A model generated the notes under the pieces. The model was not told where the DNA came from and did not search any database. It saw nothing but the letters and a program-made list of their open reading frames with translations. 48,393 nt of DNA from Actinomycetota bacterium (GTDB lineage Bacteria > Actinomycetota > Actinomycetes > Streptosporangiales > Streptosporangiaceae): NCBI GenBank assembly GCA_027314595.1, contig DAHVAN010000081.1, positions 1 through 48,393 on the forward strand, read 5' to 3'. Of this stretch, positions 1 through 48,393 are shown piece after piece. The stretch's first letter is position 1; each line of letters starts with the position of its first letter. The translations under genes were made by a program, and so were the position numbers.

Positions 1-1
1 C

Positions 2-1648
2 GGCGGCGGGGACGGCGACGGCGTGCGCGTGGCCGGCGGCCGCGAGCTGCTGCTGCTCACCAGGGTCGCCGCCGGGGCCAGCCCGGACGCGGCGGCCGAA
101 GACCTGCTCGCGGCGGTCTGCGGGGTGCCCGCGGACCCCGCAGGCCTGCTCGCCGAGCACGTCGCGCTGCACACCGCGGCGTTCGGCGAGGTCAGCCTGG
201 ACCTCGGCGCCCGGGCCTGCGAGCGGGCGCTTCCCGCCGCGGCGCTGCTCGCCAGGCAGGCCGCGCAGCCGGACCGCCCGCTGCCCGCGCTGCTCGAGCG
301 GCTGTTCGACTCCGGCCGCTACCTGCTGCTGTCGGCGAGCGGAATGCTGCCGCCCCGCCTTCCCGGACTGTGGCAGGGCGACTGGGACTGCGCCTGGTCG
401 GGCGCCATCACGGGCAACGCCAACCTCGGCCTGCAGCTGGCGGGCGCGGTCACCACGCACGTCCCGGCCGCCGTGCTGGCGGTCGCGGACATGGTGCGGG
501 ACCGGGTCCCCGACTGGCGGGTCAACGCGCGGCGGATCTTCGGCACGCGCGGAATCGCCGTGCCGGCCCACACCGACGGCGGCAGCGGGCTGTCGGCTCA
601 CTTCGGCGCGGGCTATCCGCACCAGGCCTGGACGGCGGGCGCGGACTGGCTGCTCGTGCCGCTGCTGGACTACGCGGCCTCGTCCGGCGACGGGGAATTC
701 CTGCGAGACAGGGTGCGGCCGGCGCTGACCGAGCTCGCCGCCTTCTACGAGGACTTCCTCAGCCGCGGCGACAGCGACGGCCGGGTCGTCCTTGTGCCCT
801 CGTACTCCCCGGAGAACGCCCCTGGCGGGCGGTGCCCGCTCGCGGTCAACGCGACCATGGACATCGCCGCCGCCCGGCACGCGCTGACCGCCGCCGCCGC
901 GGCCACCGCGGACGCCGGGCAGGCCAGGCGCTGGCGCGAACTGGCCGCGCGGCTCCCGCCGTACCGGGTCAGCGCCGACGGGGGGCTCGCCGAGTGGGCG
1001 TGGCCTCCGGCCGGCACCGGGGCGCCGCCGCTCCCGGAGAACCACGACCACCGGCACGTCAGCCACCTGTACCCGGTGTGGCCGCTGCACGAGATCACGG
1101 TGGCGGACACGCCGGATCTGGCCGCGGCGGCGCTGCGCGCGCTGCGGCTGCGCGGTGCGGAGGACGGCTCCGCGCATGGCTACCTGCACCGGGCGCTGGC
1201 GGCCGCCAGGCTCAGGGACGCCCCGCTCGCGGGCCGGCTGCTGGCCGCGATCACCGGGTCGGGCTTCTTCTTCCGCTCGATGATGAGCAGCCACTATCCC
1301 GGGCGGTCCGTCTGGAACGCCGACGCCGCCCTGGGGCTGCCCGGCGTCCTGGCCGAGATGCTGGTGGACTCCGTGCCAGGGCGGATCGAGCTGCTGCCCG
1401 CGGTCCCTGGCTGCCTGCCGTCGGGACGGCTGCGCGGCGCCCGGACGCTCAGCCGGGTCATCGTGGCGGACCTGCGCTGGGACGCCGCCGGCGACGCCGA
1501 GGCGGTGCTGGTCTCCCCGGTCGGGCAGCGGGTCGACGTCGGGTTCTGGCAGGCTCCGGCCCGGTGCGTGCGGCTGCCTGCCCGGCAGCCTGTCCGGGTC
1601 CGGGGCCGGCGCCCGGCCGGCCCCGGCCAGCTTGACGGTGATCATTGA
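2..1648 (+). CDS. GH95-type alpha-L-fucosidase-like glycoside hydrolase (5' partial)
   Basis: The reading frame is open from the first bases of the window, so the N-terminus lies upstream; about 549 codons are visible against the 700-800 residues usual for GH95. Family-like signatures appear in order: LPGLWQGDWDCAWSG followed by TGNANLGLQ (the Asn-x-Asn region), PSYSPEN (nt 798-818, where GH95 has its conserved Glu), NHDHRHVSHLYPVWP, and a C-terminal WNADAALGLPGVLAEML stretch matching the GH95 IDGNFGG region with its Asp kept. It would hydrolyse alpha-L-fucosyl or related alpha-glycosidic links on plant or host glycans. Its stop codon lies inside a LacI-type operator, and a LacI regulator and a GH31 enzyme follow on the same strand, which suggests one oligosaccharide-utilisation locus. 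The sequence is divergent, so the exact substrate is open. Confidence 0.75.
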   Translation, partial: GGGDGDGVRVAGGRELLLLTRVAAGASPDAAAEDLLAAVCGVPADPAGLLAEHVALHTAAFGEVSLDLGARACERALPAAALLARQAAQPDRPLPALLERLFDSGRYLLLSASGMLPPRLPGLWQGDWDCAWSGAITGNANLGLQLAGAVTTHVPAAVLAVADMVRDRVPDWRVNARRIFGTRGIAVPAHTDGGSGLSAHFGAGYPHQAWTAGADWLLVPLLDYAASSGDGEFLRDRVRPALTELAAFYEDFLSRGDSDGRVVLVPSYSPENAPGGRCPLAVNATMDIAAARHALTAAAAATADAGQARRWRELAARLPPYRVSADGGLAEWAWPPAGTGAPPLPENHDHRHVSHLYPVWPLHEITVADTPDLAAAALRALRLRGAEDGSAHGYLHRALAAARLRDAPLAGRLLAAITGSGFFFRSMMSSHYPGRSVWNADAALGLPGVLAEMLVDSVPGRIELLPAVPGCLPSGRLRGARTLSRVIVADLRWDAAGDAEAVLVSPVGQRVDVGFWQAPARCVRLPARQPVRVRGRRPAGPGQLDGDH

Positions 1649-1658
1649 AGCGCTTCGA
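1645..1658. promoter_or_regulatory. Putative LacI-family operator 1
   Basis: TTGAAGCGCTTCGA is a near-perfect palindrome with the central CG pair typical of LacI/GalR operators. It overlaps the stop codon of the upstream glycoside hydrolase and lies 92 bp (centre to centre) from a second copy just before the LacI gene. The paired spacing would allow looping or cooperative binding. That the adjacent LacI protein binds here is inference. Confidence 0.65.
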
Positions 1659-1736
1659 CCTGCGCCCTGTGGCTGTTCGGTCCCTGCGCGCCGATGATAG
1701 CGTGAGGCATGCGGAGGGTAAGGTGGCGATGGATTT

Positions 1737-1750
1737 TCGAAGCGCTTCGA
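1737..1750. promoter_or_regulatory. Putative LacI-family operator 2
   Basis: TCGAAGCGCTTCGA is a perfect 14-bp palindrome about 24 bp upstream of the LacI start codon. It shares a 13-base core with the copy at 1645-1658. Its position suggests autoregulation of the repressor and probably control of the downstream GH31 gene. Confidence 0.7.
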
Positions 1751-1773
1751 TCGACTCTGGGGGGAAATGAGTT

Positions 1774-2811
1774 ATGGCGACACTCGCTGACGTGGCGCGC
1801 CATGCCGGCGTCGCCGCTAGCACGGTCTCCTATGTGCTCAGCGGCAAGCGATCGGTATCCGAACAGACCAGGGAACGGGTTCACCGGGCCATCGAGATAC
1901 TCAACTACCACCCGCACGCCGGCGCCCGCGCGCTGGCGAGCAGCCGGTCGAACGTGCTCGCGCTGATCGTGCCGCTGCGCAGCGACATGTACGTGCCGGT
2001 CATGATGGAGATCGCCATCGGCGTCGTGACCAAGGCGCGCGGCTACGGCTACGACGTGCTGCTGCTGACGAACGACGAGGGGGCGGAGGGCATCAAGCGG
2101 GTGGCGTCGAGCGCCCGCGCCGACGCCGTCATCCTCACCGACGTCGGCCTGGAGGATGACCGGATCGCGACGATCCTGCAGATCGGGGTGGACGCCGCGC
2201 TCATCGGGGTGCCCGCCGACCCGGTCGGCCTGGACTGCGTCGACCTCGACTTCGAGGCCGCGGGGCGGCTCTGCGTGGACCATCTCGCCCAGCTTGGCCA
2301 CCGCACGGTGGCGTTCATCGGCGAGGCCGACGGCGTCTACAGGCGGCACACCGGCTTCGCCGAGCGGACCCTGCGCGGGATCACCGAGGGCGCGGCGGTC
2401 TGGGGGGTGGACCTGGTGCACCGGCCGTGCGAGGGCAGCTACGAGGCCGCGGCCGGCACCCTCGCGCGGGTCCTGGAGGAGCGGCCGCAGACCACCGCCC
2501 TCATCGTGCAGAACGAGGTCGTCATACCCCCGCTGATGTCGCTGCTGCGCACCACGAGGCGCGCCGTGCCCGAGGACGTGTCCATCGTCGCGCTGTGCCC
2601 GGACCACATCGCCGACCAGACCGCGCCCAGGCTGACGTCGGTGCAGATCCCCGCCGCCGAGCTGGGCACCCGGGCGGTCGAGATCCTGATGCGGCGGATG
2701 GCCAACGGCGGTCCCAGCGAGGTGCAGCTCATCCCGCCGTCGCTGACCGTCCGAGGCAGCAGCGCGGCCGCGCGCACGGGCGGCGGGAACTCTAGGCATC
2801 CGGCGCCGTAG
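1774..2811 (+). CDS. LacI/GalR-family transcriptional repressor
   Basis: The 345-residue protein opens with a classic LacI helix-turn-helix and hinge (residues 2-56: TLADVARHAGVAASTVSYVL, then TRERVHRAIEILNYHPHAGARAL). A periplasmic-binding-protein-like effector domain follows to the C-terminus. A GGGGGGAAA Shine-Dalgarno sequence precedes the ATG. Two palindromes upstream (1645-1658 and 1737-1750) are likely binding sites. The gene lies between a GH95-type and a GH31-type hydrolase on the same strand, so the effector is probably a sugar released by one of them. The effector itself cannot be read from sequence. Confidence 0.93.
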   Translation: MATLADVARHAGVAASTVSYVLSGKRSVSEQTRERVHRAIEILNYHPHAGARALASSRSNVLALIVPLRSDMYVPVMMEIAIGVVTKARGYGYDVLLLTNDEGAEGIKRVASSARADAVILTDVGLEDDRIATILQIGVDAALIGVPADPVGLDCVDLDFEAAGRLCVDHLAQLGHRTVAFIGEADGVYRRHTGFAERTLRGITEGAAVWGVDLVHRPCEGSYEAAAGTLARVLEERPQTTALIVQNEVVIPPLMSLLRTTRRAVPEDVSIVALCPDHIADQTAPRLTSVQIPAAELGTRAVEILMRRMANGGPSEVQLIPPSLTVRGSSAAARTGGGNSRHPAP

Positions 2812-2839
2812 TCACCCCCTTGCATGAAGAGGAGCCCTC

Positions 2840-4849
2840 GTGAGCAGTGTCGTCGAGATCGGTTCTGGCGGGGCTGGTTTCGAATGGTCCTCGGGCCGGG
2901 AAACCCTCCGCGTCGAGCCGTGGGGGCCGGACGGCATCCGGGTCCGCGGCGCCATCGGCCCGGTTCTCGACGGCCTGCCAGGCGCCCTGACCGGCCAGCC
3001 GGGGGAGCACTCGGCGCGGGTCAGGCTCGGCGACGCGGCGGCGTGGCTCGTCAACGGGCAGATCGCCGCCCAGCTGACCCTGACAGGCGAGGCGCACGGA
3101 CAGGCGGTGCTCCGGTTCACCAGCACCGCCACGAGCCGGGAACTGCTCGCGGAGCAGCCCATCCACTGGTGGTGGCCCGGTCCGCGGCTTTTCACCCCGA
3201 CGGGCAACGGCTATCACCGGCTGGAGCAGTCGTTCCGCGGGTACCAGGGCGAACGGCTGTACGGCCTCGGCCAGCACGGACACGGGCTGCTCGACCAGAA
3301 GGGCACGGTACTGGACCTGGTCCAGCGAAACGGCGAGGTCACCATCCCGTTCATGCTGTCCAGCCGCGGGTACGGCCTGCTGTGGAACAGCCCGGCGATC
3401 GGCCGGGTGGAGCTGGCGGCGAACGGCACCCGCTGGGTGTCCGACAGCGCGCGCCAGATCGACTACTGGATCACCACGGGGACGCCCGCGCAGATCCTTG
3501 GCCGCTACGCGGACGCCACCGGGCATGTCCCGATGCTGCCCGAGTGGGCAAGCGGCTTCTGGCAGTCCAAGCTCCGCTACCGCACGCAGGACGAACTGCT
3601 CGAGGTGGCCCGCGGGTACGTCAAGCGCGGCCTGCCGCTGTCGGTCATCGTCGTCGACTACTTCCACTGGACGCACCTGGGCGACTGGAAGTTCGACGCC
3701 GCCGAATGGCCGGACCCGGGCGCGCTGACCGCGGAGCTTCGCGACATGGGCGTCAAGCTCATGGTCTCGGTCTGGCCGTCGGTATCCCCGGCGAGTGAGA
3801 ACTTCGTCCCGATGCGCGACCGCGGCCTGCTCATCGGAACCGAGTTCGGGCCGCTCTCCCAGGCCACCTGGCCTGATAAGGGCATCGGCGTCCCGGTCGG
3901 CGTCTGTTTCTACGACGCCACCAATCCGCGGGCGCGGGAATTCGTCTGGACGAAGGTCCGCGACAACTACCTGCGCCCGTACGGCATCGACGTGTGGTGG
4001 CTCGACGCGTGCGAGCCGGAACTGCGGCCGGGGTTCCAGGCGAACCTGCGCTACGACGCGGGTCCCGGGCTCGAGGTGGGGAACATGTACCCGAGGGAGA
4101 ACGCCCGCGCGTTCTTCGAGGGCATGGCCGCGGAAGGGCAGCCGCAGACAGTCAGCCTGGTCCGTTCGGCATGGGCGGGCAGCCAGCGCTACGGCGCGGC
4201 GCTGTGGTCCGGTGACATCCCGCCCACCTTCGCCAGCCTGCGCGCGCAGATCCGCGCCGGGCTCAACGTGGCGGTCAGCGGCATCCCGTGGTGGACCACC
4301 GACATCGGCGGGTTCCACGGCGGGGACCCCGACGACCCCGAATACCGGGAACTGATCGTCCGGTGGTTCCAGTTCGGCGCGTTCTGCCCGCTGTTCAGGC
4401 TGCACGGGCATCGCGAGCCGACCATGCCGTTCGGCCTCGACCAGACCGGCGGGCCGAACGAGGCGTGGTCCTTCGGCAGGCAGGCCTACGAGCACATCGC
4501 CGCGGTCATGTTCCTGCGGGACCGGCTGCGGCCGTACATCATGACGCAGATGCGGACCGCGCACGAGACGGGGCTCCCGCCGATGCGCCCGCTGTTCGTC
4601 GACTTCCCCGGCGACGAGCGCGCCTGGCGGGTGGACGACGCCTACATGTTCGGGCCGGACCTGCTCGTCGCCCCGGTCGCCAGCTACGGCAGCCGCGAGC
4701 GCCTCGTCTACCTCCCGGCCGGGAGCCGGTGGACCTGCGCCTGGACCGGCAAGACGATCCCCGGCCGTACCGCGGCGGACACCGAGGCGCCGCTGGGCCG
4801 GATCCCGCTGTTCCTGCGCGACGGCGCGGCGCTGCCCATCACGGGCTAG
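2840..4849 (+). CDS. GH31-family alpha-glycosidase (alpha-xylosidase/alpha-glucosidase type)
   Basis: The 669-residue protein starts at GTG 2840 behind an AAGAGGAG ribosome-binding site. An N-terminal beta-sandwich region (about 1-220) precedes a TIM barrel. The catalytic nucleophile is probably Asp389 in WWLDACEPE, and the acid/base is Asp459 in LWSGDIPPTF; both are standard GH31 positions. PWWTTDIGGF and RLHGHREP, typical of the family, follow. The C-terminal beta domains end near residue 669. It cleaves terminal alpha-linked glucose or xylose with retention. No signal peptide is visible, so it is likely cytoplasmic and acts on imported oligosaccharides. It begins 28 bp after the LacI stop and is probably co-transcribed. 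The DACEPE sequence around the nucleophile places it away from classical maltases, so its precise sugar is uncertain. Confidence 0.9.
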   Translation: MSSVVEIGSGGAGFEWSSGRETLRVEPWGPDGIRVRGAIGPVLDGLPGALTGQPGEHSARVRLGDAAAWLVNGQIAAQLTLTGEAHGQAVLRFTSTATSRELLAEQPIHWWWPGPRLFTPTGNGYHRLEQSFRGYQGERLYGLGQHGHGLLDQKGTVLDLVQRNGEVTIPFMLSSRGYGLLWNSPAIGRVELAANGTRWVSDSARQIDYWITTGTPAQILGRYADATGHVPMLPEWASGFWQSKLRYRTQDELLEVARGYVKRGLPLSVIVVDYFHWTHLGDWKFDAAEWPDPGALTAELRDMGVKLMVSVWPSVSPASENFVPMRDRGLLIGTEFGPLSQATWPDKGIGVPVGVCFYDATNPRAREFVWTKVRDNYLRPYGIDVWWLDACEPELRPGFQANLRYDAGPGLEVGNMYPRENARAFFEGMAAEGQPQTVSLVRSAWAGSQRYGAALWSGDIPPTFASLRAQIRAGLNVAVSGIPWWTTDIGGFHGGDPDDPEYRELIVRWFQFGAFCPLFRLHGHREPTMPFGLDQTGGPNEAWSFGRQAYEHIAAVMFLRDRLRPYIMTQMRTAHETGLPPMRPLFVDFPGDERAWRVDDAYMFGPDLLVAPVASYGSRERLVYLPAGSRWTCAWTGKTIPGRTAADTEAPLGRIPLFLRDGAALPITG

Positions 4850-4910
4850 CCCGCCCGCGCGGCCGGTGACGCGCGATGCGCCGTCCGGGAACGCTAGACT
4901 TTCGTACGCA

Positions 4911-4985
4911 CGGGCTGTAGCGCAGTTTGGCTAGCGCGCCGCGTTTGGGTCGCGGAGGTCGCCGGTTCGAATCCGGCCAGCCCGA
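4911..4985 (+). tRNA. tRNA-Pro (anticodon UGG)
   Basis: A full cloverleaf can be folded: a 7-bp acceptor stem (CGGGCTG with CAGCCCG), D arm, anticodon stem CCGCG/CGCGG enclosing loop TTTGGGT (anticodon TGG), and T arm GCCGG-TTCGAAT-CCGGC. The discriminator base is A and no CCA is encoded. A TAGACT -10 box lies at 4895-4900, correctly placed for a start just before the tRNA. It reads CCA and probably other proline codons. The accessory region begins immediately downstream. Confidence 0.95.
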
Positions 4986-5005
4986 CTAACCCTGAGTACC
5001 GGTAA

Positions 5006-5245
5006 GGAGATCGCCGCCTTCACCAGTCCGGCGACCTTCCTCTCCACCGTGGGGCTCCGCTTGCTGAGCGCGTACGACACCGGCCACATGTCGCCGTCGT
5101 CGAGGTTCGCCGCGTCCTGGAAGCCCAGGGTGGAATAGCGGTGGCTGAACTTGCCCGAGTTCTGGAAGAAGACGACGACCTTGCCGTCCGCGTTCGCGGG
5201 CATTGCGTACCAGGTCTTCGGCGTCAGTTCGGGGGCGGTCAGCGC
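5006..5245 (-). pseudogene. C-terminal remnant of a DUF1801/YdhG-like protein
   Basis: On the minus strand about 80 codons read as coherent protein, including KTWYAMPANADGKVVVFF, FSHRYSTLGFQ, and NLDDGDMWPVSYAL. This resembles the C-terminal half of small YdhG/DUF1801-type proteins of actinobacteria. No N-terminal half is present: upstream the frame runs into the 3' end of the DUF3050 gene without a plausible start. Downstream it lacks its own stop and reads on into the tRNA-Pro gene. It therefore looks like a 5'-truncated fossil, left when the accessory block arrived or a deletion occurred beside the tRNA. Family identity is from memory of motifs. Confidence 0.55.
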
Positions 5246-5280
5246 GCGCAGGGTGAATCGGGGGAGCGTTCGTGACGCCG

Positions 5281-6078
5281 CTACACTGCCATCTTGTCGC
5301 CGATGGCGGCGAGGATGCCGTTCCACAGGCGGGTGCGGGCCGCGAGGGCGAGCTTGATCGTCTCGGCGCACTGCGCCCACTTGGCCTCATCGTCGCCGCA
5401 CAAGTCGGTGACCATCTGCATCGCCATCGGCGTGTGCTCTTCGGCATCCACCTGGATGTGCCTGGCCAGGTAGTCGATGAAGGTGCTGAGCGACCCGGTG
5501 CGCTCATTGACCCCGACGACCTGCTGGAACATGTCGGGAATCAGGTCCTCGCGGCCGAACGCGAACGCCGCGGCCTGCGCGTGAACGGGAGCGCTCTCGA
5601 TCAGGCCCCAGGTGAACCGGACGAACTCGGCGGCCGGCCCGGGCACCTTCACCTCGCCGATCGCCTCAAGCGCCGGCCGCCCAGCGCGGAGCCTGTCGAT
5701 GAACGCTTCGATCACCGACGTGTCCGCGCCGGTTTCTGTCATGCCCTCAAGGTAGAGCTCGAAGTGGCTGATGAAGCCGCCCTGCCGCTCGTCGCTCTCC
5801 TCGACGAGCACGATGTCGTTGATGAGCCGGCGGCTGCCGGCCGGTCCGCCGGGCACCCAGGGCACGTCCACGCAGGTAAGGTTGCGCTGCAGCGACTTCA
5901 GCAGCGACATGAAGTCCCAGACTGCGAACACATGGTGTTCCTGGAAAGTCCGGATGGCCTCCGCGCTGTCCAGCGCGGCATATATCGGGTGCCCGATGAC
6001 CTGGTGCCTGGCGTCGCTGATCTGTTCCTCGAGACGGTCGATTCCGGGATGCCGCCGGCCCCAGTCGTAACGGGACAT
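5281..6078 (-). CDS. DUF3050-family protein, possible haem-oxygenase-like metalloprotein
   Basis: The 265-residue protein starts at ATG 6078 with a GGAGG Shine-Dalgarno sequence six bases upstream. It shows the hallmark strings of DUF3050: [20 protein letters not shown] (residues 46-65), [11 protein letters not shown] (87-97), [10 protein letters not shown] (104-113), [11 protein letters not shown] (174-184) and [13 protein letters not shown] (207-219). It is predicted all-helical. The His/Glu-rich helices (E47, H49, E93/E94, H105, E177, H207, E213/E214, H215) recall haem-oxygenase-like di-iron or mono-iron oxidases, but which residues would bind metal is inference. No biochemical role is established to my knowledge. 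It sits alone between the tRNA edge and the SRPBCC/ligase group. Direct repeats lie about 130-177 bp upstream of its start. It could be a tailoring oxidase of the cluster. Confidence 0.8.
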
Positions 6079-6207
6079 GTCAAACCTCCAGTAGGGGTGT
6101 CCATCAGCCTGAATGGTCCGGGTTCGCGCCGAAGAACCAGGCAGAAGCCGGGTCGATGTAGCCGCGGCGCAACTGCACCGAGCTGCGGTGGACCGCGGTA
6201 CACGCGA

Positions 6208-6255
6208 AGACTTCTAACCGGTAGAGGCAGACGCTTGAGACTTCTATCCGGGTAG
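6208..6255. repeat. Direct repeat pair upstream of the DUF3050 gene
   Basis: AGACTTCTAACCGGTAG (6208-6224) and AGACTTCTATCCGGGTAG (6238-6255) are near-identical and start 30 bp apart, close to three helical turns. They lie in the 254-bp gap between the DUF3050 gene (start 6078) and the SRPBCC gene (stop 6333), both on the minus strand. Activator binding sites are plausible. No other function is visible in this gap. Confidence 0.5.
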
Positions 6256-6332
6256 CGGGACTGACTTGGGTGTTATCCGGTCCCGCAGCGGCCGGAGCAT
6301 TCGCTGTACTGACTATTTCTCCCGGACCGCCG

Positions 6333-6803
6333 TCAGCGGACCCTGAGCTGACGTTCTACCTTGTCGATCATTGCTCGTCCCCGCATGCCCCCGACTGGCC
6401 GGAGCGGCCTCAGCAGGGAGCGCGCGTAACGGTTGCGCAATCCGCCGAAGACGGCGAGCCTGGTGCCGTCGCCTTCTGGCAGGGCCGCCATGCCCCCCAC
6501 GATGAGCCGGCTTTGCATGAGGCACCAGCCATCGTCGAGAACCACATCAAAAAATGCCCTGGTGGCGGCGACGCCGACGCCCCGGGCCTTGAGACGGTTC
6601 CCGGCTGTCCCGACGATCTGGAATGACGATAGCCCGGTGATGAGCCGCGGCAACTGTCCCTCCAGATCGCTGACCACGGCCCATACTTGCTGGTACGGGG
6701 CCGGGATGTGCCTTTCGGCGTACACCACGCTCCCGATGGTGTCCGAGATGATCCTCAGGCGCTGCAGTGGATTCAGTTGCCCAAAGGAGCATGCTTGGCT
6801 CAT
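6333..6803 (-). CDS. SRPBCC (START/polyketide-cyclase-like) protein A
   Basis: The protein has 156 residues from ATG 6803; a GTG at 6866 would add 21 residues but has a weak ribosome-binding site. The chain reads as one SRPBCC ligand-binding fold: HIPAPYQQVWAVVSDLEGQLPRL, a central FDVVLDDGWCLMQSRLIVGG hairpin, and a C-terminal helix ending IDKVERQLRVR. It is clearly paralogous to the protein at 8754-9305, sharing VW-V--DLEG-LPR, FDV-L-D---LMQSR and GTRL. SRPBCC proteins bind hydrophobic ligands; some act as aromatases, cyclases or carriers. Placement divergent to a FAAL-like ligase suggests it binds an acyl or aromatic intermediate of that pathway. No catalytic residue can be named. Confidence 0.7.
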   Translation of the reverse strand: MSQACSFGQLNPLQRLRIISDTIGSVVYAERHIPAPYQQVWAVVSDLEGQLPRLITGLSSFQIVGTAGNRLKARGVGVAATRAFFDVVLDDGWCLMQSRLIVGGMAALPEGDGTRLAVFGGLRNRYARSLLRPLRPVGGMRGRAMIDKVERQLRVR

Positions 6804-7111
6804 TGTCCCAACGCCTTCTACACGATTCACGCAGCGATCCGCGAGCGTTATGCCTGGTTGCGACACTTCACGAGCGCGTCGCCTGTCGGTACCGGTGATC
6901 CTACTTCATGTAGGAGGCGTAAGAACAACAAAACATCACGCGAGTACGGCAAGGTTCCCGCCCGCTAATGATCACTCGGCCCGTGCCGATTGCCCAACGG
7001 CGCCAGGGATTAGTTCCGGTCTCTCACGGCCTCTCATAGACAGCGTCGGTGGTACAGACCATATCGGCCGGACATCGGCGCGTCTAGGTTCGGGCTGCGG
7101 GAGAGTGGGCT
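6804..7111. promoter_or_regulatory. Divergent control region with inverted repeat
   Basis: This 308-bp stretch separates the minus-strand SRPBCC gene from the plus-strand FAAL-like gene. It contains an inverted repeat CCTAC-TTCAT-GTAGG at 6900-6914, a possible operator, and a TAGGTT box at 7085-7090 that could be a -10 element for the ligase. No convincing small gene was seen. Confidence 0.4.
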
Positions 7112-8761
7112 ATGACTGATCTGTGGGAACTGGTGTGTGCAGGCTACGGGCCGCACATGACGCTGACCGTGCCTGGGCGTGGCTATAGCGCGCCCATGAC
7201 CGCCATCTTGCGGGCGGCGGAGGGTACCGCCGGGCATATCGAACAGGTGGCAGCTGGCCGTCAGCCGGGGCGCGTCGGGCTCCTGCTCGACAACGGCGAG
7301 CCCTGGGTCCGAGGGCTGCTCGCGCTCTGGCGTCTTGGCGCGACGGCTGTGCCGCTGCCGCTGCCAGCGGGTTTCACCGGGCCTGCCGCCTACCTGGCGC
7401 AAGTTGGAGACATCTGCGCCGATGCCGGCCTGGACGCCATCCTCGTGGACTCCTCCACCGTCCTGGCCGCGAGCCTTGGCCGGATAGGCCCCGCGCTGAT
7501 CGACATAACCGACCCGATGGCGGGGTTCGCGCCGCCGGCTGGCGGCGCCCGGCTCCGTGGCAGTGCCGTCATCCAGTACACCTCAGGTAGCACGTCCCGG
7601 CCCAAGGGGGTCGTGCTGACGCAGGACAACGTGATGGCCGGAATTGAGATGCTCTGGCGGGCAACCGGATCCAGGCAGGGGGATTCGCTCGGCCTGTGGC
7701 TTCCGCTTTACCACGACATGGGGTTGTTCTCGCTGTTGAGCGCCCTGGTGCATGGCATGTCGCTGTCGCTGTGGAGGCCCCGCGAGTTCATCCGCCGGCC
7801 CATGGAGTGGCTTAGGCAGTTCGCGGCCGCTGGCTGCACGACAACCACGGCGCCGAACTTCTTCTACGACATCCTGGCGGAGGCGGCACGCGAAGGTGTG
7901 CCCGATGACATCGACCTGTCCGCATGGCGAATAGCCGTCAACGGCGCGGAGCCGGTCAGGCCTCGCACGCTGGCGGCATTTACTGAGGCGTTCGCCGGGT
8001 GCGGGCTCAGGCCGGGGTTGCTCAGGCCCGCGTACGGACTGGCAGAGGCTACGCTGCTCGTCTGCATGGTCCCGCCCGGCGATGAGCCCCGGAGCCTGCG
8101 GCTGGAGCGATCGCACACCAGCGCCGGCGCGCGCGTCCGGTTGGCGGCGAGCGATGACGATGGTGCGCGCACCGTCGCGTCCTGCGGCCGGCTGGTCCCG
8201 CCCATGCGACTGCGGATACGAGACGGTGATGGACAAGACTGCCCGGACGGCGTGGTCGGCGAGGTGCAGATCGCCGGACCCTCGGTCACGGCGGGGTACC
8301 TGGGTGTCGAGGCGCCGGCGCAGCCGTTCACGTGCGACGGGTGGCTGCGGACCGGCGACCTCGCCTTCATGTGGGAAGGCGAGGTGTATCTGGTTGGCCG
8401 GATCAAGGACATGATTGTCATCCGGGGGGTGAACTACTACCCGGAAGATGTCGAAGAGGTCGTCCGCGCGGTGCCCGAGGCCCGCGGCCTTTGCGCCGCG
8501 TTCGCCTGGGTGGACGAAGAGGACGAGCGCATCGTGGTGCTCTGGGAAACGCAGCTCGGCGCCGAGGCCGCCGCGACGACCAACGTCGCGATACGCGGAC
8601 GGATCCGGGAGCACCTCGGCCTGGACGCCGTCGATGTCGTGGCCGTGCCGCCCCGGACGATCCAGGTCACCAGTTCCGGGAAGGTCAAGCGCGCTCAGAC
8701 GCGTGAGGCCTGGCGCGGGCGGCCCACGGGAAACGACCGGGATGGCTCGGTAAGTGGCTAG
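7112..8761 (+). CDS. Fatty-acyl-AMP-ligase (FAAL)-like adenylate-forming enzyme
   Basis: The 549-residue protein starts at ATG 7112 after a GGGAGAG ribosome-binding site. It has the adenylation core motifs in order: YTSGSTSRPKG (about 156-166), PLYHDMGL, NGAEPVRP, YGLAEATL, GWLRTGDLAF, GRIKDMIVIRGVNYYPEDVE and the terminal SSGKVKR lysine motif. The YHDMG and NYYPEDVE strings and the length are typical of FAALs, which make acyl-adenylates and pass them to acyl carrier proteins rather than CoA. The FAAL-specific insertion cannot be verified by eye. The gene overlaps the following SRPBCC gene (GTG 8754) by 8 bp, so the two are probably translationally coupled. It may feed a fatty or aromatic acid to one of the carriers at 14.7-16.3 kb. 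Confidence 0.87.
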   Translation: MTDLWELVCAGYGPHMTLTVPGRGYSAPMTAILRAAEGTAGHIEQVAAGRQPGRVGLLLDNGEPWVRGLLALWRLGATAVPLPLPAGFTGPAAYLAQVGDICADAGLDAILVDSSTVLAASLGRIGPALIDITDPMAGFAPPAGGARLRGSAVIQYTSGSTSRPKGVVLTQDNVMAGIEMLWRATGSRQGDSLGLWLPLYHDMGLFSLLSALVHGMSLSLWRPREFIRRPMEWLRQFAAAGCTTTTAPNFFYDILAEAAREGVPDDIDLSAWRIAVNGAEPVRPRTLAAFTEAFAGCGLRPGLLRPAYGLAEATLLVCMVPPGDEPRSLRLERSHTSAGARVRLAASDDDGARTVASCGRLVPPMRLRIRDGDGQDCPDGVVGEVQIAGPSVTAGYLGVEAPAQPFTCDGWLRTGDLAFMWEGEVYLVGRIKDMIVIRGVNYYPEDVEEVVRAVPEARGLCAAFAWVDEEDERIVVLWETQLGAEAAATTNVAIRGRIREHLGLDAVDVVAVPPRTIQVTSSGKVKRAQTREAWRGRPTGNDRDGSVSG

Positions 8762-9305
8762 CGGGAACACATCCGGTAGCGGCCAGGATCCGGAACCGGA
8801 TCCGATGCTCCGGCTGCGCCTCGCGACAGCGGCGCTTGACGGGGCCGTATGCACGCAGGGACACATCCCTTTCCCGCCGGGCCAAGTCTGGGATGTGCTA
8901 GGCGACCTGGAGGGCGAACTGCCGCGCATAGTCCCGTTGATGCGGTCGTTCCGTATCATCGGTATCGACGACCGCGTCATGCGCACGCACGCGACCAGTG
9001 TCCTGGGATGCCGGGCCTACTTCGATGTCAGGCTGCGGGACAGGTTCCTTCTCATGCAGAGCAGGTGCGTGGCGGTCGGCGTGGCAGTCAGCCCCGAGCG
9101 GGCGGGGACTCGCCTGATGCTGGTGTTCTGGATGCCCAGGCCGCGGCAGGCACGGGCACGGGCGGCATTCGCGACGCTGCTCGCGGCACGCTCGCGGGTC
9201 CTGATCGAGCGCCTGGACCGCAGGTTGCGGACGGGCGGCCCGGGGCGGGGGCAGGTGTCAGGTCCAGGCCCGGCGGAAGATGCGCCGGGCACGAAACAGC
9301 CGTGA
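8754..9305 (+). CDS. SRPBCC (START/polyketide-cyclase-like) protein B
   Basis: The 183-residue protein begins at GTG 8754, overlapping the ligase stop. The SRPBCC-like part (about 25-165) shows HIPFPPGQVWDVLGDLEGELPR, CRAYFDVRLRDRFLLMQSR and AGTRLMLVFWM. It aligns with the protein at 6333-6803 over nearly its whole length, so the two arose by duplication. A Gly/Pro-rich tail ends the chain. Its last 48 bp overlap, tail to tail, the 3' end of the ECF sigma gene. Coupling to the FAAL-like gene suggests it handles the ligase substrate or product; this is inference. Confidence 0.72.
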   Translation: MASGNTSGSGQDPEPDPMLRLRLATAALDGAVCTQGHIPFPPGQVWDVLGDLEGELPRIVPLMRSFRIIGIDDRVMRTHATSVLGCRAYFDVRLRDRFLLMQSRCVAVGVAVSPERAGTRLMLVFWMPRPRQARARAAFATLLAARSRVLIERLDRRLRTGGPGRGQVSGPGPAEDAPGTKQP

Positions 9306-9782
9306 CCGGACTGTCCCGACAGGCACTTCAAGCAGGTGGCTGACCGACTGCTCGTCCAGGCCCTCTATGTCCCTGAGCACGAGCACCGCCCGATGCTCGG
9401 GGGACAGCCTGCGCAGGACGTCGTTGATGTCGACGATAAGCTCCGCGGACCCAGGCTGGGGTATCTCGGCCAGTTCAGCCTGGGAGATCCGGTTATTGCG
9501 GGCAGCCACCCTGACCGCCTCCCGGGTCGCGATGGCGCGCACCCATCCGAACAGCGCCGAGGGCTCCTTGAGCTGCCGGATGCGGCGGAAGATCGCGATC
9601 ATTGCTTCCTGCGTGGCATCAGGCCCGTCCTGCATGGCGATCGATCCGCACAACCGGCTGACATACGGGGCGAGCAGGTCCAGCAATTCATCCATGGCGA
9701 GCACGTCGCCATTTTGTGCCCGCAGCACTATGGCGGTTGTCTCGTCGTTGCCCTGTCTGCCCTGAGCGAGCCTATCTTCCAT
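9258..9782 (-). CDS. ECF-type RNA polymerase sigma factor
   Basis: The 174-residue protein from ATG 9782 has a GGAG box six bases upstream; an ATG at 9794 is possible but lacks one. Sigma region 2 is visible as LLDLLAPYVSRLCGSIAM and ATQEAMIAIFRRIRQL plus FGWVRAIATREAVR. Region 4 reads LSPEHRAVLVLRDIEGL, then SVSHLLEVPVGTVRSRLFRAR, a clear helix-turn-helix. No anti-sigma gene adjoins it: its 3' neighbour is convergent and its 5' neighbour is a broken phosphopantetheinyl transferase. The AT-rich stretch at about 9879-9905 may carry its promoter. It is a candidate cluster-situated regulator. Confidence 0.92.
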   Translation of the reverse strand: MEDRLAQGRQGNDETTAIVLRAQNGDVLAMDELLDLLAPYVSRLCGSIAMQDGPDATQEAMIAIFRRIRQLKEPSALFGWVRAIATREAVRVAARNNRISQAELAEIPQPGSAELIVDINDVLRRLSPEHRAVLVLRDIEGLDEQSVSHLLEVPVGTVRSRLFRARRIFRRAWT

Positions 9783-9860
9783 GGTGCGCTCCATAAAGTC
9801 GCTGGTCGTGCAGGATGGAGCTGTCGCCTCAGCTGTCCCCGGCCGTTTCCAAAGACGCCG

Positions 9861-10369
9861 CTAGGTCCACCAGGCCTCAGATTCTTCATAGATATTTTTA
9901 ATAGCGGCAGGGACGTGGCAGACATGGATTGCCATGTCGGGCACGCCCGCGGCGCGGCGATGGCGATGCCGGCGGAGTGGCTGATGGATCCTACGGCCGA
10001 GGCCGGCATGCGAGGGCGGCGTCCGGAAAACCCGATTGGGCCGCCCGGGTCGAGGCCGATGCCAGCAAGCCCGTTATGCAGTGCCCTGCGACCGATCAGA
10101 AAGTCACTCCTGCGTTCGGGGACGAGGCGAGTTGCCAGGCGGTACTCCTCGGGTGAGGTGCGCACGGCCTCCCGATCCCAGAGTGAGGCGATGCCGAACC
10201 CAACGTCGGCGCCTCGCCGGCGGCGGTCGAGCAAGGCGCGGAGAATGGTCGCGCGGTCGGCGGGCGCGGTCGGCGGGCAACGGCCGGTACCTGGTACGTC
10301 GCGTTTATGACCGGCGGTCCGGCAGGTCGCGGGGTCGGTGAAGGTCAGTGCTGTACGGTCCGTAGCCAT
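9861..10369 (-). pseudogene. Broken Sfp-type 4'-phosphopantetheinyl transferase
   Basis: From ATG 10369 (AAGGCGGAAG ribosome-binding site) about 140 codons match the N-terminal half of Sfp/EntD-type transferases: VPERRSDFLIGRRALHNGL, GRRPRMPASAVGSISHSAGIAIAA. The homology then stops near nt 9950. In the -1/+1 neighbouring frame a short continuation, PDMAIHVCHVPAAIKNIYEE, looks like a degraded version of the GIDVE metal-binding strand, and it ends at a stop at 9861-9863. The normal C-terminal half with the Mg-binding Asp/Glu and the ExxxK motif is missing. Full-length enzymes run about 220-250 residues. The frameshift plus truncation indicate loss of function. Such an enzyme would have been needed to prime the two carrier proteins of this cluster. 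Confidence 0.68.
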
Positions 10370-10674
10370 CGCTTCCGCCTTGGGCCGATGGACCGTGAGC
10401 AGGCCGGTGCTCCGGAGTCAGTCACAGCGATCCCCTGTTAGTTCAGGCCTCCATTTTAGTTGGCCACCAATGATAGTGGAGGCGGTTTAGGGCATCCCAC
10501 ACTCCCCATTCCGGGAAATTCATGGCAGCTTACCGATCCCGTAGCCGATCAATCCCCTATAGTCACGGGCCCGCGTTTCGGGTTATTCCGGGCGCGCGAC
10601 GTTCGGGCCGGCGTTGGCTGTGGCGTCGATGGTTTCCCGTTGCGGTTGTGGTGAAATGAGCGTATCGGGTGCGG
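10370..10674. other. Intergenic region with nested inverted repeats
   Basis: These 305 bp lie between the stop of the MMPL gene and the start of the broken transferase, both on the minus strand. Arms GCCTCCA (10447-10453) and TGGAGGC (10477-10483) enclose a smaller TTGG/CCAA pair, so a stem-loop or operator is possible. An open frame at 10460-10654 has no recognisable features and was not called. The AT content is above that of the neighbours. Confidence 0.35.
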
Positions 10675-12897
10675 TCACAGGTCGGCTGAAACCGGCTCGC
10701 CGGTCGGCGTCGTGGTGCTGGGGCGTTCGGCGAGCGATGGTGCCGGGAGCCAGCCCAGCCAGCGCGGCAGGAGCCAGTTCGCCTCGCCGAGCAGCTGCAT
10801 GCAGGCAGGAAGCAGCACCGTGCGGACAATGGTGGCATCGATAAGCACGGCGGCGGCCATGCCGAGGCCTGCCTCCTTCATGGACAGCTCCGGGGTCGTG
10901 CCGAAGACGGCCGCCACGGCGATCATCACGACGGCCGCGCTAGTGATCACTCCGGCGCTGCTGGTGACGCCCTCGCGGATGGCCTGCGCTGTGGTGAGCC
11001 CGCGGCTGCGCGCTTCCCTGACCCGGCTGACCACGAACACGTGGTAGTCCATGGATATGCCGAACAGGATCACGAACATGAACAGCGGCACCCACGAGGT
11101 AATGCCGCCGTTCGTGGTGAAGCCGAGCAGGCCGGCTCCCAGCCCGTCTTGGAAGACCAGGACGACCAGCCCGTAGGCGGCGCCTACCGAGGCTATGTTC
11201 AGCAGCAGCGTCAGGCCGGCGATGGTCACTGAGCTGAACGCCGTCAGCATCATGAGGAAGGTGAAGATGAGCACGAAGGCGGCCACCAGCGGTGCGGTCT
11301 TGGCGAGTTGCGCGGCGGTGTCCACCGATATTGCCGTGGTTCCGGTGACGGCTACCGTGGCGTCTTTCGCGCCGGTGAAGGCGGCCGGGATGACATCGGT
11401 CCTCAGTACGGCCAGGGCGTTCTCCGACCGCTGATCGGTGCCGTTGCCCGCTAGCCCCACTGTCACCAAGGCGATGGTGCGCCGGGGATTGACCTGGCTG
11501 GTAACCGCGGGGCTGAAGTCACCGGCGTGTCGGATGATGCCCTGGCGCAGGGCCGCAATCGCCGCCTTCACCGGCTCGGCGCTCACGTCGGGCGCGGCCA
11601 CCACGATCTGGGCTGGCGCCGCGCTGTCGGGGAAGCTCTGCTGTAGCTGCTGATAGGTGCGCAGCACCGGCAGCTGGCTGGCGCTGAGGTCGGCAAGGCC
11701 GGAGTTCGACAGCCTGAGTCCGAAGGCGGGTGATGCCAGGGCGCCAAGCGCCGCCGTGGCGATCGCGAGCGCTACGACGGGACGGCGCAGGACGCTCCCG
11801 ACAACGGCCGCCATCATGCCGCCGCGGCGCACGCTGGCACGGCGCCTTCGCAGCGGCAGGCGCCCTTTGTCGACCCGGTCGCCGAGCAGGGACAGCACCG
11901 CGGGCAAGACGGTCACCGATCCCACCACCGCCATCGCGACCGCGATGATGGTGGCCTGCGCCATCCCGTCCTCGATGCCCTTGCGGGTGAAGAACAGGCC
12001 CGCCAGGGCGATGATGACGGCCGTGCCGGAAATCAGCACCGAGCGTCCCGAGGTGGCGGCCGCCGCTTCCACAGCCGCCGTGCTCGGCTTGCCCGCTGAT
12101 CGTTCCTCGCGGTAACGCCGCAGGTAGAACAGGGAGTAGTCGACTCCTACGGCGATGCCGATCAGTGTCATCACCGACTTGCCGTTGATGTCGACGTTGA
12201 TGAGATAACTGGCCAGCGCGACCATACCGCCGGCGCCGATCACCACCGTCGCCGCGAGCAGCAGCGGCAGCACGGCCGCGACCGCCGCGCCGAAGGCCAG
12301 CAGCAAGATCACCAGGGTTACCGGGAATGAGTACATCTCCGCGGTGGCGTAGTCCTTGTTCAGCTTGTCGTTATAGAGCTTGCTGAATGTGGCGTCGCCG
12401 AACGGCGCAATCTCGATGCCTGGGTGCCGGAGCTGCACCGCGGAGAGCGCGTCAAGCAGCGGTCCCACCCGGGAGGGAGCGGTGCTGGCCTGGCCGGTCA
12501 TCTCGTAACTGACCAGGACAGAATGGCGGTCGGCGGATATCTCGTCAGCGTTTTGCGGCAGCAGGGGCGAGGCCACCGCGAGCGTCAGGCCGCTGCGCTG
12601 CAATGTGCTGACGGTGTCACGGATAGCGGACAGGAAGGCAGGGGCGCCAACCGAAGCGGGGCTGTGCAGGAACACGCCCTCCTGCGACGGCAGATCGAAC
12701 CCTGCCCGGTCCAGCATCTGCTGAGCTTGCCGGGATTGCCCGTTGGTCATCTCCACCGCGGTCAGCCCGTGCGTGCCTGACCACTGGCCGGCTATGACCG
12801 CCACGATGACCAACGCCAGCCATAGGCCGACGGCCATCGCGCGGTGGGAAGCGCTCCAGCGTCCTATCGTGGCGGCGATGTTGCGGTTGCCTCGCAC
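10675..12897 (-). CDS. MMPL/RND-family membrane transporter
   Basis: The 740-residue protein starts at GTG 12897 behind an AGGAGA site. One N-terminal membrane helix (about 20-37) is followed by an extracytoplasmic loop. A first helix bundle (about 180-350) contains GIAVGVDYSLFYLRRYREE. A second large loop and a second bundle (about 525-700) contain MFVILFGISMDYHVFVVSRVREARSRG; the duplicated G-x-x-x-DY-x-FxxxRxRE motif is diagnostic for MMPL proteins. Relatives such as mycobacterial MmpL export lipids and hydrophobic products using proton motive force. It is transcribed divergently from the carrier-protein operon and probably exports the cluster product or confers self-protection. It is somewhat shorter than the large MmpL lipid exporters. 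Confidence 0.92.
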   Translation of the reverse strand: MRGNRNIAATIGRWSASHRAMAVGLWLALVIVAVIAGQWSGTHGLTAVEMTNGQSRQAQQMLDRAGFDLPSQEGVFLHSPASVGAPAFLSAIRDTVSTLQRSGLTLAVASPLLPQNADEISADRHSVLVSYEMTGQASTAPSRVGPLLDALSAVQLRHPGIEIAPFGDATFSKLYNDKLNKDYATAEMYSFPVTLVILLLAFGAAVAAVLPLLLAATVVIGAGGMVALASYLINVDINGKSVMTLIGIAVGVDYSLFYLRRYREERSAGKPSTAAVEAAAATSGRSVLISGTAVIIALAGLFFTRKGIEDGMAQATIIAVAMAVVGSVTVLPAVLSLLGDRVDKGRLPLRRRRASVRRGGMMAAVVGSVLRRPVVALAIATAALGALASPAFGLRLSNSGLADLSASQLPVLRTYQQLQQSFPDSAAPAQIVVAAPDVSAEPVKAAIAALRQGIIRHAGDFSPAVTSQVNPRRTIALVTVGLAGNGTDQRSENALAVLRTDVIPAAFTGAKDATVAVTGTTAISVDTAAQLAKTAPLVAAFVLIFTFLMMLTAFSSVTIAGLTLLLNIASVGAAYGLVVLVFQDGLGAGLLGFTTNGGITSWVPLFMFVILFGISMDYHVFVVSRVREARSRGLTTAQAIREGVTSSAGVITSAAVVMIAVAAVFGTTPELSMKEAGLGMAAAVLIDATIVRTVLLPACMQLLGEANWLLPRWLGWLPAPSLAERPSTTTPTGEPVSADL

Positions 12898-13112
12898 TTG
12901 CGCGTCTCCTGTTCTCCGCCCCGGGCCGCTAGCCTGGCTCGGCCGCGGCTGAGCCGGCTCTCGTAAGGAGGAGGAGGAGCCGCGGCATCAGAACGTTCCG
13001 TCGCTTTCCCGTGCCCGCCCGTCCGTTGCCGCTTTTTCCCGGATCACGGGGAACGCCGCCCGCCCGCGGGGCCTCCTAAAGAGCGATGTCCTTCGCGGAA
13101 AGGGAGAACCGC
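12898..13112. promoter_or_regulatory. Divergent promoter region for MMPL and carrier-protein operons
   Basis: The 215-bp gap between the two divergent starts must hold both promoters. A purine-rich run AAGGAGGAGGAGGAG lies near 12965-12980 without a start codon at ribosome-binding distance. No clear -35/-10 pair or long palindrome could be picked out by eye. Confidence 0.4.
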
Positions 13113-14717
13113 ATGCCTTCAACTGTCGACCTCAATACCGATGTGCTGGCCACACTGCGACCGAGCGCGCCGTTCGGGGCGATGCCGGGCCTGGCCGCGG
13201 ATAAGTTCCCTGACGCGCCGTTCCTCACCGACGGGGCATGGCCGATCGCCGGCCGCACCGTCACCACCGCCGGTGAGCTGGCCGGTGTCGTGGACGACTT
13301 CGCCGACCGGTTGTGGGCGGCGGGCGTGCGGGCCGGTGACGTGATCGCGGTCATCCAGCGCAACCACGTCGAGGTCGAGGCAGCGATGTGCGCCATCGGG
13401 AAGATCGGCGCCCTCCCCGCGCTGTTGCACCCCGCCATGGATCCGGGCGAGATGCTGGAGTGCCTCGCCCGGCTGGGCACTGCCCGCGTCCTGGTGGATG
13501 CCGATGGGCTCGCCCACCTCATGGGTGTCAGGAACGCGCTGCGATCGCTGGCGGTACGGATAATCTGCTGGTCGGAAACGAACATGGACTGGGTTGTGCC
13601 GGCGGTCGAGCGGGGCCATCACGTGGCCAGCCCGCGCGGCGACGACGAGTGGTTCGTCATCACCCATTCCTCCGGCACCACCGGGACGCCGAGGCTGGCC
13701 GCGCACTCAACCCGGTCCCTGTTCGGGATGGTCGCGCCCAACGTTATGATCATGCGCGCTCAGTACGACAGCCATGATCTGTCTGCCAGGCACCTGTCGT
13801 GGGTGCATGCCCGCACGATCGCGGGCATGCTGGCCACCCTGGAGACGGGGACGTCGGCGCTCGCCATCACCGATCCACGGCCCGCGCACGTCAAGGACGT
13901 CTTGCTACGGCACCGCCCGACGGCACTGGAGACCCACCCCAACATCTTTATCCAGTGGGAGGTGCTGGCCGACGACCCGGACCGGCCGCTCGCGTCGGTG
14001 GAGCGCTTCGTGAGCACGTTCGACGCGATGCACCCGCGTACGGTGCGCACGCTGCTGGCAGGGTCGGACAAGCCCGGCGCGCATTATCTGCAGGCCTACG
14101 GCCAGACCGAGTCGGGGCCGGTCACGCTCGGCATCATCGGGCGCGACCAGGCACCTGCCTACTCGCCGCGTAACGTCGGCTACACCGGTCCCGGCTATGA
14201 GGCGAGGGTGGTCGACCCAGGAGGCAACCCCCTTCCCGCCGGTGAGATCGGGCAGCTGCAGACCAGGTCACGTGGCCGTATGCGGGGGTACGTCGGTGAG
14301 GACGTCCCGATGATCGCCGACGACGAGTGGTGGCCGATGGGGGATGTCGGCCGGATGCTTCCCGATGGGGCAGTGGAGCTGCTGGACCGGGTGGCAGATC
14401 ACGTCGATGGCACCGATAGCCTGCTGGAGGTCGAGGACTCGCTGCTTGACCGGCTGCCAGAGCTGGTGGAACTGGTGCTGGTCCGCACGCGCGAGGACGG
14501 CGGCCTTGTCGCCATCGCCTGCCCGCGGGCCGGCGGCGACCGCCGCGCCGAGCGGTTTGACAAGGCCGTGGCCGAGCTTGGTTTCCGCGAGCCGATCCCG
14601 GTGCGGTTCTGGGACTGGGAGGCGCTGCCGCTGACCGGTACCTACAAGGTCCGTCGCGGCGTCTTGCGCCGCAGGCTCGCGGCATGGGCGGCGGCGGCCG
14701 GCCAGGAGAAGTCGTGA
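13113..14717 (+). CDS. AMP-dependent acyl ligase 1 (adenylate-forming enzyme)
   Basis: ATG 13113 is chosen (534 residues) because GGAAAGGGAGAA sits just upstream; an ATG at 13086 lacks a good site. Adenylation motifs are present but non-canonical: THSSGTTGTPR at about 183-195 (Arg where most have Lys), a YGQTES adenine-binding motif near 329-334, PMGDVG in place of TGD, and a terminal TYKVRR lysine motif near 510-515. It activates a carboxylic acid as an adenylate and probably loads a carrier or CoA. It is a close paralogue of the ligase at 25046-26761; both share ETHPN/ECHPN and TFDA-HPRT. It overlaps the next gene, a carrier protein, by four bases, so that carrier is its likely partner. The substrate is not deducible. 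Confidence 0.85.
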   Translation: MPSTVDLNTDVLATLRPSAPFGAMPGLAADKFPDAPFLTDGAWPIAGRTVTTAGELAGVVDDFADRLWAAGVRAGDVIAVIQRNHVEVEAAMCAIGKIGALPALLHPAMDPGEMLECLARLGTARVLVDADGLAHLMGVRNALRSLAVRIICWSETNMDWVVPAVERGHHVASPRGDDEWFVITHSSGTTGTPRLAAHSTRSLFGMVAPNVMIMRAQYDSHDLSARHLSWVHARTIAGMLATLETGTSALAITDPRPAHVKDVLLRHRPTALETHPNIFIQWEVLADDPDRPLASVERFVSTFDAMHPRTVRTLLAGSDKPGAHYLQAYGQTESGPVTLGIIGRDQAPAYSPRNVGYTGPGYEARVVDPGGNPLPAGEIGQLQTRSRGRMRGYVGEDVPMIADDEWWPMGDVGRMLPDGAVELLDRVADHVDGTDSLLEVEDSLLDRLPELVELVLVRTREDGGLVAIACPRAGGDRRAERFDKAVAELGFREPIPVRFWDWEALPLTGTYKVRRGVLRRRLAAWAAAAGQEKS

Positions 14718-15004
14718 GCGCCGCGCCGGGGCTCGGCCAGCGGCCGGAGGCTGACGAGGATGTTCTGTCCATAGTGCTGGATGCGCTGGCGACGCACGCC
14801 GGGGTTGATCCCAGCCGGATCGGCCTGAATGAGCCGCTGTCCGCGATACCGGGAATCGAGTCCGTGACGGCGCTGCGTGCGATCACCGCGGTTGAAGACG
14901 CATGCGGCGTGCTGATACCCGATGATTTCCTGTTCGAGACTGCCACCGTGGCGCAGTTCTGTCATCAGGTAGCCGAACTGCGCCGCGCCAGGCCCGCCGG
15001 GTGA
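14714..15004 (+). CDS. Discrete acyl/peptidyl carrier protein 1
   Basis: From GTG 14714, which overlaps the ligase stop as GTGA and has GGAGAAG upstream, the protein has 96 residues. It has the four-helix carrier pattern: VLSIVLDALATHAGVDPSRIGLNEPL, then PGIESVTAL and a C-terminal FETATVAQF helix. Ser50 in GIESV is the expected phosphopantetheine site, though the usual preceding Asp is Glu here. It is translationally coupled to ligase 1 and precedes the transglutaminase-like gene by four bases. It would hold the acyl group made by ligase 1. It needs a phosphopantetheinyl transferase, and the local one is broken. Confidence 0.82.
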   Translation: MSAAPGLGQRPEADEDVLSIVLDALATHAGVDPSRIGLNEPLSAIPGIESVTALRAITAVEDACGVLIPDDFLFETATVAQFCHQVAELRRARPAG

Positions 15005-15008
15005 CGCG

Positions 15009-16037
15009 GTGCGGACCCAGAGGAACGCCGATGCCGTCTCGCTCACCAGGGCACTGGAGCGGTTCCGGTTCGTGCCTGCCGACATCGCGTGTTATGACAC
15101 CGATGTTTCCAGCGCCGCACGGACCCTGCGGGTCGGACCGGGGCAGGTAACTGAACTCGCCGCCGCAGGGCTGCCGCACTGCGACGACCCACGGCGTGGA
15201 CCGCTGTTCGACTACGACGACGTCATGAACGTGGGCAAGTTCTCGGGGACCGGGATCACCGGACCTGAGCTTGCGCTCAGGTTCCTGATGCGATTCTCGG
15301 CGATGCCGGAGGACACCTGGCATTCACCGCGACGCTGGCTGGTCACGGTGGCGGCGGCCGGGCGTGCCGGGCGTGCCGGGCCTGCGGCGCCCGGCGGGCA
15401 GGTGTCGCTGCGCGGGCCCGATCTCACCGCGCCCGGCATCGGCTATCTGAGTTCCCACAGGCTGGCGCCCGGGCTGATCCGGCCGACGGGCGCGGAATTC
15501 GAGTCGCGCCCCTATCAGGTTGCCGTTCGGATCACCGGCGCCCGGCACGTGATCGCCGACCCGCGGGTCCGTACGGCCTTCGACGACGTGGTGCAGCCGA
15601 TCGTGGACCGGTCGGTGGTGTTCCAGAGCGTCGCGGAGACGCTGCGTGCCGACCACCTCCGCGCGTGGCGGCTGGGCATGGCCGACTGCATGGTGGCCAG
15701 CAAGGTGCTGGCTGACCGGCTGCGTGATCTCGGGCTGCGGGCCAGAGTGCGCCGCGGCTATCTCCTTGGCCTGTACGGCAGCGATCACGCGTGGTGCGAG
15801 CTGGCCGAGGACGGCGAGTACAAGCCGCTGGACCCGATGTACTGCTACCTGGGACGGGTAGGCGCGCCGGATCTCGGGCTTCGCCCGTCGCCGGCGTTTG
15901 CGGTCGCGGCCTTCGGCGGACGGTTCAACCGGCTGCTGCCATTTCAGGGCGAACAGGGTGAGCCGCTGGTGTACCTGGACGGCCGCCCGGCCCCCTACTG
16001 GGCACTGGCGGGCATCAGCTCGCAGCCCTGTGAATGA
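15009..16037 (+). CDS. Transglutaminase-like cysteine acyltransferase/peptidase-fold protein
   Basis: The 342-residue protein starts at GTG 15009. The C-terminal half carries a transglutaminase core: GMADCMVASKVLADRLRDLGL with Cys227, GSDHAWCEL with His260, and YKPLDPMY with Asp275, spaced as in the Cys-His-Asp triad of that superfamily. The N-terminal 200 residues are not recognised; they contain an FDYDDVMNVGKFSGTG segment and a Gly/Ala/Arg-rich linker at about 115-130. Transglutaminase homologues can form amide bonds between carrier-bound substrates, as AdmF does in andrimid biosynthesis. This gene lies between two carrier proteins, each beside an AMP ligase, so an amide-forming or transacylating role is attractive but inferred. 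A hydrolytic role remains possible. Confidence 0.75.
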   Translation: MRTQRNADAVSLTRALERFRFVPADIACYDTDVSSAARTLRVGPGQVTELAAAGLPHCDDPRRGPLFDYDDVMNVGKFSGTGITGPELALRFLMRFSAMPEDTWHSPRRWLVTVAAAGRAGRAGPAAPGGQVSLRGPDLTAPGIGYLSSHRLAPGLIRPTGAEFESRPYQVAVRITGARHVIADPRVRTAFDDVVQPIVDRSVVFQSVAETLRADHLRAWRLGMADCMVASKVLADRLRDLGLRARVRRGYLLGLYGSDHAWCELAEDGEYKPLDPMYCYLGRVGAPDLGLRPSPAFAVAAFGGRFNRLLPFQGEQGEPLVYLDGRPAPYWALAGISSQPCE

Positions 16038-16091
16038 CCTCCTGCGTTCATCTGTAAGCGGTCTGGTACCGGCCGGAGGAGAGGAGAGGAT

Positions 16092-16331
16092 GTGGAAAAC
16101 GTTCATGGCTACGCCCGGGAACTGGTGGCCGCGTGCGTGGACCTGCCGGGAATCTTGGACAGTATCGGCGACGACGACGACCTCGTGTCCCGCGGCGTCG
16201 ACTCGGGTGAGATCCTCAACGTGGCTCTGCGCTGCGAACAGGTCCTTGGCCGGTCCCTGACCGATGGCGAGTTGTCCCGGCTCACGAGCATCAGCGCGGT
16301 AGCTGAGCTGGTCCAGACGGCGGTGCCCTGA
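16092..16331 (+). CDS. Discrete acyl/peptidyl carrier protein 2
   Basis: This 79-residue protein begins at GTG 16092 behind a strong GGAGGAGAGGAG site. It has the carrier-protein layout with phosphopantetheine serine Ser38 in GVDSGEI and a C-terminal LTSISAVAELVQTAV helix. The acidic DSIGDDDDL loop before the serine is typical. An overlapping ATG two bases earlier is out of frame. It ends one base before the next ligase gene, its probable loading enzyme. It differs considerably from carrier 1, which suggests that the two carriers present different substrates. Confidence 0.85.
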   Translation: MENVHGYARELVAACVDLPGILDSIGDDDDLVSRGVDSGEILNVALRCEQVLGRSLTDGELSRLTSISAVAELVQTAVP

Positions 16332-16332
16332 C

Positions 16333-17871
16333 ATGTGGCTGCGCCAAATCCTTGACCGCAACTCGGTGCGTTATCCAGACCGCGTCGCGCTGCGGGATTC
16401 CGGGCGCGACATCGAGTGGCGCGTGCTGGCGGCGGAGGTGAGGGCGCTGGCCGTGCAGCTGCGCCAGGCGGTCCCACCAGGCGGGCGGGTGCTTGTGCTG
16501 AGCGCGAACCGCGCCGAGATGATCGAGACCTACTTCGCCTGCGCCGAGGCTGGCGTCATCGCTGTACCGCTCAACCCGAACCTTACGGATGCGGAGATCG
16601 GACCGATCCTCGGGTCGGTGGAGCCCGCGCTCGCGGTCGCCGACCGTGCCTCGATCGCGCGACTGGCCGATACCTGGCCGCGAATGCCGACGCTGTGCAC
16701 CGAGGATGTGGCCGGCCTGCCGCGGGCCGGCCACGACGGCAGCCGGCCTGCCGGGGAGGCTGCCGGCCAGGTGAGGCGTCCGCTGATGATCCTGCACACC
16801 TCGGCGACGACCGGCCGGCCGAAGGGAGTCGTCTACGACGATCAGGTGATCCGGTCCAATGCCGCGTCCTGGCTGGCTGACGTCAGCATCGAGCCCGGCA
16901 CGGTCTTTCTCAACGCCTGTCCGCTGTTCCACGCGACGATGCTCATCGCGTTCCATTACCTGGCCGCGGGGGCGACCGTCTGTATGCTCGACCGGTTCAC
17001 GCCGCAGGGGACGCTGGCCGCCATCGGGCGATGGCGGGTCAACCATGCCTATCTGGTGCCGGCGATGGTGCGGCTCGTGCTTGAGGCCAAGGCGCTGCCT
17101 GACACCGACGTAAGCTCACTGAGGCTGCTGGTCCACGGGGCGGCGCCCATGTCAGCGCCGCTGGCCGCGGCCGCCGGGACCGGCCTCGGCGCTGGCCTTC
17201 TGGTGAGTTACGGATCGACCGAGGCGGGCGGCCCGTTCGCCTCCGTGCATCCTGACGACCGGCCCGGTCAGATGCCCGTGCCTGGCGCCTCATGCGTCGG
17301 AATGCCCCTCCCGGGCTACTCGATCGGCCTGCGCCGCACGGACGGCCAGCCTGCGGGGCATGGCGAAGCCGGTGAGATCCGCATTACGGGCGCCGGGCTG
17401 ATGACGGGCTACTGGCAAGATCCCGCGGCCACCGCAGCTGTGCTCACCGACGGCTGGCTGAATACGGGTGACCTCGGGATGCTCGACAACCGCGGCTATC
17501 TGTGGCTCATCGACCGGCGAGACGACCTGATCCTTCGCGGCGGGCAGAACGTCTACCCAGCGGAGATCGAGCACGTGCTGTACCGCTCTCCCGCCGTCGC
17601 CGATGTGGCCGTGGTGCCAGCCGAGTCCAGCGCCTGGGGTCAGAGCCCGGTGGCGTTCATACAGCCGACTCCCGATGCCAGCGAGAAAGCACTGGTAGCC
17701 GAGCTCATCCAGCGATGCGTGGATGAGCTGGCCAGCTACAAGCGGCCGAGCAAGTTCGTCGTCCTGGACAAGATTCCGCGCAGCCCCAGCGGCAAGATTC
17801 TGCGCCGGGAGCTGCGGGCTCAGCTCGGGAATCAGCCGGGCCAGCTGACAGATCAGGAGCAGAAGCTATGA
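16333..17871 (+). CDS. AMP-dependent acyl ligase 2 (acyl-CoA synthetase-like)
   Basis: The 512-residue protein has canonical class I adenylate-forming motifs: HTSATTGRPKG (about 155-165), CPLFHATM, YGSTEAGG (about 293-300), GWLNTGDLG, DRRDDLILRGGQNVYPAEIE and SPSGKILRREL with the catalytic lysine. It is closest in style to ordinary acyl-CoA synthetases and distinct from ligase 1 and the 25-kb ligase. It starts one base after the stop of carrier 2 and overlaps the di-iron oxygenase gene by four bases. It probably activates a second acid and loads carrier 2 or CoA. Confidence 0.9.
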   Translation: MWLRQILDRNSVRYPDRVALRDSGRDIEWRVLAAEVRALAVQLRQAVPPGGRVLVLSANRAEMIETYFACAEAGVIAVPLNPNLTDAEIGPILGSVEPALAVADRASIARLADTWPRMPTLCTEDVAGLPRAGHDGSRPAGEAAGQVRRPLMILHTSATTGRPKGVVYDDQVIRSNAASWLADVSIEPGTVFLNACPLFHATMLIAFHYLAAGATVCMLDRFTPQGTLAAIGRWRVNHAYLVPAMVRLVLEAKALPDTDVSSLRLLVHGAAPMSAPLAAAAGTGLGAGLLVSYGSTEAGGPFASVHPDDRPGQMPVPGASCVGMPLPGYSIGLRRTDGQPAGHGEAGEIRITGAGLMTGYWQDPAATAAVLTDGWLNTGDLGMLDNRGYLWLIDRRDDLILRGGQNVYPAEIEHVLYRSPAVADVAVVPAESSAWGQSPVAFIQPTPDASEKALVAELIQRCVDELASYKRPSKFVVLDKIPRSPSGKILRRELRAQLGNQPGQLTDQEQKL

Positions 17872-18998
17872 CTGAACCCGATTACACGGATCCCGCGGTG
17901 CTGACGAACCTGGCCGGCGACTGGACGATTCCGCTCGGCGGCTATGCCACGCTGCAATGGGACTACGACCGGGTCAACGAGAAGATGCTTCGCCTCTACG
18001 TCCAGGGCAAGCAGCGGCAGTGGGACGCCGACGGCGTGCTGGACTGGGAGCGCGAGCCCGATCCAGCCAATCCGACAGGCATCCCCGACCAGTTCGTCTC
18101 TATCGCTGGCTCGGCGCTGTGGGACCGGCTGCCACCCGAGGAGCGCGCCCTCGCCCGGCGGCACGCGGCTGGCTGGCTGTATTCGCAGTTTCTTCATTCC
18201 GAGCAGTTTGCCCTCGTCGGCGTCGGCAGGGTGTGCGCGGCGGCATCCGATCTGGAGTCCAAGATGTTTGCGGCCACGCAGCTCATGGACGAGGCCAGGC
18301 ATGTGGAGGCATTCAACAGGTACATCAAGACGAAGATCATGTTGCGGTACCCGTACGCTCCGGCGCTGCGTTCTCTGCTTGAGCAGGTCATCTCCGAGGC
18401 GCGGTGGGACTTCGGGGTGCTCGCGGGCCACGTCATGGTGGAGAACATGGCGCTTGTCACCCACGCGCAGCATCGCGAACGCATGGGTGACCCGCTGGCA
18501 AGGGCACTGAGCGCCTATGTGGCCAGGGACGAAGCCCGGCACGTCGCCTTCGGGCGCCTGCTGCTCCGCCAGTACTATCCGCAGCTCACCCAGCGGGAAC
18601 TGCGGGAACGCGAGGCATTCGTGCTGGAGGGTTGCTGGGCATTGAAGTCGCGCTACGTGGACGACGATGTCTGGATTACCCTCGGGTTCGGCGAGCAGGC
18701 GATCGCGGCCGCTCGCCGGTCCCCAGTGTCCCGTGAGTTCCGCCGCCGGCTGTTCATGCGCCTGGTGCCGGGCTTGAAAGAGGTCGGGCTCTTCGGCCCG
18801 CGAATTCAGGAAGGGCTGGCTAAATTGGGCGTACTCGGCTTCGGTGATTTCGATGAGGAATCACTGCGGAAGCTGGACGAGCATGCGGTCGACAAGCTCG
18901 CGGCCGCGGACATCGCCGGGCGCAGGGAGGACATCGCCGCCACGGCGGAACTTGGAGCGGGACAGGTGGCTGATGCGCCGTCCGCGATGCCGCGATGA
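17868..18998 (+). CDS. Ferritin-like di-iron oxygenase
   Basis: The 376-residue helical protein has a complete duplicated di-iron ligand set: Glu112 (HSEQF), Glu142 and His145 (first DEARH), Glu192 (MVENM), Glu222 and His225 (second DEARH). This E...ExxH twofold pattern is that of ribonucleotide-reductase R2-like, ferritin-like oxygenases. Family members hydroxylate, desaturate or N-oxygenate substrates, sometimes while bound to carrier proteins. The gene overlaps the ligase 2 stop (ATGA) and the next hotdog gene (ATGA), so it is firmly within the operon. Its likely role is oxidation of a carrier-bound acyl or amino group, but the exact reaction is unknown. An external electron donor would be needed, and no ferredoxin gene is seen nearby. 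Confidence 0.87.
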   Translation: MTEPDYTDPAVLTNLAGDWTIPLGGYATLQWDYDRVNEKMLRLYVQGKQRQWDADGVLDWEREPDPANPTGIPDQFVSIAGSALWDRLPPEERALARRHAAGWLYSQFLHSEQFALVGVGRVCAAASDLESKMFAATQLMDEARHVEAFNRYIKTKIMLRYPYAPALRSLLEQVISEARWDFGVLAGHVMVENMALVTHAQHRERMGDPLARALSAYVARDEARHVAFGRLLLRQYYPQLTQRELREREAFVLEGCWALKSRYVDDDVWITLGFGEQAIAAARRSPVSREFRRRLFMRLVPGLKEVGLFGPRIQEGLAKLGVLGFGDFDEESLRKLDEHAVDKLAAADIAGRREDIAATAELGAGQVADAPSAMPR

Positions 18999-19543
18999 GC
19001 CCGGCGTCCGCGGCCCTGGGAGGGCATGACATCGCGGTGCCCCCCGGCTTCCCCGGCCCCGGCGAGGACTCCGCCGCACGCCGGTACCTGACGTCCCTCA
19101 TCGACGGCACCGCCGCGCCGCCACGGTGCCTGGAGCTGCTCATGATGCCTGTCCCGGCGGGCACTACCTGGTCCTGCGGCCGGATTAGCGCCCGCATGCC
19201 CGTCGATGACGTGCTGGCCCTGACACCCGGAGTGGTCTTCGGGGGTTACGTGATGTGCCTGGCTGACCACTTCGCGAGCCTGGTGATGCTGACCGTGCTG
19301 CCGGATGGGGCACGGGTGCTCACGGCCGCTGTCGACACCGCCTTGCTCGCGCCTCTGGCGCCCGGCGAGGCGTCGGTCGAGGCGTCGGTCACCAAGCTGT
19401 CGGCCAGGCGCGCTCTTGCCGAGGTGACCATCCGGCAAGGGCGCGGTGTCACCAGCCGCAGCGTGGCCGAGCAGTTCATCAAGCGTCCCGGGCCGGCCGG
19501 CGACACCCGCCGGCTCCGGAACGAATACCCGGGCACCAGCTAG
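18995..19543 (+). CDS. Hotdog-fold (PaaI-like) thioesterase
   Basis: The 182-residue protein overlaps the di-iron gene by four bases. Residues about 55-165 read as a hotdog domain: TPGVVFGGYVMCLADHFASLVML (the central helix with a GG-Y--LAD pattern), then VLTAAVDTALLAPL and VEASVTKLSARRALAEVTI strands. Related enzymes hydrolyse acyl-CoA or acyl-carrier thioesters. The N-terminal 45 residues are not recognised. In this operon it could release the product or edit mischarged carriers. The typical catalytic Glu/Asp of PaaI may be replaced by Asp in the LADHF segment. Confidence 0.75.
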   Translation: MSPASAALGGHDIAVPPGFPGPGEDSAARRYLTSLIDGTAAPPRCLELLMMPVPAGTTWSCGRISARMPVDDVLALTPGVVFGGYVMCLADHFASLVMLTVLPDGARVLTAAVDTALLAPLAPGEASVEASVTKLSARRALAEVTIRQGRGVTSRSVAEQFIKRPGPAGDTRRLRNEYPGTS

Positions 19544-19550
19544 GCGCACC

Positions 19551-20444
19551 ATGGCGACTTCACACCATGCCTCGCGGCGCGAGATACCCCCGGCAGCCGG
19601 GGTGCGTCATCGCTTTGTCCGGGTTGGCGATGCACGGATCCACATCGCCGAGTGCGGCGACGGCGACCCGGTGCTGCTGCTGCACTCATTTCCCCAGCAT
19701 TGGTACGCATGGCGGAAGGTAATCCCTCTGCTAGCCCGCGACTACCTGGTGATCTGCCCCGATTTTCCCGGATCCGGCTGGTCCGAGAGCTCACCTGACG
19801 GCTATGACACGAGCGCGCGGGCCGCGGCCGTGCTGGGCATCATGGACAGCCTCGGGCTCGCGCGCGCCCGCGTCATCGGCCACGCGTGGGGAGCCGTAGC
19901 CGGGTTCCGGCTCTGCCTGAAGTCACCGGAGCGGGTCAGTCATTTCCTCGCGCTGAACGCTTCGCACCCGTGGCCGCTCAGGCGGACAGCGGCCGCCGAG
20001 GCCTGGCGGCAGTGGCACACGGCATTCTGGGAATATCCCGGGATAGGCCGTCAGGTACTGCGGCACTGGCCGGCGTTCACCCGTTTCATGTTCCGTCATT
20101 GGGCGGCCGATTCTTCGGCGTTGACCGCTGAAGCAATTACTGAATATGTCGAGTCCAGCCGGGAGAAGGAACATGCCCGGGCCGGTGAGAAACTGAACTG
20201 GCAGTATGTTCTGCACGATATCCCCGGCCTCCTGCTGCGGCGCGATCGCGAGGTGCTTACCGTCCCGACTGTGATAATTGCCGGCGAGCGCGATGTCGTT
20301 ATACCCCCCCGGTTGTGCCGCGGCGGCAGAGGCCACGCCGCCGAACTCAGCGTAGTGGTGGCGCCCGGGGCAGGTCACCTGCTGCCGGAGGAACGCCCTG
20401 AGCTGATCGCCGAGACAGCGCGAGTTCTGTTTGCGCGGCAGTAG
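19551..20444 (+). CDS. Alpha/beta-hydrolase-fold protein lacking the nucleophile
   Basis: ATG 19551, seven bases after the previous stop, gives 297 residues. The chain resembles epoxide hydrolase/haloalkane dehalogenase proteins: HSFPQHWYAW (45-54), DFPGSGWSES (71-80), the nucleophile elbow VIGHAWGAVAGF (108-119), GERDVVIP (245-252) and PGAGHLLPEERPE (272-284). The nucleophile position, normally Asp in GHDWG, is Ala112 (codon GCG at 19884-19886). The presumed acid Asp248 and base His276 are kept. Without a nucleophile, classical ester or epoxide hydrolysis is unlikely. It may act as a lyase, a cyclase or a structural partner, or catalyse through its His alone. Confidence 0.85.
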   Translation: MATSHHASRREIPPAAGVRHRFVRVGDARIHIAECGDGDPVLLLHSFPQHWYAWRKVIPLLARDYLVICPDFPGSGWSESSPDGYDTSARAAAVLGIMDSLGLARARVIGHAWGAVAGFRLCLKSPERVSHFLALNASHPWPLRRTAAAEAWRQWHTAFWEYPGIGRQVLRHWPAFTRFMFRHWAADSSALTAEAITEYVESSREKEHARAGEKLNWQYVLHDIPGLLLRRDREVLTVPTVIIAGERDVVIPPRLCRGGRGHAAELSVVVAPGAGHLLPEERPELIAETARVLFARQ

Positions 20445-20554
20445 CTGGATAAGCCTCAGCTCCGCGGATTTCGATAAACGCCGGGGAACGGATGGAGTTG
20501 TCCAAGCCTCTAAATATCGGGAGATGTTTCCGACCGAGTCAAAAGGAGGCGGCA

Positions 20555-21889
20555 ATGCAGCAGATGTTGGCCGTAAACACAGGCGCCAACGAGCGCAGCA
20601 TGGATGCCATCCGGCAGGTTATCGCCGGGGGATCGAGCAGCAATATGCGAGCGAAGGGTTTCGTGATCCCCATCGTGGTCCGGCGGGCGTCGGGCGCCAG
20701 GATATGGGACATGAACGGCGCGGAGCTTATCGATGTGAATATGGGATACGGCCCGCATCTTTTCGGTTATGCCGATCCGCAATACACCGAAGACATCGCG
20801 GCGCAGTTGCGCGACGGGGCGATGACCGGCCTGCCGCACCGGCTCGATCTAGAGGCGGGGGAGCTCATCGCCCAGCTGGTGCCCTCGATGGAACAGGTCA
20901 GGTTCGCCAATTCCGGGACAGAGGCGCTGATGTCCGCGGTCCGGCTGGCCCGGATGAGCACGGAGCGGACCCTGATCGTCACTTTCGCTGGCCACTACCA
21001 CGGCTGGAGCGATACCCTGCTGCGGCGTCCAGTCATCCCGGGTGCGCTGCCCGCGAGCCTGGACCCTGGCTGCGAGCCTGGCGCGCCGGGAATGCTTCCC
21101 GAGACCCTGTCGCACACCATCCAGATACCGTGGAACGATCCGGACAGCCTGCGCGCGGTCTTCGCCAGGCACGGCGAGCGGATCGCCGCCGTGGTGTGCG
21201 AGCCAGTGCTCGCCAATGCCGGCGTCGTGCCTCCGGCCCCGGGCTTGCTGGCGATGGCGCGCGAGATGAGCGCCGCGCACGGCGCCTTTCTCATATTCGA
21301 CGAGGTCATCACCGGGTTCCGGGTCGCGCGAGGAGGTGCGCAGGCGCTGTATGGCGTCACCCCCGACCTGACTGTGCTGTCAAAGGTTCTCGGCGGCGGC
21401 TTCCCCGTGTCGGCATTCGGCGGCACGAGGGCGACCATGGCGCCGCTGGCAAGGAACGAGGCATTCCATGCGGGTGTCTACGCCGGCAACCATGCGGCCA
21501 TGGCGGCGGTCGTCAGCATGCTGCGGAGGATCAGTTCAAGCTCAGACATATACGACAAGCTGGATGCCCTGGGTGCTTACGCGGAAAGCGAGGTCCGGAA
21601 GGTGTTCGCGGCCGCCGGGCTGCCAGTCTGGATCGGCCGGGCCGGCTCGCTGATGTCTGTCTCGCTGTCGACGCGGCGCCTGCGTCCCGAGCAGGAGACG
21701 GCAGAGGGCCCCGCGGCGACCGATTTCGTCCTGCACAGGGAACTCCAGGCGCGGTGCCAGCGGGGCGGGGTGTACTTCCACCCCAATCCATTCGAGCCGT
21801 GGTTCCTCAGCACATCGCACACGATCGAGGACATCAACACGGTCTGCGGGGTTATCAAGGACGCGCTATTGGAGATAGAGGACCTGTAG
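20555..21889 (+). CDS. Class III PLP aminotransferase (glutamate-1-semialdehyde aminomutase-like)
   Basis: ATG 20555 is preferred (444 residues) because AAAAGGAGG lies directly upstream; an ATG at 20492 would add 21 residues. Motifs include FANSGTEAL (PLP phosphate region), FAGHYHGW, AAVVCEPVLANAG, FLIFDEVITGFR with Asp249 for the pyridine nitrogen, and LSKVLGGGFPVSAFGG with Lys277 as the Schiff-base residue. The sequence resembles the GSA-aminomutase branch, but it lies in a secondary-metabolism operon and is not a haem gene by context. It probably installs an amine on an aldehyde or ketone, or moves one to a beta position. A 110-bp gap precedes it, and it is the last gene of the plus-strand operon. 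Confidence 0.92.
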   Translation: MQQMLAVNTGANERSMDAIRQVIAGGSSSNMRAKGFVIPIVVRRASGARIWDMNGAELIDVNMGYGPHLFGYADPQYTEDIAAQLRDGAMTGLPHRLDLEAGELIAQLVPSMEQVRFANSGTEALMSAVRLARMSTERTLIVTFAGHYHGWSDTLLRRPVIPGALPASLDPGCEPGAPGMLPETLSHTIQIPWNDPDSLRAVFARHGERIAAVVCEPVLANAGVVPPAPGLLAMAREMSAAHGAFLIFDEVITGFRVARGGAQALYGVTPDLTVLSKVLGGGFPVSAFGGTRATMAPLARNEAFHAGVYAGNHAAMAAVVSMLRRISSSSDIYDKLDALGAYAESEVRKVFAAAGLPVWIGRAGSLMSVSLSTRRLRPEQETAEGPAATDFVLHRELQARCQRGGVYFHPNPFEPWFLSTSHTIEDINTVCGVIKDALLEIEDL

Positions 21890-21896
21890 GGCTCGC

Positions 21897-21932
21897 GGCC
21901 AGGGCGGCCGGGGCGGCCGGGGCGGCCAGGGC
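21897..21932. repeat. Four tandem 9-bp GC-rich repeats between convergent operons
   Basis: Four copies of GGCCNGGGC follow the aminotransferase stop by seven bases (N is A, G, G, A). The GGCC/GGGC composition can fold on itself. At a convergent junction it may serve as a bidirectional transcription barrier, although no T-run follows. Confidence 0.5.
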
Positions 21933-21990
21933 ACGGTGACCGGGATGCTCCCCCGGGAGCAGCCGACGGTAACCGCGAACCCCGCAAGGA

Positions 21991-22024
21991 CTGACGAGCG
22001 GCTGTCACTGACGAGCGGCTGTCT
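21991..22024. repeat. 17-bp tandem duplication at the end of the minus operon
   Basis: CTGACGAGCGGCTGTCA (21991-22007) is repeated as CTGACGAGCGGCTGTCT (22008-22024), differing only at the last base. The second copy runs into the stop codon of the alpha/beta hydrolase gene on the minus strand. It is probably a recent slippage duplication. Confidence 0.6.
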
Positions 22025-22868
22025 AGGCCGGGGCTTGGCGCCCGAACGAGCGCAGTGCCTCGGCGAGCGGCTTTGGCTGGTCCAGGGGGATCAGGGTGTA
22101 GCTGTCCTCGATCTCGACGTAGCGCCCGCGAGGGAACTCGCCCGCGAGCCGACGGCCGTCTGCTGGCGGCATCAGCTTGTCGCCAGCCGCCCAGACGACC
22201 AGGACTGGGATCTGGACCGCGGCGAACTTTGCCGCGGCGCGGTTGAGCACACCGCGGTCACGGAAGATGCTGCGCAGGATCCGGACGGTATCGACGCGGA
22301 TCTCGGGCTGGTTCCAGACCGGCGCGAGCCAGCCCCGGACCGTTGCGTCGCCGCGCTTGGTCAGCCACCCGAAGGAGACGGGCATCCGGCGCATTGGCTT
22401 GAGCCGCAGCTGCTGCATGAACATCCCGAACAGCGCAGGCGGGAGCTTGCCCGTCAGGGCCAGGGTCCTGCCGCTGATCCCGGGCGGGAGATTGTCGTAG
22501 GTGTCGCAGGCGATCAGCACCGCCTTGCCGACCCGGCTGGGGTCCTCGGCGAGCACCAGCTGGACCAGCGCCCCCCCGGTGTCATTGCCGGCCAAGACGA
22601 CGTCGCGGAGATCGAGGGCGGCGAGAAACTCGATCACCAGCTTCGCCAGGCCGCTCATCGTGCGGTCGGCGCCGGCGGCCAGCGGCCGCCGGTGCCCGCC
22701 CAGCGGCAGGGTCGGCACCACGCAGCGGAACTGCTCCCGCAGCAGGGGGGTGACCTGGCGCCACAGCGACCCGTCCATCAGCAGTCCGTGCAGGAGAACC
22801 ACGACGGGAAGGTCCCGGCCGGTGTCCTCGTAGTCGATCTCGGCCGTGGGGAGCTTAACGGCGGGCAT
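22023..22868 (-). CDS. Alpha/beta hydrolase with Asp nucleophile motif
   Basis: The 281-residue protein starts at ATG 22868, overlapping the upstream gene by 14 bp. It has the oxyanion loop LLHGLLMDGSLW (25-36) and an AGNDTGG elbow (93-99), so the nucleophile is Asp96 as in haloalkane dehalogenase/epoxide hydrolase-type proteins. VVWAAGDKLMPP holds the usual acid strand. At the place of the catalytic His there is IEDSYTLIPLDQP, with no histidine. This string may be a trait of its subgroup rather than a defect. It is the last gene of the minus operon. Paired with the plus-strand hydrolase that lacks the nucleophile, it suggests non-standard chemistry. Confidence 0.85.
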   Translation of the reverse strand: MPAVKLPTAEIDYEDTGRDLPVVVLLHGLLMDGSLWRQVTPLLREQFRCVVPTLPLGGHRRPLAAGADRTMSGLAKLVIEFLAALDLRDVVLAGNDTGGALVQLVLAEDPSRVGKAVLIACDTYDNLPPGISGRTLALTGKLPPALFGMFMQQLRLKPMRRMPVSFGWLTKRGDATVRGWLAPVWNQPEIRVDTVRILRSIFRDRGVLNRAAAKFAAVQIPVLVVWAAGDKLMPPADGRRLAGEFPRGRYVEIEDSYTLIPLDQPKPLAEALRSFGRQAPA

Positions 22869-23604
22869 GACGGACCTTTCGCGACAGGACAGGGACAGCC
22901 GGGCGGTGGCCGGCTGACGACGCGCCGCAGAGCAGCCCCTCCAGCGGATCCCGGCCGCGCCATTGCCCGGCGGCGGCCACCGGAATGTGACGGGAGAAGA
23001 ACATCTCCGAGTTGAAGTTGCCGCGGCGGTCGGCTTCCATGGCCCGCAGGTGACCGCCCGGGTAGGAACCGAGCGAGTAGTCGCGCATCGCTGCCAGGCT
23101 ACGCCACAGCGAGAACGTGCCGATAACCAGCGGCGGCCGGATGATCGAGATCCCGTCGAGGAAGCCCGGGTGGCTTGCTGCCTCCCGCTCGGCGGCTCCC
23201 GCAGCCTTGAGGAAGGGCAGGAAGCGGGAGGCCTTCACCTCCCCCACGGTGTAGGCGGCAACCGGAGAACCGTCAGGCACCGGCGCCTCCCGCCGCGGCA
23301 GCTCAGGCAGCCCGGGCAGCTGGCCGATGCTGCGGGCCGGCTGCATGCAAACCTCGTACCCGCCGGCGAAGCGCCGCGCCACGGGATGGTCCCTGAACCG
23401 GTCGGCATCCTTCTGGTCGTCCCATCCGGTGAAGAGCACCGCGCCGGTGACATCGACCGAGGGGAGCAGCCCCCGTCTTAGCTCGGCCGTCAGGTAGGTC
23501 CGGGCGTAGCGGAGCCCGTCGACGCGGTCGGGATCGACCTGGTGCCGGAAGGCCTTGACGGCCTCGGCCCGCCCGCACTCGATCAACTGGATGTTCAGTA
23601 TCAC
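22855..23604 (-). CDS. CrtA (spheroidene monooxygenase)-like protein
   Basis: The 249-residue protein starts at GTG 23604, overlapping the previous stop (GTGA). The C-terminal half has the CrtA-like pattern: FLPFLKAAGAAE, GFLDGISIIRPPLVIGTFSLW, then SYPGGHLRAMEADRR, FNSEMFFSRHIPV and GQWRGRDPL. The N-terminal half looks like a second ferredoxin-like alpha-beta barrel half. CrtA proteins are haem-associated oxygenases acting on carotenoids, but no carotenoid genes are present here, so the substrate is probably different. In this operon it could oxidise an indole or amine-derived intermediate. The family call rests on motif resemblance. Confidence 0.65.
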   Translation of the reverse strand: MILNIQLIECGRAEAVKAFRHQVDPDRVDGLRYARTYLTAELRRGLLPSVDVTGAVLFTGWDDQKDADRFRDHPVARRFAGGYEVCMQPARSIGQLPGLPELPRREAPVPDGSPVAAYTVGEVKASRFLPFLKAAGAAEREAASHPGFLDGISIIRPPLVIGTFSLWRSLAAMRDYSLGSYPGGHLRAMEADRRGNFNSEMFFSRHIPVAAAGQWRGRDPLEGLLCGASSAGHRPAVPVLSRKVRHARR

Positions 23605-25049
23605 GCTTGCACCTCCATGGCAGGCGCCTCGGTTGTGCCGGGAGTCCGCGTCCCGGCGCGGTCCGGGTCGTCCGCGTGCAGCACCTCGGCGGCTGCCCGG
23701 CGCCCCGAATAGATCGCGCCGCTCATCGAGCCGAACTCGACCGGAACGGTCTCCGCGCCAGCCCAGTGCACCCGGCCGAAAGGCTCGGTCAGCGCGGAGC
23801 CGAACTGGGTGTAGAGCCCGGGCGGCGCGTAGGCGTGGTAGCAGCCCCTGGTGAAGGGCTCCTCCATCCAGTTCTGCTCGATGAGCTCGTCGGGCTTGCC
23901 GGCCGCCGCGCCGAAGAAGCGCACCAGCTCGCCGAGGACGGCCTCGCGCCGCTCGGGCGCCGGGCGCCGTCCCATCGCCCGGGCGGCCGGGCCGGTCACG
24001 AAGACGGTGAGCACGCCAGGAGAGCCGTCGGGCGTGCTGCCGTCCAGGACCGCGCGGACGAGCCCGTCCCAGCTGATCACCATGCCGCTGAGGCCCTGCC
24101 GCCGCCAGAACGGCTCGTCGTAGATGACCAGGTACTTGATCGCCGACCCGAACCCCATCCGCTGGGTCAGCTGGTCGCGGTGACCGGGCTGCGGCGGGTC
24201 GTACTCGATCCGCCCGGACAGCGGCACCGGAACGGCCACAATCGCCCGGCGGGCCGTCACCTCAAAGCCCGGACCGCTGACCAGGACACGATCGGAGCGC
24301 TGCTCGATCCGCCGGACAACCGCCCCCGTGTAGGCCCGTTCGGCGATCGGGTCAGCCAGCCGCAGCGCCACTGCCTGGGCGCCGCCGGCGAAGCGGTTCT
24401 CCAGCGTGCCGCCGGTGACCGTGGTGGTCGCCCGGAAGCCGCCGGTGCCGTTGGAGTAGTTGAGCACGTGCAGCACGGAGACCTCGGCGGCCGACGTTGC
24501 GAGCCCGCCCTCGATGAGCAGGCGGAACAGCTTGCGCCCCTTGACGGTGTGGACATTGCGCTGGGCCCAGGACCAGATCGTCTCGTTGTCCCATCTGGTG
24601 GCGTGGGGAGCAGTCCACGGCGCCTCCTGAGGAACCTCGCGGCGCATCCGCTCAAGGCGCAGCACCGCCTGCCCGAGGTCGAGTGTTGCCACCGCGCCGA
24701 TCATGGGCGCTGAGCCCGTCCAGCGCCGCAGCCTGCCGCTGTCGTCGAGCAGCTTGTAGCCGGTGTCGTAGACCTTGCACGAGCCGATTCCCAGCGATCG
24801 GGCGGTCTGGGCGCTGACCGAGTTGTCCTGGCCGTGGAACTCGCAGCCCAGGTCGACGACCTTCCCGTCGCCGATCGGACGGCTCCACGCTCGCCCGCCG
24901 AGGCGGTCCCGGGCTTCGAGCACGACCACGTCCCGCCCGGCGGCGTTCAGCTCCCTGGCAGCGGAGATCCCGGCGAACCCGGCCCCGACGACGGCGACGC
25001 CGGCCTGGATCGAACCACCTGCGGACATGACGTCAGGCATGTTGTTCAC
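23601..25049 (-). CDS. Flavin-dependent amine oxidase 1
   Basis: The 482-residue protein starts at GTG 25049, overlapping the ligase stop by four bases. It has an N-terminal FAD-binding Rossmann motif (AVVGAGFAGISAARELN, about 19-35), VVVLEARDRLGGRAWS for the ribose and phosphate, and the C-terminal FAD segment VHWAGAETVPVEFGSMSGAI followed by SGRRAA. It belongs to the monoamine oxidase/L-amino acid oxidase family, which oxidises amines or amino acids to imines with release of H2O2. It shares its overall layout with the protein at 26821-28242. With a TrpB-like enzyme and an aldehyde dehydrogenase in the same operon, an aromatic amine or amino acid substrate is plausible. Confidence 0.9.
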   Translation of the reverse strand: MNNMPDVMSAGGSIQAGVAVVGAGFAGISAARELNAAGRDVVVLEARDRLGGRAWSRPIGDGKVVDLGCEFHGQDNSVSAQTARSLGIGSCKVYDTGYKLLDDSGRLRRWTGSAPMIGAVATLDLGQAVLRLERMRREVPQEAPWTAPHATRWDNETIWSWAQRNVHTVKGRKLFRLLIEGGLATSAAEVSVLHVLNYSNGTGGFRATTTVTGGTLENRFAGGAQAVALRLADPIAERAYTGAVVRRIEQRSDRVLVSGPGFEVTARRAIVAVPVPLSGRIEYDPPQPGHRDQLTQRMGFGSAIKYLVIYDEPFWRRQGLSGMVISWDGLVRAVLDGSTPDGSPGVLTVFVTGPAARAMGRRPAPERREAVLGELVRFFGAAAGKPDELIEQNWMEEPFTRGCYHAYAPPGLYTQFGSALTEPFGRVHWAGAETVPVEFGSMSGAIYSGRRAAAEVLHADDPDRAGTRTPGTTEAPAMEVQA

Positions 25050-26761
25050 GCACCTTCACGGAGCACGGTCACCGGGTCATCGGCACGTCTGGGCGCATCC
25101 AGCCGCCCGTTCCTGATGAGCTGGGTGAGCAGGTACCTGCGGGGTTTGGCGGTCGCGGTGCGACGCAGCGAATCGACTCCGACCACGACCGGATCGCCAA
25201 GCGCTCCCAGGCCGTCGGAGACTACGCGCCACTGCGCGGGGTCGATGCTCTGGCCATTGCGCAGGCAGATCACCGGGACCGGCCGCCCCGTGCCGTCATC
25301 GACCACGACGACCTCCTCGGCACCCGGCAGGCGGGCCAGCAGCACGTCCTCGATGCGCAGGCAGCTCTCGATCCCCTCGATCCGGTCGGCCACCCGGTCG
25401 AGCACCTCGAGCCGGCCCCAGGCGCCGCGGCGGCCCCAGTCGCCAGTGTCGAACCACTTGCCGTGCCGGCGTTCGGAGAACATCTCCGGCGTTCCGACGA
25501 AGGAAAGGATCCGGGCCGGGCTCTTGACCTGGATCATGCCCGGCTCGCTCTGCCGGAGACGCCGGCGACCTGTCTCCGGGTCTGCGATGCGTGCCCGTAC
25601 GCCAGGCACCTCGACGCCAACGCTGCGTGAACCGGGCTGGTCCAGCTTGCGCAGGGTGCCGCGGGTGTATACACGGACGCTGACAACCTGCACCTCGGTC
25701 ATCCCGTAGCACTGCAGCCACAGCGGTCGCTGCCGTTCAGAGGCGGCCAGCAGCCGGGAGATGGTGCGCGGATGGATCGCGTCGAAGGTGTTGAAGAACA
25801 CCCGGACGCTCGCGAATGGCCGGCTCTCGTGGTCGGTCAGGCGCTCCCACTCCACGAAGGCGTTCGGGTGGCACTCGATGATTGTCGGCCGGTAGCGCTG
25901 CATCAGCTCGAGGAATGTGGCCTCGTCCGGCTGCCCGATGCCGAGTACTGGCGTGCCGCGCGCCATGGAGGCCATCTGGGTGACCGCGCCGCGGACGTGC
26001 ACGTGCGAGATCGCGCTGGCGAACAGCTCGCTCGGCGCGTGCACCAGCGGGAAGATCGCCTCCCTGAACGCCGAGAAGGTGACGGCTCGGGCGCAGGTCT
26101 CGCCGAGCTTGGAGATGCCTGTGGTGCTTGACGTGTGCGTTATCATCATCGGTTCGTCGTCTTTGAGCGGAGCCGGCGCCGGAACCCGGGCGTTGCTCAG
26201 CTCTTCGAACGGTGTCGCGCCGGGAATCGGCGCGATGATACGGCACCCCAGTGCCTTGCCCCGCGCCGCGTCGATCCCGTTCTCGCGAGCCACGTCGGCG
26301 TCGGTGACGATCACGCGCGGCTGCAACCGTTCCAGCAGGACGTTCGCGATGCTCGGGTCCAGCTTCGCCGAAAGCAGCGCGGGGATGGCCCCGATCCGGG
26401 CGGTGGCCCAGGCCATCGACTGCACGTCGAAGTTCGGCGTCTTGATGATCGCGACCCGGTCCCAGCGCCGGACGCCGATCTCCGCCAGCGCGGCCGAGTA
26501 CTGCTCGATCAGCTCGGCGACGTCAACATAGTCCAGCTCGACGCGCTGCCTGGCGTCCCAGGAGAACGGGCGGTCGAGGAAGATCTGCCCGGAACGGCCG
26601 AACCTGTCGGCGGCGAGTTGCGCCATGACACCCACGTTGACCGGCTTGCGCAGCGAGACACGCCGGGGCGTCAGCACCCCGGCCGCCAGCCGCACCGGAC
26701 CGGTTTTCCGGTTGGTAAGGGTGTATACGGAGCGCGCGGCAGCGTCGTGCTGTGCCGTCAT
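25046..26761 (-). CDS. AMP-dependent acyl ligase 3 (paralogue of ligase 1)
   Basis: The 571-residue protein starts at ATG 26761 with a GGGGGGAAA site. It has ITHTSSTTGISK (about 205-220; the usual SGTTG is SSTTG), CYGMTEVQ, KWFDTGDWG, a VADRIEGIESCLRIED segment and a C-terminal TATAKPRR lysine motif. It is paralogous to ligase 1 at 13113: both contain E-HPN-F--WE, F--TFDA-HPRT and DRVAD---G-(D/E)S motifs. The weakened core motifs in both suggest an unusual clade. It lies between the two flavin amine oxidases, overlapping the second of these, and may activate the acid that they and the aldehyde dehydrogenase generate. No carrier is encoded beside it. Confidence 0.87.
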   Translation of the reverse strand: MTAQHDAAARSVYTLTNRKTGPVRLAAGVLTPRRVSLRKPVNVGVMAQLAADRFGRSGQIFLDRPFSWDARQRVELDYVDVAELIEQYSAALAEIGVRRWDRVAIIKTPNFDVQSMAWATARIGAIPALLSAKLDPSIANVLLERLQPRVIVTDADVARENGIDAARGKALGCRIIAPIPGATPFEELSNARVPAPAPLKDDEPMMITHTSSTTGISKLGETCARAVTFSAFREAIFPLVHAPSELFASAISHVHVRGAVTQMASMARGTPVLGIGQPDEATFLELMQRYRPTIIECHPNAFVEWERLTDHESRPFASVRVFFNTFDAIHPRTISRLLAASERQRPLWLQCYGMTEVQVVSVRVYTRGTLRKLDQPGSRSVGVEVPGVRARIADPETGRRRLRQSEPGMIQVKSPARILSFVGTPEMFSERRHGKWFDTGDWGRRGAWGRLEVLDRVADRIEGIESCLRIEDVLLARLPGAEEVVVVDDGTGRPVPVICLRNGQSIDPAQWRVVSDGLGALGDPVVVGVDSLRRTATAKPRRYLLTQLIRNGRLDAPRRADDPVTVLREGA

Positions 26762-26820
26762 TGCGTTTCCCCCCTTCGGGGCTTGCGTTGATCGGTGGCC
26801 GGCGGTACGGGCCGGTGAGG

Positions 26821-28242
26821 TCAGCGCAGGGCGGCCGGGGCCTGCTGTACGCCGAGGGCGGTCAGGGCTTCTGTGGCGGCGCGGCGCCCGGAGCTGACCG
26901 CGCCGTCCATGAAGCCCTGCCAGTAGGTCGCTGTCTCGGTCCCGGCCCAGTGCACGCGCCCCGCCGGTTCGCGCATCGCCGCACCCGCCTCAGTCAGCAG
27001 CCCGGGTGCGGGCAGGGCGCCCGGGCAGCCCCAGACATAGGGCTGCAGGTGCCAGCGCCGCAAGTGCACGCGCTCGGGGCGGGCGGCCTGATCGCCGAAG
27101 TACCGCCGCAGGTTCTCCGCTATGGCCTGCTCCACTACCTCGTCGGCAATGCCGTCGAACCCCGCGGCGGCCTCGCCCTTGACGAAGGCCAGCAGCACGC
27201 CGTACCGCCCCGAGGCCGGGGTGTTGTCCCAGACGTTCTGCACCGGCGGGGTGTCGCTGCAGACGTAGCCGCTCAGCCCCGCTTCCCGCCAGAACGGCCG
27301 GGAGTAGACCACGTTGACCTTGATCTGCCCACCCGTCTGGAGTCCTTCCTGAAGGCGCTGCCGGACGGCAGGGAGGGCGGGCTCGAAGCGGATGCGCGCG
27401 GCGGCGGCGGGCGGAACGGCCACGATCACGCGCCTGGCGGCGATGCGAGCGTCCGGGGTGCGGACCTCGGCGCCATCGCGATCCTGGCGGACCAGGCTCA
27501 CCGGCGAAGACAGCCGCAGGTGCTCGGCGACCTCGGCGGTGAGCCGTTCGGCAATGCGCTGCGAGCCGCCGACGACGCGCCACTGGGACGCCCCGTCGGC
27601 GGTGACCACGACGCGCAGCAGCGAACCCGGGGTTGACTCGTTGCCGGCCGCGGCGACGTAGCGCAGCATGTGCAGCAGCGAGACCTGGCCCGGCTCGATC
27701 GCGTTGGTGCCGCGCACGACGTAATCAACCAGCATCCGGGCGTCCTGGGTCACGGTGTTCGCCGCAACCCAGTCGGCGAAGGTGATGCGGTCCCGCTCGG
27801 CCGCGCCGGGCGCCGCCCATGGCCGGGCCGGGTCGACCTGCGCGGCCTGGGCCTGCAAAGCGCCGATCAGAGCCATGGCCTCCTTGAGGGCGTCCTGCGA
27901 CACGGGGGGGATCGGCCCGCCCTCGGCGCTGTAGCGGCTCAGCTCGCCATGGCGGAAGTAGAGGTGGTCGCCGACGACGTGGGTGTTGTGGATCGACAGG
28001 CCGAACTCGCTCACCAGGCCGAGGACGCTGTCCTGGGTCGGGCCAAGCCACTGTCCGCCCATCTCGATCATTTCCTCGCCGTCCAGCGGCGTGCCAAGCA
28101 CCCGGCCGCCAGCCCGGTCAGCCGCCTCGAGAACCCGGACGCTGACGCCCTGGCGGAGCAGGTCACGGGCGGCGGTGAGGCCGGACAGCCCGGCTCCCAC
28201 GACCACCACGTCCACGTCAGGGGCACTGCTGCTAGTTGGCAT
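26821..28242 (-). CDS. Flavin-dependent amine oxidase 2
   Basis: ATG 28242 gives 473 residues, overlapping the upstream monooxygenase gene by 11 bp; the frame stays open further upstream but that part is antisense to other coding. Motifs are VVVVGAGLSGLTAARDLLRQG, VRVLEAADRAGGRV, GGQWLGPTQDSV and the C-terminal VHWAGTETATYWQGFMDGAVSSGRRAA. GGQW and ATYWQGFMDGA are typical of monoamine oxidases. It is distinct from amine oxidase 1, so the operon has two successive or alternative amine-oxidising steps. It would produce an aldehyde for the aldehyde dehydrogenase in the same operon. Confidence 0.9.
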   Translation of the reverse strand: MPTSSSAPDVDVVVVGAGLSGLTAARDLLRQGVSVRVLEAADRAGGRVLGTPLDGEEMIEMGGQWLGPTQDSVLGLVSEFGLSIHNTHVVGDHLYFRHGELSRYSAEGGPIPPVSQDALKEAMALIGALQAQAAQVDPARPWAAPGAAERDRITFADWVAANTVTQDARMLVDYVVRGTNAIEPGQVSLLHMLRYVAAAGNESTPGSLLRVVVTADGASQWRVVGGSQRIAERLTAEVAEHLRLSSPVSLVRQDRDGAEVRTPDARIAARRVIVAVPPAAAARIRFEPALPAVRQRLQEGLQTGGQIKVNVVYSRPFWREAGLSGYVCSDTPPVQNVWDNTPASGRYGVLLAFVKGEAAAGFDGIADEVVEQAIAENLRRYFGDQAARPERVHLRRWHLQPYVWGCPGALPAPGLLTEAGAAMREPAGRVHWAGTETATYWQGFMDGAVSSGRRAATEALTALGVQQAPAALR

Positions 28243-29725
28243 GGACGTCTCCTTCGAGCAAGGCGCCGGGCATGAGCGTGCCGGGCTGGCCCGCTCCGTT
28301 CGGCGCGGGTATGGCCAGCAGGTCGGACGGCGAACCGACAGGGGGAGCGCTGCGCAACTCCGGCGGGCCGAGCACCCGGGCCCGCCGGCGCCACCGGCGG
28401 CCCAGCTCCCTGCCCAGCAACTGGGCCGCCTGCCAGCCGGTGCCGAGCGGGTTGGCGCCGGCCGAGCCGGCCGCCGACACCGTCGCGGTGCCGAGCCTGC
28501 GCATCGCGAAGACCTCGTCGTAGCTGGCACGGTGGGCGAACAGGTCGAAGAAGGGGCGCAGTTCCCCGGTCTGCTGGCGCTGCCCGACGGCCTCGGCCAC
28601 CATCTGGGGAAGGACGCCGCGCACGCCCAGGTTGTAGGCAAGCCAGTAGTGCCCCTCGAAGCGGGAGTCGCGCCACCGTCCCCATCGCCGCAAGGCCTCG
28701 TCGAGTCCCTGCGGCCCGCTGTCCTGGCCCCGCGGGGAGCCCAGGCCCGCGATGATGACAGCGGCCAGGGTCTCGGCCTGGGCGAAGGCGTCACCGATGC
28801 CCCGTCCGATCGAAGGATCCTTGAAGTGGCCGGCGTCCCCTGCCAGCACCCAGCCCGGACCGGTTGCCTCCCGGAAGTAGCCGTCGAAGTTGCGGATGCC
28901 GAAGATCTTGGTCGCGGGCCTGGCGTCCGCGAGCAGCCCGGATATCGGCGCGCAGCTGCGCATGTGCGCCAGCAGCCCGCGCTCTGTGTTGCTGCGGAAA
29001 TAGTCCCGCTCATGCACCTCGGGTGAGACACCGACCAGGTACAGGCCGCTGTCCGCGGCGCCGCCCCAGACCATCCGGTCGCCCCAGCGATGGAAGACGA
29101 AGGCCTCCTCCGCCTCAGCGGCGGCGCCCTCGAAGAGGGTGAAGTAGTAGGAGCGCTGGTTGGGCAGCACGTTGTACTTGCGGGCGCCCGTCATGAAGGC
29201 GACCGAGGAGTTTCGCCCGTCCGCGCCGACGACAAGGCGCGCGCGAATGTCGGCCTCCCCACCGTCCAGGCGGACCCGGACGCCGCAGACCCGGTGCCCC
29301 GACCAGAGCAGCTCAACCATCTTCGCGCCCTGGCGGACGTCCGCGCCGAGCTCGGCGGCCCGGTCGGCGAGAATCGCATCGAGCAGGTGCCGCTGCAGGA
29401 ACGCCGCACCGCCCAGGTCGTCGAAGCGCACCGGGAACGGCATCCTGAACTGCACGTTGTTCAGTCGTACGTCCGCGACCCCCAGGAAGCGGACGCCGGT
29501 GGCGCGGACCCGCCGCTCGACGCCGAACCGGCGCAGGAAGTCCAGCGCGTCCGCCTCCATCAGGTTGGATGAGAGCACTCCGCGGGGGAAGGTCGCCTGC
29601 TCGATCACCGCCACCCGCAGGCCGGCCCGGGCAAGCAGCCCGGCGAGCGGCGCCCCGGCGCATCGCGCGCCGACCACCACCACATCGACTTCCTCGCCCG
29701 GTGGCGAGGAGGATTGCGCAGCCAT
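28232..29725 (-). CDS. FAD-dependent monooxygenase (group A flavoprotein)
   Basis: The 497-residue protein starts at ATG 29725. It shows VVVVGARCAGAPLAGLLARAG (FAD Rossmann), VVGADGRNSSVAFM (the DG motif for NAD(P)H/FAD) and GPGWVLAGDAGHFKDPSIGRG (the GD motif). These three together define the p-hydroxybenzoate hydroxylase/geranylgeranyl reductase superfamily. The C-terminal 130 residues are not recognised. It probably hydroxylates an aromatic or indolic intermediate, though related enzymes can also halogenate or reduce. No halogenase-type GWxWxIP motif is seen. The gene starts 20 bp after the aldehyde dehydrogenase stop. Confidence 0.88.
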   Translation of the reverse strand: MAAQSSSPPGEEVDVVVVGARCAGAPLAGLLARAGLRVAVIEQATFPRGVLSSNLMEADALDFLRRFGVERRVRATGVRFLGVADVRLNNVQFRMPFPVRFDDLGGAAFLQRHLLDAILADRAAELGADVRQGAKMVELLWSGHRVCGVRVRLDGGEADIRARLVVGADGRNSSVAFMTGARKYNVLPNQRSYYFTLFEGAAAEAEEAFVFHRWGDRMVWGGAADSGLYLVGVSPEVHERDYFRSNTERGLLAHMRSCAPISGLLADARPATKIFGIRNFDGYFREATGPGWVLAGDAGHFKDPSIGRGIGDAFAQAETLAAVIIAGLGSPRGQDSGPQGLDEALRRWGRWRDSRFEGHYWLAYNLGVRGVLPQMVAEAVGQRQQTGELRPFFDLFAHRASYDEVFAMRRLGTATVSAAGSAGANPLGTGWQAAQLLGRELGRRWRRRARVLGPPELRSAPPVGSPSDLLAIPAPNGAGQPGTLMPGALLEGDVHAN

Positions 29726-29745
29726 GTGTCCCGGAACCTCCTGCC

Positions 29746-31341
29746 CTAACTGCCCGCCTGGGCGAGGAGAACCCTGTCGTCCAGTGGACGCGGGTTCCCG
29801 TCCCCCCAGGTGATCCCCTGGTAGCGGGTGGTGCGCAGTCCGACGTAGTTCAGCTCGCCGTACGGCCCGCCGGTACGGCCGGTACCGCCATGTGTGGAGA
29901 TGTAGGAGACGAAGCCGATGTGCGAGGCGTTGATGCGAAGCTGCCCGCCGTTGGAGACCTCGGCGGCAAAACGGCGGGCTACCTGGTCATCCCCGGTCCA
30001 CAAGGAGTTCCGCAACCCGTACCGGTTGGCGTTGACGAACGCGATGATCCGGTCGAGGATCTCGGCGTCCGTCCCGGGCTCGGGCACCACGATCGGCAGC
30101 AGCGGGAAGAAGGTCTCCTCCCGGACGCAGGACAGGCTGTCGGCCACGGCCAGCCCGTCCACCCGGACGACCGTGGGCTCGCAGAACATCCCGGTGGGCG
30201 ACACCGAGCCGTCCAGCTCAACCCGGTTGCCGCCGCAGAGCACATCCGCGCCGGCCCCCCTCGCCTCGGCCAGGAAGTCAACGAACTTATCGATCTTCAG
30301 AACGGGGCTGAGCAGGACGTCGGCTTCGTCCGGATAGCCGGGGGCCAGCTTGGTCGCCCGGTCGAGGAAAACAGGGAAGAACTCGTCGGCGACGGCGGGG
30401 TGAACGACCGCGTACTTGGGGACCATGCAGATCTGGCCGGAGCCGTAGAAGGTCTCCTCCAGTGCCCTGGCTGCCGCGTCCAGGTCCGCGTCACGCCACA
30501 CCACGAGGCCGTCGTTGCCGGCCAGCTCGAGAATCGCCTTCTTGCCGCGGGAAAAGCAGGCCTCGCCGACCTTGAGCCCGGACGGGCTGTCACCGAAGAA
30601 GACAATGTCGTTGACCAGCGGGCTTTCCACCCAGCCTTGGAGGATCTGGCTGGAGTTGCCGCTGACGATGTTCAGCGTCCCAGGCGGCGCGCCGTGCCGG
30701 TCCAGGATGGGCGCGAGGATCTCGCGGTAGACGTAGAAGACGCTGAGCGGGCAGGATCGCGGGGCCTTGACGACCAGCGTGTTGCCGGCCAGCAATGCGA
30801 GGACCCCTAGCCCGCTGTTGGAACCTGCGGCGTTCTGGGGCGGATTGACGCAGACAACCCCGTCCGGCTTCCGCAGCAGCTCCAGCTTTCCCTCGGGTGT
30901 TTCGAAGGTGCTGTGCAGCTGCGGCTCGTACCAGCGCACGGTGTCCTCGTCGCAGCCCCGCGCCATGCCGCTGACCTCCCAGGTAGCCAGCCGCCTCGGG
31001 TGCCCCTCGGCCACCAGGATGTCGATAAGCTCGCCGGAACGCCGGACGATCTCGTTGTTGAACTCCAGCACAATCTGCGACCTAACCGCCTGCGGCAGTG
31101 CGGCGAAACCCGGCTGGGCGCGGTGCGCCGCCTGCACGGCCGCATCGTTATGCGCAGCGTCGCCCCGGGCGCAGCACGCGATGACCTGCTTCCCCTCGGG
31201 CTTGGCGCGGCCGAGCTCGACGGAGCGCTTAAGCCGGAAGGCGGCCCATTTGTCGTCGAGGAACGCCGCCGCATCGACGACGCACGTCCAGCCGACTCCC
31301 TCGACGTCCTGCCCGTCGATGTAGAGGGAGTAGGTCTTCAC
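29746..31341 (-). CDS. Aldehyde dehydrogenase-family enzyme
   Basis: GTG 31341 is chosen because it overlaps the TrpB-like stop (GTGA) and begins the coherent protein TYSLYIDGQDVEG; this gives 531 residues. The catalytic cysteine lies in YGSGQICMVPKYAVV, the general-base Glu in AILELAGNDGLVV, and the C-terminal GELNYVGLRTTRYQG region is present. The usual PWNFP string near the cofactor is NPPQNAAGSN. Ordinary members oxidise aldehydes to acids with NAD(P)+; some act as acyl-CoA or acyl-carrier reductases. In this operon it may convert amine-oxidase aldehydes to the acid that a ligase then activates. Confidence 0.9.
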   Translation of the reverse strand: MKTYSLYIDGQDVEGVGWTCVVDAAAFLDDKWAAFRLKRSVELGRAKPEGKQVIACCARGDAAHNDAAVQAAHRAQPGFAALPQAVRSQIVLEFNNEIVRRSGELIDILVAEGHPRRLATWEVSGMARGCDEDTVRWYEPQLHSTFETPEGKLELLRKPDGVVCVNPPQNAAGSNSGLGVLALLAGNTLVVKAPRSCPLSVFYVYREILAPILDRHGAPPGTLNIVSGNSSQILQGWVESPLVNDIVFFGDSPSGLKVGEACFSRGKKAILELAGNDGLVVWRDADLDAAARALEETFYGSGQICMVPKYAVVHPAVADEFFPVFLDRATKLAPGYPDEADVLLSPVLKIDKFVDFLAEARGAGADVLCGGNRVELDGSVSPTGMFCEPTVVRVDGLAVADSLSCVREETFFPLLPIVVPEPGTDAEILDRIIAFVNANRYGLRNSLWTGDDQVARRFAAEVSNGGQLRINASHIGFVSYISTHGGTGRTGGPYGELNYVGLRTTRYQGITWGDGNPRPLDDRVLLAQAGS

Positions 31342-32711
31342 AGTCCAGCTCCAGCGGACGCCAGCGGGGCGGGGACCGGGAGGACGAAATCCTCCTCCTC
31401 GATGTCGCGCAGGGTTCCGGCGTTGAACCGTTCGTACGCCTCGAGATCGAGCAGGCCGTGGCCGCTGTAGTTGAAAACGATGGTCGCCGCCCGCCCGGTC
31501 CGCTTGCATTCCAGCGCGACGTCAATGGCCGCCTTGATGGCGTGGGCCGACTCGGGTGCAGGCAGGTAGCCCTGGCAGCGCGCGAAGAGGGCGGCGGCGC
31601 GGAAGACGTCCGTCTGCGCGAAGGCGACCGCGTCGAGTATCCCCTCCCGCCGAATCAGCCCGACAAGCGGCGCGCAGCCGTGATACCGCAGCCCGCCGGC
31701 GTGGATCGGCGGCGGGACGTAGTCGTGGCCCAGCGTGTAGGTGTACACGCCCGGACCGCGGCCCGAAGCGTCCGCGAAGTCGAGGCGGAACTCTCCGCGG
31801 GTCAGCGTGGGGCACGCCTCCGGCTCGGCCGCGATGATCGTGATGTCGGCGCCGTCAAGCTTGTCGTGGACGAACGGGAAGGCGAAGCCGCCGAGGTTGG
31901 AGCCGCAGCCGACGGGGGCGATGAGGTAGTCGGGGGTGCGGCCGGCAATGGCAAGCTGCTCACGCACTTCCTGCCCGATGATCGTGTGGTGCAGCAGGCA
32001 GAAGTTGGCGAAAGCGCCGACCGCGAACCGGGCGTCCTCGTTGTCGTAAACGCACTCAAGCGCCTCGCTGACCGCGGTGGCCTCGCTGCCCGGGTGGTCG
32101 GGGCGCCGCCTGAGCAGATCGGCGCCGAACCGGGTGGTCTCGCTCGGGCTGGGGCGGACCTCGGCGCCGTAGGTCTCCATCAGGTAGCGCCGGTAGGGCT
32201 TGTGGTGGAAGCTGGCGCGGACCATGAATACCAGCAGGTCCAGCCCCATGAGCCGGCAGGCCAGCGCCAGCGCGCTGCCCCACTGGCCGGCGCCGGTGTC
32301 GGTGATCAGCTTCTGGTGGCCGTCCCGCTTGGCGTAGTAGGCCTGCGCGATGGCCGAGTTGAGCTTGTGGCTGCCCGATGGGGACGTGCCCTCGTACTTG
32401 AACCAGATCTGCGCGGGGGTACCAAGTTCCCGTTCGAGTGCGACGGCCCGGATCAGCGGCGTGGGCCGCCACAGCCGGTAAGCCTCACGGACCGGCTCCG
32501 GGATGGTGATCCACCGCTCGATCGAGCTCTCCTGGGCTGCCATGGCCTTGACGAGGAGGCGCTCCAGGTACTCCTGCGTGGCCGGCTTTCCTGTCGCGTT
32601 GTCGAGGTACCGCTCGGGAAGCTCAGGCAGGTCGGGAACAATGTTGTACCAGCGCTCCGGTATCCGATCGACCGGCAGGTCCACGCGCTCTACCAGATTC
32701 AGGTTTGACAT
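31338..32711 (-). CDS. Tryptophan synthase beta-like PLP enzyme (TrpB2 type)
   Basis: The 457-residue protein starts at ATG 32711 with AAAGAGGG upstream. It matches the longer TrpB2 class: RPTPLIRA, FKYEGTSPSGSHKLNSAIAQA with the PLP lysine Lys116, FMVRASFHHKPYRR, PVGCGSNLGGFAFPF for phosphate, YTLGHDYVPPPIHAGGLRYHG and APESAHAIKAA. The catalytic ETGAGQ motif reads TDTGAGQWG: Asp138 (codon GAC, nt 32298-32300) replaces the usual Glu. SHKPN is SHKLN. No trpA or other trp gene is nearby, so it is not a primary tryptophan operon. It likely performs beta-replacement of serine or a related amino acid with indole or a different nucleophile. Confidence 0.9.
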   Translation of the reverse strand: MSNLNLVERVDLPVDRIPERWYNIVPDLPELPERYLDNATGKPATQEYLERLLVKAMAAQESSIERWITIPEPVREAYRLWRPTPLIRAVALERELGTPAQIWFKYEGTSPSGSHKLNSAIAQAYYAKRDGHQKLITDTGAGQWGSALALACRLMGLDLLVFMVRASFHHKPYRRYLMETYGAEVRPSPSETTRFGADLLRRRPDHPGSEATAVSEALECVYDNEDARFAVGAFANFCLLHHTIIGQEVREQLAIAGRTPDYLIAPVGCGSNLGGFAFPFVHDKLDGADITIIAAEPEACPTLTRGEFRLDFADASGRGPGVYTYTLGHDYVPPPIHAGGLRYHGCAPLVGLIRREGILDAVAFAQTDVFRAAALFARCQGYLPAPESAHAIKAAIDVALECKRTGRAATIVFNYSGHGLLDLEAYERFNAGTLRDIEEEDFVLPVPAPLASAGAGL

Positions 32712-32713
32712 GC

Positions 32714-34324
32714 CTACCCTCTTTGTGAGATGCGGCTTTCGTTCAGGTCAGAAGTGAGCTCCTCAGCGGTGTCGGGTGGCGTGCCGTCCAGTCGCGCCCC
32801 CGGGTGCAGGTCCGAATTGTGAATGCTCAGCACTGCCGTCAGGGCCGCCGCGACTGCGAAGATGGCGCCAAGCGTCATGCTTTGGTGCAGCGCGGCGGCG
32901 AAGGCGACGTCGGCGTCGTGCAGCGTCTGTCCGGCCAGGCCGGACGGTGCGGCAGCAGCCACCGACCGGGTGGCGCCCGCGCTGATCGCGCGGCCGGCGT
33001 TGTGCGCCGCGGCGCCGAGGGCCCGCCCGGAGGCGGTGCCGGCGAAGGCGCGCACGACCCGGTTCTCGAAGAACGCCCCGATGACCGCCAGGCCGATCGC
33101 GATCCCGGCTTGCTGGGAGGTCTCGCTGATCCCGGAGGCGACGGCGGACTTGGCCGGCTCGAAGACGCTCACCGACAGCGCCGCACGGACCGGCATGATT
33201 ATGCCGATTCCTGCGCCGACCGCGACCATGGCCGGGACCATCGAGGTCCAGCTATCACCCGCGTTCGAGGTCCACAACAGCATGACGCCGACGCCGACAG
33301 CCAGGCAGGCGAAACCGAAGAGCACCCCCAGCGGCACCCGTTTGCAGAGCTCGCCGGCCATGGCGCCGAAGACGAACATCGCGGCGGTCATTGGCAGGAA
33401 ACGCAGCCCGGCCTGCCAGGCCGAGCTGTTCAAGATGGACTGCATGTACGTTGTCGCGATGAAGATGAACGGGAAGCCGCAGGCGTTGACGAGCAGGGTC
33501 GCCGCGCACGACCCGACGAAGGTCCGGTTACCGAAGCCCTCCACGGCGGCCGCGAGACGCTGCCCGCGGCGCGCCGCGAAGCTGCCAGCTAGCGCGACCG
33601 CGAGCGCCGCGGCCACCACGTACATCACGATGTTGGCCAGCGAGAACCAGCCGTTGGCATTGCCCCTGGTGATCGCCAGGACCAGCACGCCCAGGCAGAG
33701 GGTGAAGGCGATCGCCCTGACGATGGCCGGCGCGGCGGCGTCGCCCGGCTTGCGGGACTCGCGCAGGCAGCGGACGGCCAGCGGGAAGACCACGACTGCT
33801 ATCGGAACGTTGATGAAGAAGATCCAGCGCCAGCCTGGCCCGCTGGTCAGCGCGCCGCCGATCAGCGGCCCCACGGCGGCGGCGACGCCCGTCGCGGCTC
33901 CGAAGGCGGAAAAGGCGGTGGCTCGCTCCCGGCCGTGGAACTCGTTGCTGAGCAGGGCTGGTCCGACCGCGTAGAGCACGGCCGCGCCAAGCCCCTGGAC
34001 GGCGCGGCCCACGTCCAGGGCCGGGGCGTTGCCGACGAACCCGCAGGTGAGCGACCCGAGGGTGAAGATCACAAGTCCGATGAGGAAGACCCGCTTGCGC
34101 CCGTACCGGTCGGCGATCTCCCCGGAGATGATCAGCGCCGCCGCGAGCGCGACGGCGTACGCGTCGAAGACCCACTGCAGGTCGCTGAGGGAGGCGTTCA
34201 GCGAGGACCGGACGCTTGGCAGCGCAATGGTGACAATGCCCAGGTCAAGGATCAGCATGAAGGCGCAGACGCAGGTAATGCCAAGCGTCCACCACCTGGA
34301 TGGGTGCGCTTTGCTCGCGGTCAT
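32714..34324 (-). CDS. MFS drug-efflux transporter (DHA2-like, 14-helix)
   Basis: ATG 34324 (536 residues) has GGGAGGGACGC upstream; the frame stays open further upstream but that part is not protein-like. About 14 hydrophobic segments follow, with LDLGIVTIALPSV at helix 1, the motif A string GEIADRYGRKRVFLIG between helices 2 and 3, and GPLIGGALTSGPGWRWIFFINVP (motif C) in helix 5. These are hallmarks of proton-coupled DHA2 exporters. It is the first gene of the minus operon, two bases before the TrpB-like start, so it probably exports the product or protects the producer. Confidence 0.92.
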   Translation of the reverse strand: MTASKAHPSRWWTLGITCVCAFMLILDLGIVTIALPSVRSSLNASLSDLQWVFDAYAVALAAALIISGEIADRYGRKRVFLIGLVIFTLGSLTCGFVGNAPALDVGRAVQGLGAAVLYAVGPALLSNEFHGRERATAFSAFGAATGVAAAVGPLIGGALTSGPGWRWIFFINVPIAVVVFPLAVRCLRESRKPGDAAAPAIVRAIAFTLCLGVLVLAITRGNANGWFSLANIVMYVVAAALAVALAGSFAARRGQRLAAAVEGFGNRTFVGSCAATLLVNACGFPFIFIATTYMQSILNSSAWQAGLRFLPMTAAMFVFGAMAGELCKRVPLGVLFGFACLAVGVGVMLLWTSNAGDSWTSMVPAMVAVGAGIGIIMPVRAALSVSVFEPAKSAVASGISETSQQAGIAIGLAVIGAFFENRVVRAFAGTASGRALGAAAHNAGRAISAGATRSVAAAAPSGLAGQTLHDADVAFAAALHQSMTLGAIFAVAAALTAVLSIHNSDLHPGARLDGTPPDTAEELTSDLNESRISQRG

Positions 34325-34668
34325 GCGTCCCTCCCGGCCGGATCGTCGCCGCTCAGACGGCGGTGCGCGGCCCGCGGCTCCGCGGACCGGGAACGGGCGC
34401 GGATGACAAGCATCGATGGGTTCTGACATGTTCGGTGACACCGCCACCGGGTTCGGCGCATCGGCAACCTTCTGCCAGTCGTGGGCGGGCTTTGTCTGGA
34501 ATACAGCAAGAGAGAGGACCGAAATCAGCTGTTGAATCCCGGCGCCTGGCCGGGAATTTGTCGCCTGCCGTCCTCGTCCCGGACCCGCGGGGTGGCCAAG
34601 GAGACCGTGGCCAAGGAGACCGTGGTGCGCGCGGGAACCGCGGCGGCCCCGGCAGGCGTCCAATCGCC
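34325..34668. promoter_or_regulatory. Divergent region between MFS operon and lipoprotein gene
   Basis: This 344-bp gap must hold the promoter of the minus operon. It contains a CATCGATG palindrome at 34411-34418, spaced TGACA direct repeats at 34424-34428 and 34436-34440, and a 15-bp tandem duplication (34592-34621). No regulator gene and no clear -35/-10 pair were found. It is the likely right boundary of the biosynthetic region. Confidence 0.4.
34592..34621. repeat. 15-bp tandem duplication
   Basis: GTGGCCAAGGAGACC occurs twice head to tail, with four bases of a third copy after it. It lies 48 bp before the lipoprotein start. It is probably slippage; no function is evident. Confidence 0.6.
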
Positions 34669-35712
34669 ATGACAAGATCGTCCGGCATAACCGCGCTGGC
34701 CGCCTGCGCTGCGCTCGCCGCCTGTGTCACGACCGGATGCGCGGTGCCGCGGTCGCAGCCGCTGGCACGGCAGCCCGCGACACATCCCGCGACGGCGCGA
34801 GGCCGCCTGAGGGCGGCCTTGCCGCAAGGCTCGCCCACCGCACCGGCGGCGCCGTCCTCGCGGCCCGCGTCCAATCAGCAGCGCGCGTCCGCGGATGCGG
34901 CCGCCATCCTCGCCTCGTTCGTGCCGCCGCCCGGGGCCCGGCGCCTGGCGGCCGCGCCGGCCGCGGACGCAGGCATGCTGCGCCAGCCGATGCAGACCCC
35001 CGGCGCGTTCCATCTGATTGACAAGGCATCGTGGTGGCAGGCTCCCGGCCAGCCGCGGCAGGTGCTCGGCTGGGAGCGGTCGCACCTGCCCCGCCGGTTC
35101 GCCTACGCCGGCGACGCGAGCGGCGGCGGCCGCGGCACCTGGACCATGTGGGGCGACCAGTTCACGCTGCCGTCCGTGCCCGGCGTGCTGCCAGGGCGGT
35201 ATTTCCTCGTCGAGGTCGTGGGCGCGGGCGGCGGGCAGACCGCGATCCGGGTCGACGCCCAGGTGATCTGGCTGCCGGCCAAAACTGCCGTCGAGCGGGT
35301 GCCCTCGGCCGCCGAGGTCGTGACGGTCGCCTTCCTGCCGGGGATCGGTCCGGGCGGCACGGCGCGGCTCGGGCCGGTGACCATCACCGGCGCGGCCACC
35401 GTCCGGCGGATCGCCGCGCTGGTCGACGGCCTGCCCCTGGCGCCGTGGGAGTGGGTCAGCTGCCCGGTGTTCGACGGCGGCGGAGTACGGCTCACCTTCC
35501 GGGCGCGGGCCGGCGGTCCGGCGCTCGCGACGCTGTCGGCCACCGTGAACGGCTGCCCTCCCGCCCTGCTCACCGTCGACGGCAAGCAGCAGCCGCAGCT
35601 GAGCGCGGGCACCTCCTTCGCCCGCCAGGTGGCCGCCCTGGCCGGGCTGCGCTTGCCCGGTGCCACAAGCTCGCCCGGCGGCGTCATGGAGCATGGCCCC
35701 GCGCCGGCGTAG
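34669..35712 (+). CDS. Putative secreted lipoprotein of unknown function
   Basis: ATG 34669 gives 347 residues and places a short signal sequence at the N-terminus: MTRSSGITALAACAALAAC, with an LAAC lipobox, then a second Cys in VTTGC. A Pro/Ala/Ser/Thr-rich linker (about 30-85) leads to a folded beta-rich region with TWTMWGDQFTLPS, YFLVEVVGAGGGQTAI and LPLAPWEWVSCPVFDGGG. Two cysteines in the C-terminal domain could pair. I do not recognise the family. It is not obviously linked to the biosynthetic operons and may belong to the conserved block with tig. No strong Shine-Dalgarno sequence is visible. Confidence 0.7.
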   Translation: MTRSSGITALAACAALAACVTTGCAVPRSQPLARQPATHPATARGRLRAALPQGSPTAPAAPSSRPASNQQRASADAAAILASFVPPPGARRLAAAPAADAGMLRQPMQTPGAFHLIDKASWWQAPGQPRQVLGWERSHLPRRFAYAGDASGGGRGTWTMWGDQFTLPSVPGVLPGRYFLVEVVGAGGGQTAIRVDAQVIWLPAKTAVERVPSAAEVVTVAFLPGIGPGGTARLGPVTITGAATVRRIAALVDGLPLAPWEWVSCPVFDGGGVRLTFRARAGGPALATLSATVNGCPPALLTVDGKQQPQLSAGTSFARQVAALAGLRLPGATSSPGGVMEHGPAPA

Positions 35713-35881
35713 CACCGATGAGCTGCACGCGCATGACGGGCGCGCGGCCGTCCCCGGCCCGCTCCGAGGGACCTCCCGCGGCCCGCCGGGCACGCCGCCT
35801 CCGCCGGGCGTGCCCGGCGCCGTCACTGCGATGGCACGTCTGTGACGCGAGAGCGTGCCTTCTTACTGTAGAAATATCGCC

Positions 35882-36256
35882 ATGAAACATGTCGTAGGGG
35901 TCATCGTCTCGGCCGCGGCGCTGGGGGTAGCGGCCTGGGTGGTCCCGGGAATCGTGCTCGCCGGTCACAGCAACGCGACCAAGGCCGAGACGCTGCTTGT
36001 CGTCGCCCTGATCTTCGGCGTCATCAACGCCGTGCTCAAGCCGATCATCAAGGTCCTCGGGTGCGCGTTCTACGTGCTGACGCTCGGCCTTCTCGCGATT
36101 GTCGTCAACGGGCTGCTGCTCTGGCTGGCCAGCTACGTGGCGGGTCAGCTGAAGCTGCCGTTCCACATCACCGGGTTCGTGGCCGCCGTCGAGGGCGCGC
36201 TCATCGTCGGCGTGCTGTCCTGGGTGCTTCACCTGCTGCTCGGCGACAGGCGCTGA
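35882..36256 (+). CDS. Small membrane protein, phage-holin-family (YvlD-like)
   Basis: ATG 35882 gives 124 residues with four hydrophobic segments: VVGVIVSAAALGVAAWVVPGI, LLVVALIFGVINAVLKPII, VLTLGLLAIVVNGLLLWLA and a C-terminal ALIVGVLSWVLHLLL. FGVINAVLKPIIK and the TLGL..IVVNGLLLWL spacing are typical of the PF04020 membrane family. These proteins are widespread and poorly characterised; links to envelope stress are reported for some. No Shine-Dalgarno sequence precedes the ATG, so the transcript may be leaderless or nearly so. Confidence 0.82.
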   Translation: MKHVVGVIVSAAALGVAAWVVPGIVLAGHSNATKAETLLVVALIFGVINAVLKPIIKVLGCAFYVLTLGLLAIVVNGLLLWLASYVAGQLKLPFHITGFVAAVEGALIVGVLSWVLHLLLGDRR

Positions 36257-36315
36257 ACACTGCGGGCGCGGACCGCGGCACGCGAGGCCATAGACTTATC
36301 CGCCGTACACTTTCT

Positions 36316-36333
36316 CTGCGCGCTTTCGCGCAG
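36316..36333 (+). promoter_or_regulatory. Hairpin in the leader of the trigger factor gene
   Basis: CTGCGCG-CTTT-CGCGCAG forms a perfect 7-bp stem with a four-base loop. It lies 31 bp before the tig start and downstream of -10-like boxes TAGACT (36291-36296) and TACACT (36306-36311), so it would be at or near the 5' end of the mRNA. It may stabilise the transcript or modulate initiation. Confidence 0.45.
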
Positions 36334-36364
36334 TAACCGTCCACGTCCCTGGAGTCACGCAGCC

Positions 36365-37831
36365 GTGAAGACCGCCGTCGAAGAGCTGAGCCCGACCCGT
36401 GTCCGGCTGAGCGTCGAAGTCACCTTCGAGGAACTCAAGCCGAGCCTGGACAAGGCTTACCGTGAGGTGTCACGGCAGGTGCGCATTCCCGGGTTCCGCC
36501 CAGGCCGTGTCCCGCCGGCCATCATCGACCGGCGAATCGGCAGGGGAGCGGTGCTCACCGAAGCGGTCAACGAGGCGCTGCCCGGGTTCTACAGCAAGGC
36601 GGTCCAAGAGGCCGAGGTGCTCGCCCTCGGGCAGCCGGAGGTTGAGATCACCCAGCTCGACGTCGGCAAGGACCTCACGTTCACGGCCGAGGTCGAGGTG
36701 CGGCCCAAGTTCGAGCTGCCCGACCTCGCCGAGCTGTCGGTCACCGTGCCCAGCGCCGTGGTAACCCCGGACGACGTGGAGGAGTACCTGACCGCGCTGC
36801 GCGAGCGCTTCGCCTCGCTCAAGACCGCGCAGCGCCCGGCCGAGAACGGCGACTACGTCACGATCGACCTGTCTGCCTCTGTCGACGGCAAGCCCGTGGA
36901 AGACGCGCAGGCGAGCGGCCTGTCGTACCAGATCGGCAGCGGGACGCTGCTCGAGGGCCTGGACGACGCGCTCATCGGCATGTCCGCCGGCGAGTCGGCG
37001 ACCTTCACCAGCGAGCTGGCGGGCGGGGAGTCCGCCGGCCAGCAGGCCGACGTCACGGTGACCGTGCAGAGCGTCAAGGTCAAGGAACTGCCCGAGCTTG
37101 ACGACGACTTCGCCCAGCTCGCGAGCGAGTTCGACACCCTCGGCGAGCTCCGGGCCGCCACCCGCCGCCAGCTCGAGGGGTTCCGTCGGCTGCAGCAGTT
37201 GAACCAGGCGCGGGACCTTGCCGTCGAGGCGCTGGTGGACCGCGTCGACATCCCGCTGCCCGAGAAGTTCGTCGAGCACGAGCTCGAGCACCTCCGCGAG
37301 GGGTACGACGAGCAGCTGGCTCAGGCCCGTATGTCGCTGGCCGACTACCTCCAGTCGCGTGAGAAGACGGAGGAGGAGTTCGACGCCGAGCTTCTGCGGC
37401 AGTCCCAGCGCGGCGTCAAGCAGTCATTCGTCCTTGACGAGCTGGTACGCAGCGAAGACCTGTCAGTTGGCCAGGCCGAACTGTCGTACTGGGTCGCCGA
37501 CCAGGCGCAGCGCAGCGGCATCGCGCCCGAGGCATTCGCCAGGCAGCTCACCGAGTCCGGGCAGCTCGGCGTGGCCGTGACCGAGGTGCTCCACATCAAG
37601 GCCGCCGCGCTGATCGCCGAGCGGGTCACGGTGACCGACGAAGCCGGCAACACGATCGACGTCAAGGCCGAAATCGAACGGCTGGGCGCCTCGGGCGACG
37701 GCACGCCGGCGGAGGCGGCCGGCGAGCCCGGTGAGCCGCAGGAGACCGGCGAGGCCGCGGAGGCCGCGGAAACTGCCGGGACGGACGACACCGGCGCTGA
37801 CGATGCGCCAGAGGACTCCGCGCAGGCCTGA
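36365..37831 (+). CDS. tig: Trigger factor, ribosome-associated chaperone
   Basis: The 488-residue protein starts at GTG 36365 with GGAG upstream. The N-terminal ribosome-binding domain has the signature RQVRIPGFRPGRVPPAII (36-53), equivalent to the GFRxGxxP motif. A PPIase-type FKBP domain (about 150-240) includes GDYVTIDLSASVDG and GSGTLLEGLDDALIGM. The helical C-terminal chaperone domain follows. The chain ends in an acidic Glu/Ala/Asp-rich tail typical of actinobacteria. It binds nascent chains at the ribosome exit and is followed by clpP1, clpP2 and clpX, a common order. Confidence 0.97.
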   Translation: MKTAVEELSPTRVRLSVEVTFEELKPSLDKAYREVSRQVRIPGFRPGRVPPAIIDRRIGRGAVLTEAVNEALPGFYSKAVQEAEVLALGQPEVEITQLDVGKDLTFTAEVEVRPKFELPDLAELSVTVPSAVVTPDDVEEYLTALRERFASLKTAQRPAENGDYVTIDLSASVDGKPVEDAQASGLSYQIGSGTLLEGLDDALIGMSAGESATFTSELAGGESAGQQADVTVTVQSVKVKELPELDDDFAQLASEFDTLGELRAATRRQLEGFRRLQQLNQARDLAVEALVDRVDIPLPEKFVEHELEHLREGYDEQLAQARMSLADYLQSREKTEEEFDAELLRQSQRGVKQSFVLDELVRSEDLSVGQAELSYWVADQAQRSGIAPEAFARQLTESGQLGVAVTEVLHIKAAALIAERVTVTDEAGNTIDVKAEIERLGASGDGTPAEAAGEPGEPQETGEAAEAAETAGTDDTGADDAPEDSAQA

Positions 37832-38044
37832 CCTGTCCGTTCGGGACCGGACCTGCCCATATCGTCCCGGTATGCGGCCGGGTGCGAAGCGGGTCAGAAC
37901 GCCCGTGGAATGCGTGGTCTACCGCGGCAAACGGCGCAACGGCGTGCGCCGGTAGCGAACAGCGGGGCGCACCGGACTCGGCCGCTCCTCGGTGGCGTTA
38001 ATGTCCTTTCATCGACACCCGAAGTGATCGGAGCAGGTGACCAC

Positions 38045-38665
38045 GTGACACAGCCTCTGCCAGTTGCAAGGACGGCCACCCCTGACGCCCCCGTGATGCC
38101 TGGGGACTTGCTGTTCCAGCGGTTGCTGCGGCATCGCATCGTCTTCCTCGGGCAGCAGGTGGACGACGACATCGCCAACCGGATCTGCGCCGAGATCCTG
38201 CTGCTGGCCGCCGAGGACAACAGGCGTGACATCAACCTGTACATCAACTCGCCGGGCGGCTCGGTGTACGCGGGGATGGCGATCTACGACGTGATGCAGT
38301 ACGTGCCGAACGAAGTGGCGACCTACGCGATGGGCATGGCGGCCTCCATGGGCCAGTTCCTGCTCACCGCCGGCGCGGCCGGCAAGCGCTACGCGCTGCC
38401 GCACGCCACGATCCTCATGCACCAGCCCTCAGGCGGCATCGGCGGCACGGCCTCCGATATCAGGATCCAGGCCGAGCAGATGCTCTACGTCAAGCGCACG
38501 CTGTTCGAGCTCACCGCGTTCCACACCGGCCAGAGCATCGAGCAGATCGAGAGGGACGCCGACCGCGACCGCTGGTACACCGCGGAGGAGGCCGAGGAGT
38601 ACGGCTTCGTGGACCACGTGATCCGCAGCGCCATCGAGGTTCCGTCAATGGGCAGCGCGTCCTGA
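38045..38665 (+). CDS. clpP1: ATP-dependent Clp protease proteolytic subunit 1
   Basis: GTG 38045 gives 206 residues with GGAGCAGG upstream; the frame extends further but lacks homology there. The catalytic serine lies in [11 protein letters not shown], the histidine in [12 protein letters not shown], and the aspartate in the C-terminal part near [29 protein letters not shown] is the substrate-binding strand. Actinobacteria carry two ClpP subunits that form a mixed tetradecamer; the second is encoded 53 bp downstream. The assembly degrades unfolded proteins with ClpX or ClpC1. Confidence 0.95.
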
Positions 38666-38718
38666 GCGGCCAAGGGCAGACCCGACCGGAACCCGACAGT
38701 TAAGCAAGGAGAGCTAAC

Positions 38719-39372
38719 GTGACCGAGCTGAGCCGATACCCGCAGTCCAGGTACGTGCTGCCGTCCTTCGTTGAGCGCACGTCGTACGGGATCAAGGAGA
38801 TGAATCCGTACAACAAGCTCTTCGAGGAGAGGATCATCTTCCTCGGCGTCCAGATCGACGACGCCTCCGCGAACGACGTCATGGCCCAGTTGCTGACCCT
38901 CGAGGCCATCGACCCGGACCGCGAGATCACCATGTACATCAACTCGCCCGGCGGGTCGATGACCTCCATGATGGCGATCTACGACACCATGCAGTTCATC
39001 CAGCCCGACATCACCACGTGCTGCATCGGCCAGGCGGCGAGCGCGGCCGCGGTGCTGCTCGCGGCGGGCACCAAGGGCAAGCGGATGGCGCTGCCGAACT
39101 CCAGGATCCTCATCCACCAGCCGGCCACCGAGGGCGGCTACGGGCAGTCCACGGACATGGAGATCCAGGCCAGGGAGATCCTCCGCATGCGCTCGGCGAT
39201 GGAGGTCATCCTGGCCAGGCACACGAACAAGGACGAGGAAGTCATCCGGCGCGACATCGAGCGGGACAAGTTCCTCACCGCCGCTGAGGCCAAGGAATAC
39301 GGGATGATTGACGAGGTGCTGACGGTACTCAAGCGGGGTTCGGTGCGGACCCCCGAGGTAGTGTCGTCCTAA
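38719..39372 (+). CDS. clpP2: ATP-dependent Clp protease proteolytic subunit 2
   Basis: The 217-residue protein starts at GTG 38719 behind AAGGAGAGC. The catalytic serine is in [16 protein letters not shown], the histidine in [12 protein letters not shown], and the aspartate in the [22 protein letters not shown] region. [18 protein letters not shown] matches the ClpP2 type. It pairs with ClpP1 in the same operon. A strong hairpin follows the stop codon. Confidence 0.95.
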
Positions 39373-39373
39373 G

Positions 39374-39401
39374 CCGGGAGGGTTCACCTCTTCCCTCCCG
39401 G
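39374..39401 (+). terminator. Hairpin terminator after clpP2
   Basis: Arms CCGGGAGGG (39374-39382) and CCCTCCCGG (39393-39401) form a 9-bp stem with a 10-base loop, starting one base after the clpP2 stop. No T-run follows, as is usual in high-GC actinobacteria. It separates clpP1P2 from clpX, which has its own 175-bp upstream region. Confidence 0.65.
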
Positions 39402-39547
39402 GCCGGTGAGGGGGTTTGATTGGTCCATCGGACCCCCGAAGGCGGTACCGTCAATAAGCAAGCAAACGATGACGGCATGGCGGGACATGCCCGCCGAGCC
39501 TGACCCGGGAGGGTCTGGCCGGCGGCCCCATGTAAAGGAGAAACTGG

Positions 39548-40822
<1,275 letters not shown>

Positions 40823-40979
40823 CCGCCGGCCGCCGGACACCTGGCCGCCCGGCCATACGGCGTGGCGCCAGAGTTAACTACTGCCCCTAGTTTGCCGGTA
40901 ATGCCCATAATGCGGGCGGCTCCTCGGTACTCTCAGGGGCATTAGTTCTTGTGGGACCACGACCGGGGAATGAGCGCAG

Positions 40980-42659
40980 ATGAGCGGCTGGGACGCATCC
41001 TCCAGGCCAGCATGGGACCCGCAAGGCGGGGCTGGAGAGAACACGCAGGCCTTCGGGGCCCCGGACTTCCCGGAAGAGGGCGGCTTCCCCAGTTCGGTGT
41101 CCCCCGGCACGCCTCCGGCCATCTTCCTGCAGGACTACGACCAGAACGACGCCGCCCAGGACGACTTCGGACCCGGCGACATCGGCTGGAACCGCCGCGA
41201 CCGCCGCGACCGCCGCGACCGCCCCGAGCGTCCCGACCACCCCGAGCGTCCCGACCACCCCGACTACGGCCAGAACGACTTCGGCGGGAGCGACTTCGAC
41301 CGCAACGACTTCGGCCGGAACGACCGGAACGAGTTCGACCGCGGCGACTTCGCGCGTGACGATTTCTCGCGCGAGGACTTCGGGCAGGCCGGCGACCCCA
41401 GGCTCGGGCACGGCCGGGAGCAGGACCGCGGGTCCCGGGACTACGGCCAGCGCGGACCCGCCCAGCGGGATTACCCCCTCCAGGACTACCCATGGGAGGG
41501 TGCCGCCCGCAACCAGGCGGACCACCAAGCCCACCAAGCCCACCAGTCCTACGGAGCCCAGCAAGCCCACGGGGCGCAGATGGCGCCCGAGGATTACCTC
41601 GACTCCGATCAGCAGGACCTTCGCGGCCAGCAGGACGCGGATTACGCCGCTCGCATGGATCCGGCCCTGCGCGATTTCTTCGCCTCGTCGCAGCCGCTTC
41701 TCCAGGACCCCGCTCAGCAGGGCGTCGGCCAGCAGGGCGTCGGCCAGCGCCCCGGCACGCGCGGGTACCCGGGGCAGGGCCCTGGGCAGGGGCAGGGCCC
41801 CGGGCAAGGGCAGGGCCCCGGGCAGGGGCAGGGCCCCGGGCAAGGGCAGGGCCCCGGGCAAGGGCAGCCGAACGGCTACCGCCCGCCAGGCGGAAGGGGA
41901 CCCAAGCAGGACGGCTGGGACACCGCCGCGCCTCGTCCGGGCTCGCGCTCCGCGCGCCACCAGGCGCCGCCCCAGGCCGCGCGCGGTGGCCGCTCGAACG
42001 CCACGATAGCCATCGCCGTGGTGGTCGTGGCGTGCATCGCCGTCGGCGCCTTCCTGGTGCTGCACCGCAAGCCGGCCCCGCCCGCCGCGCAGGGCGCACC
42101 GACCCCTGCCCCGACGCAGAGCACACAAGCCGCGAAGAGCCCGGGTGCGACGACGGCCGGCCGGGGCGCGACCACGGCCGGATACACCCTGAAGACGCTG
42201 GCTACCGCCGCCGGCTACCCGAAGCTGACGCCGGTCCCCGCCTCGGTGCAGTCCGCCGCCGGCCTCAACACGAGCGCGATCCGCGGCGCCGTGGCGAACG
42301 ACGGCGGCAAGATCACCGGTCAGGTCACGGCCGCCTACCAGCTGTCAGGCGGGCAGGCGCTCGCCTTCACCGGCTACATGGGCACCTTCAACCCGGCCAA
42401 GGTCACGGCGAGCCTGTCCACCGTCGGCGCCGGCTCGCGCACCTACTCAGCGGGCCCGCACGGCGGCATGCTCGCCTGCACTACCGCCTCAGGCACCGCT
42501 AGCGTCCAGAGCGGAACCGTGTGCGTGTGGGCCACCACGACCACCATCGGAATCACCGAGTTCTTCGGCGCCGGCAACCCCGAAGTGGTCTCCAAGCAGG
42601 CCAAGGCGGCTTCCGACACGCTCAGCTTCAGGAACAGCGTCGAAGTCCCCAAGTCCTGA
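40980..42659 (+). CDS. Low-complexity, repeat-rich single-pass membrane protein
   Basis: The 559-residue protein starts at ATG 40980. Residues 1-330 are disordered: Asp/Asn/Phe-rich segments with repeats of the RRDRRDR type, PERPDHPERPDHP, DFGRND, and a PGQGQG tandem array at about 260-300 (nt 41770-41870). One transmembrane helix, IAIAVVVVACIAVGAFLVL, lies near residues 343-361 with basic residues before it, so the long N-terminus is cytoplasmic. The extracytoplasmic part has a Pro/Thr/Ala linker and a Ser/Thr/Gly-rich domain (about 400-559). I do not recognise the family. It lies between clpX and valS. A cell-envelope scaffold role is possible but unproven. Confidence 0.8.
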   Translation: MSGWDASSRPAWDPQGGAGENTQAFGAPDFPEEGGFPSSVSPGTPPAIFLQDYDQNDAAQDDFGPGDIGWNRRDRRDRRDRPERPDHPERPDHPDYGQNDFGGSDFDRNDFGRNDRNEFDRGDFARDDFSREDFGQAGDPRLGHGREQDRGSRDYGQRGPAQRDYPLQDYPWEGAARNQADHQAHQAHQSYGAQQAHGAQMAPEDYLDSDQQDLRGQQDADYAARMDPALRDFFASSQPLLQDPAQQGVGQQGVGQRPGTRGYPGQGPGQGQGPGQGQGPGQGQGPGQGQGPGQGQPNGYRPPGGRGPKQDGWDTAAPRPGSRSARHQAPPQAARGGRSNATIAIAVVVVACIAVGAFLVLHRKPAPPAAQGAPTPAPTQSTQAAKSPGATTAGRGATTAGYTLKTLATAAGYPKLTPVPASVQSAAGLNTSAIRGAVANDGGKITGQVTAAYQLSGGQALAFTGYMGTFNPAKVTASLSTVGAGSRTYSAGPHGGMLACTTASGTASVQSGTVCVWATTTTIGITEFFGAGNPEVVSKQAKAASDTLSFRNSVEVPKS

Positions 42660-42716
42660 CCCCGCGGGCGGCAGACCGTACGCGGCGGACCACCGGAATC
42701 CGTAAACTCACATGGT

Positions 42717-45398
42717 GTGAGGACAAACGAGCCCGACGAGCTTCCCTCCCAGTACGCGCCTGCCGAGGTTGAGGCACGGCGTTACGAGCACTGGGAGAAG
42801 GCCGGCTACTTCACGCCGGAAGCCCAGGAGAACCAGACGGCGGCGACGTTCACCATCGTGCTCCCGCCGCCAAACGTAACGGGCTCGCTGCACATCGGCC
42901 ACGCGCTCGACCACACGCTGATGGACACGCTGACCCGCCGCCGCCGCATGCAGGGCTACCGCACGCTGTGGCTGCCCGGCATGGACCACGCGGGCATCGC
43001 CACCCAGAACGTAGTCGAGCGCGAACTCGCCAAGGAGGGGCTGAGCCGGCACGACCTGGGCCGTGACGCCTTCGTCGAGCGAGTCTGGCAGTGGAAGGCC
43101 GAATACGGCGGCCGGATTCTCGGCCAGATGCGCCGCCTCGGCGACAGCGTGGACTGGTCCCGCGAGCGTTTCACCATGGACGACGGGCTGTCCCGGGCCG
43201 TGCAGACGATCTTCAAGCGGCTCTTCGACGAGGACCTGATCTACCGCGCGGACCGGATCATCAACTGGTGCCCCCGCTGCCTGACCGCGCTGTCCGACAT
43301 CGAGGTGGACCACAGCGACGACGACGGCGAACTGGTCTCGATCCGCTACGGCGAAGGGGACAACTCGATCGTCGTGGCGACCACCCGCGCCGAGACCATG
43401 CTCGGCGACACCGCGGTGGCCGTCCACCCCGGCGACGACCGGTACAGGCACCTGGTCGGCACGACCGTGGAACTGCCGCTCACCGGCCGGACAATCCCGA
43501 TCGTGGCGGACTCGCACGTGGACCCGGCGTTCGGCACCGGCGCGGTGAAGGTCACCCCCGCCCACGACCCGAACGACTTCGAGATCGGCCGCCGCCATGG
43601 CCTGCCTGGCCTGTCCGTCATGGACGAGCGCGGCGTGATCACCGTCCCCGGCCCCTTCCTGGGCCTTGACCGGTTCGAGGCCCGCCCCGCGGTCGTCGCC
43701 GCGCTGCGCGAGGAAGGCAGGATCGTCAGGGAGGTCCGCCCGTACGTCCACGCGGTCGGGCACTGCAGCCGATGCGGCACCACAGTCGAGCCCCGCCAGT
43801 CACTGCAGTGGTTCGTCCGGGTCGCGCCGCTGGCCGAGGCCGCGGGCGACGCCGTGCGCGACGGCCGGGTGCGGCTGTCGCCGCCGGAGATGAACGCCCG
43901 CTACTTCGGCTGGGTCGATGACATGCACGACTGGTGCATAAGCAGGCAGCTTTGGTGGGGGCACAGGATCCCTGTTTTCTATGGCCCGAACGGGGAGTTG
44001 CGCTGTGTCGGCCCAGACGAGACTCCACCTCAGGGGTGGACGCAGGACCCCGACGTGCTCGACACCTGGTTCTCCTCGGCGCTGTGGCCGTTCTCCACGC
44101 TCGGCTGGCCCGACGACTCCGCCGACCTGCGCGAGTTCTACCCGACGAGCGTCCTCGTCACCGGATACGACATCCTGTTCTTCTGGGTGGCGCGGATGAT
44201 GATGTTCGGCCTGTACGCGATGCGCGACCGCCCCGGGCCCGAGGCGGTCCCGTTCCGCACCGTCGTGCTGCACGGCCTCGTCAGGGACCAGTACGGCAAG
44301 AAGATGTCCAAGTCCCGCGGGAACACGGTGGACCCGCTCGACTGGATCGAGCGCTTCGGCGCGGACGCGACCAGGTTCACCCTGGCCAGGGGTTCGAACC
44401 CGGGCAGCGACACCGCTATCAGCCAGGACTGGGCGGCGGGCTCGCGTAACTTCTGCAACAAGCTCTGGAACGCCACCAGATTCGCCTTGCTCAACGGAGC
44501 CACCACCCAACCCGCCACCCCACCCACCCCAACCCCGTCGGCCACCCCGGCAACCACCACCATGTCGGCCACTCCTAGCGTTCTGGCCTCAGAATCCACA
44601 CTGTCCACGGCGGACCGCTGGATCCTGTCCCGGCTGTCGAGCGTGATCGCCGAGGTAGACGGGCTGCTCGAGCAGTACGAGTTCGGCAAGGCGTGCGACG
44701 CCCTCTACCACTTCGCCTGGGACGAGTTCTGCGACTGGTACCTGGAGCTCGCCAAGGTGCCGCTGTCATCAGGAGGCGAGCGGGCCGCGGACACGACGCG
44801 GCGGGTGCTCGGATTCGTGCTCGACCAGATGCTCAGGCTGCTGCACCCGGTCATGCCGTTCGTCACCGACGAACTGTGGTGCGTGCTCACCGGCGAGGAT
44901 TCGGTCATGGTGGCGGCCTGGCCCAGCTTCCAGTTCGCCGACGCCGCGGCCGAGGCCGAACTCGCCTCGCTGATGCGCCTGGTCACCGAGATTCGCCGGT
45001 TCCGCTCCGACCAGGGCCTGCGCCCCGGGCAGCGGGTGCCCGCCCGGCTCGCCGGGATCGAGTCGATGCCGCTGGCCGGGCACGAGGAGAGCATCCGCTC
45101 CCTGCTGCGGCTCGTCGTGCCCGCTGAGGGGTTCGCCGTTTCCGCCGCGCTCGCGGCGGAGGGCGTCACGGTGGAACTCGACCTCGCGGGAACGGTGGAC
45201 CTCCAAGCCGAGCGCAAGCGACTGGAGAAGGACCTCACCGCCGCCCGCAAGGAGGCGGAACAGGCGTCGGCCAAGCTGGGCAACGCCTCGTTCACCGAGA
45301 GGGCGCCCGCCGGGGTGGTGGCCAAGACGCGTCAGCGCCTGACCGCCGCCGAGGCCGACATCGCCCGCCTCCAGAGCCGCCTAGCCGCCCTCGCGTAA
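42717..45398 (+). CDS. valS: Valyl-tRNA synthetase
   Basis: The 893-residue class I synthetase has the HIGH motif in [17 protein letters not shown] (about 51-67), the editing domain with [18 protein letters not shown], and the KMSKS motif in [15 protein letters not shown]. It ends in the C-terminal coiled coil ([19 protein letters not shown] and following), which is specific to ValRS. A Thr/Pro/Ala-rich insertion of about 35 residues lies at 595-630, between catalytic and anticodon-binding domains. No Shine-Dalgarno sequence precedes GTG 42717, but a TAAACT -10 box sits at 42703-42708, so the mRNA may be leaderless. Confidence 0.97.
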
Positions 45399-45422
45399 CA
45401 CTCGCCCCCGGCCCCCTCCGCC

Positions 45423-45497
45423 CCCTCCGCCCCCCATCCGGCCCCCCTGGTTGGGCCAAATGCGCGGTCGGCCCAGATGTATCGGGCTAAATGCGCA
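45423..45497. repeat. C-rich tandem repeats and paired short repeats between valS and folC
   Basis: After valS a short run of CCGCCCCCT repeats is followed by TTGGGCCAAATGCGC (45451-45465) and a related CGGGCTAAATGCGC copy starting 45483, about 31 bp apart in phase. The same motif, in the opposite orientation and also about 31 bp apart, recurs at 47761-47806. This is a small dispersed repeat family. Confidence 0.5.
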
Positions 45498-45580
45498 GCC
45501 GGCCCAATGCCGAGGCTGAGGCCCCTACCTCACGAGGTCGCCGATGAGAGTGGGCGAGACGGGAGCAGTAGGCTGGCGGG

Positions 45581-47062
45581 GTGACAGTGTTCCCGGCAGG
45601 CACGGGCGATGAGCGGCTGCGCGAGGTAGAGCGCGAGATCTTCGCGCGTCGCCCCGAGCATAAGATCGACCCGACGCTGGACCGGATCGCGATGCTCACC
45701 AGCCTGCTCGGTGACCCGCAGCGCTCCTTCCCGGTCGTCCACGTCGCCGGCACCAACGGCAAGACGTCGATGACCCGGATGATCGATTCGCTTCTCCGTG
45801 AGCGGGGCCTGCGCACCGGGCGGTTCACAAGCCCGCACCTGGCGTCCGTGCGGGAGCGGATCTGCGTGGACGGGGTGCCGCTGCCGGCCGAGCGTTTCGT
45901 GGAACTCTACGACGAGATACTGCCCTACATCCTGCTGGTCGACGGCAGGCAGCCAGCGCCGCTGTCGTTCTTCGAGGTGCTCACCGGCATGATGTTCGCC
46001 GCCTTCGCTGATGCGCCGGTGGATGTCGCCGTGGTCGAGGTCGGCTTGGGCGGCCGGTGGGACGCGACCAACGTGGCCGACGGCGCGGTCGCGGTGATCG
46101 GCCCTGTCGCGATGGATCACGTGCAGTGGCTCGGCGACACTATCGAGAAGATCGCCGCAGAGAAGGCGGGCATCATCAAGCCAGGCGCGGTCGCGATCCT
46201 CGCGCAGCAGCAGGTGGCCGCCGCCGAGGTGCTGCTCGCCCACGCCGCCTCGGTTGGCGCCACTGTGGCGCGGGAGGGCATCGAGTTCGGCGTCGTCGGG
46301 CGTGAGATGGCGGTCGGCGGGCAGCAGATCGTGATCAAGGGGCTGCGAGGCACGTACGCGGACGTGTACCTGCCGTTGTTCGGCGCACACCAGGCGGGGA
46401 ACGCGGCGTGCGCGCTCGCGGCCGTCGAGGCGTTCGCCGGCGCCTCGGAATCAGCCGGTCCCGGCGCGGGCTCGCTTACCCTCGGCCCCGGGCTTGGCTC
46501 CGGGATGCTCGACCCAGGGCTGGTGAGAGACGGGTTCGCCAAGGTCAGCTCGCCGGGCCGGCTCGAGTTGCTGCGGCGGAGCCCGGCGGTGCTCGCGGAC
46601 GCCGCGCACAACCCTGCCGGAATGGCGGTGACCATGGAGGCGCTGACCGAGACGTTCGGCTTCGACCGGATCATAGGGGTCTTCGCGGTGAGCGAGGACA
46701 AGGACGTGACCGGTCTGCTTGCCGAGCTCGAGCCGGTGCTCAGCGACATCGTGGTGACCGCGAACTCCTCGCCGCGATCGATGCCCGTCGACTCGCTGGC
46801 GGTCATCGCGCGCGAGGTGTTCGGCGAGGACCGGGTGCTCGCCGAGAACCGGCTCGATGACGCGATCGAAGCGGCGGTGAGCCTCGCGGACGAATCAGAC
46901 CGCACCGGCGTGCCGGGCAGGAGCGCCGTCCTCATCACCGGCTCCGTGGTCACGGCGGGCGACGCGAGGCGGTTGCTCGCCGCGGACAGGCCCGCCGACG
47001 CGCCGCCGCCGGCACCAGGCATGCCGGCCAGGCATTCGTATACGGCAGGAGACCTCTCGTGA
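45581..47062 (+). CDS. folC: Bifunctional folylpolyglutamate/dihydrofolate synthase
   Basis: The 493-residue Mur-ligase-type enzyme has the P-loop VVHVAGTNGKTSMTRMI (about 49-65), RFTSPHLASVRERI, a VAVVEVGLGGRWDATN substrate loop and the C-terminal VLADAAHNPAGM motif. It adds glutamate to folates. A Gly/Ser-rich insertion lies near residues 287-310. The start GTG 45581 is preceded by TAGGCT at 45569-45574 with six intervening bases and no Shine-Dalgarno sequence, matching a leaderless transcript. The DUF4233 gene overlaps its stop. Confidence 0.96.
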   Translation: MTVFPAGTGDERLREVEREIFARRPEHKIDPTLDRIAMLTSLLGDPQRSFPVVHVAGTNGKTSMTRMIDSLLRERGLRTGRFTSPHLASVRERICVDGVPLPAERFVELYDEILPYILLVDGRQPAPLSFFEVLTGMMFAAFADAPVDVAVVEVGLGGRWDATNVADGAVAVIGPVAMDHVQWLGDTIEKIAAEKAGIIKPGAVAILAQQQVAAAEVLLAHAASVGATVAREGIEFGVVGREMAVGGQQIVIKGLRGTYADVYLPLFGAHQAGNAACALAAVEAFAGASESAGPGAGSLTLGPGLGSGMLDPGLVRDGFAKVSSPGRLELLRRSPAVLADAAHNPAGMAVTMEALTETFGFDRIIGVFAVSEDKDVTGLLAELEPVLSDIVVTANSSPRSMPVDSLAVIAREVFGEDRVLAENRLDDAIEAAVSLADESDRTGVPGRSAVLITGSVVTAGDARRLLAADRPADAPPPAPGMPARHSYTAGDLS

Positions 47063-47583
47063 GGCAGTTGTGCGGCACCGTCCTGATCATGGAGGCCATC
47101 ATCGTGGGCCTGGCGATCGCGCCCGCGATCGCACTTGAGCACGTGCATGGCAGCACCGCGGGCGCCGTCGGCGGCGGAATCGCCGTGGTCGCCATCGTGC
47201 TCGCGGGCCTGGTCGGGCGCCCGCGTATGGGCTGGGCGCTCTACGCCGGTTCCGCGCTGCAGGTCATGGTGATCGTCTCGGGAATCGTCATGCCCGCGAT
47301 GTACGTCCTCGGCGTGATCTTCGCGGCGTTCTGGTTCACCGGCATCTGGCTGGCCCGAAAGGTGGAACGGCGGCCACCGCCGCATAGCGGGCAGGATGCG
47401 CGTGTGGCTGGGAGCCCTGTTTCCCGGTCAGGACTGGCGGATCGGTTACACGCAGGCCCGCCATCGCCGTTTGGCGGGCCGGGCTTCGGTGTCCGCGACT
47501 CGCGATCGTTCACACGCAGGTCCGCCGCCCCGTTTGGCGGGCCCGGGCCTCGTTCACGCGACTCGCGGATCGTCAATACGTAG
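47059..47583 (+). CDS. DUF4233 membrane protein with repeat-derived C-terminus
   Basis: GTG 47059 overlaps the folC stop (GTGA). The first 110 residues have four hydrophobic segments (LIMEAIIVGLAIAPAIA, AVGGGIAVVAIVLAGLVG, ALQVMVIVSGIVMPAMYV, GVIFAAFWFTGIWLA) and end near ARKVERRPP, as is normal for DUF4233 proteins, which regularly follow folC in actinobacteria. The last 60 residues are unusual: they are translated from two tandem GC-rich repeats and read PFGGPG--VRDSRS / PFGGPGPRSRDSRI. The original stop was probably lost and the frame now runs through the repeats. The function of DUF4233 is unknown. Confidence 0.82.
   Translation: MRQLCGTVLIMEAIIVGLAIAPAIALEHVHGSTAGAVGGGIAVVAIVLAGLVGRPRMGWALYAGSALQVMVIVSGIVMPAMYVLGVIFAAFWFTGIWLARKVERRPPPHSGQDARVAGSPVSRSGLADRLHAGPPSPFGGPGFGVRDSRSFTRRSAAPFGGPGPRSRDSRIVNT
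47448..47575. repeat. Two tandem 63-64-bp repeats with hairpins
   Basis: Unit 1 (47448-47511) and unit 2 (47512-47575) are similar throughout, starting ACACGCAGG. Each holds a hairpin: GGCCCGCC (47455-47462) with GGCGGGCC (47473-47480), and GGTCCGCC (47519-47526) with GGCGGGCC (47536-47543). They lie in the 3' end of the DUF4233 frame. They resemble terminator-type or REP-like elements. Confidence 0.6.
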
Positions 47584-48009
47584 ATCTCCAGTCCCGCCAG
47601 GGCGCATGGGGCATGACGCATCAGTGCCGCAGTGGCGTCCTGCCACCGATAGCGCGGTCACACCCGTATCACCCGTTCAACTTCGGACATTTTGCCTGGG
47701 CTCCGGCGCGCATCTCTGGCGAAGTCGCGGCCAGGAAGCCGTTACGTATCTGGGGCACCTGCGCATCTGGCCCAATGGGACGGGGGAAGCTGCGCATCTG
47801 GCCCAAAACGCGGCACGAGCCAGTGGTTGGCGTGGGATGCACGGGACCCATATAACGATATGTGAAGACAATGTCGCGCACATTGGGCACATCCGGCCAA
47901 TGCGAAATCCCTTGACATAGGCCACCGTCTATCAGAACTGGCCTCGCGCCCGGCAAGCGCGGGGTTACGCTCATGACCGTCTCCCAAAGTGACCGGAAGT
48001 GAGCGGTAA
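47584..48009. other. Intergenic region with short repeats
   Basis: This 426-bp stretch has no convincing gene; open frames on the minus strand (about 47669-47974) lack a ribosome-binding site and coding character. It contains paired GCGCATCTGGCCCAA repeats at 47761-47806 and a TTGACA -35-like hexamer at 47912-47917 without a good -10 partner. Its local composition is less GC-rich than its neighbours. Confidence 0.4.
47761..47806. repeat. Paired 15-bp repeats related to those before folC
   Basis: GCGCATCTGGCCCAA occurs at 47761-47775 and 47792-47806, spaced 31 bp apart. The reverse complement closely matches TTGGGCCAAATGCGC at 45451, also part of a pair spaced about 31 bp. The pairs flank the folC-DUF4233 unit in inverted orientation. 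Confidence 0.6.
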
Positions 48010-48393
48010 GTGACTGATGCCGTGAGCCCTGCCGAGCCAGCCACGTCGGCCCTGCCGTGGCCAGGACTCGGAAGAGATCCGAGGAAACGCGCTCGCCGCC
48101 GGCCGGCGCTCAGGGACACGTCGGTTGACCTGGCTTCCGTGCCGGACGCGTCGGCCGCGGTCACCACCGCCGCGACCTCGCTTGACCTGGTCCCGGTTCG
48201 GGACGTGCCGCCCGGCCTGACGGACACCGCGCTGGACATGGTTCCGGTACCCGAAATGCCTCCAGCCGGTCTGGCCGACACCGCGTTCGACCTGCGACCG
48301 GTGCGCGACGTGCCCCTCACGCATGGCATGCCGCAGGGACAGGACCCCGCGCGGCGCGGCGCCGCGCGCGCGGGAGGCTCGGCGGCCGGCACC
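48010..48393 (+). CDS. Unrecognised protein with 17-19-residue repeats (3' partial)
   Basis: A frame opening at GTG 48010, directly after an in-frame TAA and ten bases after GGAAG, stays open to the end of the window (128 codons). Codon third positions are strongly GC, supporting coding. After a basic stretch (RDPRKRARRRP) come four degenerate repeats of the type DT-hydrophobic-x-D-L-x-PVRDVP: DTSVDLASVPDAS, ATSLDLVPVRDVP, DTALDMVPVPEMP and DTAFDLRPVRDVP. No known family was recognised. It may be the disordered N-terminus of a larger protein. Confidence 0.6.
   Translation, partial: MTDAVSPAEPATSALPWPGLGRDPRKRARRRPALRDTSVDLASVPDASAAVTTAATSLDLVPVRDVPPGLTDTALDMVPVPEMPPAGLADTAFDLRPVRDVPLTHGMPQGQDPARRGAARAGGSAAGT

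Follow-up and report, generated by a model that had tools for sequence, protein, structure and literature searches.

A candidate condensation-domain-free, two-carrier assembly line around a transglutaminase-like protein in actinobacteria

Transglutaminase-type amide formation on carrier proteins has very few examples to date. In the biosynthesis of andrimid, a PKS/NRPS system, the transglutaminase homologue AdmF reportedly links two units, each bound to a carrier, through an amide. Ansamycin amide synthases and arylamine N-acyltransferases (GdmF, 8k51) also form amides and belong to a Cys-His-Asp papain-like fold class. KASIII-like AzsD and Tri13 are established to move HDA between two carriers (PMC10445470).

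Here, we analyzed a 48,393-nucleotide stretch of an actinobacterial genome, hereafter the window, in which a transglutaminase-like protein (TG) is encoded amid two carriers and several adenylate-forming ligases. TG and AdmF, as the latter has been described, are both of the transglutaminase class and work with, or lie beside, two carriers. Unlike the andrimid system, the window contains no KS or C domain, and one of its ligases is a fatty-acyl-AMP ligase (FAAL). As a further difference from andrimid, an AurF-family oxidase accompanies TG in nearly every close relative. By analogy, we infer that the cassette is a variant of the AdmF-like principle, with carrier-bound units joined by a transglutaminase-class enzyme; azaserine units are instead joined by an NRPS Cy domain and those of Dob by a PKS.

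A five-gene cassette and its transglutaminase-like protein

The cassette spans 13086-17871 and encodes, in order, a ligase (ANL1), a carrier (CP1), TG, a second carrier (CP2), and a second ligase (ANL2); every reading frame of the originally predicted order is present and matches its family (Table 1). The joints are as tight as proposed, with four-base overlaps or gaps of 1 (CP2/ANL2) to 4 bases (CP1/TG), the widest being a 54-base gap between TG and CP2 that includes a purine-rich stretch. Four-base overlaps also link ANL2 to the oxidase and the oxidase to the thioesterase. The longest CP1 reading frame begins at 14684, but GTG 14714 is the most likely start because it gives a four-base overlap with ANL1 and agrees with the N-termini of orthologues; for the hydrolase, ATG 19551 was chosen to avoid a long overlap with the thioesterase.

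CP1 and CP2 are co-encoded on either side of TG as two separate carriers, both with the conserved serine (motifs GIESV and, in CP2, GVDSGE). Pfam scans of the window genes detected neither condensation nor ketosynthase domains, as had been claimed, and the anticipated downstream di-iron oxygenase, thioesterase, and aminotransferase correspond to AurF-family, PaaI-type, and HemL-like class III genes. The minus-strand run beyond them probably consists of accessory genes.

Table 1. Features of the window around the TG cassette
Feature	Position	Strand	Remarks
DUF3050 haem-oxygenase-like diiron protein	5281..6078	-	G434 copy 2 has a 58% homologue close to its cassette
START/polyketide-cyclase-like protein	6333..6866	-	paralogue of 8754-9305
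FAAL (ANLb orthologue)	7112..8761	+	fatty-acyl-AMP ligase; predicted CP1 loader
START-like protein	8754..9305	+	paralogue of 6333-6866; homologous to a cassette-neighbouring gene in other genomes
ECF sigma factor	9258..9794	-	orthologue in type A loci
4'-Phosphopantetheinyl transferase (PPTase)	9728..10369	-	carrier activation; inside the cluster
MMPL transporter	10675..12897	-	several type A loci have a cassette neighbour at 51-70%
ANL1	13086..14717	+	AMP-binding 2.6e-42; "type a" adenylate-forming ligase
CP1 carrier protein	14714..15004	+	PP-binding 2.2e-8
TG transglutaminase-like protein	15009..16037	+	Transglut_core 0.012; predicted amide-forming enzyme
CP2 carrier protein	16092..16331	+	PP-binding 4.8e-6
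ANL2	16333..17871	+	AMP-binding 7.9e-64 and C-terminal domain; "type c" acyl/aryl ligase, predicted CP2 loader
AurF-family ferritin-like diiron oxidase	17868..18998	+	Pfam AurF 7.2e-18
PaaI-type hot-dog thioesterase	18995..19543	+	family match
Alpha/beta hydrolase	19551..20444	+	orthologue in most type A loci
HemL-like class III aminotransferase	20492..21889	+	none seen in type A flanks
Alpha/beta hydrolase, unknown protein, two flavin amine oxidases, ANL3, flavin monooxygenase, aldehyde dehydrogenase, TrpB-like enzyme, MFS	22023..34675	-	minus-strand run
ANL3	25046-26761	-	ANL1 paralogue, within the minus-strand run

The catalytic triad claimed for TG (Cys227/His260/Asp275) is invariant in 28 homologues with identity down to 21%. 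Its placement follows the pattern of the transglutaminase-like superfamily PF01841, with Cys at a helix start, His in a strand, and Asp after the next strand, and TG scores 16.3 bits against PF01841, below the curated Pfam cut-off of 23. A phmmer comparison with PDB sequences gave no meaningful match, and the kinship of TG therefore rests on fold. In a confident structure model (pLDDT 90), TG falls inside the transglutaminase/arylamine-acyltransferase fold class, a class within which acyltransferase and hydrolase are indistinguishable from the modeled fold. Foldseek matched the model to transglutaminase-like 3isr (E 5.3e-5, prob 1.00) and TGase 4xz7 (E 1.1e-3), with low whole-chain TM-scores; further neighbours include geldanamycin amide synthase and an arylamine N-acyltransferase from Streptomyces, and the overlap with GdmF and 8k51 is partial, at about 90-120 aligned columns.

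These neighbours bear on what TG might do. It could shuttle an acyl group between carriers as a thioester, the role established for AzsD/Tri13 with HDA, or release the chain onto a free amine as GdmF does, which would suit the amide synthase and N-acyltransferases among its fold neighbours. However, AzsD and Tri13 have a ketosynthase fold, and AdmF is a precedent for this fold class making carrier-to-carrier amides, and we regard a shuttle or release role as rather unlikely.

Recurrence of the cassette in other genomes

The TG cassette is not unique to the window genome: it is also found in at least 20 other genomes from several actinobacterial families, mostly near nitrite or hydrazine genes. 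In 14 other actinobacterial loci, designated type A, the order is ANLa, ANLb, CP1, TG, CP2, ANLc, diiron oxidase, PaaI thioesterase. This orphan set comprises the plasmid locus of Streptomyces sp. NBC_00536 and 13 others, with the full eight-gene order in all except the truncated SID5910 contig, and its proteins are mostly 50-66% identical to those of the window. START, sigma factor, PPTase, and MMPL genes accompany many of these loci. Judged from the sequences, such conservation of order is more than chance. The five-gene order of the original prediction thus recurs as a cassette, but with ANLb between ANLa and CP1, such that ANLb adjoins CP1 and ANLc adjoins CP2; in the window, ANLb is displaced to 7112-8761. 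Type A loci usually also carry DAHP synthase, anthranilate synthase, and acyl-CoA dehydrogenase genes, and often CreE/CreD, none of which is in the window.

Six further loci (two from Actinomadura and four others) keep TG and the oxidase, and five of them show the order ANLb-CP1-TG-oxidase, with ANLa, CP2, and ANLc absent from the examined stretch. In these six loci, the second arm is replaced by hydrazinoacetate genes shared with clusters of the azaserine, triacsin, and Dob type: a Lys N-hydroxylase, an AzsE-like protein, and a cupin-MetRS where covered. The hydrazinoacetate pathway's own ligase and carrier are present wherever the examined stretch reaches them, whereas the window has none of these genes. 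The loci give the impression of a fixed arm combined with a second arm that can be swapped.

Strong CreE matches occur in S. gossypii, SID5910, and FH025. Neither S. lucensis nor the window genome yielded a CreE match, the latter in a search where an empty result alone proves little. Because CreE is present in some cassette genomes and not found in others, nitrite does not appear to be strictly tied to the cassette. The matches from a nitrosuccinate-lyase search of the window genome were lyase-superfamily paralogues.

Ligases and their carrier partners

FAALs are known to load carriers rather than CoA. The ligase upstream of the cassette is classed with FAALs (3pbk, 1.9e-67, then FadD23, FadD32, and others) and is the likely partner of CP1, since CP1 travels with ANLb in orthologous loci, even without ANLa, and ANL1 groups with proteins resembling AvaA6-type diazotases. 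For the same reasons, the symmetrical pairing first suggested, with ANL1 loading CP1, is not upheld. The earlier reading had missed this FAAL and ANL3, a fourth and a fifth ligase.

ANL1 is 61% identical to its NBC_00536 orthologue. In the ligase tree, ANLa falls together with AvaA6-like ligases on one side (support 97/99), apart from ANLb and ANLc; AvaA6, Tri17, and CreM are absent from this tree, its AvaA6-like members themselves lie below the AvaA6 family cut-off, and ANLa is a distinct sister group. Tri17 structures are among the top PDB matches of ANL1, which nonetheless shares only about 22-28% identity with AvaA6-like proteins and, at 83.4 bits against a cut-off of 975, falls far short of the family of these nitrite-using ligases (NF058622).

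Could ANL1 load CP1 and ANL2 load CP2, with TG joining two aminoacyl or acyl units and the FAAL a separate accessory? ANL1 adjoins CP1 in the window with a translational overlap and retains the catalytic C-terminal Lys. We nevertheless consider this arrangement improbable given that ANLb separates ANLa from CP1 in orthologous loci, that five loci have ANLb-CP1-TG without ANLa, and that ANLa falls away from ANLb/ANLc in the tree; ANL1 probably does not load CP1. The predicted "aminoacyl" cargo is likewise not indicated because the NRPS alpha-amino-acid pocket is found in none of the cluster ligases.

ANL2 resembles acyl-CoA and aryl-CoA ligases, and its pocket motifs are unlike those of type A loci. 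Together with the two amine oxidases, aldehyde dehydrogenase, and TrpB-like genes nearby, this resemblance could fit ligases that serve catabolism or lipid metabolism by producing CoA thioesters, with a peptidase-like TG and no assembly line. Two dedicated carriers, a PPTase, a FAAL, and an order conserved across families make such a role very improbable.

A proposed reaction sequence

We return to a condensation-domain-free assembly line with a FAAL/CP1 acyl arm, an ANL2/CP2 nitrogen-bearing arm, amide joining by TG, and subsequent oxidation and release, a scheme to which we give about even chances. From the observed genes, their order and conservation, the triad, the fold class, the ligase classes, and the co-occurrences, we infer each of the reactions, which way the transfer runs, and what the product is. 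The FAAL would place an aliphatic acyl group on CP1, and ANL2 would charge CP2 with a different, nitrogen-bearing carboxylic acid. Cys227 of TG would accept the acyl group from CP1, and its transfer to nitrogen on the CP2-bound unit would create the amide. The joined product would then be oxidized by the diiron oxidase, most likely at nitrogen, before release by the thioesterase or hydrolase and export by the MMPL or MFS protein. ANL1 would probably contribute to the second arm through chemistry on nitrogen or on a carboxylate, much as related diazotases do.

This scheme is favored by the triad and fold of TG, the ANLb-CP1 and CP2-ANLc adjacency in 14 loci, the FAAL match, the cluster PPTase, and the five ANLb-CP1-TG-oxidase loci in which hydrazinoacetate genes replace the second arm. 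Against it stand the 4 kb between the FAAL and CP1, a TG fold that would suit a hydrolase as well as an acyltransferase, and an oxidase without the additional His found in known N-oxygenases. The nitrogen nucleophile on CP2 is an assumption, as the window has no anthranilate-synthase gene and ANL2 departs from type A in its pocket motifs.

More tentatively, TG and a FAAL-loaded carrier may constitute a condensation module that can move between pathways of reactive nitrogen chemistry, in which a constant acyl arm and a papain-like Cys enzyme are combined with interchangeable second arms (nitrite/anthranilate, hydrazinoacetate, or the window's own) to give a family of N-acyl, N-oxidized, or N–N products without condensation domains; we hold this broader idea to be possible rather than probable. 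If confirmed, the cassette would offer a small and interchangeable substitute for condensation domains. The same cassette occurs in about 20 genomes and is paired with two clearly different second arms, so that reconstituting it once would account for many orphan clusters; some of these probably lie among the diazo/hydrazone clusters that are currently being mined. No product or description of the cassette was found in the searchable literature, which agrees with the suggestion that it may be undescribed, weakly supported as this is with most subscription journals outside coverage.

The window oxidase shares its ferritin-like half-sites with AurF, CmlI, and Dob3-type N-oxygenases: both E..ExxH half-sites and six canonical ligands are kept in the alignment, and the fold of its model (pLDDT only 68) matches CmlI and AurF. 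The third His of AurF/CmlI/Dob3, which precedes the Glu of the last ExxH by four residues (Dob3 H225/E229/H232), is Val in the window oxidase and its close relatives. Glycine-nitronate (enteromycin) chemistry, prompted by distant TG relatives near nitronate monooxygenase and class-II synthetase-like genes, was considered and dropped for the window because the diiron proteins beside those relatives are of another class that has the third His; in L032 and L033, this position is His.

Transglutaminase-like protein and its gene neighborhood

We examined the predicted line in which two adenylate-forming ligases (ANL1 and ANL2) each load their own carrier protein (CP1 and CP2) and a transglutaminase-like protein (TG) joins the two cargoes. 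ORF calls, a Pfam scan, and a check of the gene joints bore out the five genes and their layout. The Pfam match of TG is weak (16.3 bits vs a cut-off of 23), and a sequence search against PDB sequences gave no match. Cys227, His260, and Asp275 are retained with no exceptions in an alignment of 28 homologues. In a confident AlphaFold2 model (pLDDT 90.4, pTM 0.91), the Cys lies at a helix start, the His within a strand, and the Asp just past the next strand. Foldseek on this model ranked 3isr, a transglutaminase-like putative cysteine protease, first, followed by TGase and Streptomyces arylamine N-acyltransferase, with geldanamycin amide synthase lower down. The structure search thus did not place the modeled TG outside the transglutaminase fold assigned by the original prediction; this fold class spans hydrolases, transferases, and amide synthases.

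Also part of the set in the window are a fourth ligase, two START-like genes, and a minus-strand block (ECF sigma factor, PPTase, and MMPL transporter), all with homologues around the cassette in other genomes (see table). Because housekeeping genes (trigger factor, ClpP, ClpX, and valS-like) start near 36 kb, the cluster is bounded on the right.

Features of the window and of related loci
Feature	Location	Coordinates	Strand	Remark
DUF3050 haem-oxygenase-like	window	5281-6078		58% identical to L090 copy
FAAL, fourth ligase	window	7112-8761		goes with cassette; homologue in cassette neighborhood elsewhere
ANL1	window	13086-14717
CP1	window	14714-15004
TG	window	15009-16037
CP2	window	16092-16331
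ANL2	window	16333-17871
AurF-family diiron protein	window	17868-18998
PaaI thioesterase	window	18995-19543
ANL3	window	25046-26761		diverged from ANL1 (35%), making a second type a ligase in the window; flanked by two paralogous flavin amine oxidases
TrpB-like PLP enzyme	window	31338-32711	minus	618 bits; in a run with aldehyde dehydrogenase and flavin monooxygenase
Two START-like genes	window			go with cassette; homologues in cassette neighborhood elsewhere
ECF sigma factor, PPTase, MMPL transporter block	window		minus	goes with cassette; homologues in cassette neighborhood elsewhere
AvaA6-like ligase outside cluster	window's genome (L098, C290)	7496-9097		458 bits, below cut-off
Nitrosuccinate-lyase-like	NBC_00536 (L031)	27821-29617		598 aa
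DUF3050 haem-oxygenase-like	G434 second copy (L090)	5582-6406
Alpha/beta hydrolase-carrier fusion	L038	8265-9365		adjoins distant TG

Locus types and carrier arms

Scanning GTDB genomes with an alignment of close TGs yielded 14 loci. Twelve of these, together with a Streptomyces NBC_00536 plasmid, are type A, with ANLa, ANLb, CP1, TG, CP2, ANLc, an AurF-family oxidase, and a PaaI thioesterase in order on a single strand (the SID5910 contig stops ahead of PaaI). Genome G618 is arranged alike; its identities match the NRRL S-87 locus (L070), probably the same genome, so distinct type A loci may number 13, not 14. DAHP synthase, anthranilate synthase, and acyl-CoA dehydrogenase are usual extras, and CreE with a nitrosuccinate-lyase-like protein (604 bits) is frequent. 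Against the 466-position model, the NBC_00536 lyase-like protein aligns as two blocks set apart from each other, which suggests an insertion or annotation artefact. CreE was not found in the window's own genome, despite its AvaA6-like ligase. A second copy in G434 runs from ANLa, apparently split and adjoined by an IS66 transposase, through ANLc and lacks the AurF-family oxidase. A DUF3050 protein lies near this copy and near the window cassette; it and the oxidase may substitute for each other.

Type B comprises two Actinomadura loci and four others, in which GDSL, AzsE-like, and hydrazinoacetate genes come after TG and the oxidase. ANLb-CP1 precedes TG in 5/6, and ANLa, CP2, and ANLc are absent from the fetched stretch of every one (0/6). 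In the TG tree, type B forms one supported clade; the window falls among type A, where its position is not resolved.

Of the window ligases, ANL1 belongs to type a (61% identity with ANLa of NBC_00536), ANL2 to type c (57%), and the FAAL to type b (51%). Throughout type A, and at most type B loci, the type b ligase lies immediately 5' of CP1. In the ligase tree, ANLa and ANL3 group with AvaA6-like proteins (97/99), away from ANLb and ANLc. Triazene-forming Tri17 accounts for two of the best PDB matches of ANL1, which scores far under the AvaA6 family cut-off. Because CP2 and ANLc accompany ANLa in every examined locus with ANLa and all three are missing from type B, these patterns suggest that ANLb-CP1 is a constant arm and the other arm is exchangeable.

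Proposed chemistry and known systems

Gene order, triad, fold, and ligase types point to a route in which an acyl group would move from CP1 via Cys227 onto a nitrogen of the CP2-bound unit, with oxidation and release following. The ANL2 pocket is of the acyl/aryl ligase type and has a His at the site of the conserved Asp in NRPS adenylation domains; its motifs differ from those of type A. AurF and CmlI keep a third diiron His. The window diiron protein keeps six ferritin-like ligands and has Val at this position, which is His in Dob3; it should not be labeled an AurF-type N-oxygenase short of an assay.

AdmF from andrimid biosynthesis would be the nearest mechanistic precedent. In related hydrazone pathways, units are joined by an NRPS Cy domain (azaserine) or a PKS (Dob). 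No description of the TG cassette was found in the literature searched, with most subscription journals outside that search. Type B loci may already be among the orphans of a diazo-cluster survey (Nature 2026), since it covers hydrazone clusters bearing extra FDO or HDO oxidoreductases.

Distant relatives

In other loci (L032, L033, L039-L043, and L094), the neighbors of a distant TG include a carrier and a PF00587 protein resembling class-II tRNA synthetases, which may be an amino acid:carrier ligase. A PPTase and a diiron oxygenase are also present there, and the oxygenase keeps the third His in L032 and L033. Some of these loci also contain a nitronate monooxygenase, and the set resembles glycine-nitronate chemistry coupled to a TG. 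Locus L038, with its hydrolase-carrier fusion, also has CP2 and ANLc homologues and an MMPL gene.
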